Assembly: GCA_024398515.1 (NCBI GenBank)
Contig: JAKSIZ010000010.1
Location: forward strand, 1 to 52,031
Length of the DNA: 52,031 nucleotides
Source: Bacteroidaceae bacterium
GTDB taxonomy: Bacteria; Bacteroidota; Bacteroidia; Bacteroidales; Bacteroidaceae
Direction of reading: 5' to 3'
Every line of letters begins with the position of its first letter. Position 1 is the first letter of the stretch. The translations under genes and the position numbers were made by a program. Below are positions 1 through 52,031 of the stretch, piece by piece. The notes below the pieces were generated by a model. It ran no database searches, had not been told where the DNA came from, and saw nothing but the letters and a program-made list of their open reading frames with translations.

Positions 1-60
1 GTTGTACAACTTTCAGATGAAAGTTGTACAACTTTTTTTCGACTTAAGCGTTCGTCCCAA
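1..60. repeat. Palindrome-array element, copy 1 (cut by window edge)
   Basis: Two units of the 16-bp perfect palindrome AAAGTTGTACAACTTT are visible. The first is truncated by the window start (1-13) and the second is at 20-35; a 6-bp spacer separates them, giving a 22-bp period. A T-run and the arm CGACTTAAGCGTTCG (40-54) follow. The arm and the next bases (TCCCAATCAA) are the reverse complement of the left flank of the copy at 28.4 kb, so this copy lies in the opposite orientation. It sits just upstream of the exbD-like promoter. Confidence 0.9.
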
Positions 61-100
61 TCAACCTTATCGCACAAGGTGCGAAAAAAAGATAAAAAGT

Positions 101-131
101 TTTGTATTGTCTTCGATTTGCATTACCTTTG
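101..131 (+). promoter_or_regulatory. Promoter of the exbD-like gene
   Basis: TTTG at 101-104 and TACCTTTG at 124-131 with 19 bp between them match the Bacteroidetes primary-sigma pattern. The ATG at 155 follows about 17 bases after the expected start point, which supports that start over upstream in-frame codons that would read through the repeat. Confidence 0.75.
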
Positions 132-154
132 CAAAGCGAACGACTAAAGAAAAG

Positions 155-607
155 ATGATATTCAAACGACGACATAACGACAAAGGTGTGCCAGGGCTGA
201 ATACGGCTTCGCTGCCCGACCTGATATTCACCGTACTGTTCTTCTTCATGATTGTCACCAACATGCGGCACGATGAAGTAAAGGTGCAATACGTGGAACC
301 CGACGGCAAGCAACTCACGAAACTCGAAAACAAATCGACAGCCACATACATCTACATCGGTCGGATGCAAGGCTCAAACGACGGCGATTATCAAGTTCAG
401 GTTGACAATCAGCTCATGCCAGCCAATCATGTGTATTTATATGTAAAGAAGAAAAAGTCGAAACTCGACCCCGAAAGCAGCAAGCGAATGGTAGTAAACA
501 TCAAGGCCGACAAGCAAGTGCCGATGCAACTTGTGAAGCAAGTGAAGGAACAACTCAAGCGTGCCGACGCATTATTAGTGCATTATTCAGCCAATGAAAA
601 GGATTAA
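155..607 (+). CDS. ExbD/TolR-family biopolymer transport protein
   Basis: A 150-aa protein with a short basic N-terminus (MIFKRRHND), one membrane segment at about residues 20-37 and a periplasmic domain. The membrane segment opens with SLPDLIF; the Asp at residue 22 is in the position of the proton-pathway aspartate of ExbD/TolR. Family proteins work with ExbB/TolQ to pass proton-motive force to outer-membrane machinery. No exbB or tonB gene lies in view, although the region to the left is not visible. The reading frame is open upstream to the window edge, but that part crosses the palindromic repeat and the promoter, so the ATG at 155 is chosen. The gene overlaps coaE by 14 bp, which implies co-transcription and translational coupling. 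Confidence 0.85.
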   Translation: MIFKRRHNDKGVPGLNTASLPDLIFTVLFFFMIVTNMRHDEVKVQYVEPDGKQLTKLENKSTATYIYIGRMQGSNDGDYQVQVDNQLMPANHVYLYVKKKKSKLDPESSKRMVVNIKADKQVPMQLVKQVKEQLKRADALLVHYSANEKD

Positions 608-1127
608 AGTCATCACCGGAGGTATCGGCAGCGGCAAGAGTTACGTCTGCAACCTGCTGCGCAAGCGTGGCATCGAGGTCTATGACTGCGATGCTGCAGC
701 CAAACGCATCATGCGTGAGAACCAAGATGTGCGTCGAAAACTCACGGCACTAATAGGCGAAGATGCCTATCAGAACGGAGAACTCAACAAGGCAGCAGTG
801 GCAAAGTTCCTGCTCGAAAGCGACGGCAACACTGCTGCAATCAATGCTATAGTGCATCCAGCAGTGGCAGACGACTTCATGCAATCGAAGTATGAATGGA
901 TGGAATCGGCTATATATTTCGAAGCAGACTTTGGAAATCTCATAAGGCAGATGTACCCCCAGACCGAGAGACCGTATGTTGTTTGCGTCAGTTCACCGTT
1001 GAATGTACGCCTGCAAAGGGTGATGCAACGCGACGGAATAAGCCGCGAGAAGGCACTTGAGTGGATAAACAAGCAAATCTCGCAGGCAGAAAAGGAGGAA
1101 CGCAGCGACTATGTAATAAAGAATTGA
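594..1127 (+). CDS. coaE: Dephospho-CoA kinase
   Basis: Phosphorylates the 3'-hydroxyl of dephospho-CoA, the last step of coenzyme A synthesis, in the cytoplasm. The Walker A motif GGIGSGKS is at residues 9-16, followed by the family motif YDCDAAAKRI and the INAIVHP region near residues 84-90. The protein has 177 aa, about 20 short of usual family members. It stops at SDYVIKN, where relatives normally continue through a ND-G turn and a last helix, so the extreme C-terminus looks clipped although the catalytic core is present. It starts inside the end of the exbD-like gene and shares its promoter. The downstream gene rsmG is convergent. Confidence 0.92.
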   Translation: MKRIKVITGGIGSGKSYVCNLLRKRGIEVYDCDAAAKRIMRENQDVRRKLTALIGEDAYQNGELNKAAVAKFLLESDGNTAAINAIVHPAVADDFMQSKYEWMESAIYFEADFGNLIRQMYPQTERPYVVCVSSPLNVRLQRVMQRDGISREKALEWINKQISQAEKEERSDYVIKN

Positions 1128-1134
1128 AGGTCGG

Positions 1135-1158
1135 AACCAAGCCTTTTTGCCGTTGGTT
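1135..1158. terminator. Possible bidirectional terminator between coaE and rsmG
   Basis: AACCAA at 1135-1140 pairs with TTGGTT at 1153-1158 in the 33-bp gap between two convergent genes. The stem is only 6 bp and lacks a strong U-tract, so this is weak. Confidence 0.3.
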
Positions 1159-1160
1159 TG

Positions 1161-1772
1161 TCACAATTTACAGGCGACCACATACTTTTCCTTGAACCAT
1201 TCTTCGTCGAAATAATCGGAAATCGGAGTTATTGTGAAGTTCAAATTAGGCATCACTGAATGTGCCTTAGCCACTTCTTCCTCAACATTTCCACCCTTCA
1301 GGCATATCAAAGTCTTGCACTTGGAGCGAACAATCTTCAGCAATTCACTGAGATCCATCACCGCTCTTGATACCGTAATGTCATACTTTTCCTTATCTTC
1401 CTGCGCACGAAGATGAGCATATTCACAGTTCTTCAGCCCTATGGCATTGCCAATAGCCTGTGCCACGCGAACCTTTTTGCCTATGCTGTCGATGAGTTTA
1501 AACCTGTAGTCAGGGTACATGATGGCCAACGGAATGCCTGGAAAACCGCCACCAGTGCCAAGGTCAAGCACCTTCAAGCCTGCCTTTTGCTGAGAAATCA
1601 GTGAGGCAATAGCCAGCGAATGCAGCACATGATGCTCGTAAAGGTTGTCAATATCCTTTCGGGAAACGACGTTTATCTTCCCGTTCCACTCGCGGTACAG
1701 TGCGTCCAAAGCCCTGATTTGCCCTTCCTGCACCTCATTCAAAGTAAAGTATTTCTGTATTATTTCAAACAT
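1161..1772 (-). CDS. rsmG: 16S rRNA (guanine-N7)-methyltransferase RsmG (GidB)
   Basis: A cytoplasmic SAM-dependent methyltransferase that modifies G527 of 16S rRNA. The protein has 203 aa from the ATG at 1772. It carries the family signature NVVSRKDIDNLYEHHVLHSL near residues 35-54 and the SAM-binding motif I VLDLGTGGGFPGIP at about 68-81. An ATG 28 codons upstream is in frame, but the promoter's -7 box lies at 1804-1811, so a transcript cannot include it. The start at MFEIIQKYF is therefore well supported. It is monocistronic and convergent with coaE. Confidence 0.93.
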   Translation of the reverse strand: MFEIIQKYFTLNEVQEGQIRALDALYREWNGKINVVSRKDIDNLYEHHVLHSLAIASLISQQKAGLKVLDLGTGGGFPGIPLAIMYPDYRFKLIDSIGKKVRVAQAIGNAIGLKNCEYAHLRAQEDKEKYDITVSRAVMDLSELLKIVRSKCKTLICLKGGNVEEEVAKAHSVMPNLNFTITPISDYFDEEWFKEKYVVACKL

Positions 1773-1803
1773 AAAAGTTCCTTTCAACGTTCCTTTTCCA
1801 ATG

Positions 1804-1835
1804 CAAAGGTAGTGTTTTATACTTAATAATACAAA
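1804..1835 (-). promoter_or_regulatory. rsmG promoter
   Basis: On the minus strand TTTG (complement of 1832-1835) and TACCTTTG (complement of 1804-1811) are 20 bp apart and fit the Bacteroidetes consensus closely. Confidence 0.75.
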
Positions 1836-1986
1836 CATTTCATACAATTTTTGCACTCTCCAAGAAATAATGAATACGACAATTTAGGCATAAATATCAA
1901 AGAAAACATATAAATAATGTTAAGAACTATACAATATTATAGTAAAAGTAACTAAACTTGCATTGTAAAATAAATACGGATAGATT

Positions 1987-2856
1987 ATGGGATTTTGGAA
2001 AACATTATTTGGAGGTGAGGAGGAAACACCAGAGCAGGAACAGCAACATCAGGCAGAACGCGACTTCGATGTACTGAAGACTGACGGACAGAAAGCAAGC
2101 AGATTAGGGCGTCATGAGTATGCTGTGGCATGTTTCACCAAGGCTCTTGAAATACACGATGACTTGGAAACTCGCGACTATTTGGCTCATGAGTATATTC
2201 GCATGGGGCAGTTCGACGAGGCGTTGGGCGAGATTAAAGTGCTGCAGGATGCCGAACCAGACAATGCTCAGATAGCATTGCTGCGTGCAAACGTGAAGTA
2301 TATGCAGGAAGATTATGACGGAATGAAGGAGACATTGCTTCCATTTGCCAATGCAGAAACGACGTATGACGAATCTCACTTGATAAATTATTGGGTGGCT
2401 AAAGCTTTCATTGGGCTTGGCGAATTGGGGAAAGCAATTGATTATCTTACGAAGTCAATCAGTGATATGCCTGATTATTGGGATGCATACCTGCTGCGTG
2501 CGCAGACTTATCTGAAGAGTGGGGATGTGGATTTGGCTGAAAAGGATGCAAACTTCCTGCTTGCTCAGCTTGGCGAACAGGAGGAAACACTATTGATGCA
2601 AGCACGGATTGAGGTAAAGAAAGACAAACTTGACGATGCGCTTGCTATATATAATAAGGTGGTAGATGCAAATCCGTTCTCGGTAGAAGGCTTGCGTGAG
2701 CGCGGAATGCTAAAGAAGATGCTTGGCGACGAGGCTGGGGGAGAGGCTGACATTGCCGAGGCTGACGAAGTTAACGGCACAGGTGCGCAAGAAGATATTG
2801 AGGAAAAGACAAAGCAGATGTATAAAAATATCGACGCTTACGGCATATTCGGTTGA
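1987..2856 (+). CDS. Tetratricopeptide-repeat protein
   Basis: A 289-aa protein made almost entirely of TPR-like helical pairs (for example RLGRHEYAVACFTKALEI, RMGQFDEALGEIKVLQ, GELGKAIDYLTKSI, KKDKLDDALAIYNKVV). It has no signal peptide or membrane segment; the N-terminus MGFWKTLFGGEEE is short, acidic and glutamine-rich. TPR proteins are protein-protein scaffolds; no catalytic domain or partner is evident. It is probably cytoplasmic. A weak promoter-like TAAACTTG lies at 1953-1960. Its 3' end overlaps the end of the convergent ispH by 19 bp. Function unknown. Confidence 0.8.
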   Translation: MGFWKTLFGGEEETPEQEQQHQAERDFDVLKTDGQKASRLGRHEYAVACFTKALEIHDDLETRDYLAHEYIRMGQFDEALGEIKVLQDAEPDNAQIALLRANVKYMQEDYDGMKETLLPFANAETTYDESHLINYWVAKAFIGLGELGKAIDYLTKSISDMPDYWDAYLLRAQTYLKSGDVDLAEKDANFLLAQLGEQEETLLMQARIEVKKDKLDDALAIYNKVVDANPFSVEGLRERGMLKKMLGDEAGGEADIAEADEVNGTGAQEDIEEKTKQMYKNIDAYGIFG

Positions 2857-3725
2857 GATGTCAACTCCTTTACCTTCATCATACATTGCTCCATAAGCCA
2901 TTTCGGCGTTGAAGTTGCACCACATATACCAACGGTAGTAACACCTTTAAGCCAGTCCAGGCAGATATCATCGGAACATTCAATGAGCTTGGTCGAAGGA
3001 TTTACGCGCAGGCATTCCTCGTAGAGCACGTGCCCATTGCTGCTTTTTGCACCGGCAACGAACAGTATTAGGTCGTGTTTACGTGCAAATGCACTTATGT
3101 TTGGCATTCGGTTGGCTACTTGTCGGCAAATGGTGTCGTAGCTTTTGAACAAGACTCCCTCTGCAATGTGCGACTGTATGTAGTCGATAATGTCGTGGAA
3201 CTCGTCGAGTGACTTTGTGGTTTGTGAATACAAAACTATATCTTTCGTGAAGTCAATCTTGTTTTTCACGTCTTCTAAGCTTTCCACAACGATAGCCCTG
3301 CCTTCTATCTGACCTACAAGACCGAGTACTTCAGCATGGCCATTCTTGCCGAAAATGACTATCTGAGGCAGTGCGGCTGATGTGGTAGAACTTCCTTTTT
3401 GCTTGATACGTTTTTGAAGTTGGAGCACTACGGGGCATGTTGCATCAATGATTTCTATATTGTTCTTCTCGGCAAGTGCGTATGTTTCGGGCGGTTCACC
3501 GTGGGCACGGAGCAGGACTTTCACGTTGTGAAGGCGTTTCAGGTCGTCGTGCTCTATTGTTACAAGCCCCAGTTTGCGCAATCGTTCACATTCCATTCCA
3601 TTGTGAACAATATCGCCAAGGCAATACAGTGTTCCCGTCTTGCCCAATTCCTCTTCTGCTTTCTTTATCGCGGTGGTCACTCCAAAGCAGAATCCACTGC
3701 CCTCGTCGATTTCGATTTTCAGCAT
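2838..3725 (-). CDS. ispH: 4-hydroxy-3-methylbut-2-enyl diphosphate reductase
   Basis: The last enzyme of the non-mevalonate isoprenoid pathway; it reduces HMBPP to IPP and DMAPP with a [4Fe-4S] cluster. The protein has 295 aa. The expected cluster cysteines are visible at C13 (GFCFGV), C97 (DATCPVV) and C200 (DTICRQV). Substrate-pocket residues appear as H41 (IVHNG), H75 (RAHGE), H130 (KNGHAEVLG) and SSN 228-230. It starts 1 base after the meaB stop and is the third gene of the DUF1573-meaB-ispH operon. Confidence 0.95.
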   Translation of the reverse strand: MLKIEIDEGSGFCFGVTTAIKKAEEELGKTGTLYCLGDIVHNGMECERLRKLGLVTIEHDDLKRLHNVKVLLRAHGEPPETYALAEKNNIEIIDATCPVVLQLQKRIKQKGSSTTSAALPQIVIFGKNGHAEVLGLVGQIEGRAIVVESLEDVKNKIDFTKDIVLYSQTTKSLDEFHDIIDYIQSHIAEGVLFKSYDTICRQVANRMPNISAFARKHDLILFVAGAKSSNGHVLYEECLRVNPSTKLIECSDDICLDWLKGVTTVGICGATSTPKWLMEQCMMKVKELTSQPNMP

Positions 3726-3726
3726 A

Positions 3727-4830
3727 TCATCCTTTAAGTTTCTCGAAATATCTCTTCAAAAGTTTGTTGGCAGCAATAAACGATGTCTCCTGTCCTGCAA
3801 GAACTTGCTGCTCTTCCTCGCCCAATGCAGCGTGAATCTCACGGTCGTTATAGAAATTGTTGCGCAGTGTTTCGTTTATTGTCTCGTACATCCAGTATTT
3901 GCTCTGCTCGTTGCGTCGGTACTCGAAGTAACCGTTTTTCTTTACAAAGTCAAAATACTCATAAACCATGTCCCAAACTTTCTCGATGCCAATACCGTAA
4001 AAACCTGAATAGCAAAGCACCTTTGGCAACCATCCACTGTCTGGCTTAGGGAAGAAGTGGAGAGCATTTCGGAAGTTCGTTGCTGCCATTTCGCACTTTT
4101 CTGTGTTGTTGCCATCGCACTTGTTGATGACGATACCGTCGGAGATTTCCATTATACCACGCTTAATGCCCTGCAATTCGTCGCCTGTTCCTGCGAGTTG
4201 GATGAGTAGGAAGAAGTCAACCATGCTATGACATGCCGTTTCACTTTGCCCAACGCCTACCGTCTCGACAAAGATCTTGTCGAAGCCAGCAGCCTCGCAG
4301 AGTATTATGCTCTCGCGAGTCTTTCGTGCAACGCCTCCTAAACTTCCAGCTGTTGGCGAAGGACGGATGAAACTGTCGGGATGAACAGACAGTTTCTCCA
4401 TACGCGTCTTGTCGCCGAGTATGCTGCCTTTTGACCGTTCCGAACTCGGGTCGATGGCAAGGACTGCCAACTTCCCCTTGTACTTCTCAAGCAGATGAAT
4501 ACCAAAAGCGTCAATGGATGTACTCTTGCCAGCACCAGGCACACCACTGATGCCGATGCGAATGGAGTTTCCACTATAAGGGAGACACTTCTCAATCACC
4601 TCTTGTGCCTTGGCGATATGGTCGGGGTTGACGCTTTCAACGAGTGTCACCGCCTGTGAAAGAATCGTAATATCACCCTTGACAATGCCTTCGACCATAT
4701 CAGCAGCCGAGAGTTCGCGACGTGCAAAGCGTCCTTTCTTCAAATAAGGATTGATAATGCTGACAGGCTGTTCTACTCCGTTGTTCACCTGCAGTCCTTT
4801 GTATTCTTCGTTATTTTCTGGATGTATCAT
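3727..4830 (-). CDS. meaB: Methylmalonyl-CoA mutase-associated GTPase MeaB/ArgK
   Basis: A 367-aa G3E-type GTPase that protects and reactivates the B12-dependent methylmalonyl-CoA mutase during cofactor loading. The P-loop GVPGAGKS is at residues 96-103, followed by DPSSERSKGSILGDKTRM, the ETVGVGQSE switch region and NKCDG as the guanine-specificity motif. The mutase genes are not in the window. The start codon overlaps the stop of the DUF1573 gene by 4 bp, and ispH begins directly after it, so the three are co-translated. The older name ArgK reflects a former misassignment as an arginine-transport kinase. Confidence 0.92.
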   Translation of the reverse strand: MIHPENNEEYKGLQVNNGVEQPVSIINPYLKKGRFARRELSAADMVEGIVKGDITILSQAVTLVESVNPDHIAKAQEVIEKCLPYSGNSIRIGISGVPGAGKSTSIDAFGIHLLEKYKGKLAVLAIDPSSERSKGSILGDKTRMEKLSVHPDSFIRPSPTAGSLGGVARKTRESIILCEAAGFDKIFVETVGVGQSETACHSMVDFFLLIQLAGTGDELQGIKRGIMEISDGIVINKCDGNNTEKCEMAATNFRNALHFFPKPDSGWLPKVLCYSGFYGIGIEKVWDMVYEYFDFVKKNGYFEYRRNEQSKYWMYETINETLRNNFYNDREIHAALGEEEQQVLAGQETSFIAANKLLKRYFEKLKG

Positions 4831-5270
4831 ATCTTGTCATAGTTTTTTGCAAAACGCTTTCTTCCTTTGAAAGGCTGTCGTGGCGACTTTATCTCGCCAT
4901 ACATCGTCAGACGTATAGGCTCGTCAACGTCGCGCAAATACACGTCAACCCATTTAGCATAGTGTCCAAGTTGCATTGCATCATAACTGATAACGATTTC
5001 GCATTTGCCCTTTGATTTTATGGGTGTAACAGGATAGTCAACCGTGGTGCACCCACATGAGGCATCGACCTTTGTGATCAGCGTTGGCATCTTGTAATTG
5101 TTGTGTAGTATGAAAGTTGCCGATACAGAGTCTGCATAAAGCGTTTGACCGCAGTCAACACTGTCAGCCTCAACGACAACCTGTGCCGAAGCATTCTCAA
5201 CACAAAGCAACATTCCTATGCACAATGCAAGAGAAAAGGAAAAAGCCCTTTTATAATGCGTAATAAACAT
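4827..5270 (-). CDS. Secreted DUF1573-family protein
   Basis: A 147-aa exported protein. The ATG at 5270 gives a classical signal peptide (basic MFITHYKRA, hydrophobic SFSLALCIGMLLC, then ASAQ). An in-frame ATG 10 codons upstream sits only about 14 bases after a TACTTTTG -7 box (complement of 5315-5322) and is less likely. The mature part has the DUF1573 hallmark SCGCTT after a beta-rich stretch and resembles an Ig-like/ASH fold. The biochemical role is unknown. It leads the operon with meaB and ispH, overlapping meaB by 4 bp. Confidence 0.8.
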   Translation of the reverse strand: MFITHYKRAFSFSLALCIGMLLCVENASAQVVVEADSVDCGQTLYADSVSATFILHNNYKMPTLITKVDASCGCTTVDYPVTPIKSKGKCEIVISYDAMQLGHYAKWVDVYLRDVDEPIRLTMYGEIKSPRQPFKGRKRFAKNYDKI

Positions 5271-5427
5271 ATATTCTTTTTTTATTTTGCCAATAGCCAC
5301 ATGTTAAGCAAACGCAAAAGTACAAATAATATTTGAATTTGCAGCAATATGCAAGACATTTTTTTATAATGACTTTCTGGATTAGTTAAAAAATCAAAAA
5401 ATCGAGCACAATTTTGTCGATTATCAA

Positions 5428-5468
5428 TTGTCATTTGTCAATTATTTTATACCTTTGCATCCGCTTTC
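5428..5468 (+). promoter_or_regulatory. tRNA-Ser promoter
   Basis: TTG at 5428-5430, a 19-bp spacer and TACCTTTG at 5450-5457, continuing as TACCTTTGCATCCGCTTTC (5450-5468). The same 19 bases occur in the rRNA promoter at 51391-51409. Confidence 0.7.
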
Positions 5469-5495
5469 AAGAAAAGTAGTGGTCGAAAAGACTCA

Positions 5496-5580
5496 GGAGA
5501 GATGGTAGAGTGGTCGATTACAGTAGTCTTGAAAACTACCGTACCGAGAGGTACCGGGGGTTCGAATCCCTCTCTCTCCG
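5496..5580 (+). tRNA. tRNA-Ser (anticodon TGA)
   Basis: An 85-nt tRNA with a long variable arm. The acceptor stem GGAGAGA (5496-5502) pairs perfectly with TCTCTCC (5573-5579), and G5580 is the discriminator. The anticodon loop CTTGAAA contains TGA. The variable arm TACCGAGAGGTA is self-complementary, and GGTTCGAATCC forms the T arm. CCA is not encoded (GCA follows). Confidence 0.97.
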
Positions 5581-5585
5581 CAAAG

Positions 5586-5611
5586 GCCTGCTGATATTAG
5601 CAGGCTTTTTT
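5586..5611 (+). terminator. Rho-independent terminator after tRNA-Ser
   Basis: GCCTGCT and AGCAGGC (5586-5605) form a stem with a short AT loop and are followed by six T residues. Confidence 0.9.
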
Positions 5612-5645
5612 GTATTCCAATTATCTTTTAAGAAAAAGTATTACG

Positions 5646-8402
5646 TTAAGGAACTATCTTCACTTTGCTGCTTGAATTGTGGCCTTCCTGATTCACCTGT
5701 ATCTGAACAGGGATGCGTTCTTGAAGCTCCTCCACATGGCTAATAATACCAACGTGACGACCTGTCTTTGAATGTAGTGAGCGAAGTGTTTCTACTGCTT
5801 TCTGAAGAGGTTCACCACTAAGAGTACCAAAGCCCTCGTCGATGAAGAGGGTGTCAACTTGCCATTGCTGTCCGATGTCGCTCAAGGCTAATGCCAACGA
5901 TAGGGAAACAAGGAAACTCTCACCGCCCGAGATAGTGCTGGCAGCACGACTGACAAAACCTTGGTAGGCATCTTCCAATGAGATGACGAATGTACCTGGA
6001 GTTACATTTAATGTGTATCGGTCTGTCAGCGTCTTCATATAGCTGTTGGCAGAGTGTATGAGGCTTGTCAAGACGTAACTTTGGGCAATCTTACGGAAGG
6101 TGCTGCCTGTGGCATTGCCGATTAACTGATTCAGTCGTGACCACTTCTGATATACATCCTTCCTGTCGTCAGCCTCTTGGATGAGTGCACCAAGCCGTTC
6201 ACGATTCTCCCTGTCTGTCTTGAGTTCCTGATTGATGGCACCCTTTTTCTCACCGATTTCAGCAAGTTGTTTCTCAATGCCTTCAATTCTCTCATTGAGT
6301 GCTTCGAGGGTATCGTCTTCAGTCAGTTCTGGCTTCTTTGTCTGATGCTCTGCAATAAGTTTTTCGGCATTGTCGAAGAGTGTCCTCTTGGCAACAACAG
6401 CCTCACGGGCAGCCTTCAGCGAATCATCCTCACGCGTAATATAATTAGAGGTATATGTGTTCAGAGTCTCCAGACGTTCCATGTTGAGTTCAGGGTGTTC
6501 GGCAAGGAAAGCGTTGAGCTTCGTTTGGTTAGTGTTCTGGCTTTCTTCTGCTGTCTTCAATTTAGTGGTCGTAACAGTAATCTTTTCGCTCAACTTAGCG
6601 ATATCAGCACGTTTGTTATCCAGTTCTTTTCTCAGGACACTTACCTTCTTCTCTATGGCTTCAGCTGCCTTGATTCGCGAATCCAAATCCCTGGATGCAA
6701 TGATGGTATGCTGCTCAAGTTCGGACAGTTTATGGATGGCTTCTTTGTTAATCAAATCTATGCCAAAGGGAGCACACTCTTGTTGTGCTTTGTTTTGCAG
6801 TTCTTCAATGGTTTTGTCATTATCGAACGTCTGCTTTTCCTTGGCGTATGCCGTAGATTCAGCGAGTATCTCGGCATTGACTCTCACATTCTCAGTGTAT
6901 AATTTGTTGTAATTCTTTTCTGCTTGGTTGAAGTCCTCTTCCAAAGGCTTTAGCATGCTCTGCAAATCCTCCTCGTGTGGCAGATCGTGTACAATCTCCT
7001 GTCGGCAGACGGGGCAGATGTCTCCTTTATGCAGTTTCAGTCGAAGGGACTTGGCAAATTTGTGGATCGTATCTTTTTGCTTCTCCAGCATAGATTGATA
7101 TAGATCCATCAACTCCTTTGCCTTGTTGAGAGGGACAGTCATTTCTGCTGCCTTCTGGCGTTTTGCCTCAAGAGCGAGATGTTGTCGCTGCAGTGAAATC
7201 AGATTCGTCTCTCTGCGTTTCACTTCTTTCAAAAGTGATGCGACAAGTTCTTTCACCGAACCAATCTTCACCAGTTGTACTTTGGCTTGTGTAAACTCTT
7301 TTCGCAAGTTGGGTAACTGAAATGCCTCCACTTCCGCCTCCAGTTTTTTGATTTGTCCTTCCTGTTCTTCGAGGTTGAAATTTCCTATCAACTTGCTCAG
7401 TTCTGCCTTGAATTCTGAAAGTAGCGCAGTTTCGCTCTCAATCATTCTCTGTGCCTTCTGTGCTTCAGACATCCACAGGCGCGCATCAATAGTTGCTTTC
7501 CAATCCTTTACTGCCTGCTCCTTATGCTTGAAGTCATCACTTTCTACTACTTCGTTGGCAATACGCAAGGTTTCTGCAGCATTGTTTTTGCTTTCGTTCA
7601 GTTCACCGTCTTTCGACAACCAGTCGCGTTTTGCAACATCCTTGTCGCTTCCTTCCTTAAATTCTTTATATTGGTTATCAAGAGCGGATAGCGCTTCCTG
7701 CTTCTCAGCTATTTCAGTGTCGGTTAATGTACGAGTCCCTTCCACAATGCGCTTGGCATCCTCCCATTCCTTTTTCTTATGATCAGTCAGCTCATAAACC
7801 TTTGCACCAATCTTGGAGTAGATATCTACACCCGTAATCTTTTCCAGAATTTCAGCCTTATCGTCATCTTTACTGTTTAGGAATCGGGTAAATTCGCCTT
7901 GGGCAAGCATGGTAGTACGGCAAAACTGATTGAAATCCAAACCAACAGCAACTCGTATCTCATTTTTAATCTCCGCGTTCTTGGTCAAAGTGACATTCGT
8001 ATCAAGGTTCTTTAGTTCCCAGGTCTTCTTCTTTATGGAACCACTGATTTTCTTGTGGGCACGTGCCACAGCCCATGTCGCTTCATAATTTACGCCATTG
8101 CTGCCTATGAATGTGAGCACAACGCAGGCCTCAATGGTATTGCGACGCATCAGCTGACAAGGATCATCAATCTTAACCTCTTTTCCGGCATCCATTGTTA
8201 TGCCCTGCATCTTTGTGCTGTACAGACGCGGAGTATCAGCATAAAGCGCCAGGCAGATGGCATCAAGGATGGTTGACTTTCCTGCACCTGTCTTGCCAGT
8301 AATCAGGAATACTTCGCTATCTGCCAGTGGCTGGGCTTCAAAGTCGATGACTGCATCCTCGATTGATGCTATGTTGTGTATGGTAAGTTTCTGGAATTTC
8401 AT
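5646..8402 (-). CDS. sbcC: Exonuclease subunit SbcC (Rad50-like ATPase)
   Basis: A large SMC-like ATPase of 918 aa that partners SbcD to cleave hairpins and blocked DNA ends. Walker A GKTGAGKST lies at residues 36-44, the Q-loop region is LAQGEFTRFL, and the zinc hook CPVC lies at about residue 462 between two long coiled-coil arms. The ABC signature ISGGESFLVSLSL is near 827 and Walker B DTLFIDEGFGTL near 853. The ATG at 8402 (MKFQKLTIHNI) is chosen because it matches the family start; the frame is open further upstream into sbcD. It begins 19 bp after the sbcD stop and is co-transcribed with it. Confidence 0.95.
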   Translation of the reverse strand: MKFQKLTIHNIASIEDAVIDFEAQPLADSEVFLITGKTGAGKSTILDAICLALYADTPRLYSTKMQGITMDAGKEVKIDDPCQLMRRNTIEACVVLTFIGSNGVNYEATWAVARAHKKISGSIKKKTWELKNLDTNVTLTKNAEIKNEIRVAVGLDFNQFCRTTMLAQGEFTRFLNSKDDDKAEILEKITGVDIYSKIGAKVYELTDHKKKEWEDAKRIVEGTRTLTDTEIAEKQEALSALDNQYKEFKEGSDKDVAKRDWLSKDGELNESKNNAAETLRIANEVVESDDFKHKEQAVKDWKATIDARLWMSEAQKAQRMIESETALLSEFKAELSKLIGNFNLEEQEGQIKKLEAEVEAFQLPNLRKEFTQAKVQLVKIGSVKELVASLLKEVKRRETNLISLQRQHLALEAKRQKAAEMTVPLNKAKELMDLYQSMLEKQKDTIHKFAKSLRLKLHKGDICPVCRQEIVHDLPHEEDLQSMLKPLEEDFNQAEKNYNKLYTENVRVNAEILAESTAYAKEKQTFDNDKTIEELQNKAQQECAPFGIDLINKEAIHKLSELEQHTIIASRDLDSRIKAAEAIEKKVSVLRKELDNKRADIAKLSEKITVTTTKLKTAEESQNTNQTKLNAFLAEHPELNMERLETLNTYTSNYITREDDSLKAAREAVVAKRTLFDNAEKLIAEHQTKKPELTEDDTLEALNERIEGIEKQLAEIGEKKGAINQELKTDRENRERLGALIQEADDRKDVYQKWSRLNQLIGNATGSTFRKIAQSYVLTSLIHSANSYMKTLTDRYTLNVTPGTFVISLEDAYQGFVSRAASTISGGESFLVSLSLALALSDIGQQWQVDTLFIDEGFGTLSGEPLQKAVETLRSLHSKTGRHVGIISHVEELQERIPVQIQVNQEGHNSSSKVKIVP

Positions 8403-8421
8403 AATAACATTTTTTCGAATT

Positions 8422-9612
8422 CTACATTCTTTCTTCATCCCCGGAGAGTGCTGCCAGTGTCTCACGAAACATGTGCTTCATGTCGTTATCGAACTTTATG
8501 CCCAAGTCCTCGGCATATCGTTCGGCTATAGCGATGGGATCCTCCGTCTTAAACTCCTCCACGGACATCACCTTTGCCTCTCTGCAATTCTTTTTCAGTC
8601 TCCGTGAATTGATTACGCAGAACCTGCATCTCTTCTCCTCGCAAATCATGAGTGCTTCTGCATTTGCTTCTACAGGAAGGAAATCGTCAACCTCCACATT
8701 CAGTCGGATATATGCCTCGATGTCGTTGGGATAGTTCTCAAGCAACTCCTTGGCATACTCCCATGTTGCAACCCCTTTTGTCGGAAGAGTCACCAGAGGG
8801 CGATAGGGTTTTATCTCAATCTCCTCAACCATAGGCTTCCCTCCATGTTCGGCAATCTCGACAATAGAGACAGAATGCTTGTAGTTCTCGTCGAACGAAA
8901 CAGGAATAGGCGTTCCGCAATATCTAACGTTGTGCCTACCCGAATGTATGAATTGCCCATGGTGAATATGGCCGAGCGCCAGATAGTCATATCCTGTACC
9001 CATATCGTCGAGGTCGTACGAGTCAATACCCCCTACCGTGTAGTCGTCAGCCGTGCCACAGCCCTGTCTGACTACATTCTCATGCCCTGCAAAGTCGCAA
9101 CCCCTAACAGTGGTGTGAGCCGTCATCACAACAGGGAGGTTATCGGCATTCTTTTCTTCTACAATGTCGAGCAGCTCCTGAAACAACCCCCTCGGCAAAT
9201 TCCTCTCGTTGACGTAAGGTACGGCAACGACATACCCCTTTCCTGGTATCTCAACTATCATCTCATCCTTCTGGCTGGCATCTATACTGCCAACCGTATA
9301 AACCTTCATAGCCTTCCATGGAGTGCGGAATATGTCGTGCTTCGTACCGCTGTCATGGTTACCGGCAGTGACAACCATCGTCATTTCAGGATTAGCATTG
9401 TGAATCTCCACCAAGGCATTAGTAAACATCGTCTGCACGGTAGCCGAAGGCTGAGGAGAATGATATACATCGCCGCATAGCAGAAACACGTCGGGCTTAT
9501 GCGCCTTCACTATTTTCACCATCTCAATCATCATCGCCATCTGCTCCTCCGTGCGGTCGTAGTTGTAAAGGGTCTGTCCTAAATGCCAGTCGCTTGTATG
9601 CAGTATCTTCAT
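8422..9612 (-). CDS. sbcD: Exonuclease subunit SbcD (Mre11-like nuclease)
   Basis: A 396-aa metallophosphoesterase nuclease, the catalytic partner of SbcC. Metal ligands are clear: D8 and H10 in HTSDWHLG, D48 in LCGDVYH, N85-H86-D87 in AGNHDSG, and the late LGHIHHG motif. A C-terminal capping domain follows. It is the first gene of the sbcDC operon. A TATTTTTG -7 box (complement of 9699-9706), with CAAA 22 bp further on, may be its promoter. It marks the left border of the accessory island. Confidence 0.95.
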   Translation of the reverse strand: MKILHTSDWHLGQTLYNYDRTEEQMAMMIEMVKIVKAHKPDVFLLCGDVYHSPQPSATVQTMFTNALVEIHNANPEMTMVVTAGNHDSGTKHDIFRTPWKAMKVYTVGSIDASQKDEMIVEIPGKGYVVAVPYVNERNLPRGLFQELLDIVEEKNADNLPVVMTAHTTVRGCDFAGHENVVRQGCGTADDYTVGGIDSYDLDDMGTGYDYLALGHIHHGQFIHSGRHNVRYCGTPIPVSFDENYKHSVSIVEIAEHGGKPMVEEIEIKPYRPLVTLPTKGVATWEYAKELLENYPNDIEAYIRLNVEVDDFLPVEANAEALMICEEKRCRFCVINSRRLKKNCREAKVMSVEEFKTEDPIAIAERYAEDLGIKFDNDMKHMFRETLAALSGDEERM

Positions 9613-9905
9613 AGAGATATACTTTTAAGGATTAGTCTTTTTTGCGCAAAGGCAGGATATGTTAGTCATGATAATACGAACGTCTGCCGTTTGCACCACA
9701 AAAATACTCATAATTCTTGAGAAAAGTGCAAAAAACGTAATAAAAGCGATGAGTTATGATAGAAATTTATGTATTTTGACTCGGTTTTCAATTATTTCCA
9801 TTATTTTTGCACTCAATAATTGTTAATATTTATATATTGGCATAGAAATGTCAATTTACAGGAAAAGTAAATACGATTTAAGACTCGTGTACATGATTTT
9901 ATACT
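9613..9905. other. Intergenic junction between sbcD and the accessory island
   Basis: AT-rich and without a complete gene. It contains the likely minus-strand sbcD promoter (9699-9706). It also has a plus-strand TATTTTTG at 9802-9809 followed by an ATG at 9848 that opens a short frame (MSIYRKSKYDLRLVYMI). That frame runs into the tail of the minus-strand gene at 9906 and could be the stump of a cut gene. Confidence 0.45.
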
Positions 9906-11098
9906 TTAATAATCGCCTTTATTCCAGTCTATATCATCGTATTTATTATTGCCTTCTGGATATGAGTCATAATCACTTTCCGTGGTAATCTCGATGTTGA
10001 AGTCCCTTACCCATAGCAAGTCATAGATAGAAAAGTCCATGTCAGTAAATAAGGTATGGAACGGATATACTAGATGCATGTCCTTCGTCATCTCCTTATC
10101 AAGCATTTCATTCCAGTTGTCAAGTGCATCGTTTAGATAAAGCATCTGATTTACGGATTCAGGCTTTTCATTATTGCTAATGGAAAAACTACATGCACCA
10201 TTGTAGTACAGAGGCATGAACTCGTCGTAAGAGCCATTGAGAATATTCCAGATTTTCTTTGCCCTCATGGTCTGCACAGGATGTATCGAAGAGTATTTGT
10301 AACCGAGGAAACATTTACCTGTGGTTTCTATATCGCACTCTATTCCGCAGTTGATACTCGCATTGTGCAGTTCAATGACACGCTTCCGCATTTCTGTGGC
10401 ATGCGCTATGAAGGCTTCATTGAAGTCTGAGAGCAATGACTTATAGTTTTCGTCCATGACGAATTTTGAGTCAAGAATGCTTTTCCTGACTGATAGCAGA
10501 TGTTTGACTGATTCGATATAAGCGTTATTTGAGCGCCAGCACCATGTGTTATTTTCTTTTCAATTAAATACGCCATACTCTCCATAATAGCTCTATTTCC
10601 AAATTGTTGCTTTATACCATTTTGCCCCTTTATGTATACCTCGGTTAAAGCATTTACGTATGGATTGGGATCTTTTACTTTAATTTTTTTCTCTACGATT
10701 TTTAATGGGAAGAAATTATCCAACTGTTCAAGGCTTCCTATACCAACACTATTTACTATTTTGTTAAGCTCTATATTACCATAGTTGCCAGGAATAACCA
10801 TAGGAACTGTAAATTCATTATTATTTTGAGGAGCTACATTATAAACTATATTTACGGCTGCATGGATATATTCGCTATAGACGTAGGCGTTATTTAAGCC
10901 TGCATAAGTAGAAATATCTTGGAGAAAATGAATATACTCATGAATAAATACAGAAATATCTTGCTCTTTCATTGGCAGATTTAGCATTGCACTGAATCCA
11001 TGCCAAAAAGGAAAAGAAACCTCTGTATAAATAAATGCTGGCAGATAACTTCCTAAGTCCTTATTTAATTTTACAGCTCTATAGAAATTCTGTGTCAT
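9906..11098 (-). pseudogene. HEXXH (zincin-like) protein, frameshifted
   Basis: Two overlapping frames form one gene. The first part (10406-11098) starts MTQNFYRAVK and has the metalloprotease motif H53-E-Y-I-H57 in a helix (SVFIHEYIHFLQ), typical of zinc metallopeptidases. The second part (9906-10457) continues in the -1 frame. That frame is open well upstream of its first ATG, reading SNNAYIESVKHLL before MDENYKSLL. The switch fits an A-rich tract (GAAAAGAAAATAAC on the minus strand) near 10555. No membrane segment or signal peptide is evident. The gene starts inside the end of the HNH-like gene (4-bp overlap), so the two were translationally coupled. The shift may be a mutation, a sequencing error or, less likely, recoding. 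Function unknown. Confidence 0.6.
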
Positions 11099-12240
11099 TG
11101 TCGAATTATTCCATGTTTTTTTAATACGGATTCGATTGCTATAGCAATGCTATGTACAGTTTCACGCTCAGCTAATTTTGTCTCTTCTGAAAATATCTCT
11201 AAAATTATTTCCTTCATTATAGACTCTGTTAGTTGAATAGGAATGTTCAACTGCTTCCAGAGCATGGAAATAACCTTGTCATAGTGCTTTATCTTAATAT
11301 TTACGGCATATTTAATAAAAGCACTCTTAACAGACTCCATAGCTTCTCTATTAATGATCAATTTATTTTCCGTTTCTTCGTTACCAGTATTAAAATCAGT
11401 ATTTTTTATGACATCACTAATTACATCGAACATATAGTTGTCCGGTAGATTATTAGTTGTTCCCATATAAACTATCACTATAAAATCTGATATAATAAAA
11501 GTGAGTACGTTGTTCTTGTAATTACAGTATTGGAATCCTTTTTGAGTATCCTTGCAATAATTTGGACAATATAGTAATTTGTACTTAAATATATCTGGAT
11601 TTGGTTTGTTTCGTTCGTTGAGCTGACCATTATTGTCAAGGTATGATAGCAGCATTTTATGTAGTGCTTTTGATGTTGATTCGTCAAGCTGGAATCCGAA
11701 ATTCTTACGACAAGAATTCATTCTCCATATAACAGAAATCCAGAAATAATAAGCTATGGTACCATCAATTCCTTTGTCTTGTTTAAACGCATCAGCATAT
11801 GGGGATTCTAATAGATCAGCTAAAAGCCTTTCACATGTAGGACAAAACACATAATCTCTTGCGTCTGGATTATTTTTTAATTCCTCAATACGCTTCTCGT
11901 CATTAAGGCTGTCCTCATTAAATATTTCATCGTATTTAGTGCTTGGAATGGCTCCAACGTATGTTGATCTGCCTATATCGGTAATTGATATTTGCAAATC
12001 TCTTCCCCTCTTACCAGAATTATCATAACTATCATACATTGACACCAAGAAATTCGGCACAATGTGTGAATTGGTTTTTGACGCATCCGCTTTACCACAT
12101 ATCAAGCATGGACCATGTTCATAGTGAATATCAATAGATGTGTTTTCTTCTTTCCTTTTCTTCTTTTTTGTCTTAGCCCTATATGTTTTAGCATGCGCTT
12201 TCTTGAGCATATGCAATCTTCGAATTGCAGGATTTATCAT
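11095..12240 (-). CDS. HNH-like zinc-finger protein, unknown function
   Basis: A 381-aa protein with a very basic N-terminus (lysine/arginine-rich to residue 31) that suggests nucleic-acid binding. C45-L-I-C48 followed by S58-H-I-V-P62 resembles the CxxC...SHxxP pattern of HNH/treble-clef nuclease-like proteins. A second pair, C133-P-T-C136, could complete a zinc site. The remainder is mostly helical with no motif I know. It is cytoplasmic. It is the first gene of a pair with the HEXXH gene (4-bp overlap), AT-rich, inside the island beside an abortive-infection module. A defence role is inference from context only. I saw no convincing promoter in the 166 bp upstream. Confidence 0.65.
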   Translation of the reverse strand: MINPAIRRLHMLKKAHAKTYRAKTKKKKRKEENTSIDIHYEHGPCLICGKADASKTNSHIVPNFLVSMYDSYDNSGKRGRDLQISITDIGRSTYVGAIPSTKYDEIFNEDSLNDEKRIEELKNNPDARDYVFCPTCERLLADLLESPYADAFKQDKGIDGTIAYYFWISVIWRMNSCRKNFGFQLDESTSKALHKMLLSYLDNNGQLNERNKPNPDIFKYKLLYCPNYCKDTQKGFQYCNYKNNVLTFIISDFIVIVYMGTTNNLPDNYMFDVISDVIKNTDFNTGNEETENKLIINREAMESVKSAFIKYAVNIKIKHYDKVISMLWKQLNIPIQLTESIMKEIILEIFSEETKLAERETVHSIAIAIESVLKKHGIIRQ

Positions 12241-12406
12241 AACTATATGAATTTGTTTTCAATTAAACACTGAATAGAATTGCATATCAATTATAGTCTG
12301 TTAATATGTAGAATACCATTGAAGGGTAATAGAGTCTTAATGTAAATAGGGTAATTTGCATATTCCCTAATAGAGCTCCATGCTTAATGTTAATCAGTAC
12401 AATTAA

Positions 12407-13210
12407 CTAATTTGATTTTCTAAATGTACCTCTAGCAAATCCTTCACCAATAAGTGTTTGATTGTCTTTTATTTCAAATAGCAAATCGCTTTTGTCAGTT
12501 CTTATTCTAATAATGTTCTCGTCCACCTCATAGCTTGATGCAAAGGAAAATCCAAAGATGGCATCAACAATTGTTACAGTCCTCTTTCCTCTGAATATTA
12601 ATTTCCTATAGAAAGCACAGTCTCTTGAAACAAATGTTCCTTGAAGGTGTGCGTAGGTTTTGTATTGCTTTCTAACAGAAACAGGTAGACCGACGTATTC
12701 TGATAGATACTTCTTGATGTTGGTTGCTATTTCTCTTTCGTCATCAATGTCGTATTGTTCTTTAACATAAAAGGTAAAAGGAATGTATTTTTCATTCAGA
12801 GATATTGTGTAATCCACATAATTCAATATTGAATCAACCGTGATTGAAACCAATTTGCCATCAATAAATCTGTATGTTTTCTTTTGAATAATAGCTGGTG
12901 TAACTTCCAATAACGAATCAACGATAGAACGCACCCGCTCTTCTGTCTTCACAATACTGTCTAAATCTTGAACCTGCAATATTGATGATTGGCATCCAAA
13001 CGCCTTTAGAGTATCAATAGATGACAGATATTCTTCTTTGTTTAGCGTATCAGTTCCATAGAACATAAAGTTATCAGATAAAATCTGATTGACTTTTTCT
13101 TTTTCAAAGCAATTCTTAGCTTCTATTAAATCCTCGACAATCATCTGTTTGCTTTTCTGACAAGCAGAGAAAATAAATACACATACTAAAATAGGAATAA
13201 ACTTCTTCAT
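12407..13210 (-). CDS. Putative lipoprotein of unknown function
   Basis: A 267-aa protein beginning MKKFIPILVCVFIFSACQKSK: a short basic start, a hydrophobic stretch and the lipobox FSAC, so it is probably lipid-anchored. The mature part is charged and mixed alpha/beta, and I recognise no domain. It lies 59 bp behind the deiminase-like gene on the same strand with no clear promoter between, so both are probably on one transcript. The partner has a membrane anchor, so both products could act at the envelope (inference). Confidence 0.6.
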   Translation of the reverse strand: MKKFIPILVCVFIFSACQKSKQMIVEDLIEAKNCFEKEKVNQILSDNFMFYGTDTLNKEEYLSSIDTLKAFGCQSSILQVQDLDSIVKTEERVRSIVDSLLEVTPAIIQKKTYRFIDGKLVSITVDSILNYVDYTISLNEKYIPFTFYVKEQYDIDDEREIATNIKKYLSEYVGLPVSVRKQYKTYAHLQGTFVSRDCAFYRKLIFRGKRTVTIVDAIFGFSFASSYEVDENIIRIRTDKSDLLFEIKDNQTLIGEGFARGTFRKSN

Positions 13211-13269
13211 ATCAATAACTTCTTTTTATCAATTTTTTGATATATGATGAAAACAAAAAGATGAAAGGC

Positions 13270-14547
13270 TTAACGGACTACCCACGTAGTACAATTCAGC
13301 AAACCACCTTCTATAGCTACTTCGTTATAGTTAATCGTTTCAATGACTTTATCAGGAAAAGCCTTTTGTATAATGTCAACAGCTTCTTTGTCTTCTTCCC
13401 TTCCAAAAACAGGTACAACAATAAGGTTATTCACCTTCAAGTAATTCACATATATACCAATAGCGCTATCGCGATGTTTACTATCCTTGGTGGAAAAGAA
13501 TGGCACATCTATATATTTCAAGTTGTATTTCTCAATAATCTTTCGCCTGTCATCTTGAATGTATTTGTAATCATCAGATAATCTATTCCCAAGAATAGTG
13601 CTCTTATTCACGAATCTAACCATACCATCGGCATGTCCAGTAAAATCTTCGCAGGCTGAATTTAATGCCTTAATAATTATAATCTCACATTCCAACAACT
13701 TGCCTAATTCGTCAATAAGTTCGTTTCTTGTTTTATCAGGGTTTTCAGAGAATATTCTATCAGATAATATTGCTCGACCTTCGCATATAAGGACATTGCC
13801 ACCATCAAGATTGATGTCTGAACTTTGTGCATGGATATTGTTCACTCTGCAAACTTCTTCGACATCCGAGCGAGATTCCTCCCAATCTTTATTTCCCTTA
13901 AGGTAACTAGGATTATATTTGAATTGTATGAATTTCCCAGATTCTGTTTGGACAGGCATATAGTCGCGGCACCAAATATCTTTAGTTCCCTTCAAGAATG
14001 CATATTTGACGCTATGCTTTTCTAAAATACCAATGAGTCTGTTGCAAGCATCAGGATACTTAGTCATTAGCAATTCGGACATATATACTGTTTGCTCTGT
14101 AAAACCCTTAAGAGTATTGTCATTAGTCTCTTTTTCAACTGATGTCACTAAAGTATCTTTATGTAATTCTTCTTTTGTGTGCTGTTTCATATTAGAAGCG
14201 GTAATTGAAGACATGTTATATCCAACTACATCCTTAACTAATGCAGGAGTAGGTTCGATGTCATTTTTATTGCATATATCAAGGAATAGTGTTTCTCTGC
14301 CCAGTTTACCCAATGTAAATCGCTCTATATATTCATCTGTTATTCTCTTATTAATTTCAGGATAATTATTGATTCTTTTAAGGATTATTCTTCGCTCTTT
14401 ATCTGTTAACTTTTTGTCCAATAATTCTTCATACAACTCATTTATTGGCCGCTTCTTAAAAAGTTGTACCAAATCACATTTGAAACCAATAAAGGCAGCA
14501 ATTGTAATAATACTACCGACTATACCAAGGATTGATTCTATATTCAT
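13270..14547 (-). CDS. Membrane-anchored agmatine deiminase/PAD-like protein
   Basis: A 425-aa protein. The ATG at 14547 gives an N-terminal hydrophobic helix (residues 5-22), then a charged helical region (30-150) and a deiminase domain (about 150-425). Residues expected of the agmatine/peptidyl-arginine deiminase fold are present: W192-C-R-D195 (KGTKDIWCRDYMP), DGGN 248-251, GHAD 304-307 and C419 in GGLLNCTTW. A guanidine hydrolase or transferase active site therefore looks intact. Ordinary agmatine deiminases are soluble, about 340-370 aa, and sit with polyamine genes. This one is tethered, has an added N-terminal domain and sits in a defence-like island, so the substrate is unclear. Confidence 0.7.
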   Translation of the reverse strand: MNIESILGIVGSIITIAAFIGFKCDLVQLFKKRPINELYEELLDKKLTDKERRIILKRINNYPEINKRITDEYIERFTLGKLGRETLFLDICNKNDIEPTPALVKDVVGYNMSSITASNMKQHTKEELHKDTLVTSVEKETNDNTLKGFTEQTVYMSELLMTKYPDACNRLIGILEKHSVKYAFLKGTKDIWCRDYMPVQTESGKFIQFKYNPSYLKGNKDWEESRSDVEEVCRVNNIHAQSSDINLDGGNVLICEGRAILSDRIFSENPDKTRNELIDELGKLLECEIIIIKALNSACEDFTGHADGMVRFVNKSTILGNRLSDDYKYIQDDRRKIIEKYNLKYIDVPFFSTKDSKHRDSAIGIYVNYLKVNNLIVVPVFGREEDKEAVDIIQKAFPDKVIETINYNEVAIEGGLLNCTTWVVR

Positions 14548-14611
14548 AATAAAAATGTTTTGTGATGAATAATAATTGACGTTACTTTTATGTAAAACAG
14601 GATTTGTATTA

Positions 14612-15529
14612 TCAATATAGCAAATCATTTAATTTCTCTGCCTCTACTCTTAGTTTTGTCGGGTTTTGTTCGGCCAGTTTCTGTAGGTTGAGAAGTTTCC
14701 ATTTGACAGATGGGAAGTCTTTGAAATGTGCAAACTCATAGTTGTACCATTCTGGCTCGCCATATTCAAAACTAACGAGAAACCGACGGTCTGCATCTGT
14801 TAAGATGTTATTAACGTCAGATATTAGTTTGGTACGTGTTTCTTCAAATTCTTCGTATGAAAAAGGAGTATCGGTCATACCAACAAATTGATTAGCAAGA
14901 GCCTCATGCTGATCAATAAGAGTCGGAGCAAACGATTCATGAATGGGACGGTCACTGCCAAGTAAACAGAAAATGAGACCTTCACGGCAATCCTTCAGCG
15001 GAATTGTCATGTACTTTACATCGAATAGGTCTCGTGGATGTTGACGTGAAAGTGCAGCAGCAACCTTACCTCCATAGAGTAGTGAAATAGGAACAATGTC
15101 AGCGATACAATATACTTGGAACTCATCCTGTGCCTTTTCGCATAATGGAAGATGCATTAACTCACCACCTACGATCCCTCGTTTTGTTTGGTTAACCTCA
15201 ACCTTGACTTGTTTGCCTCGATATTCGCATAGCAATTTACAAGTATCATAGTTTGGAATGATGTGCATACCAGGGAATGCTTTACGTGCTTTCTCGCTAA
15301 TCGATTTCAGATGAAAGTTAATGTCATCAATACTTTTCTTACGGTCAGCTAAGGGAATATAAGTGAGATCAATGTCAACAGAATACCTAGGCAGATTTCT
15401 TAAGAAAAGATTGATTGCCGTTCCTCCGTGTACAGCAAAAACCTTTTCTTCCATAACCAAAGGTAAAAGACGCAACAGAAGGTCAACCTTCTGAGCATAA
15501 ACGCTTGATTGTATATCTTGTTTATTCAT
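14612..15529 (-). CDS. AbiEii-type nucleotidyltransferase toxin
   Basis: A 305-aa protein of the type IV toxin family in which a nucleotidyltransferase inactivates an essential target, giving abortive infection or plasmid stabilisation. The fold signature HGGTAINLFLR...SVDIDL is present, with G35-G36-T37 and acidic residues D52 and D54. The later GGKVAAALSRQHPRDLFDV (K155, R166, D167, D170) matches the conserved second half of AbiEii proteins. Its start overlaps the end of the antitoxin gene by 8 bp, as is typical of this module. It looks intact. Confidence 0.88.
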   Translation of the reverse strand: MNKQDIQSSVYAQKVDLLLRLLPLVMEEKVFAVHGGTAINLFLRNLPRYSVDIDLTYIPLADRKKSIDDINFHLKSISEKARKAFPGMHIIPNYDTCKLLCEYRGKQVKVEVNQTKRGIVGGELMHLPLCEKAQDEFQVYCIADIVPISLLYGGKVAAALSRQHPRDLFDVKYMTIPLKDCREGLIFCLLGSDRPIHESFAPTLIDQHEALANQFVGMTDTPFSYEEFEETRTKLISDVNNILTDADRRFLVSFEYGEPEWYNYEFAHFKDFPSVKWKLLNLQKLAEQNPTKLRVEAEKLNDLLY

Positions 15530-16286
15530 ATTCTGCTAATTCTCTTGCAATTGTGATTTTGTATTTTGAGACATAGACACCACCTTTGCACAATTGTATT
15601 TTAGAAGTGCCAAGGTTTATTCGACCAACATCAATAGCTTGATACCAAGGATAATTAGCCTTTTCTGCCATATATAAAAACATTCTTTTGACAGTCATGT
15701 TATTAGTTGTTTCAAGCAATTGTTGAACTTTGGCTGGGCGAAGTGCCGTTAATTGCTCCATGATGTAATATAAATCCATGAAGCTATATCTATTTGGGGC
15801 CAATAGAAGACATTCCATGAAAGCAAGTTCAGGTGAAGATGCTTGTACGGTATAATTATTTTGCTTTATTGCTTGTTTCTGGATTAGGCCGAAAGCCGAT
15901 GTCGTAAAAAACTCTATTGTCATATCAAACAAATCACTTTTTGCCCATTGAGGCGTTCTTGGCTCATTGCTAGCAACCATAAGTTGGGGTTTCCCCATTG
16001 GTACAAAATGGTAATAACCAGAAAGCTCAAGAGCAGAGTGGGCTGCTACACGATACTGTTTACCAGTTTGCTCCTGGCAACTTGCTAAAGCTGCCAATGC
16101 TGATAGAGAATCTCCACTACGATACATCACCCCTTTAGACAAGGATGTCAGCCAGCCAGATTTACGGTACTGCTTCATCAACTGATCAGAATACCCCTGC
16201 TTCTTTAGTCCCTCGGAAAATAGTATTCCTCCAGGGAGTATATTCATTAGTAATGAGTTGATTTTGCTCTTTGTTTCTATAGCCAT
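15522..16286 (-). CDS. AbiEi-family antitoxin and transcriptional regulator
   Basis: A 254-aa partner of the AbiEii toxin. The N-terminal part (residues 1-60; FSEGLKKQGYSDQLMKQYRKSGWLTSLSKGVMY) is a winged-helix domain of the AbiEi type. The larger C-terminal domain includes VAAHSALELSGYYHFVPMGKPQL. In known systems the antitoxin neutralises without stable toxin binding and represses its own operon. Here an 18-bp palindrome overlaps the -33 box just upstream, consistent with autoregulation. It is the first gene of the two-gene operon. Confidence 0.85.
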   Translation of the reverse strand: MAIETKSKINSLLMNILPGGILFSEGLKKQGYSDQLMKQYRKSGWLTSLSKGVMYRSGDSLSALAALASCQEQTGKQYRVAAHSALELSGYYHFVPMGKPQLMVASNEPRTPQWAKSDLFDMTIEFFTTSAFGLIQKQAIKQNNYTVQASSPELAFMECLLLAPNRYSFMDLYYIMEQLTALRPAKVQQLLETTNNMTVKRMFLYMAEKANYPWYQAIDVGRINLGTSKIQLCKGGVYVSKYKITIARELAEYE

Positions 16287-16315
16287 ATTTTATAATACGT
16301 TGAATATTTCAACCG

Positions 16316-16357
16316 CAAAGATATAATTTTTTTCGGATACAACCAAACATTTGGTTG
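16316..16357 (-). promoter_or_regulatory. AbiE operon promoter with overlapping operator
   Basis: On the minus strand TTTG (complement of 16344-16347) and TATCTTTG (complement of 16316-16323) are 20 bp apart. The palindrome CAACCAAACATTTGGTTG (16340-16357; 8-bp arms, 2-bp centre) covers the -33 box. ATTTCAACC and GGTTGAAAAT form a wider inverted pair around the promoter. A repressor on the palindrome would block transcription. Confidence 0.7.
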
Positions 16358-16462
16358 AAAATAATGCGTTTTTCTATAGTTTTACTTTAGTTTTATGTAA
16401 AAACCTATTAGAATTTGCATAATCAGCAAGCCAAACATAAAAACGTCTGAACTAATTGGCAT

Positions 16463-16500
16463 ATAGATTCGGCAATATGGCTTGTTATTGCCGAATCTAT
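16463..16500. repeat. Perfect 15-bp inverted repeat (hairpin)
   Basis: ATAGATTCGGCAATA (16463-16477) and its exact complement (16486-16500) flank an 8-base loop. It lies 16 bp beyond the stop codon of the recombinase remnant. There is no U-tract, so it may be an element end or a processing or termination stem. Confidence 0.75.
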
Positions 16501-16516
16501 AATGATTATTAGGTTG

Positions 16517-16905
16517 CTATTCCATTTTTACGATAGCCTCAATCATTTTCTTCGAAGACATCTTGGCATAGTTCTGTGTGCTTGACACCTGTCGATGTCC
16601 GAGTAGGGCAGCAATGGTGTAAATGTCAACTCCTTTATCCAGCAACTGCATAGCGAAAGTGTGCCGAAAACAATGGAAGTTGATGTGCTTGCGGATTCTT
16701 GCCTTGCTGACCCAACGACTGACATGAGTTACAAGAATGCTTTCCGTAATCATGGGGAATATCTTTCCTTCTGATTTCGGCTCGCCTAACACTCTGATGG
16801 CTGGAAGAGACAAGGGCAGTTGAATCAATGTACCCGTTTTCTTGATACGGAACCTGATATACGCTTTTCGTCCACGGTCATGATGTATGTTTTCCCACGC
16901 AGAAT
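16517..16905 (-). pseudogene. Tyrosine recombinase (integrase), C-terminal remnant
   Basis: About 130 residues of the catalytic half of a phage/ICE-type integrase. Visible are the beta-hairpin lysine region (KKTGTLIQLPLS), the HxxR box (HCFRHTFAMQLLDKG), GH in LLGHRQVSSTQNYAKM and the nucleophile Tyr in TQNY. The first catalytic Arg and the whole N-terminal DNA-binding part are missing. Homology ends at WENIHHDRG, within a dozen bases of the mnmE stop codon; further upstream the frame is only mnmE read in another frame. It is therefore a broken gene left by an integrated element that recombined at the mnmE 3' end. Confidence 0.85.
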
Positions 16906-18270
16906 CTACTTTCCGATGCAGAAGTGGGAGAAGATGTTGGTTAGGGTTTCTTGGGGGGTGATTTCGCCGCCGGTGATTGCGGCAAGGGTGTGGAGACAAG
17001 TGCGGAGATCTTCGGCTAAAAGGTCGGTTGGGATGCCTGTGGAGAGTCCTTCGATGAGGGCTTCTATGCTTTGAAGTGAATGGGAAAGGGCTTCATAGTG
17101 ACGTGTGTTTGTTACTATGATGCTGTTTTCGTTAATCTCTGGTATGTCGGCTGCGGCGTATATGGCGTCTTCAAGTGAGGCTAAGTCCTTGTCGAACTTG
17201 GCGGAAATGTATTGGAGCCTCCCCCTTTGGGGAGCTGTGAGGGGGCTTTGAGGTTTTCTTGGTTTTGCGGTTTGCAGGTCGGATTTATTGAAGACTACGA
17301 GCAGTTTCTTGCCTTGGCATTCCGCTTGCATCGCTTTTGCTTCCTCGTCGGATGGGGTTGAATCGATTACCCACAGCACAATCTGTGCCTGCGACATCTT
17401 TTGATGTGTGCGCTCAATGCCTATATTTTCGACCAAGTCGTCGGTTTTGCGAAGTCCGGCGGTATCAATGAATCGGAAAGTCACGCCGTTGATTGTGGTT
17501 GTGTCTTCGATAGAATCGCGTGTAGTGCCGTGTATGTCGCTCACAATTGCCTTATCGTCGTGGAGAAGTCTGTTCAAGAGTGTGCTTTTCCCTACGTTTG
17601 TCTTGCCTACGATGACCACTGGAATGCCTTCCTTCAGGGCTTTTCCAGTGCTGAAAGAGTGGAGTAGGGTGGTGACTCTGTCCTTTATCTGACCGGCAAG
17701 TGATAGCAGTTGAGTGCGGTCGGCAAAGCTTACGTCTTCCTCGGAGAAGTCAAGTTCCAACTCGATAAGCGACGAAATCTTCAGCAATTGTTCGCGTAGC
17801 GTAGCCAGTTCCGTGCTGAAGTTGCCGCGAAGTTGAGACAATGCGATGTCGTGACTTGCCTTATTCGCCGACGCAATCAGGTCAGCAACTGCCTCTGCCT
17901 GACTCAAATCCATCTTGCCGTTGAGGAATGCACGCTTGGTAAACTCGCCTGGTTCTGCTTGCCGGCAACCGTTGTCGATGAGCAACTGCACCACCTTATT
18001 TAATATATACTGGCTTCCGTGGCAGCTGATTTCAACGCTATCTTCGCCAGTATAGGAGTTTGGCGCAAGGAATTTCGACACGAGAACATCGTCAACAGCT
18101 GCGCTTCCGTCCATAATCTGCCCATGACAAATGCTGTAGGCTGGCACATCTATGAGGCTACGTCTGCCCTTGAAGATGCGGTCGGCAATGGTTATTGCAT
18201 CAGTCCCCGACACTCGAACTACTCCGATAGCACCGCCTTGTGCGGTTGAGATTGCGCAAATTGTTGACAT
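16906..18270 (-). CDS. mnmE: tRNA modification GTPase MnmE (TrmE)
   Basis: A 454-aa GTPase that with MnmG makes 5-carboxymethylaminomethyl-uridine at wobble U34. It has the N-terminal tetrahydrofolate-binding domain, then a G domain (P-loop GKTNVGKST 222-230, switch GTTRD, DTAG 269-272, NKSD 328-331, SAK) and the invariant C-terminal FCIGK (450-454) whose Cys is essential. Between NKSD and SAK an extra KPRKPQSPLTAPQRGRL (about 336-352) is encoded by a GC-rich palindromic sequence (17214-17253) that looks like an inserted repeat kept in frame. The stop codon abuts an integrase remnant. Confidence 0.95.
   Translation of the reverse strand: MSTICAISTAQGGAIGVVRVSGTDAITIADRIFKGRRSLIDVPAYSICHGQIMDGSAAVDDVLVSKFLAPNSYTGEDSVEISCHGSQYILNKVVQLLIDNGCRQAEPGEFTKRAFLNGKMDLSQAEAVADLIASANKASHDIALSQLRGNFSTELATLREQLLKISSLIELELDFSEEDVSFADRTQLLSLAGQIKDRVTTLLHSFSTGKALKEGIPVVIVGKTNVGKSTLLNRLLHDDKAIVSDIHGTTRDSIEDTTTINGVTFRFIDTAGLRKTDDLVENIGIERTHQKMSQAQIVLWVIDSTPSDEEAKAMQAECQGKKLLVVFNKSDLQTAKPRKPQSPLTAPQRGRLQYISAKFDKDLASLEDAIYAAADIPEINENSIIVTNTRHYEALSHSLQSIEALIEGLSTGIPTDLLAEDLRTCLHTLAAITGGEITPQETLTNIFSHFCIGK
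17214..17253. repeat. Palindromic repeat inserted in frame in mnmE
   Basis: On the plus strand CCCCC...GGGGG encloses a nested CCCC-TTT-GGGG. The sequence resembles GC-rich dispersed palindromes that I associate with Bacteroidetes genomes (from memory, not checked). It adds about 17 residues to MnmE between the G4 and G5 motifs without breaking the frame. Confidence 0.55.
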
Positions 18271-18338
18271 GATTGTCTATATGTGTGAGATTATTTGTGG
18301 TAAACCAATGAAGACGCAGGCGAGTTCTTTCATGTTTT

Positions 18339-19220
18339 TTATATCTTTTCGAGCACCAATTCGATGAGGTCGTCGATGTTGTTCTTGTAGTTTGTATTCA
18401 TTTCTTTAGCCACACGGTTGGCTATGACCATGCAAACCGTCATGCCGCGATGCCCAAGATGTCGGCAAAGACCTGCGACAGCGGCACTCTCCATCTCGAA
18501 GTTTGTGATGCGGTATCCATGCCAATCGAAGCTTTCAATCTTCTCATTACGCTGCGGATCGGCAAGAGGAATGCGCAGTTCACGCCCTTGTGGACCATAG
18601 AAACCACCGCAAGAAATGGTCACGCCCTTTATCATCCCAGCCTCAGGTTGGTATATGCGTTCAAGCAGTTCGGCGTTGTTGTCAACCACGTAAGGCGATG
18701 GCAGATGATGGTAATCCCAGCCAAGATGCTCGGCAAATGCCTTTTCAAATTCAAGGTCGCAGATGCTGTCGCGGTTGGCATAATAGTTGATCAGCCCTTC
18801 AAAACCGATGCTCTTTTCGCTACAGATGAATGAACCCACCGGACAGTTCTCCTGCAATCCGCCGCATGTTCCGATGCGGACTATGTCCATGCACGTAAGT
18901 TTGTCCTTGAGTGTGCGGGTCTTGAAGTCGATGTTCTTCAGTGCATCGAGTTCGTTTATCACAATGTCGATGTTGTCGCATCCGATGCCGTGCGAGAGGG
19001 TAGTGATTCGTTTGCCCTTGTATGTGCCCGTGATGGTATGAAACTCGCGCGATGAGATTTCGCATTCCTTTGTGTCGAAGTGTGAGGCAATGAGGTCAAC
19101 ACGCCCAGGGTCGCCGCACATCACCACCTTGTCAGCCAATTGTTCGGGCTTGATGTGGAGGTGGAAACAACTGTTGTCATCGTTGATGATGAGTTCTGAT
19201 TCTGCAAAATATTTTCCCAT
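18339..19220 (-). CDS. Nucleoside phosphorylase (uridine phosphorylase-like)
   Basis: A 293-aa cytoplasmic enzyme of the PNP/UDP family that phosphorolyses nucleosides to free base and (deoxy)ribose-1-phosphate. Visible are the phosphate-binding GDPGRV (residues 36-41), RIGTCGGLQ, and FEMESAAVAG near residue 245, where Met-Glu contact the ribose. NP-1 features (SHGIG, GTCGG) are intact. The exact base specificity cannot be read from the sequence; a uridine phosphorylase is most likely. It is upstream of mnmE with 68 bp between, on the same strand, and may be co-transcribed. Confidence 0.85.
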   Translation of the reverse strand: MGKYFAESELIINDDNSCFHLHIKPEQLADKVVMCGDPGRVDLIASHFDTKECEISSREFHTITGTYKGKRITTLSHGIGCDNIDIVINELDALKNIDFKTRTLKDKLTCMDIVRIGTCGGLQENCPVGSFICSEKSIGFEGLINYYANRDSICDLEFEKAFAEHLGWDYHHLPSPYVVDNNAELLERIYQPEAGMIKGVTISCGGFYGPQGRELRIPLADPQRNEKIESFDWHGYRITNFEMESAAVAGLCRHLGHRGMTVCMVIANRVAKEMNTNYKNNIDDLIELVLEKI

Positions 19221-19308
19221 AATCTTATTGTTTTATGTTTCGTGAATAGTTGTTTTCTTGTTGTTCTCAATATATGTTTTGCCAAGTGTCTGTTGTCATT
19301 TGAAACGA

Positions 19309-19402
19309 CGAACGCTTAACCCGAAAAAAAGTTGTACAACTTTCGGTTGAAAGTTGTACAACTTTCGCGCGAAAGTTGTACAACTTTTTTCCGAGTTAAA
19401 CG
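19309..19402. repeat. Palindrome-array element, copy 2
   Basis: Three exact copies of AAAGTTGTACAACTTT at 19328-19343, 19350-19365 and 19372-19387, separated by the 6-bp spacers CGGTTG and CGCGCG (period 22 bp). The left arm is GAACGCTTAACCCG and the right arm CCGAGTTAAACGC, roughly inverted to each other. An A-run precedes and a T-run follows. It sits between the Nfn-like gene's 3' end and the phosphorylase's 5' end. Confidence 0.95.
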
Positions 19403-19462
19403 CACGTGTGCAGAAAGCCATCCGAAGGAGTGAGCAAAGACTAAGCCACAGTCAGGGCAAAT

Positions 19463-21802
19463 TCATTTGCCCTCCCTCAGTTGCTCATTCATTGCAGCAG
19501 CGGCACGACGACCGTCGCCCATGGCGAGGATAACGGTTGCTCCGCCTCGCACAATGTCGCCACCGGCGAAGAGCGTAGGCTTGCTACTGCGCATGTTTTC
19601 ATTAACTGCGATGGTGTTCTTGCGACCGAGTTCGAGCCCTTTGACCGATTTCGGCACTAACGGATTAGGCGAAACGCCAACGGCAACGACTACCTGGTCG
19701 CATTCGATAGTCACGGTTTCGCCCGTCGGTTCCGGTCGTCTGCGACCGCTTGCATCGGGTTCGCCGAGTTTCATAACCTCAAGCACGGCAGCACATACGG
19801 CTCCGTTCTCGTCGGCAATGTATTCTTTTGGATTATGCAGAGTGAGGAAGTTGATGCCCTCCTCCTTTGCGTGCTTCACCTCTTCAAGTCGTGCTGGCAT
19901 CTCAGCCTCGCTGCGTCGATAGACGAGAGTCACCTCGCCGCCCAGTCTCTTTGCCGTGCGGCATGAGTCCATAGCCGTGTTGCCACCGCCTACAACGAGC
20001 ACTTTCCGCCCTATATTAATAGGAGTATCGGTGTCAGGATTGGCTGCATCCATGAGGTTGACGCGTGTGAGATACTCGTTCGACGACATGATGTTGATGC
20101 TGTTTTCGCCCGTGATGCCCATGAAATTCGGCAGTCCTGCGCCAGAAGCAACGAAGATTCCGCTGAAACCATCGGCTTCGAGTTGCTCTACACTGATTGT
20201 CTTGCCCACGATACAATCGGTGTGGAAGTGTACGCCAATGGACTTCAGGTTGTTTATTTCTACATCAACTATCTTGTTTGGCAAGCGGAATTCAGGGATT
20301 CCATACTTCAAGACGCCGCCGATTTCGTGCAGAGCCTCGAACACATGAACCTCATAACCGAACTTTGCCATGTCGCCTGCGAAGGAAAGACCAGCCGGTC
20401 CGGAGCCTACAACGGCAACCTTCATGCCATTCGACGGGGCACAGACAGGCACGGAAATGTTTCCGCTCTCGCGTTCATAGTCTGCTGCGAAGCGTTCAAG
20501 ATAGCCGATGGCGACAGGTTGTTTGCCCATTTTCGTGTGCATACAGAGCGATTCGCACTGTTTCTCCTGTGGACAGACGCGCCCGCAAACGGCTGGGAGA
20601 GCCGATGTTTCCTTTAGAACCTTGGCGGCAGAAAGGAATTCTCCGCGCTCAATGTTCTTTATAAACGATGGGATATTGATGCTTACAGGGCATCCTGTCA
20701 TGCAGGTTGGGTTGGCGCAATCGAGGCATCGCTTGGCTTCTTGCACAGCCATTTCGGGTGTAAGACCGGTGTTTACCTCCTCGGTACGCGTCGTGGCACG
20801 ATAGTCAGGCGCAAGTTCCGGCATAGTGACACGGTCAATCTCGGTGCGTTCTTTGGCCTTCATCGATGAGCGAAGGGCTTTTCGCCAGTCGGCATTGCGG
20901 TCGGTGAGGGGTTCGACGGATGTTGAAACATCGGGAACAGTGGATGGTTTTGCCGATGTTGAAACGTCGGGAACGGTGACTTTAGCGCTTGGTGAGGTTG
21001 CGAGAGCGCGTTGTTCTTCCTTGCGGAAAGTGCCCATTCGCTTGAACATTTCGTCCCAATCGACCAATGCACCGTCAAATTCCGGACCGTCGATACATAC
21101 GAATTTCGTCTCGCCACCTATTGTCAACCGGCATGCACCGCACATTCCTGTGCCGTCAACCATGATGGTGTTAAGCGAAACATCGGTTGGAATGTTGTAT
21201 TTCTTTGTAAGCAAACAGCAGAACTTCATCATAATTGCAGGTCCGATGGCGAAGCATTTGTCAACCTTTTCACGCTTGATGACCTCCTCCATACCGACTG
21301 TTACGACGCCTTTATTGCCATAACTTCCGTCGTCAGTCATGATGATTACCTCGTCGGAATGCTTGCGGACTTCGTCTTCAAGTATTATCAGATCCTTGTT
21401 TCTGCCTGCGAGAACGGCAATTACTCTGTTGCCGGCAGCCTTCAGAGCCTTAATGATTGGCAGCATAGGAGCAACGCCGACACCACCGCCAGCGCAAAGG
21501 ACAGTGCCGAAGTTCTCTATATGTGTGGCATTTCCAAGTGGACCTACGACATCGTGAATGCTGTCGCCGACGTTGAGTTGGCAAAGTTTTCGCGATGAAA
21601 GACCTACTTCCTGAACCACGAGAGTGATGGTTCCTTTCGTTGTGTCCGCATCTGCGATGGTAAGAGGAACGCGTTCTCCACGCTTGTCAACGCGGATTAT
21701 GACAAAATGTCCCGCCTTCCGTGCCTTAGCAATCAACGGTGCCTCAACCTCGAAAAGGAACACCTTTTCCGAAAACTGCTGTTTATTTACGATTTTATAC
21801 AT
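19463..21802 (-). CDS. NfnAB-like fusion: PyrK-type flavoprotein plus GltD-type oxidoreductase
   Basis: A 779-aa two-part enzyme. Residues 1-260 are a ferredoxin-reductase/PyrK-like module with FAD/NAD motifs (AGGGVGVAPM) and a [2Fe-2S] site (C221, C224, C236; D216 may be the fourth ligand, as reported for NfnA). Residues 340-779 are a glutamate-synthase small-subunit module. It has [4Fe-4S] cysteines C359, C362, C367, C371 and C406, C410, C416, C420, an FAD motif VGSGPAGL near 465 and VVGGGNTAMD for NADPH. The linker (278-300) holds two copies of VPDVSTS. In relatives this pair transfers electrons between NADH, ferredoxin and NADPH, or acts as sulfide dehydrogenase. It lies 10 bp after serS. 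Confidence 0.85.
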   Translation of the reverse strand: MYKIVNKQQFSEKVFLFEVEAPLIAKARKAGHFVIIRVDKRGERVPLTIADADTTKGTITLVVQEVGLSSRKLCQLNVGDSIHDVVGPLGNATHIENFGTVLCAGGGVGVAPMLPIIKALKAAGNRVIAVLAGRNKDLIILEDEVRKHSDEVIIMTDDGSYGNKGVVTVGMEEVIKREKVDKCFAIGPAIMMKFCCLLTKKYNIPTDVSLNTIMVDGTGMCGACRLTIGGETKFVCIDGPEFDGALVDWDEMFKRMGTFRKEEQRALATSPSAKVTVPDVSTSAKPSTVPDVSTSVEPLTDRNADWRKALRSSMKAKERTEIDRVTMPELAPDYRATTRTEEVNTGLTPEMAVQEAKRCLDCANPTCMTGCPVSINIPSFIKNIERGEFLSAAKVLKETSALPAVCGRVCPQEKQCESLCMHTKMGKQPVAIGYLERFAADYERESGNISVPVCAPSNGMKVAVVGSGPAGLSFAGDMAKFGYEVHVFEALHEIGGVLKYGIPEFRLPNKIVDVEINNLKSIGVHFHTDCIVGKTISVEQLEADGFSGIFVASGAGLPNFMGITGENSINIMSSNEYLTRVNLMDAANPDTDTPINIGRKVLVVGGGNTAMDSCRTAKRLGGEVTLVYRRSEAEMPARLEEVKHAKEEGINFLTLHNPKEYIADENGAVCAAVLEVMKLGEPDASGRRRPEPTGETVTIECDQVVVAVGVSPNPLVPKSVKGLELGRKNTIAVNENMRSSKPTLFAGGDIVRGGATVILAMGDGRRAAAAMNEQLREGK

Positions 21803-21812
21803 GGAAAGTCTT

Positions 21813-23132
21813 TTAATTAATTACTTCGCATCCCATGAATGGTTGCAAAGCTGTTGGAACTTTGATGCCGTCGGCTGTCTGGTTGTTTTCGAGGATTGCA
21901 GCTACTATGCGCGGAAGAGCAAGAGCAGAACCGTTGAGAGTATGACAGAGTTCAATCTTCTTGTCCTCAGCCTTACGGTAACGACACTTCAGACGATTTG
22001 CCTGATATGTATCGAAATTACTTACTGAAGAAACCTCAAGCCAGCGTCCCTGTGCCTCAGAATAAACCTCGAAGTCATAGCAGATAGCAGAAGTGAAGCT
22101 CTGGTCACCACCACAAAGACGAAGAATACGATAAGGGAGTTCAAGTTTCTTGAGCAAACCTTCTACGTGTTCAAGCATTTCCTTATGGCTTTCCTTTGAA
22201 TGATCAGGAGTGTCGATACGCACAATCTCAATCTTTGAAAACTCGTGCAGACGGTTAAGACCACGGACATCCTTGCCATAGCTACCAGCCTCGCGACGGA
22301 AACATTCGGTATATGCGCAGTTCTTGATAGGCAGTTCCTTCTCGTCGATGATAACGTCGCGATAGATGTTTGTCACTGGAACCTCGGCTGTTGGAATGAG
22401 GTAGAGGTCGTCTATTTCGCAGTGGTACATCTGACCTTCCTTGTCAGGCAACTGACCTGTGCCATAACCTGAAGCTGCATTAACAACTGTTGGCGGCATG
22501 ATTTCAGTATAACCAGCCTTGTTAGCCTCAGCAAGGAAGAAATTGATGAGTGCGCGTTGCAACTGTGCACCCTTACCAATATAGACTGGGAACCCGGCAC
22601 CTGTAATCTTAACGCCAAGGTCGAAGTCGATGAGATTGTATTTCTTTGCAAGTTCCCAATGAGGAAGTTTTGCCTCAGCATTCTCAGGATTACAATCCCA
22701 GTTGCCAACAGTGTCAACACCAAGCGTACACTCCTTGAGGTTTGACTTTACAACCCAGTTGTCCTCAGCGCAAGTGCCTTCAGGAACTTCGTCGTAAGGA
22801 ATGTTTGGTATTTGGCAGAGTAGGGTAGTGAGTTGCTTCTCAAAGTCGTCGAGCGCAGTCTTAAGCTTCTCTGATGTTGCCTTCATCTCTGCAACCTCAG
22901 CCTTAGCCTTGTCTGCCTCTTCTTTGAGTCCTTGCTTCATGAAACCACCAATCTTTGCCGCCATCTGCTTCTGTGCGGCAAGGGTTGTGTCGAGTTGCTG
23001 CTGAGTTTCCTTGCGACTCTTGTTTACGTTTAATACTTCATCGATTGCCTCTTTGGCACCCTGAAAATGTTTTTTCTCTAAACCTTTAATTACCTTTTCG
23101 GTTTCCTCTGTAATGAGTTTAAGTGTAAGCAT
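21813..23132 (-). CDS. serS: Serine--tRNA ligase
   Basis: A 439-aa class II synthetase that charges tRNA-Ser (one such tRNA is encoded at 5.5 kb). It has an N-terminal antiparallel coiled-coil arm (residues 25-100) for the long variable arm of tRNA-Ser. The class II core follows, with motif 2 (FRREAGSYGKDVRGLNRLHEF) and motif 3 (ALALPRIVAAILEN). The ATG at 23132 (MLTLKLITEE) is chosen; the upstream in-frame codons would lie across the promoter. It is the first gene of a serS-Nfn-like pair. Confidence 0.95.
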   Translation of the reverse strand: MLTLKLITEETEKVIKGLEKKHFQGAKEAIDEVLNVNKSRKETQQQLDTTLAAQKQMAAKIGGFMKQGLKEEADKAKAEVAEMKATSEKLKTALDDFEKQLTTLLCQIPNIPYDEVPEGTCAEDNWVVKSNLKECTLGVDTVGNWDCNPENAEAKLPHWELAKKYNLIDFDLGVKITGAGFPVYIGKGAQLQRALINFFLAEANKAGYTEIMPPTVVNAASGYGTGQLPDKEGQMYHCEIDDLYLIPTAEVPVTNIYRDVIIDEKELPIKNCAYTECFRREAGSYGKDVRGLNRLHEFSKIEIVRIDTPDHSKESHKEMLEHVEGLLKKLELPYRILRLCGGDQSFTSAICYDFEVYSEAQGRWLEVSSVSNFDTYQANRLKCRYRKAEDKKIELCHTLNGSALALPRIVAAILENNQTADGIKVPTALQPFMGCEVIN

Positions 23133-23181
23133 AATAGTTAAATTTATGTTTTGTTCTACAGTATTATTCCTTAATAGAATG

Positions 23182-23216
23182 CAAAAATACACATTTTTTT
23201 TCATAAATGTGTATTT
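23182..23216 (-). promoter_or_regulatory. serS promoter region with inverted repeat
   Basis: TATTTTTG on the minus strand (complement of 23182-23189) is a -7 box. A 12-bp inverted repeat, AAATACACATTT (23185-23196) and AAATGTGTATTT (23205-23216), covers it and the spacer. No clear -33 box is seen. The repeat could be an operator or an mRNA or DNA hairpin. Confidence 0.5.
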
Positions 23217-23245
23217 GCAAATAATTTTTTTTCGATATAATACGA

Positions 23246-24487
23246 TTATATTTGATTTTCTTTCCTAATTGTTTCCAAACGCGTGATTGTAATCTTCTTT
23301 GATTTCTTTATTTCACGCCTGTAAACGAAACATGCAATAAGGAAGTAAACAGCTGTTTGTATCCATAGTGCGACATACTCTGGATATACCTCCTGCAGTG
23401 TTGCGCCCATTGAGTTTATCTTTACAAAACCGTTTACGCCAAAGGTTGATGGGAACAAATAAGATATTGCTTTCCACGTTCCTGATATTGCACTCGCTGG
23501 CCAGAGTATGCCACTGAGGAAGAGCAGCGGCACTGAAGTGAACACTATAAAGAGTATTACATTCTCACGATAACGTATCAGACACGACACGGTCATGCCA
23601 AAGAAGATGCAAGCCAATACGTATGGCAGCACGATTCCTATTATGTCGTTAGGTAATCCTATCTGGATGAAGCCGAATATGTGAGGCACAACGAGCAGTA
23701 TATACGAACTGATGATTGCGTAAAGCAAGAAGTAACAGAGGCCTTTGCCAAAGATGATGCGGTACATTCCGTTGTATCTTTCCTCTATGGTTGCGAGTTT
23801 CTTGTACTTGTTGTTTTCGCGTGCTGTACCTGCTGAAAGCCCAATGCCAAGCAGAAGTGTCTGTTGTATTATCAGCATCAATACGCCTGGGAGCAAATAA
23901 CTGCCGTATCCAGTTGCCGGATTGAACAGTGATATAGACTCGAAAGTAAGCGGTGCGGTATTGAGTTCGTCGTCGCGTGCGGTATAGTTCGACATTTTCA
24001 TCACCTGTATCTCTGCGCCCATGGCGAGCGAAACGTCTGTCGTTGAAATCGCAAGTGCCTTATAGTATAGCATTCCGCTCATGTCAATGAATACGCTTAC
24101 GTGTGTCTGTATTCCTTTATATATATTGCTGGCAAAGTCTTTTGGAATGTTTACGATGCCTCGACAATCCTGACGTCGCATGAATTCCCGTGCTTCTTCT
24201 ATGCTGTTGGCGCAGGCTATCACCTTCACTCCCTGCGTTGCATCGAGTTTACGGATAAACTTACGACTGAGGAAACTGTGCGAATCATCTACCACAACCG
24301 TCGGCACGTCGGTCACAAGTTCATTGTTATAAATCCACGAATAAAGCAGTGGATAGAGCAACGGAACAACGAAGAAGAAGATGATAACTCCTTCGTCCTT
24401 GAATACCGTCTTCATTTCTTCAATGAAGATATACCCGACATCGTGGGTGGCTTGAGCCAGATGCGATATGATTCTGTGCCGTGTCAT
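23246..24487 (-). CDS. ABC-2 type transporter permease (YhhJ/YbhR-like)
   Basis: A 413-aa membrane protein. It has one N-terminal membrane helix (FFFVVPLLYPLLYSWIY), a large extracytoplasmic domain (about 55-215) and five helices in the C-terminal half, the layout of ABC-2 drug-export permeases. It is the last gene of the tolC-hlyD-permease-permease operon; its ATG overlaps the stop of the preceding permease gene by 4 bp. The two permeases probably form a heterodimer. No ATP-binding subunit is encoded in the operon or next to it. Confidence 0.85.
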   Translation of the reverse strand: MTRHRIISHLAQATHDVGYIFIEEMKTVFKDEGVIIFFFVVPLLYPLLYSWIYNNELVTDVPTVVVDDSHSFLSRKFIRKLDATQGVKVIACANSIEEAREFMRRQDCRGIVNIPKDFASNIYKGIQTHVSVFIDMSGMLYYKALAISTTDVSLAMGAEIQVMKMSNYTARDDELNTAPLTFESISLFNPATGYGSYLLPGVLMLIIQQTLLLGIGLSAGTARENNKYKKLATIEERYNGMYRIIFGKGLCYFLLYAIISSYILLVVPHIFGFIQIGLPNDIIGIVLPYVLACIFFGMTVSCLIRYRENVILFIVFTSVPLLFLSGILWPASAISGTWKAISYLFPSTFGVNGFVKINSMGATLQEVYPEYVALWIQTAVYFLIACFVYRREIKKSKKITITRLETIRKENQI

Positions 24488-25653
24488 TCTATATATATAT
24501 AGGTAAGGAGAATGTTCTTCAGTCGTCTAACCACGAGAGTTGGCAGCATCATAAACGCTACGAGTGCCGTGAAGTATGGCCAAGAATAGTATATCGGATA
24601 GCCATTCAGCACGTTCATCTGGTAAATCATGTAGTGTGCACGAATAGGAAACAGCCACGACATTGCCTGAATTGGTGTATCCATTGCCGTGACAGGGAAC
24701 GTAAATCCTGCCACCGAGAAACTCAATACTGCCCAAAGTGCTCCGATACTCATCGACATTCTCATCGAAGGGAATATGCCGTACATGAACAAACCTACTC
24801 CTTGAGAAGCCATTACGAGCAGCACACCGAGCATCATCAGGAACAGGAAACTGCAATTGTGTGTGAATCCATTAACGTAATAGAGCCAATACTCATACGT
24901 CCACATCACTAATGTCCATACCAATGTCTGTGGCAAAAACTTGCCTGTCAATGCCATGAAGATATTGTTCCGTGCCCTCTTCATCAGCAGTCGTGAACGG
25001 TTAAACTTTATTTCCGCACCCAAAGAATAGGCTGTGACTATGAAGATGAACAGTGCAATACATGCCGGAAGCAGTGTCGTGCAAAGGTACATGTTGTAGT
25101 TGAGTTGTGGATTGCCTATGGCATGAGTGTCTGTTGTGATGGGTTGCAGAAAGGCTTTTATCTCTTTTCCGGTCAATCCTTTTGCCTGCAAAGTGGCGGA
25201 ACCTTTTGCTGCTTGCCCCAAGGTTGCTATTGCACGCATGTCTTTATAAATGAGTGAACCGGCAATCATCACCGATGTGTTGTAGTAGAACGAGATTTTT
25301 GGCTGGCGTGATGCTATGAGATCTTCTTCCGTACCTTTCGGCAAATAGAAGAAGGCGTATATCTTGCCACGCTGAATGTCCCTTCTTGCATCGCCGACGT
25401 TATTGTAATGCGCCACGATATTGGTTGCTTGATATGCGTTGAGGTTGCGCATCAGGGTGCGGCTTGTTTTGGAATTGTCAAGGTCAACGATGCCTACAGG
25501 TAGTTCCGTTGGCAGTCCTTTCTTCATCAAATCTGTGAAGAAAAAGATGAGAAACATAGGCAGCAAGACCATGCAAAACCAATAAATTGGCTTTCTTGCA
25601 AGCAGATAGCACTCTGCTACGAATGTGTTCCACCAAGCCTTCACAGCAATCAT
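24484..25653 (-). CDS. ABC-2 type transporter permease
   Basis: A 389-aa paralogue of the following gene with the same topology: an N-terminal helix (WFCMVLLPMFLIFFF), an extracytoplasmic domain with the DLDNSKTSRTLMRNL pattern common to YhhJ-like permeases, then five C-terminal helices. It overlaps the hlyD-like gene and the next permease by 4 bp each, so all three are translationally coupled. The substrate is unknown; relatives export drugs, bile salts or lipids. Confidence 0.85.
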   Translation of the reverse strand: MIAVKAWWNTFVAECYLLARKPIYWFCMVLLPMFLIFFFTDLMKKGLPTELPVGIVDLDNSKTSRTLMRNLNAYQATNIVAHYNNVGDARRDIQRGKIYAFFYLPKGTEEDLIASRQPKISFYYNTSVMIAGSLIYKDMRAIATLGQAAKGSATLQAKGLTGKEIKAFLQPITTDTHAIGNPQLNYNMYLCTTLLPACIALFIFIVTAYSLGAEIKFNRSRLLMKRARNNIFMALTGKFLPQTLVWTLVMWTYEYWLYYVNGFTHNCSFLFLMMLGVLLVMASQGVGLFMYGIFPSMRMSMSIGALWAVLSFSVAGFTFPVTAMDTPIQAMSWLFPIRAHYMIYQMNVLNGYPIYYSWPYFTALVAFMMLPTLVVRRLKNILLTYIYIE

Positions 25654-26639
25654 TTCTTCAATATCACTGACATTCCTGCCTTCAATCCTTCTTCTGCTTT
25701 GAGTGGACGTGCGCGTACCTCAAAGGTTTTCAGGTCATATTGTCCGTTGGCTTTTGTTGCTTTCCATACGGCGTAAGTGCCTTGGTCCTTCATGAAATAC
25801 ACTTCCATCTCTATTTCCTTGTCGAATGCTGGCAGATAGGCTTTGATTTTGTCGCCTACTTTCATGCCTTTCATCTGGTCTTCACGCACGTTGAATGTTG
25901 CCCAGACATCGTCCATCGCTATGCTCATGATAGGTGAACCGGTGCCGACAAGCTCTCCAACCTTTGGATAAATTTCGCTTACTTCGCCGTCCATCTGTGC
26001 TATCTGTACGGTTTCCTTCTGCATTGAATTGAGCAATTTCACGTTGCCCTTTGCCATGTTGACACGTTCGGCAGCTGCTTGCTTCTCTTCTTCGCGTGCG
26101 CCGTTTACCGCCATGTCGTACTGGCTCTTCGCTGCTTGCTCCTGTGCCTGCAATGCTTGATAGCTTGCAAGAGCCTCGTCGCGCTTCTGGGCGGTGACTA
26201 CTCCTTCCTCGAACAGGCGGTTTACTCGGTCGTATGACTTCTTTGCAATGTCAAGACCAGCCTTTGCCTGCTGCCAGATTTGGAATGCTCCTTGTATCTG
26301 TTCTTGCCTTGCACCCTTGTTTGCCATGCGCGAAAGTGCTGCTGCTGCGCCTTCTGCTGCCGAGGCTGTTTCCTTTTGGGCGTTCACCTCGGGGGCATCG
26401 AGTATTGCCAACGTGTCGCCTGCCTTGACGAAATCGCCCTCCTGAACTTCTATTTCAAGTATTCTGCCAGGCACTTTGCTTGATACACGATACTCGGAAA
26501 CTTCGATTTGACCTTGAATTACTTCTTCTGTCTTGTCGAGAAACAGGTAGCCTAACAGTCCTACGATAGCGACTGTACCGACGAAAGCACCAAGTGCAAT
26601 CAGTATGCTCCTGTGTTGTGATCTTTCTTGATTACTCAT
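25650..26639 (-). CDS. HlyD/EmrA-family periplasmic adaptor
   Basis: A 329-aa membrane-fusion protein with one N-terminal helix (ILIALGAFVGTVAIVGLLGYLF). A split lipoyl (biotinyl-like) domain follows (VSSKVPGRILEIEVQEGDFVKAGDTL near residues 50-75, with the second half near 210), then a coiled-coil hairpin (about 90-195) and beta-barrel regions. It should bridge the inner-membrane permeases to the TolC-like channel. It lies 20 bp after the tolC-like gene and overlaps the next permease gene by 4 bp. Confidence 0.9.
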   Translation of the reverse strand: MSNQERSQHRSILIALGAFVGTVAIVGLLGYLFLDKTEEVIQGQIEVSEYRVSSKVPGRILEIEVQEGDFVKAGDTLAILDAPEVNAQKETASAAEGAAAALSRMANKGARQEQIQGAFQIWQQAKAGLDIAKKSYDRVNRLFEEGVVTAQKRDEALASYQALQAQEQAAKSQYDMAVNGAREEEKQAAAERVNMAKGNVKLLNSMQKETVQIAQMDGEVSEIYPKVGELVGTGSPIMSIAMDDVWATFNVREDQMKGMKVGDKIKAYLPAFDKEIEMEVYFMKDQGTYAVWKATKANGQYDLKTFEVRARPLKAEEGLKAGMSVILKK

Positions 26640-26659
26640 TATTTATTATTATGCTTTTA

Positions 26660-28183
26660 TTAATACTTTATTATTCCCAACGTTTTCTTCATCTCTGCCT
26701 CGGCAAGTTTAAGGTCGATCTCGGCATCAATCTTCTGTGTTTGTGCCTTGAGCCATGCCGTTTGCGCCTCAAGAACGTTGCTTGTTGTCATTACTCCTTC
26801 CTTGAAACCAATGGTTGCAGCACGCAGATTTTCGTCGGCACTTTTTATGTTTCTCTGTGTCATCGTCACCTTCTTGTGCGCTTCGTTGAGCTTGAACTCG
26901 TTTTGGTTTACCTGAAGTTCTATCAGTTCCTTCGCGTCGGCGACCTTCATTTCTGCTATGCGTGTCGTTGCTTTTGCTGCACGAATCTTGTATTTTGTCT
27001 CAAACCAGTTCCATATCGGCATACGAAACATCACGCCAACATTCCATACTCCACTGAATTTCTTCTGGAAACCATTGAATACATTTGGGTTTGATATCAT
27101 GTATCCTGCCGTAAGTGCAACGGTCGGGAGGTATTCCGAACGTGCTATCGTTACGCCTTCACGTGCTATGTCGGCTGCATTCTGAAGCATTTTTATCTCC
27201 GGACGGTTCTCAAAAGCAAGCGACTTCTTCACGTCAGACGCGTTGTCACAGGTGCTTGCGTCGAGTGATTCGTTGCTTTCGTCGGCAAGATTTATCTCGC
27301 TGCTGATAGGCAGACCGCATATCTGGCAGAGTGCCATGCGCGATAGTGCAAGCCCATTCTCCACTTGTGTCAGCGTCATTTCAGCCTCATTCACCTTTAC
27401 GCTTACGCTCAGTGCGTCGGCTTTCGTTGCCACTCCTTCGCGAACCATAGCGTCAACATCGCCGTTCAGCTTCTTCAAAAGGTCGTAGAATTGCTGTGCA
27501 AGTCCTTGCTTATGCTTCAATGAAACTGCCAGCCAGTATGCTTTCTCGGTGTTGATTAGCACTGTTTGTTCGGCATTGTCGCCTTCATTGGCAACCAATT
27601 CGCGGTTTATGTCGGCTATTTTGTTCAGTGCATCTATCTTTCCTCCGGCGTAAATAGGTTGAATGAGCATTATTGAACCAGCCCAGATGTTCTTTGTATC
27701 TGTCCTGAAAGCATCGACAATGTTGTCGCCTACGCCATTAAGTGTCTGCGCAATCGATGGTCCGTATTTGCTTACGATTTGCTGCAACGCTTGTCCCTGT
27801 GCCTCAGTAATCAGTCCGCTTGATGCAAGTTCGGTAAGCATGTTTGGCAAAGCCTGACCTGCCGACGTCATTACCGACGTGCCCATGCCGCTGAACATTG
27901 CCTTCTGGTCGTTGTTCAGTAGCGAGATGTCCTTCGACGTGTGCAAGTAGCTTCCCACAGCATCTACCTTTGGCAGATACTGTGCCTTGGCAATTGCCTT
28001 CGCATTGTCGGCAACCTCCTGCTTCATGCGAGTGGCTGAGAGTTGCTTGTTGTTTTCGAGTGCTAACCGTCGGCATTCGTCGAGTGTCAGCGTGCGTGCC
28101 GCCACTGCTATATTTCCTAAAATCGCTATGGTCACGACAATTATCGTAGTCATGAGCGAGCGACAGATTTTTTTTGTGCTCAT
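26660..28183 (-). CDS. TolC-family outer-membrane efflux protein
   Basis: A 507-aa protein starting at the ATG at 28183 with a signal peptide (MSTKKICRSLMTTIIVVTIAILGNIAVAA). The mature start RTLTLDECRRLALENN is the typical TolC opening. The two long helical repeats of the family follow, ending LKAQTQKIDAEIDLKLAEAEMKK. Codons upstream of this ATG lie across the promoter. It is the first gene of a four-gene export operon. A Crp/Fnr-type regulator gene lies just upstream and may control it (inference). Confidence 0.9.
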   Translation of the reverse strand: MSTKKICRSLMTTIIVVTIAILGNIAVAARTLTLDECRRLALENNKQLSATRMKQEVADNAKAIAKAQYLPKVDAVGSYLHTSKDISLLNNDQKAMFSGMGTSVMTSAGQALPNMLTELASSGLITEAQGQALQQIVSKYGPSIAQTLNGVGDNIVDAFRTDTKNIWAGSIMLIQPIYAGGKIDALNKIADINRELVANEGDNAEQTVLINTEKAYWLAVSLKHKQGLAQQFYDLLKKLNGDVDAMVREGVATKADALSVSVKVNEAEMTLTQVENGLALSRMALCQICGLPISSEINLADESNESLDASTCDNASDVKKSLAFENRPEIKMLQNAADIAREGVTIARSEYLPTVALTAGYMISNPNVFNGFQKKFSGVWNVGVMFRMPIWNWFETKYKIRAAKATTRIAEMKVADAKELIELQVNQNEFKLNEAHKKVTMTQRNIKSADENLRAATIGFKEGVMTTSNVLEAQTAWLKAQTQKIDAEIDLKLAEAEMKKTLGIIKY

Positions 28184-28204
28184 AAATGTCAGTTTGTAAG
28201 GTTG

Positions 28205-28234
28205 CAAAGGTATAATATATATAATAGGTGTAAA
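28205..28234 (-). promoter_or_regulatory. Promoter of the tolC-like export operon
   Basis: TACCTTTGCA on the minus strand (-7 box, complement of 28205-28212) lies about 22 bases before the ATG. The -33 region is only TTTT-like. Confidence 0.55.
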
Positions 28235-28383
28235 AGTTTTGTGCGGGAAATCTTCAAACATTTAAGGAGTTTTAGCAAAACCCGTGCACAAAAATCATGT
28301 CCGATGTGCATTATCGCGACTCAACTCTTTCGCTATGCAAACTAAGGTTCGCACTATGCTTTTTCGCACCCGTCGCATTGCGT

Positions 28384-28500
28384 TGATTGGGATGAACGCT
28401 TAAGTCGAAAAAAAGTTGTACAACTTTCAACGAAAAGTTGTACAACTTTCGCGCGAAAGTTGTACAACTTTTTTTGCCCCCAACAGAACGTATTGTGAAG
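28384..28500. repeat. Palindrome-array element, copy 3
   Basis: Three copies of AAAGTTGTACAACTTT at 28412-28427, 28434-28449 and 28456-28471 with the 6-bp spacers CAACGA and CGCGCG. The left arm GATTGGGATGAACGCTTAAG is nearly identical to the inverted flank of copy 1; the right arm (AGAACGTATTG) is degenerate. Similarity to copy 1 reaches back to a TTTTTCGCACC block near 28363. It lies between the tolC-like gene and the Crp/Fnr gene; apart from the promoter, nothing else is seen in this 366-bp gap. Confidence 0.95.
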
Positions 28501-28549
28501 GGGTATCGTTCATAGTCGTTAAAACAACCGAAAAAGTATAGGGCTTTAT

Positions 28550-29134
28550 TCAGACTAAAACGGAGGAACGAACTCTTGAAAGTGTTTCCGGAGTCATCTG
28601 CAGATAACTTGCAATATGAACAAGTGGCACGCGGAGGAAGAGCTCCGGATGCGTGTGCATGAGTTTGCGGTAGCGTTCGGCAGCCGATTCGAAGCGAACG
28701 AGGTCGGCATGTTGCTGGCACGTGATGAGCGACTCTTCAAGTATCTTTCGGTAAAGAATCTGTATGTTTACGCTGTGCATTGCCACTTCTTCCAACCGGT
28801 GCTTTGGCAACTCAAAGATAACCGTTGGCTCCAGTGCTTCCATCTGCAGGTACGACGGCTCTTCAAGGAAGAGACTTTCGATGCACATCACCATGCGTTG
28901 TTCGCACGAAATGTGCTCGGTGACATATTTGCCGTTCTTGTTGTAGAACTGGCGAACTATTCCCTTGTCAATCCACATTGGTCCTGTGCAAATCTCTCCT
29001 TCAGCAACGATGAGTTCACCTTTTGAAAACTTGTAAGGGATGAGCATGTCTTCAAGTTGATCTAACTCTTCGAGTGTCATCGTACTGTAGCGTCGTGCTA
29101 ATTCTCTTGCAACGTCTCTTTTGCTTGTAAGCAT
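28550..29134 (-). CDS. Crp/Fnr-family transcriptional regulator
   Basis: A 194-aa protein with an N-terminal cyclic-nucleotide-binding-type beta barrel (about 20-115; KGELIVAEGEICTGPMWIDKG) and a C-terminal helix-turn-helix (VPLVHIASYLQMTPETLSRVRSS). It has no FNR-type cysteine cluster, and the cAMP-contact residues are not evident, so the signal is unknown. It lies 21 bp behind lepA and may be the last gene of the pheT transcript. It is adjacent to the efflux operon, which is its likeliest visible target (inference). Confidence 0.88.
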   Translation of the reverse strand: MLTSKRDVARELARRYSTMTLEELDQLEDMLIPYKFSKGELIVAEGEICTGPMWIDKGIVRQFYNKNGKYVTEHISCEQRMVMCIESLFLEEPSYLQMEALEPTVIFELPKHRLEEVAMHSVNIQILYRKILEESLITCQQHADLVRFESAAERYRKLMHTHPELFLRVPLVHIASYLQMTPETLSRVRSSVLV

Positions 29135-29155
29135 AGTATTATTATTTTAGATTAT

Positions 29156-30937
29156 TCAATCAAGTTTAAGTACTGCGAGGAATGCCTTTTGTGGTACTTC
29201 GACATTTCCTATCTGTTTCATACGCTTCTTTCCGCGCTTTTGCTTTTCGAGTAGCTTGCGTTTGCGCGTCACGTCACCGCCATAACACTTCGCAGTAACG
29301 TCCTTGCGAACACATTTTATGGTTTCGCGTGCAATAATCTTTGCACCGATGGCTGCCTGGATGGCGATGTCGAACTGTTGCCGCGGTATTAGTTCCTTCA
29401 ACTTCTCGCACATGCGACGCCCGAGTGTAACGGCATTGTCGTTGTGTGTCAGCGTTGAAAGAGCGTCAACAGGTTCGCCGTTGAGCAGTATGTCGAGCTT
29501 GGCGAGCTTTGACGGACGGTAACTGTCGAAGTGATAATCAAACGAAGCGTAGCCCTTCGAGATGCTTTTCAGCTTGTCGTAGAAGTCGATGACTATCTCT
29601 CCGAGAGGCAGCAGATAATGTATCTCTACACGATTTCCTGAGATGTAATCTTGCTTTATCAGTTCGCCGCGTTTGCCCAAGCATAGTGTCATGATAGGAC
29701 CTATGAACCTTGTGTCAGTGATAATCGTTGCACGGATATATGGCTCTTCAATGTGGTCAATCATTGTTAGGTCAGGCAAACCAGAAGGGTTGTGCACCTC
29801 AATAGCCTCGCCTTGCTTGGTATAAACCATATAAGAAACGTTTGGCACAGTGGTGATAACGTCCATGTCATACTCGCGGTCGAGACGTTCTTGCACGATT
29901 TCCATGTGAAGAAGTCCGAGAAATCCGCAGCGGAAACCAAATCCAAGTGCCACTGATGACTCTGGCATAAACGAAAGTGATGCGTCGTTGAGCTGAAGTT
30001 TTTCGAGTGAGGCACGAAGGTTTTCGTAATCCGTAGGGTCGATAGGATAGACACCGGCGAACACCATAGGCTTCACTTCCTCAAATCCTTCGATAGCCTT
30101 GGCGCATGGATTCTTCACGTGGGTGATTGTGTCACCGACTTTAACTTCCGTGCTATCCTTTATCCCGCTTATGATGTAGCCGACATTTCCCGTCAGCAAT
30201 TCCTTTTGAGGAATCATGTCCATCTTTAATACACCTATCTCGTCGGCATCATATTCCATTCCTGTATTGAAGAACTTGACTTTGTCGCCTTGATGTATTG
30301 AACCGTTGATTACCTTGAAGTAGCCGATTATGCCACGGAAAGAATTGAAGACAGAGTCGAAAATAAGTGCCTGCAGCGGTGCTTTTGGGTCGCCAACAGG
30401 GTGGGGGATACGCTCAACAACGGCGTTGAGAATATCTTCTACGCCTTCACCTGTCTTACCACTTGCACGAATCACTTCCTCGTGTTTGCATCCGAGAAGG
30501 TCAACAATTTCGTCTTCTACCTCATCAGGCATGGCGCTTGGCATGTCAATCTTGTTGATTACAGGAATTATTTCCAAGTTGTGGTCGATTGCCATATAGA
30601 GGTTTGAAATGGTTTGTGCCTGCACACCTTGTGTGGCATCGACTACAAGCAACGCACCTTCGCATGAGGCAATGCTGCGACTTACCTCGTATGAAAAGTC
30701 AACATGTCCCGGAGTGTCAATGAGATTAAGTATATATTTCTCGCCTTTATAGTTGTATTCCATCTGTATGGCATGGCTCTTGATAGTGATGCCACGCTCT
30801 TTCTCAAGGTCCATATCGTCGAGCATCTGTCCTTCAGTAATCTCGATGGTATGGGTAAACTCAAGCAGACGGTCGGCAAGTGTTGACTTTCCGTGGTCAA
30901 TGTGGGCTATTATGCAGAAGTTGCGTATCTTGTCCAT
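29156..30937 (-). CDS. lepA: Elongation factor 4 (LepA)
   Basis: A 593-aa ribosome-associated GTPase of the EF-G family, implicated in translation initiation/30S assembly and back-translocation. G1 is [14 protein letters not shown] near residues 10-23, DTPGHVD is G3 and NKIDMPSA is G4. The characteristic C-terminal domain ends in [19 protein letters not shown]. The length is standard. It overlaps the preceding lipoprotein gene by 1 base and belongs to the pheT-yebC-lipoprotein-lepA transcript. Confidence 0.96.
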
Positions 30938-31371
30938 TATTCGTAATCTTCAGGTTTATATTTGAGCGAAAGGAGTACTTTGCCTTTGTTTTTTGTGCTC
31001 AGATATGTGTATGAGAACTTAAATCCTGCCTCTTTGTACGACTTTAGGCTTGTGGCATTGCGGATATCTTTCTTTAATACTCCATAGTATTCTTCGCGAT
31101 GTGCCGCCATCAGTTCCGTACTATCAATCAAACCTGTAACGCTGTAATAGTAACCTATTGTACTATCATTCTCTGAGAAAGTAAGACTGTCGAGCATTAT
31201 GTTATCGGAAATCTTTGCAGGACAGTTCTTCGCTGTGTATGACTTTGCCTCACGGGCACAGCGTTGCGGCAATGATTCCTGACATGCGAATAACGTAGCA
31301 ACAGCGAAAAGCATCGCTGCAATTCGCAAACTACACCTTATATATATATATCGCAATGTCAAAGTTCTCAT
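30937..31371 (-). CDS. Small lipoprotein, unknown function
   Basis: A 144-aa protein with an N-terminal hydrophobic stretch and the lipobox LFAC ([16 protein letters not shown]). The mature part ([22 protein letters not shown]...) is soluble and matches no domain I know. It starts 5 bp after yebC and its stop overlaps the lepA start, so it is tightly embedded in a translation-related operon. Its function is not evident. Confidence 0.75.
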
Positions 31372-31376
31372 TTGTT

Positions 31377-32102
31377 CTATTCTGGTTTCATGTTTGTGAA
31401 GACGTTCTGAACATCGTCGAAGTCTTCGAGTTTCTCAATCATCTTGTCGATTGTCTCGCGTTGTTCAGGCGTAACATCCTTCAAGTCGTTAGGGATGTAT
31501 GTAAATTCACCACCCATCATCTCAAATCCGTTTTCCTCAAGATGTTTCTGTATTGCACCGAAACTCTTTGGATCACCATATATTGTGATGCTGTTTTCTT
31601 CCTCATCCTCGTCGTATTCGTCTTCTACTCCATAGTCGATAAGGTCAAGAATCATTTCATCCATGTCTAATCCGTCTTTCTTCTTGAAAGTGAAAACACA
31701 CTTGTGGTCGAAGAGGAACGAGAGACTGCCTGAAGTTCCCATGTTGCCACTGAACTTGTTGAATACTGAACGAACATCGCCTACAGTACGTGTAGGATTG
31801 TCGGTAAGGGTGTCAACGAAGATTGCTACTCCATGAGGGCCATAGCCTTCGTATGTCATTGCCTTGTATTCGCTTTGGTCTTTACCAAGTGCATTCTTTA
31901 TTGCGCGTTCGATATTGTCCTTTGGCATGTTCTCGCGCTTGGCAGTTGCTATGATGGCACGCAATGAAGGGTTTGTGTCTGGTTCAGGACCACCAGCCTT
32001 AACTGCTATTGCGATTTGTTTACCAATCTTTGTAAATGTACGGGCCATGTGACCCCATCTCTTAAGTTTTGTCGCTTTGCGATATTCAAATGCTCTTCCC
32101 AT
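31377..32102 (-). CDS. yebC: YebC/PmpR (TACO1)-family protein
   Basis: A 241-aa conserved protein, annotated as a transcriptional regulator in some bacteria and as a ribosome-associated translation factor in others. The family start MGRAFEYRKATKLKRWGHMARTFTKIGK is present, with the hallmark AKRENMPKDNIERAIKNA and YEGYGPHGVAIFVDTLTDN. An acidic insert (EDEYDEDEEEN) lies near residue 160. It lies 38 bp after pheT. In this operon of tRNA synthetase and lepA genes, a translation role is plausible. Confidence 0.93.
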   Translation of the reverse strand: MGRAFEYRKATKLKRWGHMARTFTKIGKQIAIAVKAGGPEPDTNPSLRAIIATAKRENMPKDNIERAIKNALGKDQSEYKAMTYEGYGPHGVAIFVDTLTDNPTRTVGDVRSVFNKFSGNMGTSGSLSFLFDHKCVFTFKKKDGLDMDEMILDLIDYGVEDEYDEDEEENSITIYGDPKSFGAIQKHLEENGFEMMGGEFTYIPNDLKDVTPEQRETIDKMIEKLEDFDDVQNVFTNMKPE

Positions 32103-32140
32103 AATTTATTATTTTTTTAATTCGATATTTCGATGTTTGT

Positions 32141-34603
32141 TTATCTTAGTTCTGCATTGAGTTGCTTCTTCAGGTTATTGATGAGATTGTTCATTATTGC
32201 ATCAATCTTCTTATCGTTCAGGGTTTGAGTCTCATCCTGAAGAATGAAGTTTACTGCATAACTCTTTTTGCCTTCAGGCAGGTTCTTGCCTTCATAAACG
32301 TCGAACAACTGAACTTTTTTCAGCAGTTTCTTTTCTGTTTGGCGTGCAATGTTTTCAATCTGTGCAAACTCTATGTTTTTGTCAACCAGCAATGCCAAGT
32401 CGCGACTTACAGCAGGATATTTGCTTATTTCCTTGTAAGAAACAACATTTTTCTTTACTGCCTTCATCACTGCCGTCCAGTTAATGTCGGCATAATACAC
32501 CTTATTATTTATATCAAGTTTCTTTTGTAATTGAGTGCTTACAATGCCCATCTCAACGTATTGTTTGCCGCCGCGATTTGCAATTACAAGTCCTTTTGCA
32601 AATAAGTCGCTTTCCGATGGCTTCACAACGAGTGTATTTTCAGCCACGCCCAAGCGTGCAAGTATATTGCTTACATGTGCTTTCAACTGGTAGAAACTGC
32701 TTTCCTCATCTGCGTGTGCCCATGAGCCTGCGATAGATTTACCCGTAATCCATAGTCCGAGGTGATATTCCTCTGAATATGCTGCGAGTGTTCGTTCTGG
32801 GTCTTTCTTGTTTGCATCGAAGTGATAGCAGTTGCCAAACTCGAAGAACTTCAGGTCAGGACGCTTGCGGTTTGCGTTGTGCGAGATGCTTTCCAAGCCT
32901 CCAAACAACAATGTCTGACGCAAAACGCCAAGGTCTTGGCTCAGTGGATTCATAAGGTGTACGCATGTCTCTTCCGTAAACGTCTTTAACGACTTATAGT
33001 AATCAGTCTTTGTAAGAGAGTTGTTCAGTATTTCATTGAATCCGGCACCGACGAGTTGTTCGGCTACAAGATTCTCCATCTTGTGTTTCTGGTCCTCTTC
33101 TGTCTTAACAGTCAAAGAACTCTTAAGCGAAGTAGGAATCTCTACATTGTTGTAACCGTAAATGCGAAGTATGTCTTCTACAACGTCACATGGGCGTTGA
33201 ACATCGACACGATACGTCGGAATCTCCAAGTTGAGTGCTTCAGGTGTCTCATTTACGACCTTCATTTCAAGCGACTCGGCAATAGATTTGATTGTCTCCT
33301 GCGGAATAACCTTGCCAACAAGTTTGTTCACATAATCATATTCCAGGCATACCTTGCAAGGTTCGATAGGCTCAGGATAAACGTCAACGATATCCATCGA
33401 AACCTTTCCTCCTGCCAATTCCTTGCACATAAGTGCTGCCTGTTTCAATGCGTAGATAGTTCCGTTAGGGTCAACTCCACGCTCAAATCTATAGCTTGCA
33501 TCGGTGCTGAGACCATGACGGCGTGCCGACTTGCGAATCCAAGTTGGGTTGAAGCATGCACTTTCGAGCACTACATTGCGAGTAGTTTCGTATGTGCCGC
33601 TGCCTTTACCGCCGAAAACTCCGGCAATACACATCGGTTCTTTCTCGTTGCATATAGCAAGGTCGCGATTTGAAAGTTTGTGCTCCTCACCGTCGAGAGT
33701 GACGAAAGGAGTTCCTTCAGGCATACTCTTCACCACGATGTGCTTGCCTTCTACCATATCAGCATCAAAGCAATGTAGTGGCTGACCGTATGCCATCATT
33801 ATATAATTCGTGATATCTACAATGTTGTTGATTGGGCGAAGACCGATTGTCGTCAGTCGGTTCTTCAGCCATTCAGGACTTTCCTTCACTTCGCAATCAG
33901 TAATGCTTACTGCTGCATAGCGTGGGCAAGCCTCCTGATTTTCTACAGTTACCTTTATTTCGAGGTCGTTGTTATCGACTGCAAAACTTTCGCACGACGG
34001 ACGTTTCAACTCCGACTTCTTTCCATTGCTCAGCATCCAAGCGTAAAGGTCGCGTGCAACGCCATAGTGTGAAAGGCCGTCTGCACGGTTTGCTGTGATG
34101 TCAACTTCTATGAGCCAGTCGCTTTCGAGGTTATAATACTCTGCTGCCGGCGTACCAACCTTTGCATCTTCAGGCAATACGATGATGCCTGCATGTGATG
34201 TGCCGATGCCAATCTCGTCCTCTGCGCATATCATTCCGTTGGATTCAACACCGCGCAACTTTGATTTCTTGATGACAAACTCCTTGTCTCCATCATAGAG
34301 AACACAGCCAAGGTCTGCCACAATCACCTTTTGTCCTGCTGCAACGTTTGGTGCGCCGCAGACAATCTGCGATGGTGTCTCGTGTCCGAGATCAACTGTT
34401 GTCACATGAAGGTGGTCGCTATCAGGATGAGCCTCACACGTCAGAACCTTGCCGACATAGAGACCTTTCAATCCACCTTTTATACTCTGTACTTCCTCCA
34501 AAGCGTCAACTTCAAGGCCTGTCGATGTCAGTGCATCCACAACTTCTTGAGGTGTCAGGTCGAAGTCAACGTAATCCTTAAGCCACTTGTAAGATATGTT
34601 CAT
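32141..34603 (-). CDS. pheT: Phenylalanine--tRNA ligase beta subunit
   Basis: An 820-aa subunit of the heterotetrameric class II synthetase. It has the N-terminal NISYKWLKDYVDFDLTP start, an EMAP-like tRNA-binding domain (about 40-150), the B3/B4 editing domain (about 210-380), the B5 domain and the C-terminal anticodon-binding ferredoxin-like domain (KYPAVSRDLALLVDKN...). The alpha subunit pheS is not adjacent, which is usual in Bacteroidetes. It is the first gene of a four- or five-gene operon with its own promoter. Confidence 0.96.
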   Translation of the reverse strand: MNISYKWLKDYVDFDLTPQEVVDALTSTGLEVDALEEVQSIKGGLKGLYVGKVLTCEAHPDSDHLHVTTVDLGHETPSQIVCGAPNVAAGQKVIVADLGCVLYDGDKEFVIKKSKLRGVESNGMICAEDEIGIGTSHAGIIVLPEDAKVGTPAAEYYNLESDWLIEVDITANRADGLSHYGVARDLYAWMLSNGKKSELKRPSCESFAVDNNDLEIKVTVENQEACPRYAAVSITDCEVKESPEWLKNRLTTIGLRPINNIVDITNYIMMAYGQPLHCFDADMVEGKHIVVKSMPEGTPFVTLDGEEHKLSNRDLAICNEKEPMCIAGVFGGKGSGTYETTRNVVLESACFNPTWIRKSARRHGLSTDASYRFERGVDPNGTIYALKQAALMCKELAGGKVSMDIVDVYPEPIEPCKVCLEYDYVNKLVGKVIPQETIKSIAESLEMKVVNETPEALNLEIPTYRVDVQRPCDVVEDILRIYGYNNVEIPTSLKSSLTVKTEEDQKHKMENLVAEQLVGAGFNEILNNSLTKTDYYKSLKTFTEETCVHLMNPLSQDLGVLRQTLLFGGLESISHNANRKRPDLKFFEFGNCYHFDANKKDPERTLAAYSEEYHLGLWITGKSIAGSWAHADEESSFYQLKAHVSNILARLGVAENTLVVKPSESDLFAKGLVIANRGGKQYVEMGIVSTQLQKKLDINNKVYYADINWTAVMKAVKKNVVSYKEISKYPAVSRDLALLVDKNIEFAQIENIARQTEKKLLKKVQLFDVYEGKNLPEGKKSYAVNFILQDETQTLNDKKIDAIMNNLINNLKKQLNAELR

Positions 34604-34643
34604 ATATTTGCGTAATTATTCGATACGTTTTTTATTTTTGGTG

Positions 34644-34674
34644 CAAATTTAATACTTTTATTGCAAACCACAAA
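34644..34674 (-). promoter_or_regulatory. pheT operon promoter
   Basis: On the minus strand TTTG (complement of 34671-34674) and TAAATTTG (complement of 34644-34651) are 19 bp apart. The pheT ATG follows about 40 bases later. Confidence 0.75.
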
Positions 34675-34704
34675 ACAGAAATGCTTTTTTCATTAAATAT
34701 ATTT

Positions 34705-34998
34705 TCATTTTTTATAAAATGACTTATTTTCTCTCAATAAATTCTTCACATATTTCACGCTCGATATGTATTCTTCGTCCTCGCCCATGCCTACCCAATG
34801 CACTGCATTTGCCATTGCTGCGCCACGTGCATAGACCTTCATTCCGTCCTCAGCAGTGCTGTTCAGGTGAGAAAGTGCGGCTGCATACACATTAGTATAA
34901 TAGAACAGCAGCCAGATGCTCACTGTCTGGTAAATCAGGTTTTCAGCCAATTCGCCCGAACAGTACCCTATGCGTTCTCGCCAAGTCAATGCGTTCAT
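34705..34998 (-). pseudogene. N-terminal stump of a GPH-type (MelB-like) sugar transporter
   Basis: The ATG at 34998 opens 97 codons. The first 40 or so (MNALTWRERIGYCSGELAEN, then a membrane helix ending WLLFYYTNVYA) match the start of glycoside-pentoside-hexuronide:cation symporters, which are normally about 450 aa with 12 helices. After that the frame switches to an unrelated soluble tail (MKVYARGAAMANAVHWVGMG...). This looks like an internal deletion that joined the transporter start to the end of another gene. The promoter upstream (TAACTTTG, complement of 35047-35054) still looks intact, so a short protein may be made. Confidence 0.6.
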
Positions 34999-35046
34999 GC
35001 TATACCGAATTTTATTGTTTGCGGTTGCGTTTGGTAATATCAGATG

Positions 35047-35054
35047 CAAAGTTA
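35047..35054 (-). promoter_or_regulatory. -7 box of the transporter remnant
   Basis: TAACTTTGCA on the minus strand; the matching -33 region is weak (GTTTT). Confidence 0.45.
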
Positions 35055-35182
35055 ATGAAAAAAATGATAACTGAAAACTTTTTCTTTCTTTTTTCTGCAT
35101 AACTTTCACTGCGCAACACATTAGTTCTGCCGGCATATCATGCGTCGAATTTGTAAGGTTGTCCGATGGCGTTTCACGGATT

Positions 35183-35285
35183 GAACGCTTAAGTCGGAAA
35201 AACATTGCAGCAATGTTGGTCCGAACATTGTAGCAATGTTGACTCGAACATTGCAGCAATGTTTGCCGGAGTCAAGCGTTCGACT
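35183..35285. repeat. Palindrome-array element, copy 4 (second core)
   Basis: Three 17-bp palindromes AACATTGCAGCAATGTT (35201-35217, 35247-35263; the middle one, 35224-35240, has T for C next to the centre) separated by the 6-bp spacers GGTCCG and GACTCG. The left arm GAACGCTTAAGTCGG is the one found at copies 1 and 3; the right arm GAGTCAAGCGTTCGAC is its inverted partner. The core differs completely from copies 1-3 but the layout is the same. Confidence 0.95.
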
Positions 35286-35363
35286 TTTGCAACGCCAACG
35301 CTCGCATCGCAAATCGAAAAGCATAAAACTAACAAAAAATTATTGGTGTCCTTTAGAATATAG

Positions 35364-35425
35364 CTATCAGCCCAGAGCATAGCAAAGCGACGCCCTGGGC
35401 TGATAGTTTGCTGCTCCTTCAGAGC
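35364..35425. repeat. Dispersed-type double hairpin upstream of rpsA
   Basis: CTATCAGCCCAG (35364-35375) and CTGGGCTGATAG (35395-35406) form a perfect 12-bp stem with a 19-base loop; GCTC-CTTCA-GAGC (35413-35425) forms a second small hairpin. It resembles CCCAGGGC / CCCTTTCAGGGC repeats that I associate with Bacteroidetes intergenic regions. The rest of the 34999-35626 gap holds only promoters and repeat copy 4. Confidence 0.65.
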
Positions 35426-35505
35426 GTAAAAAGAATGCTTCAGTAGGGCTTGTCCTTAAATATTGCGATAATGCATATAAAGTTGAATAATTTAATCAAA
35501 AAAGT

Positions 35506-35536
35506 TTTGGGGATTCAAAAAAAAGTTGTAACTTTG
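35506..35536 (+). promoter_or_regulatory. rpsA promoter
   Basis: TTTG at 35506-35509 and TAACTTTG at 35529-35536, 19 bp apart. The leader to the ATG at 35627 is about 85 bases, longer than that of neighbouring genes, and could carry autogenous control as in other bacteria (inference). Confidence 0.75.
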
Positions 35537-35626
35537 TGCCCGATTTGCGCCATGCGTGCGAAATCAACAAGAAAAAGCGACAGAAACTAATTTTTATTTT
35601 ATAAATTTTCAGAGTTAATTAACATT

Positions 35627-37423
35627 ATGTCAAACTTAAATGAATTAAAAAACGTACAGCCGTTGCAGGATTTCGATTGGCAAGCATTCGAATCAGGAAG
35701 TGCTGTAGGTGGTCAGTCGCAGGAAGAGCTTGAAAAGGCTTACGACGAGACTTTAAACAAGGTGCAGGAACATCAGGTAGTTGATGGTACTGTCATCGCA
35801 ATGAACAAACGTGAAGTAGTAGTTAATATCGGCTACAAGAGCGACGGTATTATTCCTATTTCAGAATTCCGCTACAACCCAGAACTCAAGGTAGGCGACA
35901 CAGTAGAAGTCTATGTTGAGAATCAAGAGGACAAGAAAGGCCAGCTCCTTCTTTCTCACAGGAAGGCACGCGCAAGCAAGAGCTGGGAACGCGTCAATGC
36001 AGCCCTCGAATCACAGGAAGTTGTCAATGGATTTATCAAATGCCGCACTAAGGGTGGCATGATCGTTGACGTATTCGGCATCGAGGCATTCTTGCCAGGA
36101 AGCCAGATCGACGTACATCCAATCCGCGACTACGACCAGTTCGTAGGCAAGACAATGGACTTCAAGATTGTCAAGATAAATCAGGAATTCAAGAATGTGG
36201 TTGTTTCTCATAAGGCACTCATCGAGGCTGAAATGGAAGCACAGAAGCAGGAAATCATGAGCCACCTCGAAAAAGGTCAGGTACTTGAAGGCGTTGTTAA
36301 GAACGTTACTTCGTACGGTGTATTCATCGACCTCGGTGGTGTTGACGGACTTATCCACATCACAGACCTCTCTTGGGGCCGCGTAAGCGATCCTCACGAA
36401 GTTGTTACACTCGATAGCAAAATCAATGTTGTTATCCTCGACTTCGACGAAGAGAAGAAGCGTATCGCCCTCGGCCTTAAGCAACTTACACCACATCCAT
36501 GGGAAGCACTCGATGCAAACATCAAGGTTGGCGACCGTGTTAAGGGTAAGGTAGTCGTTATGGCTGACTACGGAGCATTCGTAGAGATTGCCCCAGGCGT
36601 TGAAGGACTCATCCACGTAAGCGAAATGTCATGGAGCCAGCACCTGCGTTCTGCACAGGACTTCCTTAAGGTTGGCGACGAAGTAGAGGCAGAAATCCTC
36701 ACTCTTGACCGCGACGAGCGCAAGATGTCACTCGGTATCAAGCAACTCAAGGAAGACCCATGGGAGAAGATTGAAGAGAAATATGTTGTCGGAAGCAAGC
36801 ATAATGCAAAGGTTCGCAACTTCACTAACTTTGGTGTATTCGTAGAACTTGAAGAAGGTGTTGACGGACTTATCCACATCAGCGACCTCTCTTGGACTAA
36901 GAAAATCAAGCACCCAGCAGAGTTTACACAGGTTGGTGCACCTATCGACGTTGTAGTTCTCGAAATAGATAAGGAAAATCGTCGTCTCAGCCTTGGTCAC
37001 AAGCAGCTCGAAGATAATCCTTGGGACAAGTACGAAGCAGTTTATACAGTAGGTTCAATCCACGATGGTACTGTAAAGGAAATCATGGATAAGGGTTCAG
37101 TTATCGAACTTGAAAAGGACGTAGAAGGCTTCGCAACTCCTAAGCACCTCGTTAAGGAAGACGGAACTAACCCTGTTGTTGGCGATGTTCTCCCATTCAA
37201 GGTAATCGAGTTCAACAAGGACAGCAAGCGTATCATCCTCTCTCACAGCCGCACATTCGAAGACGAACAGCGTGCAGCAGTTGCTGACGAGAAGAAGGTT
37301 GCAGCAAAGAAGGCTCCAAAGAAGGAGGCAACTCCAACAATCCAGAACCAGGCTGCAAGCACAACACTTGGCGACATTGACGCTCTTGCACAGCTCAAGG
37401 CTCAGATGGAAGCAGGCGAATAA
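35627..37423 (+). CDS. rpsA: 30S ribosomal protein S1
   Basis: A 598-aa mRNA-binding ribosomal protein with six S1 (OB-fold) repeats. Recognisable cores are VDGTVIAMNKREVVVNIG, VVNGFIKCRTKGGMIVDV, VLEGVVKNVTSYGVFIDLGG, RVKGKVVVMADYGAFVEI, KHNAKVRNFTNFGVFVEL and IHDGTVKEIMDKGSVIEL. The N-terminus is acidic and the C-terminus is a lysine/alanine-rich tail. Strongly biased, highly expressed-type codon use sets it apart from its neighbours. It is monocistronic, with its own promoter and a strong terminator. Confidence 0.96.
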   Translation: MSNLNELKNVQPLQDFDWQAFESGSAVGGQSQEELEKAYDETLNKVQEHQVVDGTVIAMNKREVVVNIGYKSDGIIPISEFRYNPELKVGDTVEVYVENQEDKKGQLLLSHRKARASKSWERVNAALESQEVVNGFIKCRTKGGMIVDVFGIEAFLPGSQIDVHPIRDYDQFVGKTMDFKIVKINQEFKNVVVSHKALIEAEMEAQKQEIMSHLEKGQVLEGVVKNVTSYGVFIDLGGVDGLIHITDLSWGRVSDPHEVVTLDSKINVVILDFDEEKKRIALGLKQLTPHPWEALDANIKVGDRVKGKVVVMADYGAFVEIAPGVEGLIHVSEMSWSQHLRSAQDFLKVGDEVEAEILTLDRDERKMSLGIKQLKEDPWEKIEEKYVVGSKHNAKVRNFTNFGVFVELEEGVDGLIHISDLSWTKKIKHPAEFTQVGAPIDVVVLEIDKENRRLSLGHKQLEDNPWDKYEAVYTVGSIHDGTVKEIMDKGSVIELEKDVEGFATPKHLVKEDGTNPVVGDVLPFKVIEFNKDSKRIILSHSRTFEDEQRAAVADEKKVAAKKAPKKEATPTIQNQAASTTLGDIDALAQLKAQMEAGE

Positions 37424-37448
37424 TACACAATATTATATATAAGGAAAA

Positions 37449-37478
37449 GGCGCACTCAATTGAATGCGCCTTTTTTTT
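37449..37478 (+). terminator. rpsA terminator
   Basis: GGCGCA and TGCGCC (37449-37470) form a GC-rich stem; an A-run precedes it and eight T residues follow, so it could also serve the convergent gene. Confidence 0.92.
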
Positions 37479-37515
37479 ATGCCCGACTTAACCGGCAAGG
37501 TTGTAATATTGTGGG

Positions 37516-38790
37516 CTAAATACTGTAGCTGAATCCCAACGATGTGTATTCACGGAACTGGAAGAAACCGTAATCGTCGTCGCGTACAGTACCGTCGTCG
37601 AATCGAGGATAGAGGAATAACTTCGCACTGATATACTTGGAGAGCTTGAACGTAAATGTGTTTTCCCATTCAACCTCGGCACGTCTGTAAGTAGTATATC
37701 CCCAAAGTCTCGTCTCGTATGTGAACAAGTCGGAAGGATTCCACCTGAAATTAAACGTGAGTGAAGAACCAATATCGTTCAGCGTACTGTGGTTTGGCTT
37801 CAAGCTATAGCGTGTGGCAAGTTCTTCACGACCGACGTAACGGAAGTTGTAAGCCACTGGAGCAAGGTTCAATGTGCCGTTTGCCTTCTTGTTCTTGCTC
37901 TCGAACTTGTAATCCATACCGATTGCAAGGTTGAAGTTGAATGGCGACATGAAGTCGGAATAAATGTAATGGTCGTTGGACTTCAAACCTTTATGGAACT
38001 GCGTATAAGTGAGGACTTGGAATGTATAATACCAGCGTTTTGTTGCTTGAATGCCTAATTTGCCCGTGTAACGAATGAGGTCGTCGGTGGTGCGGAACTT
38101 GTGCAGAGAGTCGCTTTCCGATGTCTGGAAACCGAGTTTAAGTTCAAGTTTGTTGTCGAAAGTAACCTTTTGCTTGTTGTTGTAGTTTGCTTGCAATACT
38201 ATATTGCCGAGCATAGAGTAGTTTCTTTCACCACCTTTGTACCAATTGTTGGTGAAGAAATTCTGGAGGAATTGCAAATAATAATCCTGTTTGAAAGTCC
38301 AGAAATTAGGTTTCTTAATGACAACGTCGAAGTCGCCAACGTCGTTGGATGGCGTAACAACAGGTGCATCGTTGTTGGCAACAACTTCAACATCGCTCGA
38401 CGTAGGCGCTACTTCTTGCAGTCCGCCTACTTCTTCCAGTGTTTTCTCTGACTCCTTAACGAGTTCTGGTCGAGTCACATAAACGTTCATGAGCGCATTG
38501 TCAACGGCATAGCGCAATTCGTCATCAGCGTCTATTTCGGTCGAGTCGATGTTCAATAGGCTTGCTATCGGTGAGTGATAGAACGTAAGTGGAGCAAACA
38601 GACGGTAGTATCGCCCGTCTTTATCCACGCTAACCTGCTCGCCAGATGCGGACCTGTAAATTTGACGACTCTCCACTTGTCCTTTTATCACAGCAAGCGA
38701 ATCAAGGTATCTTGATGCAAAATCAGATTGCGCAATAATTGTCTGTGACGACATTAGCGCTGCTAAAAATAAATACTTGACTTTTTTCAT
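37516..38790 (-). CDS. DUF3078-family outer-membrane-associated protein
   Basis: A 424-aa exported protein with a signal peptide (MKKVKYLFLAALMSSQTIIAQ). A linker region (about 110-150) rich in V/N/P/D is followed by a C-terminal half of alternating beta strands rich in aromatic residues (NNWYKGGERNYSMLGNIVLQ, YRRAEVEWENTFTFKLS) ending in FSYSI, as in outer-membrane beta-barrel proteins of Bacteroidetes. Its function is not established. The ATG at 38790 is required for the signal peptide. The -7 box ends only 6 bases before it, so the mRNA may be almost leaderless. It is convergent with rpsA and divergent from pyrG. Confidence 0.8.
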   Translation of the reverse strand: MKKVKYLFLAALMSSQTIIAQSDFASRYLDSLAVIKGQVESRQIYRSASGEQVSVDKDGRYYRLFAPLTFYHSPIASLLNIDSTEIDADDELRYAVDNALMNVYVTRPELVKESEKTLEEVGGLQEVAPTSSDVEVVANNDAPVVTPSNDVGDFDVVIKKPNFWTFKQDYYLQFLQNFFTNNWYKGGERNYSMLGNIVLQANYNNKQKVTFDNKLELKLGFQTSESDSLHKFRTTDDLIRYTGKLGIQATKRWYYTFQVLTYTQFHKGLKSNDHYIYSDFMSPFNFNLAIGMDYKFESKNKKANGTLNLAPVAYNFRYVGREELATRYSLKPNHSTLNDIGSSLTFNFRWNPSDLFTYETRLWGYTTYRRAEVEWENTFTFKLSKYISAKLFLYPRFDDGTVRDDDYGFFQFREYTSLGFSYSI

Positions 38791-38796
38791 ACCTTG

Positions 38797-38830
38797 CAAA
38801 GGTATAAAAATTTTTACAACATAAAGCAAA
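38797..38830 (-). promoter_or_regulatory. Promoter of the DUF3078 gene
   Basis: TACCTTTG (complement of 38797-38804) with TTTG 22 bp upstream (complement of 38827-38830). Only 6 bases separate the -7 box from the ATG. Confidence 0.65.
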
Positions 38831-38887
38831 TGTCACCTCATATTTTCGATTTTTTTCAAAAAAAATTAAAAAACATATCATTTCGTT

Positions 38888-38918
38888 GTTGCGATTACTC
38901 AAATATTTCGTAACTTTG
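38888..38918 (+). promoter_or_regulatory. pyrG promoter
   Basis: GTTG at 38888-38891 and TAACTTTG at 38911-38918 (19-bp spacer). The ATG is 9 bases after the -7 box, so the leader is only a few bases long. Confidence 0.65.
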
Positions 38919-38927
38919 TACCCCGTT

Positions 38928-40523
38928 ATGGAAACTAAATATATATTTGTTACAGGCGGAGTGGTAAGTTCTTTAGGCAAGGGCATTATCTCATCCTCAA
39001 TTGGTAAGTTGCTCCAGGCAAGGGGCTACAACATCACAGTGCAGAAGTTCGATCCGTATATCAATACAGATCCAGGTCGTCTTAACCCTAATGAGCATGG
39101 TGAGTGCTACGTGACCATCGACGGCATGGGAACGGATCTCGACCTTGGTCACTATGAACGTTTCACTGGAATACAGACCACAAAGGCGAACACTCATACC
39201 ACTGGACGCATCTACGCATCGGTTATTGCGAAAGAAAATCGTGGCGAGTATTTCGGCAAGACAATACAAGTCGTACCACATATCACCGACGAAATCAAGC
39301 GCAACATCAAGATGATGGGCAAGCAGAAGAAGTTTGATTTTGTCATCACAGAGATTGGCGGAACGGTAGGCGACATAGAATCTTTGCCTTACCTTGAGGC
39401 TATCCGACAGTTGAAATGGGAAATGGGAAAGAATGCAGTGTGCGTACATCTCACATATATACCGTACCTGAAGGCTGCCGGTGAACTTAAAACCAAACCT
39501 ACACAACATTCGGTAAAGGGGTTGCAAAGTGTCGGCATACAGCCAGATTTGCTTGTACTCCGTACGGAAAAGCACTTGAGCCAAGGTGTTCTGAAGAAGG
39601 TGGCAAGTTTCTGTAACGTTGATGAAGACTGCGTTGTACAGAGCGAAGACCTGCCAAGCATCTATGAAGTGCCAGTGAATATGCAGAACCAAGGCATGGA
39701 TGCAGCGATACTCCGCAAGATGGGAATAGAGGTAGGCGAGACTCCTGCGCTTGGTCCTTGGCGTTCGTTCCTCGAAAGATTCAAGACTTCAACGAAGGAA
39801 GTCAAGATTGCACTCGTTGGAAAGTACGATCTTCAGGATGCATACAAGAGCATTCGTGAGAGCCTTTTCATTGCTGGTGCATATAATGACCGCAAGGTTG
39901 TGATAAAGTATATCAACAGCGAAAAGATTACCGACGACAATGCTGCCGAAACACTTTCACCTTATGCAGGTGTAGTGATTGGTCCTGGCTTTGGCGAAAA
40001 GGGAACTGAAGGCAAGATGTCTGCCATAAAGTATTGCAGGGAAAACAATGTCCCGACGTTTGGCATCTGCCTCGGAATGCAAATGATGGTGACGGAATTT
40101 GCAAGAAACGTACTCGGACTGAAGGGCGCAAACTCACGCGAAATGGACGAAAAGACTCCATACAACGTGATAGACGTGATGGAAGACCAGAAGAATCTCT
40201 ACGATGGGGCAATGCGTGTTGGTGCATACGACTGCTTAATCCAGACTAAGAACAGCAAGACATACGAGGCTTATAAGACAGAAAAACTCTCGGAACGCCA
40301 TCGTCATCTTTATGAGTTCAACAACGAATACCTCGCAGATTTTGAAAAGGCAGGTATGATTGGAGTGGGGAAGAACCCTGAAACAGATTTGATAGAGATA
40401 GTTGAATTGCAAGGACACAAGTGGTTTGTAGGCACACAATTCCATCCGGAATATAACAGCACAGTGCTCAAGCCTAATCCTCTCTTCCTCTCATTCATAG
40501 CTGCCGCATCGGAAAAGGATTAA
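38928..40523 (+). CDS. pyrG: CTP synthase
   Basis: A 531-aa enzyme that converts UTP to CTP using glutamine. The N-terminal synthetase domain (TGGVVSSLGKGI near residue 10, then NPNEHGECYVTIDGMGTDLDLGHYERF) is followed by a class I glutamine amidotransferase domain with the nucleophile in FGICLGMQ and the His-Glu pair in FHPEYNS. The ATG at 38928 (METKYIFVTGG) is the family start. The frame is open for 14 codons upstream, but these lie in the promoter. yidC follows after 82 bp. Confidence 0.97.
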   Translation: METKYIFVTGGVVSSLGKGIISSSIGKLLQARGYNITVQKFDPYINTDPGRLNPNEHGECYVTIDGMGTDLDLGHYERFTGIQTTKANTHTTGRIYASVIAKENRGEYFGKTIQVVPHITDEIKRNIKMMGKQKKFDFVITEIGGTVGDIESLPYLEAIRQLKWEMGKNAVCVHLTYIPYLKAAGELKTKPTQHSVKGLQSVGIQPDLLVLRTEKHLSQGVLKKVASFCNVDEDCVVQSEDLPSIYEVPVNMQNQGMDAAILRKMGIEVGETPALGPWRSFLERFKTSTKEVKIALVGKYDLQDAYKSIRESLFIAGAYNDRKVVIKYINSEKITDDNAAETLSPYAGVVIGPGFGEKGTEGKMSAIKYCRENNVPTFGICLGMQMMVTEFARNVLGLKGANSREMDEKTPYNVIDVMEDQKNLYDGAMRVGAYDCLIQTKNSKTYEAYKTEKLSERHRHLYEFNNEYLADFEKAGMIGVGKNPETDLIEIVELQGHKWFVGTQFHPEYNSTVLKPNPLFLSFIAAASEKD

Positions 40524-40605
40524 AAGATAATAAGATGTTGTAATTGTTTCTTAACTTTTGAAAAAATACACATTATTTATATATATAAGAACAAAAAAGA
40601 AATAA

Positions 40606-42480
40606 ATGGATAGGAATACAATCATTGGCTTCATTCTCATAGCAGCCGTATTGATAGGCTTTGGCTATTGGAATCAGCCTTCAGCGGAACAAATTGCAGA
40701 ACAAGCACGTCAGGACTCTATTGCCACGGCACAGAAGAAGGCAAAAGAGGAAAAAGCTAAACTCGAAGAAGAAAAGTCGATTACTGCCTTCAAGGACACA
40801 ACAAGCAGTGATAGTGCCGTAGTTGACAGCATAAGTGCTTTGCCGGAATCGTTCACAACGCTGCAAAACAATAACATTGCCGTTGACATAACCAATAAGG
40901 GTGGCTTTGTAAAGAAAGCTGTCATAAAGGGTTATGAGTCGCTCGAAGGAAAACCAAACGTGACTGTATTCGAAGGAGATGAGCAGACGCTTGACTTCAG
41001 AATGGCAGGAAAGGATATGAACATTATCACAAAGCAGATGACGTTCATACCTGTCAACGCTACCGATTCGTCGGTTGTGATGCAAGCCAAAGTCGGAGAT
41101 ACAGGTGTGTTGAGCATTGCTTACAACTTGCCGTACGACTCTCATCTGCTGCAAATAACTTTGAAAGCTGAAGGCATAGACGGATTGTTCTCGCCAAACT
41201 GCAACAGCATGACCGTTGACTGGCGCGACCATTGTCGTCAGCAAGAGAAGAGTTTTTCGTTTGAAAACCGCTACACTTCGCTCACATATAAGGAAGCCGG
41301 TGCTGGCACGGATTATTTGAATGAAGGAAAAGATGTTGAGGAAACTGTAGAGGAACCACTCGATTGGGTTGCTTACAAGACACAGTTCTTCAGCGTTGTG
41401 CTTATTGCTGAGAAACAATTTGCAAAGAACTCTACCCAGACAAGTACTCCTGAAGAGAAGGGTGGAGGCTATTTGAAGCAATTCCATTCGCAGATGCAGA
41501 CAAACTTCGACCCACAGGGCAACGAACCGACACGCTTCGAAATGTATGTAGGTCCAAACAATTTCCGACTTCTGCAAAAGGTCAGCGACCAGACAACCTT
41601 CGACAAGAAACTTGAACTTCAAGACCTAATCTATCTCGGATGGCCTATTATCAAGTGGATAAATCGTTGGTTCACGCTCTACGTCTTCGACTTCCTCACC
41701 TCGATGAACATTAGCATGGGCATCATACTTATTCTTATAACGCTGCTCCTCAAGGTCATCACATACCCAATGGTGAAGAAAAGTTATATGAGCAGTGCGA
41801 AGATGAGGGTGTTGAAACCGAAACTCGAAGAGGCTACAAAGGAATACAACAAGCCGGAAGATGCTATGCAGAAGCAGCAGGCAATGATGCAACTCTATTC
41901 GCAATATGGCGTAAGTCCACTCGGAGGCTGCTTGCCAATGATTATTCAGATGCCTATCTGGATTGCTATGTTCAACTTTGTACCAAATGCAATCGAACTC
42001 CGCCGACAGAGTTTCCTTTGGATTAAGGACCTTTCTACATACGACCCAATCTTTGAGTGGACAAACAATCTGCCACTTATTGGCGACCACTTGAGTCTTA
42101 CTTGTATTCTCTTCTGTGCTGCAAACGTAGTATATTCCGTTCTCAGCATGCGTCAGCAGAAAGACCAGATGGTAGGGCAGCAAGCAGATCAGATGAAGAT
42201 GATGCGCTGGATGATGTATCTCATGCCAGTAATGTTCTTCTTCATCTTCAACGACTACTCGGCAGGTCTTAACTTCTACTACTTCATCTCATTGTTCTTC
42301 TCGGCTGCAATAATGTGGACATTGCGCAAGACGACAAACGACGAAAAACTCCTCGCAACGCTCGAAGCACGCTATAAGGAGAACAAGGCAAAGCCTGCTG
42401 CTAAACAGGGAGGTTTCGCTGCACGTCTTCAGGAACTGCAAAAGCGTCAGGAGGATATGCGCAAGCAGAGAGGATATTAA
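40606..42480 (+). CDS. yidC: Membrane protein insertase YidC
   Basis: A 624-aa insertase that folds inner-membrane proteins alone or with SecYEG. It has an N-terminal helix (TIIGFILIAAVLIGFGYW), a lysine/glutamate-rich linker, a large periplasmic beta domain (about 80-340) and the conserved C-terminal core of five helices (from WFTLYVFDFLTSMNISMGIIL, including GGCLPMIIQMPIWIAMF and the hydrophilic-groove region). The tail is basic (KRQEDMRKQRGY). pyrG lies upstream on the same strand. The next gene starts 29 bp after its stop without a visible terminator. Confidence 0.96.
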   Translation: MDRNTIIGFILIAAVLIGFGYWNQPSAEQIAEQARQDSIATAQKKAKEEKAKLEEEKSITAFKDTTSSDSAVVDSISALPESFTTLQNNNIAVDITNKGGFVKKAVIKGYESLEGKPNVTVFEGDEQTLDFRMAGKDMNIITKQMTFIPVNATDSSVVMQAKVGDTGVLSIAYNLPYDSHLLQITLKAEGIDGLFSPNCNSMTVDWRDHCRQQEKSFSFENRYTSLTYKEAGAGTDYLNEGKDVEETVEEPLDWVAYKTQFFSVVLIAEKQFAKNSTQTSTPEEKGGGYLKQFHSQMQTNFDPQGNEPTRFEMYVGPNNFRLLQKVSDQTTFDKKLELQDLIYLGWPIIKWINRWFTLYVFDFLTSMNISMGIILILITLLLKVITYPMVKKSYMSSAKMRVLKPKLEEATKEYNKPEDAMQKQQAMMQLYSQYGVSPLGGCLPMIIQMPIWIAMFNFVPNAIELRRQSFLWIKDLSTYDPIFEWTNNLPLIGDHLSLTCILFCAANVVYSVLSMRQQKDQMVGQQADQMKMMRWMMYLMPVMFFFIFNDYSAGLNFYYFISLFFSAAIMWTLRKTTNDEKLLATLEARYKENKAKPAAKQGGFAARLQELQKRQEDMRKQRGY

Positions 42481-42509
42481 CAAATCAAACCATACAAAGG
42501 GAAGAGAGC

Positions 42510-45500
42510 ATGGTGGACAACAGGGCTGTTGAACCGCAAAGGGACAATGTATATAACCGCAACACATTGAATGAAGGTTTCTACAACGAGTTGCTTTACA
42601 TCATGGGACTCGAAGAAACCAAGAACAAGACTGATAAGGTTGTACGTATTCAACGCTTGGAGAAAGACCGTCAATCCTACTCTCTTCTTGAACAGACAAT
42701 AAGGGTTATTGTTGAGCATCCACGGATTTCAGATTCTAACGAATTGTTTGAAAATGCCCTCGGCCTTGTGCTTACGTGGGTCAACCGACTCCTTTTCCTG
42801 AAACTGTTGGAGGCACAACTTTCAAACTATCAGGAAATTCTTACATGCGAAAAGATTAAGTCGTACAATGACTTCTTCGATCTTTTCCTTAAAGTATTGG
42901 CACGACCATCTGATGCGAGGGATGAAGAAGCAAGGCAAAAGTTCCAAGACGTACCTTATCTTTATAGTTCACTGTTCGAGTATTCAAAGCTGGAATCCGA
43001 CCTGATCCCTATAAATTGCCTTTCTGACGGCGACATGGATTTGTATCCTCGTACTATCTTGAAAGACAAAAGCGGCCGTCGGCTTGAAGGGAAGATTAAT
43101 TCGCTGAAATACCTTCTTGACTTCCTCAACGCCTATAGCTTCGGCTCTGACACGGAAACTATAGATATAAAAAGGAAAAAGAAAACCAAGACAATAATCA
43201 CTGCCCCAGTCTTAGGACTTGTATTTGAAAAGATAAACGGATACAAGGACGGAGCATATTTCACTCCATCCTACATTACTGAATACATGAGCCGCGAGGC
43301 TATACGCCGTGTTATCGTCGATAAATTCTGCAAGGCAAACGATTGGAACTGCAAGACAATAGGCGAAGTCGCCACGCTTATAGGCAACGACATCGAGTCT
43401 AAGCAAAAGGCAAACGCCATCGTCAACAGCATTACAATCTGCGACCCAGCCGTTGGAAGTGGGCATTTCCTCGTCTCGGCGCTCAACGAACTTATGCTTA
43501 TCAAGTATGAGTTGGGCATTCTCATGCTTCACAACGACGCTCACGATAGCTTCGACAAATACGAATTGCACATCGTTGACGACGAACTCGTCATCTCCAA
43601 CCCTGATGGTTTCTTCAGGTACAACCCTGCCGACCACGACTCATACGTCGTTCAAAAGACCATCTTTGAAGAGAAGAAAACCATAATAGAGAATTGTCTT
43701 TTCGGCGTTGACATCAACCCAAAGAGTGTAGAGATTTGCCATCTACGCCTATGGATTGAACTGTTGAAGAACGCATATTATGAGAATGGCGAACTCCAGA
43801 CGTTGCCTAACATCGACATCAACATCAAGTGTGGCAACTCGCTCCTTTCGAAATTCGACGTGAACACAAAGGACCGTATTGCACTCGACAAGCGTATAGA
43901 ATACATCATACCCGAATATAAGGCAATGGTGAAGCGGTACAAGACCTGCAACGACAAGCACGAACGCCATGCCATTCACAAGGAAATAGAGCAGATCAGG
44001 CACTCGTTTGAGGACTGTTTCCCTCTCGATATGTTCGGCAGCAAGAAGACGCAGCAGAAGTCATACGCCGACAATACTTTCGAATGGTTAATGGAATTCC
44101 CTGAAACATTGTCCGATACTGGCCAGTTCATTGGCTTTGACATCATCACGGGCAATCCGCCATACATCCCTTTGCAGAAGTTAGGCGACGAGTCGAAGAA
44201 CTATGGTCGCATGGTCTTCAACGCAAACAATGAACTCGAACCACTCTATCAGACATACAACGCAAAGGGCGACATCTATTCCTTGTTCTATGAACGAGGC
44301 TTGCATCTGCTGAAACAGGGCGGCTTACTCTGCTTCATCACCTCGAACAAATGGATGAGAACCGACTATGGAAAATCGACCAGACGCTTCTTACTCGATA
44401 ATGTAAACCCGAAACTGCTCATTGATTTCCCTTGCCTGCAACTGTTCGACAAGGCTACAGTCGAGACAAACATCCTCCTCTACAGCAACGAAAAGAACCT
44501 GCATGAACTTGAATGCGCCGTTATCGACAAGGGACGCAAGGACTCGTTGAAGCATCTTTACACTTCCGTAGCTGAGATAAAAACCCCTTGCAACTTCAAT
44601 ACAGACGACAAGTGGATTATCACAAACGAGATAGAACAAAGCATTCAGTCGAAAATCGACAGCATAGGCACGCCATTGGCTGACCCACGATGGGGGCTTC
44701 AACCTAACTTTGGAATAAAGACTGGCAACAATGACGCCTTCGTTATCTCAAGTGATACAAGGACGAAAATACTCTCCTGGTGCCGCGACGAGGACGAACG
44801 CGTGCGCACCTCAAAGCTTCTTCGTCCATTGCTGCGAGGCGAAAGCATTGGCAGATTCTCCGATAATTGGGACGGAACCTGGCTTGTTGCATCCTTCCCA
44901 TCACGCCGTTACAACATCGACGAATACCCTGCCGTACGCAAATATCTCTTGTCGTTTGCCTACGATCAACTCATCGCAAACGGCAACGAAACCATTGCAA
45001 GCAACCATCTTGAAGAGTATTGCAAGCAGAAACTTAACCAAAGCGGAGCCGAAATCATTGTCTGTGGCAAACCAGTTCACGACCAGAGTGGCAAGACAAT
45101 AAAGTCGCGCAAGGCTACGACAAACAAATGGTACGAGACTCAGGACAACATAAGTTACTGGCGAGAATTCAAATACCCAAAGATATTGTGGAAAAGAATT
45201 GGCTCTGACCTGCGCTTTACCTACGACGACCGTGGCTTCTATGGACTCGACAGCACGTGTATCATGACAGGACGCTACCTTAAATACATCTGCTGCATAC
45301 TCAATTCATCGCTTGGTCACTACCTCATTTCGCGCAATGCACAAAAGACAGGCACGGGCGATCTACTCGTAAGCGTACAGGCAATCAAGCCTATTCGTCT
45401 GCCACTGCCAAAGGAAGAACCGGTTGCTCTCAACGAACTCTGCGACCGAATCCGCGCATCATATACCCCAGAAACGTATGATGCGATAAACCAAGAGGTC

Positions 45501-45554
45501 TATCGCATCTACAACCTTACCGACGAAGAAATCGCCTTCATCAGCAAATTTTAG
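42510..45554 (+). CDS. Type IIG (Eco57I-like) restriction-modification methyltransferase, probably N-truncated
   Basis: A 1014-aa adenine-specific DNA methyltransferase. Motif I DPAVGSGHF is at 312-320, and the catalytic motif IV NPPY is at 549-552 in GFDIITGNPPYIP. A TaqI-type target-recognition region follows in the C-terminal third (GRYLKYICCILNSSLGHYLISRNAQKTG). Related fused enzymes carry an N-terminal nuclease domain of roughly 250-350 residues before the FYNELLYIMGLEE helix; here that helix begins at residue 24, so the nuclease part seems lost. Only 29 bp separate it from yidC and no promoter is evident, so it may depend on read-through. If active, it would methylate but not cut. Confidence 0.8.
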   Translation: MVDNRAVEPQRDNVYNRNTLNEGFYNELLYIMGLEETKNKTDKVVRIQRLEKDRQSYSLLEQTIRVIVEHPRISDSNELFENALGLVLTWVNRLLFLKLLEAQLSNYQEILTCEKIKSYNDFFDLFLKVLARPSDARDEEARQKFQDVPYLYSSLFEYSKLESDLIPINCLSDGDMDLYPRTILKDKSGRRLEGKINSLKYLLDFLNAYSFGSDTETIDIKRKKKTKTIITAPVLGLVFEKINGYKDGAYFTPSYITEYMSREAIRRVIVDKFCKANDWNCKTIGEVATLIGNDIESKQKANAIVNSITICDPAVGSGHFLVSALNELMLIKYELGILMLHNDAHDSFDKYELHIVDDELVISNPDGFFRYNPADHDSYVVQKTIFEEKKTIIENCLFGVDINPKSVEICHLRLWIELLKNAYYENGELQTLPNIDINIKCGNSLLSKFDVNTKDRIALDKRIEYIIPEYKAMVKRYKTCNDKHERHAIHKEIEQIRHSFEDCFPLDMFGSKKTQQKSYADNTFEWLMEFPETLSDTGQFIGFDIITGNPPYIPLQKLGDESKNYGRMVFNANNELEPLYQTYNAKGDIYSLFYERGLHLLKQGGLLCFITSNKWMRTDYGKSTRRFLLDNVNPKLLIDFPCLQLFDKATVETNILLYSNEKNLHELECAVIDKGRKDSLKHLYTSVAEIKTPCNFNTDDKWIITNEIEQSIQSKIDSIGTPLADPRWGLQPNFGIKTGNNDAFVISSDTRTKILSWCRDEDERVRTSKLLRPLLRGESIGRFSDNWDGTWLVASFPSRRYNIDEYPAVRKYLLSFAYDQLIANGNETIASNHLEEYCKQKLNQSGAEIIVCGKPVHDQSGKTIKSRKATTNKWYETQDNISYWREFKYPKILWKRIGSDLRFTYDDRGFYGLDSTCIMTGRYLKYICCILNSSLGHYLISRNAQKTGTGDLLVSVQAIKPIRLPLPKEEPVALNELCDRIRASYTPETYDAINQEVYRIYNLTDEEIAFISKF

Positions 45555-45568
45555 TATATTCAAGCAGG

Positions 45569-46123
45569 TTAATCGTCGAATCCGTCGCCGCCGCCAAAGC
45601 CACCTTGACGCATACCGCCACCGAATCCACCGCCGAATCCGCCGCGCATACCGCCTCCGGATCCGCCACGCATACCGCCACGGTTCATCATGCGACGCAT
45701 CTGCTTCCGCTGATCCTTCTGATATTTCTCAAACTTCTCGTCGCCAACGATCTTCTTAAGTTCATGGTTATACACTTCCCTTTGCTTGTTCATCTCCGTC
45801 ATCTTTTCAGTCATCTCCTTCATCATAGCCTCACGCATCTCCTTTGTAGGCCTCTTGATTGAGTCCGGAGCCTGTCCGTCAGGGCGTGGACCAAAGTTAG
45901 GGCGCTCCCACATTGAAGCATACTTCTCGTTAAGAGCCTTTACCTGAGCAGCCTGATCCTCGTTTAGTTCCATGTCCTTAGCCATCTTCTCCGAACGTTC
46001 CTCTACTGTCATAGGCTTGAAACCCTGGTGCATACCGCGGTTAGGTCTGCCCTGTGGAGCATTCTGAGCCATAACTGTTCCCATACTAAGCAATGCAATG
46101 ATTGTAAAAATAATCTTTTTCAT
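45569..46123 (-). CDS. Exported Spy/CpxP-like protein (DUF4890)
   Basis: A 184-aa protein with a signal peptide (MKKIIFTIIALLSMGTVMAQ). A helical, methionine- and charge-rich central part (MTVEERSEKMAKDMELNEDQAAQVKALNEKY...) resembles the Spy/CpxP helical fold. The C-terminus (about 150-184) is glycine-rich, made of GGMRGG and GGFGGG-like repeats. Family members are periplasmic and may act as chaperones, but this is not proven here. A TATATTTG -7 box lies on the minus strand at 46195-46202. It is convergent with the methyltransferase gene, only 14 bp away. Confidence 0.78.
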   Translation of the reverse strand: MKKIIFTIIALLSMGTVMAQNAPQGRPNRGMHQGFKPMTVEERSEKMAKDMELNEDQAAQVKALNEKYASMWERPNFGPRPDGQAPDSIKRPTKEMREAMMKEMTEKMTEMNKQREVYNHELKKIVGDEKFEKYQKDQRKQMRRMMNRGGMRGGSGGGMRGGFGGGFGGGMRQGGFGGGDGFDD

Positions 46124-46293
46124 AACCTTGAAATTTTTAATTGTTGAATTTATAATAAGTCTTTTTAACTATGGTCATATCTTTTGCCATCGTTCAAATA
46201 TATTGACGCAAAAACAAGAAAAAGGTTTAACACTCCCACATGATTTTTGCTCTTTCGTCGCAGGTCGTGCTTTATGCCCTCACAAGACGAACG

Positions 46294-46462
46294 TAATACT
46301 CCAGAAAAAACTGCTACAGTTTTCACCCCAAAACTGCTACAGTTTTCAATCCAAAACTGCTACAGTTTTTTGCAGTCGCTATGCTTTGTGCTCATCGCCT
46401 CTTAGGCTATTCTTCGACAAGCGAAGCGCTTCGCGATAACTTTGCAAGCCAAGCGTTCGTGT
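46294..46462. repeat. Palindrome-array element, copy 5 (third core)
   Basis: Three exact 17-bp palindromes AAAACTGCTACAGTTTT (46307-46323, 46330-46346, 46353-46369) separated by the 6-bp spacers CACCCC and CAATCC. A degenerate left arm GAACGTAATACTCC precedes, and AAGCGTTCG appears at about 46453 on the right. It has the same geometry as copies 1-4 with a third, unrelated core. The interval up to the queA end also contains the 14-bp palindrome GCGAAGCGCTTCGC (46421-46434). Confidence 0.93.
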
Positions 46463-46536
46463 CATGGCAGACTACAGATTGTGCATGCAAATACCAACGG
46501 GAAATGCGGAAGTACCAAAAAAAGTTGATATTTGTT

Positions 46537-46556
46537 TGCGCGCGTGCGCGCGCGTA
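46537..46556. other. 20-bp alternating purine-pyrimidine tract
   Basis: TGCGCGCGTGCGCGCGCGTA is a strict pyrimidine-purine alternation dominated by CG steps, the type most prone to Z-DNA. It lies 21 bp beyond the queA stop codon. Confidence 0.8.
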
Positions 46557-46577
46557 ATAATAAGGTGTAATTGCTGT

Positions 46578-47810
46578 CTATGGCTTTATCAAGGAACTGT
46601 CGCCATAACTCAAGAACCGGAACTCGTGAGATAGGGCATAGTCGTAGATTGTATGCCAGTCACCTCCATGAAGGAATGCACTTACGAGAAGGAGTAGTGT
46701 GCTCTTTGGCTGATGGAAGTTTGTGACGAGCCACTTTACGATCTTGTATTCATAACCAGGGGCAATGATTATTTGAGTGCTTCCATGCAGCGATTGCAAG
46801 TCGTGACGGTCCATATAGTTTAGCAATGCATCCATCGACTCCACAGGGGTGAGTGTTTCGCCTTTGTCGTAAGGTTGCCATTGTGTGACGTGAAGGTCGT
46901 AGATTGACAACGATGGGTTTTCACTGACCATGCATCCAAGGTAGTATAGGCTCTCAAGTGTGCGGACACTCGTTGTGCCAACTGCGAGGACTTTGCAATC
47001 ATGGGCAAGAAGGCGTTCGATAGTGTGGCGTGACACGCAGAACGTCTCGCTGTGCATCTCATGGTCGGCAATCTCGGCAGATTTCACTGGTTTGAACGTG
47101 CCAGCACCTACGTGGAGAGTCAACTCCTCGCGTTCAATGCCTTTACTGTCGAGGGCTTTCAGCACTTCGGGAGTGAAGTGAAGTCCGGCAGTTGGTGCAG
47201 CAACACTTCCTTTGATTTTGCTATAAACGGTCTGGTAGGTTCGCTTGTCACTTTCCTGTGTTTCGCGGTTGAGGTAGGGAGGTATTGGCAGTTCGCCAAC
47301 CATGTCGATGAGTTCGGCAAATGACGAAGAACCAGTCCAATTAAATTCAATCAAATAGCCCGTGCCACGTTGACCTTTTAGTTCTGCCGTGAGAGTGAAC
47401 GGCTGGCCGTTTGGCTGTCTAACCGCTAAACAACCATTAAGTTCCAACTTTCCGCCTTTCCACTTTTTCAGGTTACCGACGAGACATACCCATGAGCATT
47501 TGTTATGAGTTTGAAACACTTGTTCGTAATCGGCAGGTTCTGCTGGTTCAAGCAAGAAGACCTCAATCAAAGCACCAGTTGCTTTACGGAAATGTATTCG
47601 TGCCTGAATGACCTTAGTGTTGTTGAAGACCATCAGCGTGCCTGACGGTATGTGGTTGTGCAGGTTGCAGAATACGTCCTCGCTTATTTCGCCTTTGTCG
47701 TAAAGAAGAAGTTTCGACTGATCGCGTTGTTGCAAAGGGAATTTCGCTATCCTATCGTCGGTCAATGGATAGTCGAAATCGTTTATTTGTATGTGTTTTG
47801 TATCTATCAT
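46578..47810 (-). CDS. queA: tRNA preQ1(34) S-adenosylmethionine ribosyltransferase-isomerase
   Basis: A 410-aa enzyme that transfers the ribosyl moiety of SAM to preQ1 in tRNA to make epoxyqueuosine. Family signatures: DYPLTDDRIAKFPLQQRDQSKLL at the start, NNTKVIQARI, SVAAPTAGLHFT, LHVGAGTFKPV and TNFHQPKSTLLLLVSAF. The ATG at 47810 (MIDTKHIQINDF) is chosen over an upstream ATG because it gives the normal family start. It is the last gene of the batDE-pap2-queA operon, 49 bp after the phosphatase gene. Confidence 0.95.
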   Translation of the reverse strand: MIDTKHIQINDFDYPLTDDRIAKFPLQQRDQSKLLLYDKGEISEDVFCNLHNHIPSGTLMVFNNTKVIQARIHFRKATGALIEVFLLEPAEPADYEQVFQTHNKCSWVCLVGNLKKWKGGKLELNGCLAVRQPNGQPFTLTAELKGQRGTGYLIEFNWTGSSSFAELIDMVGELPIPPYLNRETQESDKRTYQTVYSKIKGSVAAPTAGLHFTPEVLKALDSKGIEREELTLHVGAGTFKPVKSAEIADHEMHSETFCVSRHTIERLLAHDCKVLAVGTTSVRTLESLYYLGCMVSENPSLSIYDLHVTQWQPYDKGETLTPVESMDALLNYMDRHDLQSLHGSTQIIIAPGYEYKIVKWLVTNFHQPKSTLLLLVSAFLHGGDWHTIYDYALSHEFRFLSYGDSSLIKP

Positions 47811-47859
47811 TTCTTTGTGGTAATAAAGTGTTGAAACCTTGGTGACAAATCTACGAAGT

Positions 47860-48525
47860 TCAGTTTGCCACAACCGAATGTATTGCTATACAAACGAACA
47901 AGAACAGGAGTATGCATATTACTTCGTCGCAGTCGGACATGGCATAGCCCGCCCGCGTAAGTTTGCGTGAGACGTAGTGGTTTGATGTCGATGCTTGCAT
48001 CTCAAATACTTTCAGGAGCCTGTAGCACAAGATTGCGACAACGATTCCTACAGCCATTCCGACAACAACATCGAGAGGGTAGTGGACTCCAAGGTATATG
48101 CGGCTGAAACAACTCAGCAGTGCCCAAATGCAGAGAAATATCGACATGGACTTGCTACGAACCAATAGACAGATGTAGGTTACCAATCCACAGATGTTGG
48201 CAGCGTGGGCAGAAAAAAAACTGAAACCTTCCGGAGCATAGCCATCGACCAAGACGGAATGTACCGTGGGGTCGTTGCATGGACGAACACGTGCAACCCA
48301 AGGCTTTACGATAACATCAGTGATAATTTCTGTCATGGCAAAGCACAGCAACGCCATGCCTATAGTAAACAACATGCGCGGAATGGTTTCGCTGTTTTTT
48401 ATGACAAGAATGGCTAACATTACATATAGTGGCAACCATACCCACCATGTTGTAATGTCGAGCATAATGTGGTCGAGCACTAATGACTCGCTACCGTTCA
48501 ACGCATGGAATATCGTCTTGTCCAT
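47860..48525 (-). CDS. PAP2-family membrane phosphatase
   Basis: A 221-aa integral membrane phosphatase with about six helices. All three PAP2 motifs are present: KPWVARVRPC (KxxxxxxRP), FSFFSAHAAN (a variant of PSGH, with Ala-His) and SRIYLGVHYPLDV (SRxxxxxHxxxD). Likely substrates are undecaprenyl pyrophosphate, phosphatidylglycerophosphate or lipid A phosphates; the sequence alone does not tell. It starts 3 bp after the bat gene and precedes queA. Confidence 0.88.
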   Translation of the reverse strand: MDKTIFHALNGSESLVLDHIMLDITTWWVWLPLYVMLAILVIKNSETIPRMLFTIGMALLCFAMTEIITDVIVKPWVARVRPCNDPTVHSVLVDGYAPEGFSFFSAHAANICGLVTYICLLVRSKSMSIFLCIWALLSCFSRIYLGVHYPLDVVVGMAVGIVVAILCYRLLKVFEMQASTSNHYVSRKLTRAGYAMSDCDEVICILLFLFVCIAIHSVVAN

Positions 48526-48528
48526 AAT

Positions 48529-51135
48529 CTATATTCTCTCAATCTGTGAATTTTGCAACCATCCACGCTTGCCGTCGTCGAGCTTCACTTCCTTCCAGTC
48601 TTTCATGCTGTCGTCAATGATATGTGCCCTTGTACCCTCGTGAACTACAAACAGATCTGTTCCGTTTTCTGTTGGTGTGCTCTTTACCGAGGCAGCAGAC
48701 GAGACGACAATTACAGTATTGCGTACTTCAATCTGTTTCTTCTGTTGGAATGCTGCGATGATGGAAAGGGCAAATACTATCAGCATGGCAAGTGAGGAAT
48801 AGAAACCAGACTTGCGCACCCATGTCTTGTCGCTGAGCAGATAGACAAGCAACAACGCAAGCATAAGTATAAACGAAGCAATAGCAATAATTGCCCAAGT
48901 GTCGATGCTGAAAATATTAACGATGGTGCGATACCATGTGACGAAGAACATCTCACCTTGTGGAACTATCCTGTCAATGGTTTTTGTCCGAGCCATGTCG
49001 AGGTTGAATCGAATGTCGCCGTCGCCTGGGTCGAGCAGCAGTGCACGTTCATAGTTAATAATTGCACGTGTATAGTTTTTGCTACGGTAATAAGCATTGC
49101 CGAGATTGTAGTAAATGTCAGCACTCTCGCCATCTTTCAACATTTGTTCGTAAAGCGAAACAGCCTTATCGTAATCTTCGTTGACGTATGCCGAGTCGGC
49201 ATCGGCCTTAGTGTCGGCATTGGCAGCAAGAGGCGTAAACATCATCAAACCAAACAAGATGATTGTTGCCGGCATGTGTGACTTCTTGTTCCTCTTCATG
49301 ACATCCTCAATTTTTTCTATCACGTCAGCTACCGATTCATATACTTTTTCCATGTTGCCAACCTTGTCGCCAGGGGCAAAACGTGCGAACTCGCATTCGT
49401 CGAGAGCATTGGTGAATTGGGTTATCAGACTCTCGTCAACATTGGCAGCAGCAAATTTATCGTTGATATTATCTTTTGACAGCAACTCAACTGGCATATT
49501 CAACTTGTCGCCAACATATCCCCATAGCGCTTTTAGCACTTCGTCGTAGAATTCGTCCTGTTTTCCCATCTGCAACAGTTTGCCTGCGAGGCGAAGACGT
49601 TTCGTCGCAACCTTATTTGCCTTCTTTCCTCTCATCTTGGCAACATTTGCATTGTCTATTGCACGCTGACGGAAGATGATGAGTAGGACTACAAAGGCAG
49701 CAAATGCAACGCATATCAAAGTCCAGAATCCTATACTGAGGAAGAAATGGTCGTTTCCTTTTTTCAATTGTGGAGTGCCAGTCTTGATGTGCCTAATGTC
49801 GCTATTTAGTAAGCGCAGTGCTTCTTGTTCGGTGTATTCGCTTCCCGCTTCGCCTTGAAGTACCTCAATGTCGAACGATTGTGATTTTAATGTTTCATAT
49901 TTGCGTGAAGAAGTATTAAAGTATGTGAACTCGACTGGTGGAATAGTGAACTTACCCTTGTGGCGTGGCACGCAAAGGAATTCGTATGTTATATTGCCTT
50001 CCAGACCATTTGAAGTGAGCCGTGTGTTGTCTTCAACCTTTGGGTCGTAACTGTCAAAGTCCTTTGGCATGTGCAGGGTAGGCTGTTTGATGAGCTTCAA
50101 GTTTCCGTTACCAGAGATAATGACGCGTAATTTTATCGGTTCGCCACTCTTGACTTGACTTGGCTCTAATGATGCGTTGATATCAAACGTTCCTACGCCG
50201 CCAGAGAAATTCTTCGGTTTGTCAGGCAGTGGGTCAACTTGTATGCTTACTGCTGGGGCATTGATGTTTTTGTTTACTTCCGTGTATCCTCCACCATTAA
50301 ACAATGCTTCGAATGGGTCGAGACTGGTGTCTTGCATCACGACTGTACCGTGGAAAGTTATACTTGGAATAGTCAGTTTGCCTGTAATCTGGGGGTACAT
50401 TAAGTATTGGCTCCATACGACAGTACGATACATGCGGCCCTTGTATGACTCGGTTGAGAATTGTTTTTGTTGCGGCAATGTAACTTCTTGTGTGTGGAAT
50501 CCTTTCAGGTCAGGCATCTTTCCTTCGAGAGCACTCAAATCGACTTGTGTATATACTTTGTAGGTAAGCAGTATAGGTTCCTGTTCGCAAACTCTATTGC
50601 GTGATGCACTTACGGTGATAAACAGGTCATTACCAGTGATTCTCGTACCAGAATTTCTGATTTGTGACCTTTGCTGAGATTGGCTCGATTGTCCAGACCC
50701 TCCGCTCGAAGCACTTCCACTTGCCATAACCGTAACTGCATTCGAAGTAATTGCCTTGCCTCCGCTTGTTGCCCTTGCAGCCGGAATATTAAATTTGCCA
50801 GCCTTGTTTGCCATCAAAATGTAAGTGAAAGTAGTGGATTCGTTGCTGCTTGTCTTGCCATTGATCATCTGAAAACTCGACGATGTTGATGTGTGAGGCC
50901 CAGTCAAAACCTCAAGACCATCAGGGACATTGCCAAGCCTTATGCCGCTTACGTCGTGTGTCGATATAGAATAAGTAAGTCGGAATTGCTCGCCTACAGC
51001 CACATGTGATGGTGCCTCAGCTCTCAATTCTGCTGCATAAGAGAAACTTGAAATACAGCAAAGTATAACCATCATTAACCCTCTTAGGTATCTTATGTAT
51101 GGGAACTGATATGTATTCTTGTCATTAATGTTCAT
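48529..51135 (-). CDS. BatD-BatE fusion protein (aerotolerance-type)
   Basis: An 868-aa envelope protein joining two proteins usually encoded separately. Residues 1-610 are BatD: a signal sequence (LMMVILCCISSFSYAAE), tandem beta-sandwich domains, a serine/glycine/glutamine-rich linker near 140-160 and one membrane helix (FWTLICVAFAAFVVLLIIF) followed by a cytoplasmic part. From M613 the sequence reads as a complete BatE start, with an internal signal-like helix (ATIILFGLMMFTPLAANA), TPRs (DIYYNLGNAYYRSKNYTRAI), two more helices and a C-terminal SH3-like domain. batA, batB and moxR are not adjacent. It has its own promoter and heads the operon. Confidence 0.88.
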   Translation of the reverse strand: MNINDKNTYQFPYIRYLRGLMMVILCCISSFSYAAELRAEAPSHVAVGEQFRLTYSISTHDVSGIRLGNVPDGLEVLTGPHTSTSSSFQMINGKTSSNESTTFTYILMANKAGKFNIPAARATSGGKAITSNAVTVMASGSASSGGSGQSSQSQQRSQIRNSGTRITGNDLFITVSASRNRVCEQEPILLTYKVYTQVDLSALEGKMPDLKGFHTQEVTLPQQKQFSTESYKGRMYRTVVWSQYLMYPQITGKLTIPSITFHGTVVMQDTSLDPFEALFNGGGYTEVNKNINAPAVSIQVDPLPDKPKNFSGGVGTFDINASLEPSQVKSGEPIKLRVIISGNGNLKLIKQPTLHMPKDFDSYDPKVEDNTRLTSNGLEGNITYEFLCVPRHKGKFTIPPVEFTYFNTSSRKYETLKSQSFDIEVLQGEAGSEYTEQEALRLLNSDIRHIKTGTPQLKKGNDHFFLSIGFWTLICVAFAAFVVLLIIFRQRAIDNANVAKMRGKKANKVATKRLRLAGKLLQMGKQDEFYDEVLKALWGYVGDKLNMPVELLSKDNINDKFAAANVDESLITQFTNALDECEFARFAPGDKVGNMEKVYESVADVIEKIEDVMKRNKKSHMPATIILFGLMMFTPLAANADTKADADSAYVNEDYDKAVSLYEQMLKDGESADIYYNLGNAYYRSKNYTRAIINYERALLLDPGDGDIRFNLDMARTKTIDRIVPQGEMFFVTWYRTIVNIFSIDTWAIIAIASFILMLALLLVYLLSDKTWVRKSGFYSSLAMLIVFALSIIAAFQQKKQIEVRNTVIVVSSAASVKSTPTENGTDLFVVHEGTRAHIIDDSMKDWKEVKLDDGKRGWLQNSQIERI

Positions 51136-51160
51136 ATTTGTTCTACTTTCAAAAACGATG

Positions 51161-51191
51161 CAAAGTTAGTAAATGTTTTCCAATCTGCCAA
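51161..51191 (-). promoter_or_regulatory. Promoter of the batDE-pap2-queA operon
   Basis: TAACTTTG (complement of 51161-51168) with TTG 20 bp upstream (complement of 51189-51191). Confidence 0.65.
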
Positions 51192-51271
51192 TGTATTATA
51201 AATTAAAATATGTGAATATTATTATTCAAGTTTCGCAAACTTAACTTGAGTTATTATATTGTCTTCTTTCT

Positions 51272-51291
51272 CGCGCGTACGCGTATATATA
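51272..51291. other. 20-bp alternating pyrimidine-purine tract
   Basis: CGCGCGTACGCGTATATATA alternates strictly and contains the palindrome CGCGTACGCG. It lies between the divergent bat and rRNA promoters. Confidence 0.8.
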
Positions 51292-51368
51292 ATTATGTAT
51301 TTGCGCAGTCGTTGCCCTGTGTTTCTCTTGACCTGTGTCAAGGTTATGAAAAAAGTTGTTAAAAAAGT

Positions 51369-51409
51369 TTTGTGTTTGCGGAAAAAGTTGTACCTTTGCA
51401 TCCGCTTTC
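51369..51409 (+). promoter_or_regulatory. rRNA operon promoter
   Basis: TTTG at 51369-51372 and TACCTTTG at 51391-51398 (18-bp spacer), then GCATCCGCTTTC. The -7 box and the following bases are identical to the tRNA-Ser promoter. Confidence 0.8.
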
Positions 51410-51635
51410 GCGAAAAAAGTAGCGTTAGCGTATAAAGAAGGCGATTCTTTGAAAGGATTACATAAACAGACGAAGTAGTACGAGAGAACGAGAAAAGGTG
51501 TTCCCTGTCATCCTGCCGTAATGGCAGGAGAAATTCTGCGAATAGCGAAGCAACAGGCGAATGGACCCGATAACGTTTAGGAAAGGATGCGACTCCGGGC
51601 CGGACAGACAGAAAAAGAAATTGAAAGAAATAATT
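51410..51635 (+). other. rRNA leader
   Basis: Transcribed spacer before 16S, without a credible protein frame. It contains the hairpin CCTGCC-GTAAT-GGCAGG (51512-51528). An A/G-rich stretch (AAAAAGAAATTGAAAG) lies just before 16S. Confidence 0.6.
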
Positions 51636-52031
51636 ACAATGAAGAGTTTGATCCTGGCTCAGGATGAACGCTAGCTATAGGCTTAACACATGCAAGTCGA
51701 GGGGCATCATGATCGAAGCTTGCTTTGATTGATGGCGACCGGCGCACTGGTGAGTAACGCGTATCCAACCTGCCCGCCACTGGGGAATAGTCCCCCGAAA
51801 GGGGGTTTAATGCCCCATGTCTCCTCCTGAGGGCATCCGAAAGAGGGGAAAGGAATCCGGTGGCGGATGGGGATGCGTCCGATTAGCTTGTCGGCGGGGT
51901 AACGGCCCACCGAGGCTACGATCGGTAGGGGTTCTGAGAGGAAGGTCCCCCACACTGGTACTGAGACACGGACCAGACTCCTACGGGAGGCAGCAGTGAG
52001 GAATATTGGTCAATGGGCGCAAGCCTGAACC
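51636..52031 (+). rRNA. rrs: 16S ribosomal RNA (5' part)
   Basis: Contains the universal AGAGTTTGATCCTGGCTCAG (from 51643), AACACATGCAAGTCGA, and near the edge CTCCTACGGGAGGCAGCAGT followed by a Bacteroidales-type GGTCAATGGGCGCAAGCC. The 5' end is placed 7 bases before AGAGTTTG by analogy with E. coli numbering. The gene runs off the window. The sequence fits Bacteroidales, probably Prevotellaceae. Confidence 0.97.

Follow-up and report, generated by a model that had tools for sequence, protein, structure and literature searches.

Evenly spaced triple-palindrome arrays as candidate protein-binding platforms of constant geometry and changing sequence in Bacteroidaceae-type bacteria

Intergenic arrays of three palindromes recur at even intervals along the chromosome of the Bacteroidaceae bacterium studied here. 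In some relatives the geometry persists while the letters differ, a combination that suggests a hitherto undescribed system of protein binding to the chromosome. The reading that we prefer, at a probability of a little under one half, is that the arrays are cooperative protein-binding platforms on duplex DNA that mark off chromosome segments; protein binding, cooperativity and the chromosomal role are what we infer from the arrangement of the DNA. A search of the open-access literature by titles and abstract openings returned no description of this architecture.

The window, as we call the whole stretch of 52,031 nucleotides analysed, is one complete contig (G000:C2) of a 2.65-Mb draft genome in 90 contigs that is 87.8% complete and is referred to below as G000. 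As the earlier note had described, the arrays at 35201-35263 and 46307-46369 each comprise three palindromes with 6-bp spacers, reading AACATTGCAGCAATGTT, AACATTGTAGCAATGTT and AACATTGCAGCAATGTT in the first array and three copies of AAAACTGCTACAGTTTT in the second. Two further complete arrays (19328 and 28412) and one truncated by the contig start are also present (Table 1). The window holds 7 matches to AAAGTTGTACAACTTT, all of them exact, against 0.48 expected with up to three mismatches allowed; an 11-base arm, allowed up to two mismatches, showed no enrichment in the window alone (19 against 13.9, a count reached by 10 of 100 shuffles).

Table 1. Positions of array features in the window.
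Feature	Positions	Strand	Remarks
Class A array cut by contig start	1..53	.	partial palindrome 1-13, palindrome 20-35, inverted arm 41-53
Class A array	19310..19404	.	arm 19310-19322, right arm 19393-19404; palindromes 19328-19343, 19350-19365, 19372-19387
Class A array	28394..28493	.	arm 28394-28406; palindromes 28412-28427, 28434-28449, 28456-28471; alternative CCCCCAACAGAAC type on the right
Three 22-bp flank frames left of class B triple	35135..35200	+	single copy here degenerate
Class B left arm GAACGCTTAAGTC	35183..35195	+	innermost inward-pointing 22-bp flank unit; exact
Class B central triple	35201-35217, 35224-35240, 35247-35263	.	spacers GGTCCG, GACTCG
Class B right arm GAACGCTTGACTC (as the - strand reads)	35269..35281	-	GAACGCTTAAGTC inverted, with changes
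Class D left arm GAACGTAATACTC	46289..46301	+	
Class D central triple	46307-46323, 46330-46346, 46353-46369	.	spacers CACCCC, CAATCC

Six contigs including the window (714,380 bp, 27% of the draft genome) were scanned for similar palindromes at a pitch of 18 to 28 bp. All 63 matches with at least three units in these 714 kb belong to this one array family and have exactly three units, in a scan that could have extended beyond three; many of the 27 two-unit matches from the same scan are unrelated or read these arrays again off centre. Direct searches with the class cores brought to light one more array, whose middle unit has decayed (C12:22401), and a contig-end remnant (C12:62), and confirmed a two-unit array (C1:108542). 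Clustering of the cores, which the earlier note had proposed, gives four classes (26 arrays in B, 18 in D, 12 in A and 7 in C), with a pitch of 22 bp in class A and 23 bp in classes B, C and D. That note had portrayed the unit as alike within an array and divergent between arrays of one kept architecture, and a single architecture with exchangeable cores and shared arms is supported; the cores are not private to their arrays, however, and fall into classes dispersed over the contigs. The cores had also been called unrelated, which they are not, because the 7-base half-sites of the four classes lie only 1-3 bases apart (among the six pairs there is one with a single difference, three with 2 differences and two with 3).

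Half-sites are conserved across separate arrays. That of class B (AACATTG) is identical in 156 of 156 instances, that of class D (AAAACTG) in 95 of 108 and that of class A (AAAGTTG) in 64 of 72; for class C (AACATTC) the figure is 30 of 42, with 10 of the remainder reading CACATTC. Since half-sites are fully or mostly identical from one array to another, concerted evolution acting only inside individual arrays is a poorer fit than the other suggestion, several related binding specificities. Palindrome centres in class B vary (CTG, CAG, CTC, TAG, CTA, GAG, GTA), and the spacers, of which each class has its own pair, are less strictly kept than the half-sites (231 of 312 class B positions match the consensus). 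Within arrays of their own class the cores carry at most one mismatch. Cores with one or two mismatches that lie outside arrays number 0 for A, 13 for B, 6 for C and 4 for D, compared with 1, 4, 4 and 3 in shuffled sequence, and decayed copies are therefore few, with a small excess in class B. Together, the half-site conservation and the scarcity of decayed copies have the look of selected recognition sites. A neutral process, in which template switching at quasi-palindromes keeps the half-sites of one array alike without function, would account for half-sites that stay alike while spacers and centres drift, and for cores that differ between arrays and between species; we consider it very improbable, as it leaves unexplained why half-sites are identical from one class B array to the next in all 26, why several species have the same pitch of 22, the count of three and the even spacing.

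The palindromes are framed by arms, each arm being the innermost of several flank units that point inward. A 13-base arm allowed one mismatch occurs 103 times in the genome, compared with once for a reversed control, in the search that the earlier note had suggested. On the six contigs there are 42 matches, 40 of them within 30 bp of a triple array and the other two at a two-palindrome array and at an array truncated by a contig start; the alternative raised at the outset, that arms are common away from arrays, is not what these contigs contain, as no arm without an array was seen on them. The arm had been thought common to core types, and it is exact at 35183; the supposed degenerate arm at 46294 is instead a second arm type (GAACGTAATACTC at 46289-46301, near ACGACCTTTATACTCG) found mostly with class D cores. 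Classes A, B and C mostly carry the GAACGCTTAA-type flank and class D mostly the ACGACCTTTATACTCG-type, a one-sided CCCCCAACAGA-type flank is frequent in classes A and C, and in 7 of the 63 arrays neither side fits any of the three arm types. Within 80 bp of the core, flank identity at a lag of 22 is 0.37 against 0.26 on average (125 flanks). The consensus fades with each frame, from ggacGAaCGtTtaAcTCggaaA at -22 through a.tcGa.CGtTtggctTTt..a at -44 to ..tt.a.cgtTtt..TTTc... at -66, and is nearly lost past about -110; the periodic flank is a consensus over the 125 flanks, and the single copy at 35135..35200 is degenerate.

Gene calls, made with a simple codon score, leave 62 of the 63 triples overlapping no predicted gene; the exception, the class B array of the window, overlaps a 184-aa open frame (34705-35259) that has no Pfam match and is probably spurious. 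Among the 59 arrays with both neighbours (4 contig-edge arrays were dropped), 33 lie between tandem, 15 between divergent and 11 between convergent genes, compared with 84, 34 and 21 for background gaps of at least 150 bp, and arrays thus have no gene-orientation preference relative to gaps generally. It is improbable that the arrays are gene-level operators, that is, three-site operators through which a few regulators, one per class and each with many targets, control neighbouring genes. Tandem operators are common, the sites are dimer-type palindromes with related half-sites and many arrays lie upstream of genes; promoter sides, however, are not preferred (convergent pairs hold 11 of 59 arrays against 21 of 139 background gaps), operators are not expected to show even spacing or a minimum distance, and class order along the contigs is random, with 16 of 57 like neighbours where 16.5 are expected.

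Structure in RNA or single-stranded DNA, such as terminators or processing hairpins, appears less probable still. Classes B, C and D could form 7-bp stems with 3-nt loops, and arrays have a shorter median distance to stop codons (95 bp, n 55) than to start codons (191 bp, n 63). Across the 33 tandem arrays, with the sign set per class and no class significant alone, 10 of 13 in class B and 4 of 4 in class C lean one way, with 3 of 4 in class A of the same sign and 4 of 12 in class D. Against these leanings, folding energies are weak (-1.2 to -3.7 kcal/mol for the four classes, 0 for the centre unit of the related genome G010 and 0 to -4.0 kcal/mol overall), the stems of class B lack covariation because their letters are invariant, and divergent gene pairs hold arrays at the expected frequency. 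Nor do the arrays resemble intrinsic terminators, which are stable, GC-rich hairpins with a run of U that follow genes, given stems of only -1.2 to -3.7 kcal/mol and no excess at convergent genes over background.

Intervals between arrays are even. For the scan arrays alone they average 10.6 kb (n=57, CV 0.44, minimum 4,706 bp); with the two added arrays the mean is 10.26 kb and the median 9.35 kb (n=59, CV 0.38), 55 of the 59 intervals falling between 5 and 16 kb, and inclusion of two contig-end arrays leaves the CV at 0.384 (n=61). Random placement in gene gaps gave a CV of 0.87 (lowest 0.55) and a minimum that never exceeded 2.1 kb, none of 20,000 draws matching the observed values. The distance is kept across classes, with a minimum of 4.7 kb between arrays of different class and 5.8 kb between arrays of the same class, and a test in G000 for more evenness than simple exclusion produces gave a borderline result (P 0.053; P 0.015 for the shape of the intervals). 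The two longest of the array-free gaps seen initially contain, respectively, a 3,437-aa gene together with the decayed class D array at C12:22401, and a long operon. Even spacing and exclusion across classes speak either for a chromosomal role or for target immunity.

The same geometry recurs with other letters in relatives, whose contigs were taken from earlier matches and are not a random sample. An identity-based scan of 1.785 Mb from other Bacteroidales returned 14 arrays of at least three palindromes (nine at pitch 22, one at 21, one at 23 and three at 41-46) and none in the resampled control; a stricter scan of 4.23 Mb of Markov-resampled sequence from relatives likewise gave no arrays of at least three palindromes. 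Stretches with autocorrelation at lag 22 occur at 63 per Mb in the same genus (74 in 1.175 Mb), at 33 per Mb in 80 named loci (45 in 1.38 Mb, at 30 of the 80 loci, mostly Bacteroides-, Prevotella- and Parabacteroides-like), at 8.6 per Mb in other Bacteroidales families (3 in 349 kb, equal in number to lag 23) and at 2.5 per Mb in other orders and classes (1 in 400 kb), with none in 100 kb of E. coli. An identity-free score peaks at pitch 22 in G010 (12, other pitches 0), G003 (3) and G028 (3), with no such peak in G032 and one at looser thresholds only in G016. Unit letters vary between species and also within one genome (L149, G028), and some relatives' arrays hold four or more units. Arrays are sparse in G032 (about nine of its own core in 4.3 Mb), and the nearest named relative, Candidatus Equicola stercoris, has none in 21.8 kb.

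In G010, many arrays have outer AAAAGRTKAYCTTTT units, and 13 of 31 have as their centre the AT palindrome AAAAATAAWTTATTTTT, which is present three times in 11 arrays, twice in 2 and never four times; the layout of outer degenerate units, central palindromes and outer units is that of G000, in unlike letters. The AT centre is concentrated in one region, and we make no use of its P value because the borders of the region were picked after inspection. The count of three thus holds in two species, G000 and G010. Arrays of G016 are long and degenerate, in one 22-bp register, and evenly spaced (28 in 200 kb, mean 7.3 kb, CV 0.36, or 0.31 after merging pairs closer than 2 kb), and at a CV of 0.31 their evenness exceeds what exclusion alone gives (P 0.0014). 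G010 has 31 arrays in 480 kb at a CV of 0.57 (0.455 after the same merging), with no evenness beyond exclusion (P 0.30), and under a weak unit model the arrays of G003 are spaced unevenly (CV 0.96). Spacing is even, then, in three of the four species tested (G000, G010 and G016, not G003). Both the even spacing and the recurrence of the geometry in other species lay beyond the view of the earlier note.

Positional conservation was examined in 71 comparisons of conserved gene pairs with relatives, and 7 of the comparisons involve a gap with an array in G000 (one gap accounts for 6, and in 5 the relative has about 2 kb between the genes). An array is present in the relative in none of these 7 and in 1 of the 64 others, the numbers being small. 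The window's class B array precedes a gene for an S1-domain protein (35627-37423). In a comparison from which the window's own record may have been missing, this protein shares 86% identity with its counterpart in Candidatus Equicola stercoris and about 82% with those of Prevotella MAGs, which places the source among gut or rumen Bacteroidales close to Prevotellaceae/Bacteroidaceae. At four other loci (L077, L094, L131, L151) arrays with different cores likewise lie upstream of an rpsA-like gene. A conserved site there was considered and rejected, the occurrences being judged no more than intergenic DNA would give: of 80 loci, 76 were checked upstream of the rpsA-like gene, the other four having at most 472 bp upstream, and these same four loci have pitch-22 arrays while 4 more have weak matches at other pitches.

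A mobile origin is the strongest competitor, though we think it unlikely. The arrays would be non-autonomous, selfish, MITE-like elements dependent on a transposase that acts in trans and recognises their inverted arms or flank units, with target immunity spacing the copies several kb apart and the classes representing subfamilies. In keeping with this, a search of 59 relatives (35 from the same genus) found the arm no more often than background, its high copy number being confined to G000 among 60 genomes; the orthologous gap in Equicola is short (27 bp when measured between gene ends, 42 bp in a DNA alignment) compared with 242 bp at 19220 in the window; spacers are class-specific; the minimum distance holds across classes; and some arrays share long stretches, flanks included, so that copying does occur. 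A 23-nt repeat element of Porphyromonas gingivalis has moreover been termed a MITE, according to excerpts of PMC4596501. On the other side, no target duplication was found around 62 arrays (offsets of 0-199 on each side, k of 3, 4, 5, 6 and 8), and the strong signals among the best three results of each test fell in the flank units, no more than about 30 bp away from the core. Conservation fades outward in 22-bp steps with no sharp border seen, in spite of the inverted arms, half-sites are kept while the remainder drifts, decayed copies are scarce, and G016 is more evenly spaced than hard exclusion gives. A transposase search, limited to the Y1 family in a genome 87.8% complete, gave one partial match to PF01797, a family that also covers IS200-type proteins (28.4 bits against a cut-off of 23, positions 4-71 of 121, with an internal stop). 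Viral contigs gave 0 matches to two exact array patterns, and plasmids no match to the DNA of one array. We favour platforms over a mobile element because target duplications and sharp borders are absent, decayed copies are few and evenness in G016 goes beyond exclusion; the competitor stays alive because of the short Equicola gap, the class-specific spacers and the partly common flanks. A mixed history is possible, in which an element spread by copying was later kept as a platform.

Weak hairpins, a pitch of two helix turns, half-sites conserved amid drifting spacers and graded flanks all speak for a cooperative dimer on duplex DNA that nucleates at the triple. Under the platform model, each array would be a symmetric protein-binding surface on double-stranded DNA whose centre holds three strong palindromes spaced by 22-23 bp, or about two turns of the helix, and whose sides carry weaker units in a 22-bp register. 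A putative dimeric DNA-binding protein would load on the central triple and spread side by side along one helix face into the flank units; this species may have several paralogues or specificities, one for each core class. Platforms that lie between genes about every 10 kb, and never less than 4.7 kb apart in the contigs read, would most likely mark chromosome segments, in a nucleoid or topological-domain function, instead of serving one gene each, and the letters of the sites would turn over fast between species along with the protein while the geometry is held. The number of matches to PF18291 (HU-HIG), namely 8 in G000, 30 in G003, 6 in G010 and 7 in G016, does not track array density in these four genomes. 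More tentatively than the platform reading itself, we propose that Bacteroidaceae-type bacteria may have a chromosome-wide ruler of such platforms, three palindromes in a 22-bp register about every 7-17 kb. Geometry and spacing would be conserved in it, whereas coevolution with a rapidly changing family of DNA-binding proteins would rewrite the recognised letters from species to species and, through parallel classes, even inside a single genome.

Several known systems share parts of this arrangement. BrickBuilt of P. gingivalis, a minisatellite/MITE, is described in excerpts of PMC4596501 as dispersed, intergenic tandem 23-nt units with a non-identical leader and tail, present in 19 copies of 1 to 22.8 units without spacers, the leader or tail reaching about 300 nt, with IS5-type terminal repeats, possible target duplications and a single mention of "dyad symmetry". 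As far as those excerpts go, it resembles the arrays here in its Bacteroidales host, its dispersed intergenic placement and its species-restricted sequence, and differs in its spacerless units and variable copy number, where ours are three palindromes with variable 6-bp spacers; even spacing is a property of our arrays that the excerpted text does not mention for BrickBuilt. Its terminal repeats as given in the excerpted Table 2 of PMC4596501 (GAGACCTTTGCA and CGCAAAGGTCTC, up to one mismatch) occur 0 times within 400 bp of the 63 arrays, 9 times elsewhere on the six contigs and 0 times in the window. REP/BIME elements with RAYT transposases are, in the excerpts of PMC2817692 and PMC12306157, intergenic palindromes in hundreds of copies, often species-specific and in regular local arrays. 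The arrays here share these traits, as far as those excerpts allow the comparison; the sole Y1-transposase match in the 87.8% complete G000 is partial and has an internal stop. We know of no REPs with a fixed trio, a single 22-bp register or core exchange inside fixed arms. REP hairpins are accompanied by a conserved GTAG/GGAG-type tetranucleotide, and 20 of 126 flanks here contain a word of that type on one strand or the other no more than 14 bp from the core, about chance by estimate. Plasmid iterons, 17-22-bp binding sites at a pitch of about 22 bp, are also read on one helix face, but they are direct repeats at one origin, whereas the arrays are palindromes at many even chromosome positions. 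The palindromic dimer sites matS, parS and those of SlmA and Noc are spread over the chromosome as single sites of one conserved sequence, partly domain-confined or near the origin, in contrast to triples with turnover between species. CRISPR arrays have spacers of about 20-40 bp between their repeats; here the spacers are 6 bp and partly common to several loci.

Sequence is the usual mark by which dispersed repeats are recognised. In these arrays it can be exchanged, and what stays constant is the pitch, the symmetry, the count (in two species) and the spacing on the chromosome. Should the arrays be selfish DNA instead of platforms, they would clearly exemplify target immunity imprinted on an entire chromosome. 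Should a protein read them, common bacteria of gut and rumen would possess a chromosome-organising system of a new kind, one in which specificity would diverge as fast as in arms races and the division of the nucleoid would be directly testable.

Within the draft genome of 90 contigs (G000), arrays are interrupted by a contig terminus at position 1 of the window, at position 62 of contig C12 and at the end of contig C49 (locus L016), and additional matches to the arm, the 13-base inward-pointing unit that flanks arrays, were seen close to other termini (C63:54 and C67:110). Taken together, these truncated arrays and terminal arm matches indicate that the array repeats are probably responsible for breaking the assembly.

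The same genome contains eight matches to PF18291, the HU-HIG profile, including that of a gene on C45 whose start lies ~100 bp from an array with class B cores. HU-HIG family size varies widely, from 2 to 30 members per genome, among the 21 same-genus relatives searched.

Coordinates of the region with the HU-HIG gene and of palindromes at two named loci
Feature	Source	Position	Detail
Region with class B array and HU-HIG gene	G000:C45	63554-64086	PF18291 match 63718-64086
Palindrome array	L079, uncultured Bacteroides sp.	4220-4351	
Mixed-class palindromes	L149, uncultured Prevotellaceae RUG606	2548-2670 and 8268-8520	

The 23-bp array at L079 is longer, comprising at least four units, with TTCACCNNGGTGAA palindromes and GCCTCC-like spacers. 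At L149, palindromes of different classes (GGACGCGTCC, GGATTTGNNCAAATCC and GAAGTTGGCCAACTTC) neighbour each other within the same region, some apparently sharing one 22-bp register. In the relative G010, the AT-rich central palindrome clusters in C3:580000-1210000, one third of that contig with borders set post hoc, which holds 21 of its 29 positions, much as would be seen if a stretch of the chromosome were tagged by its core class.
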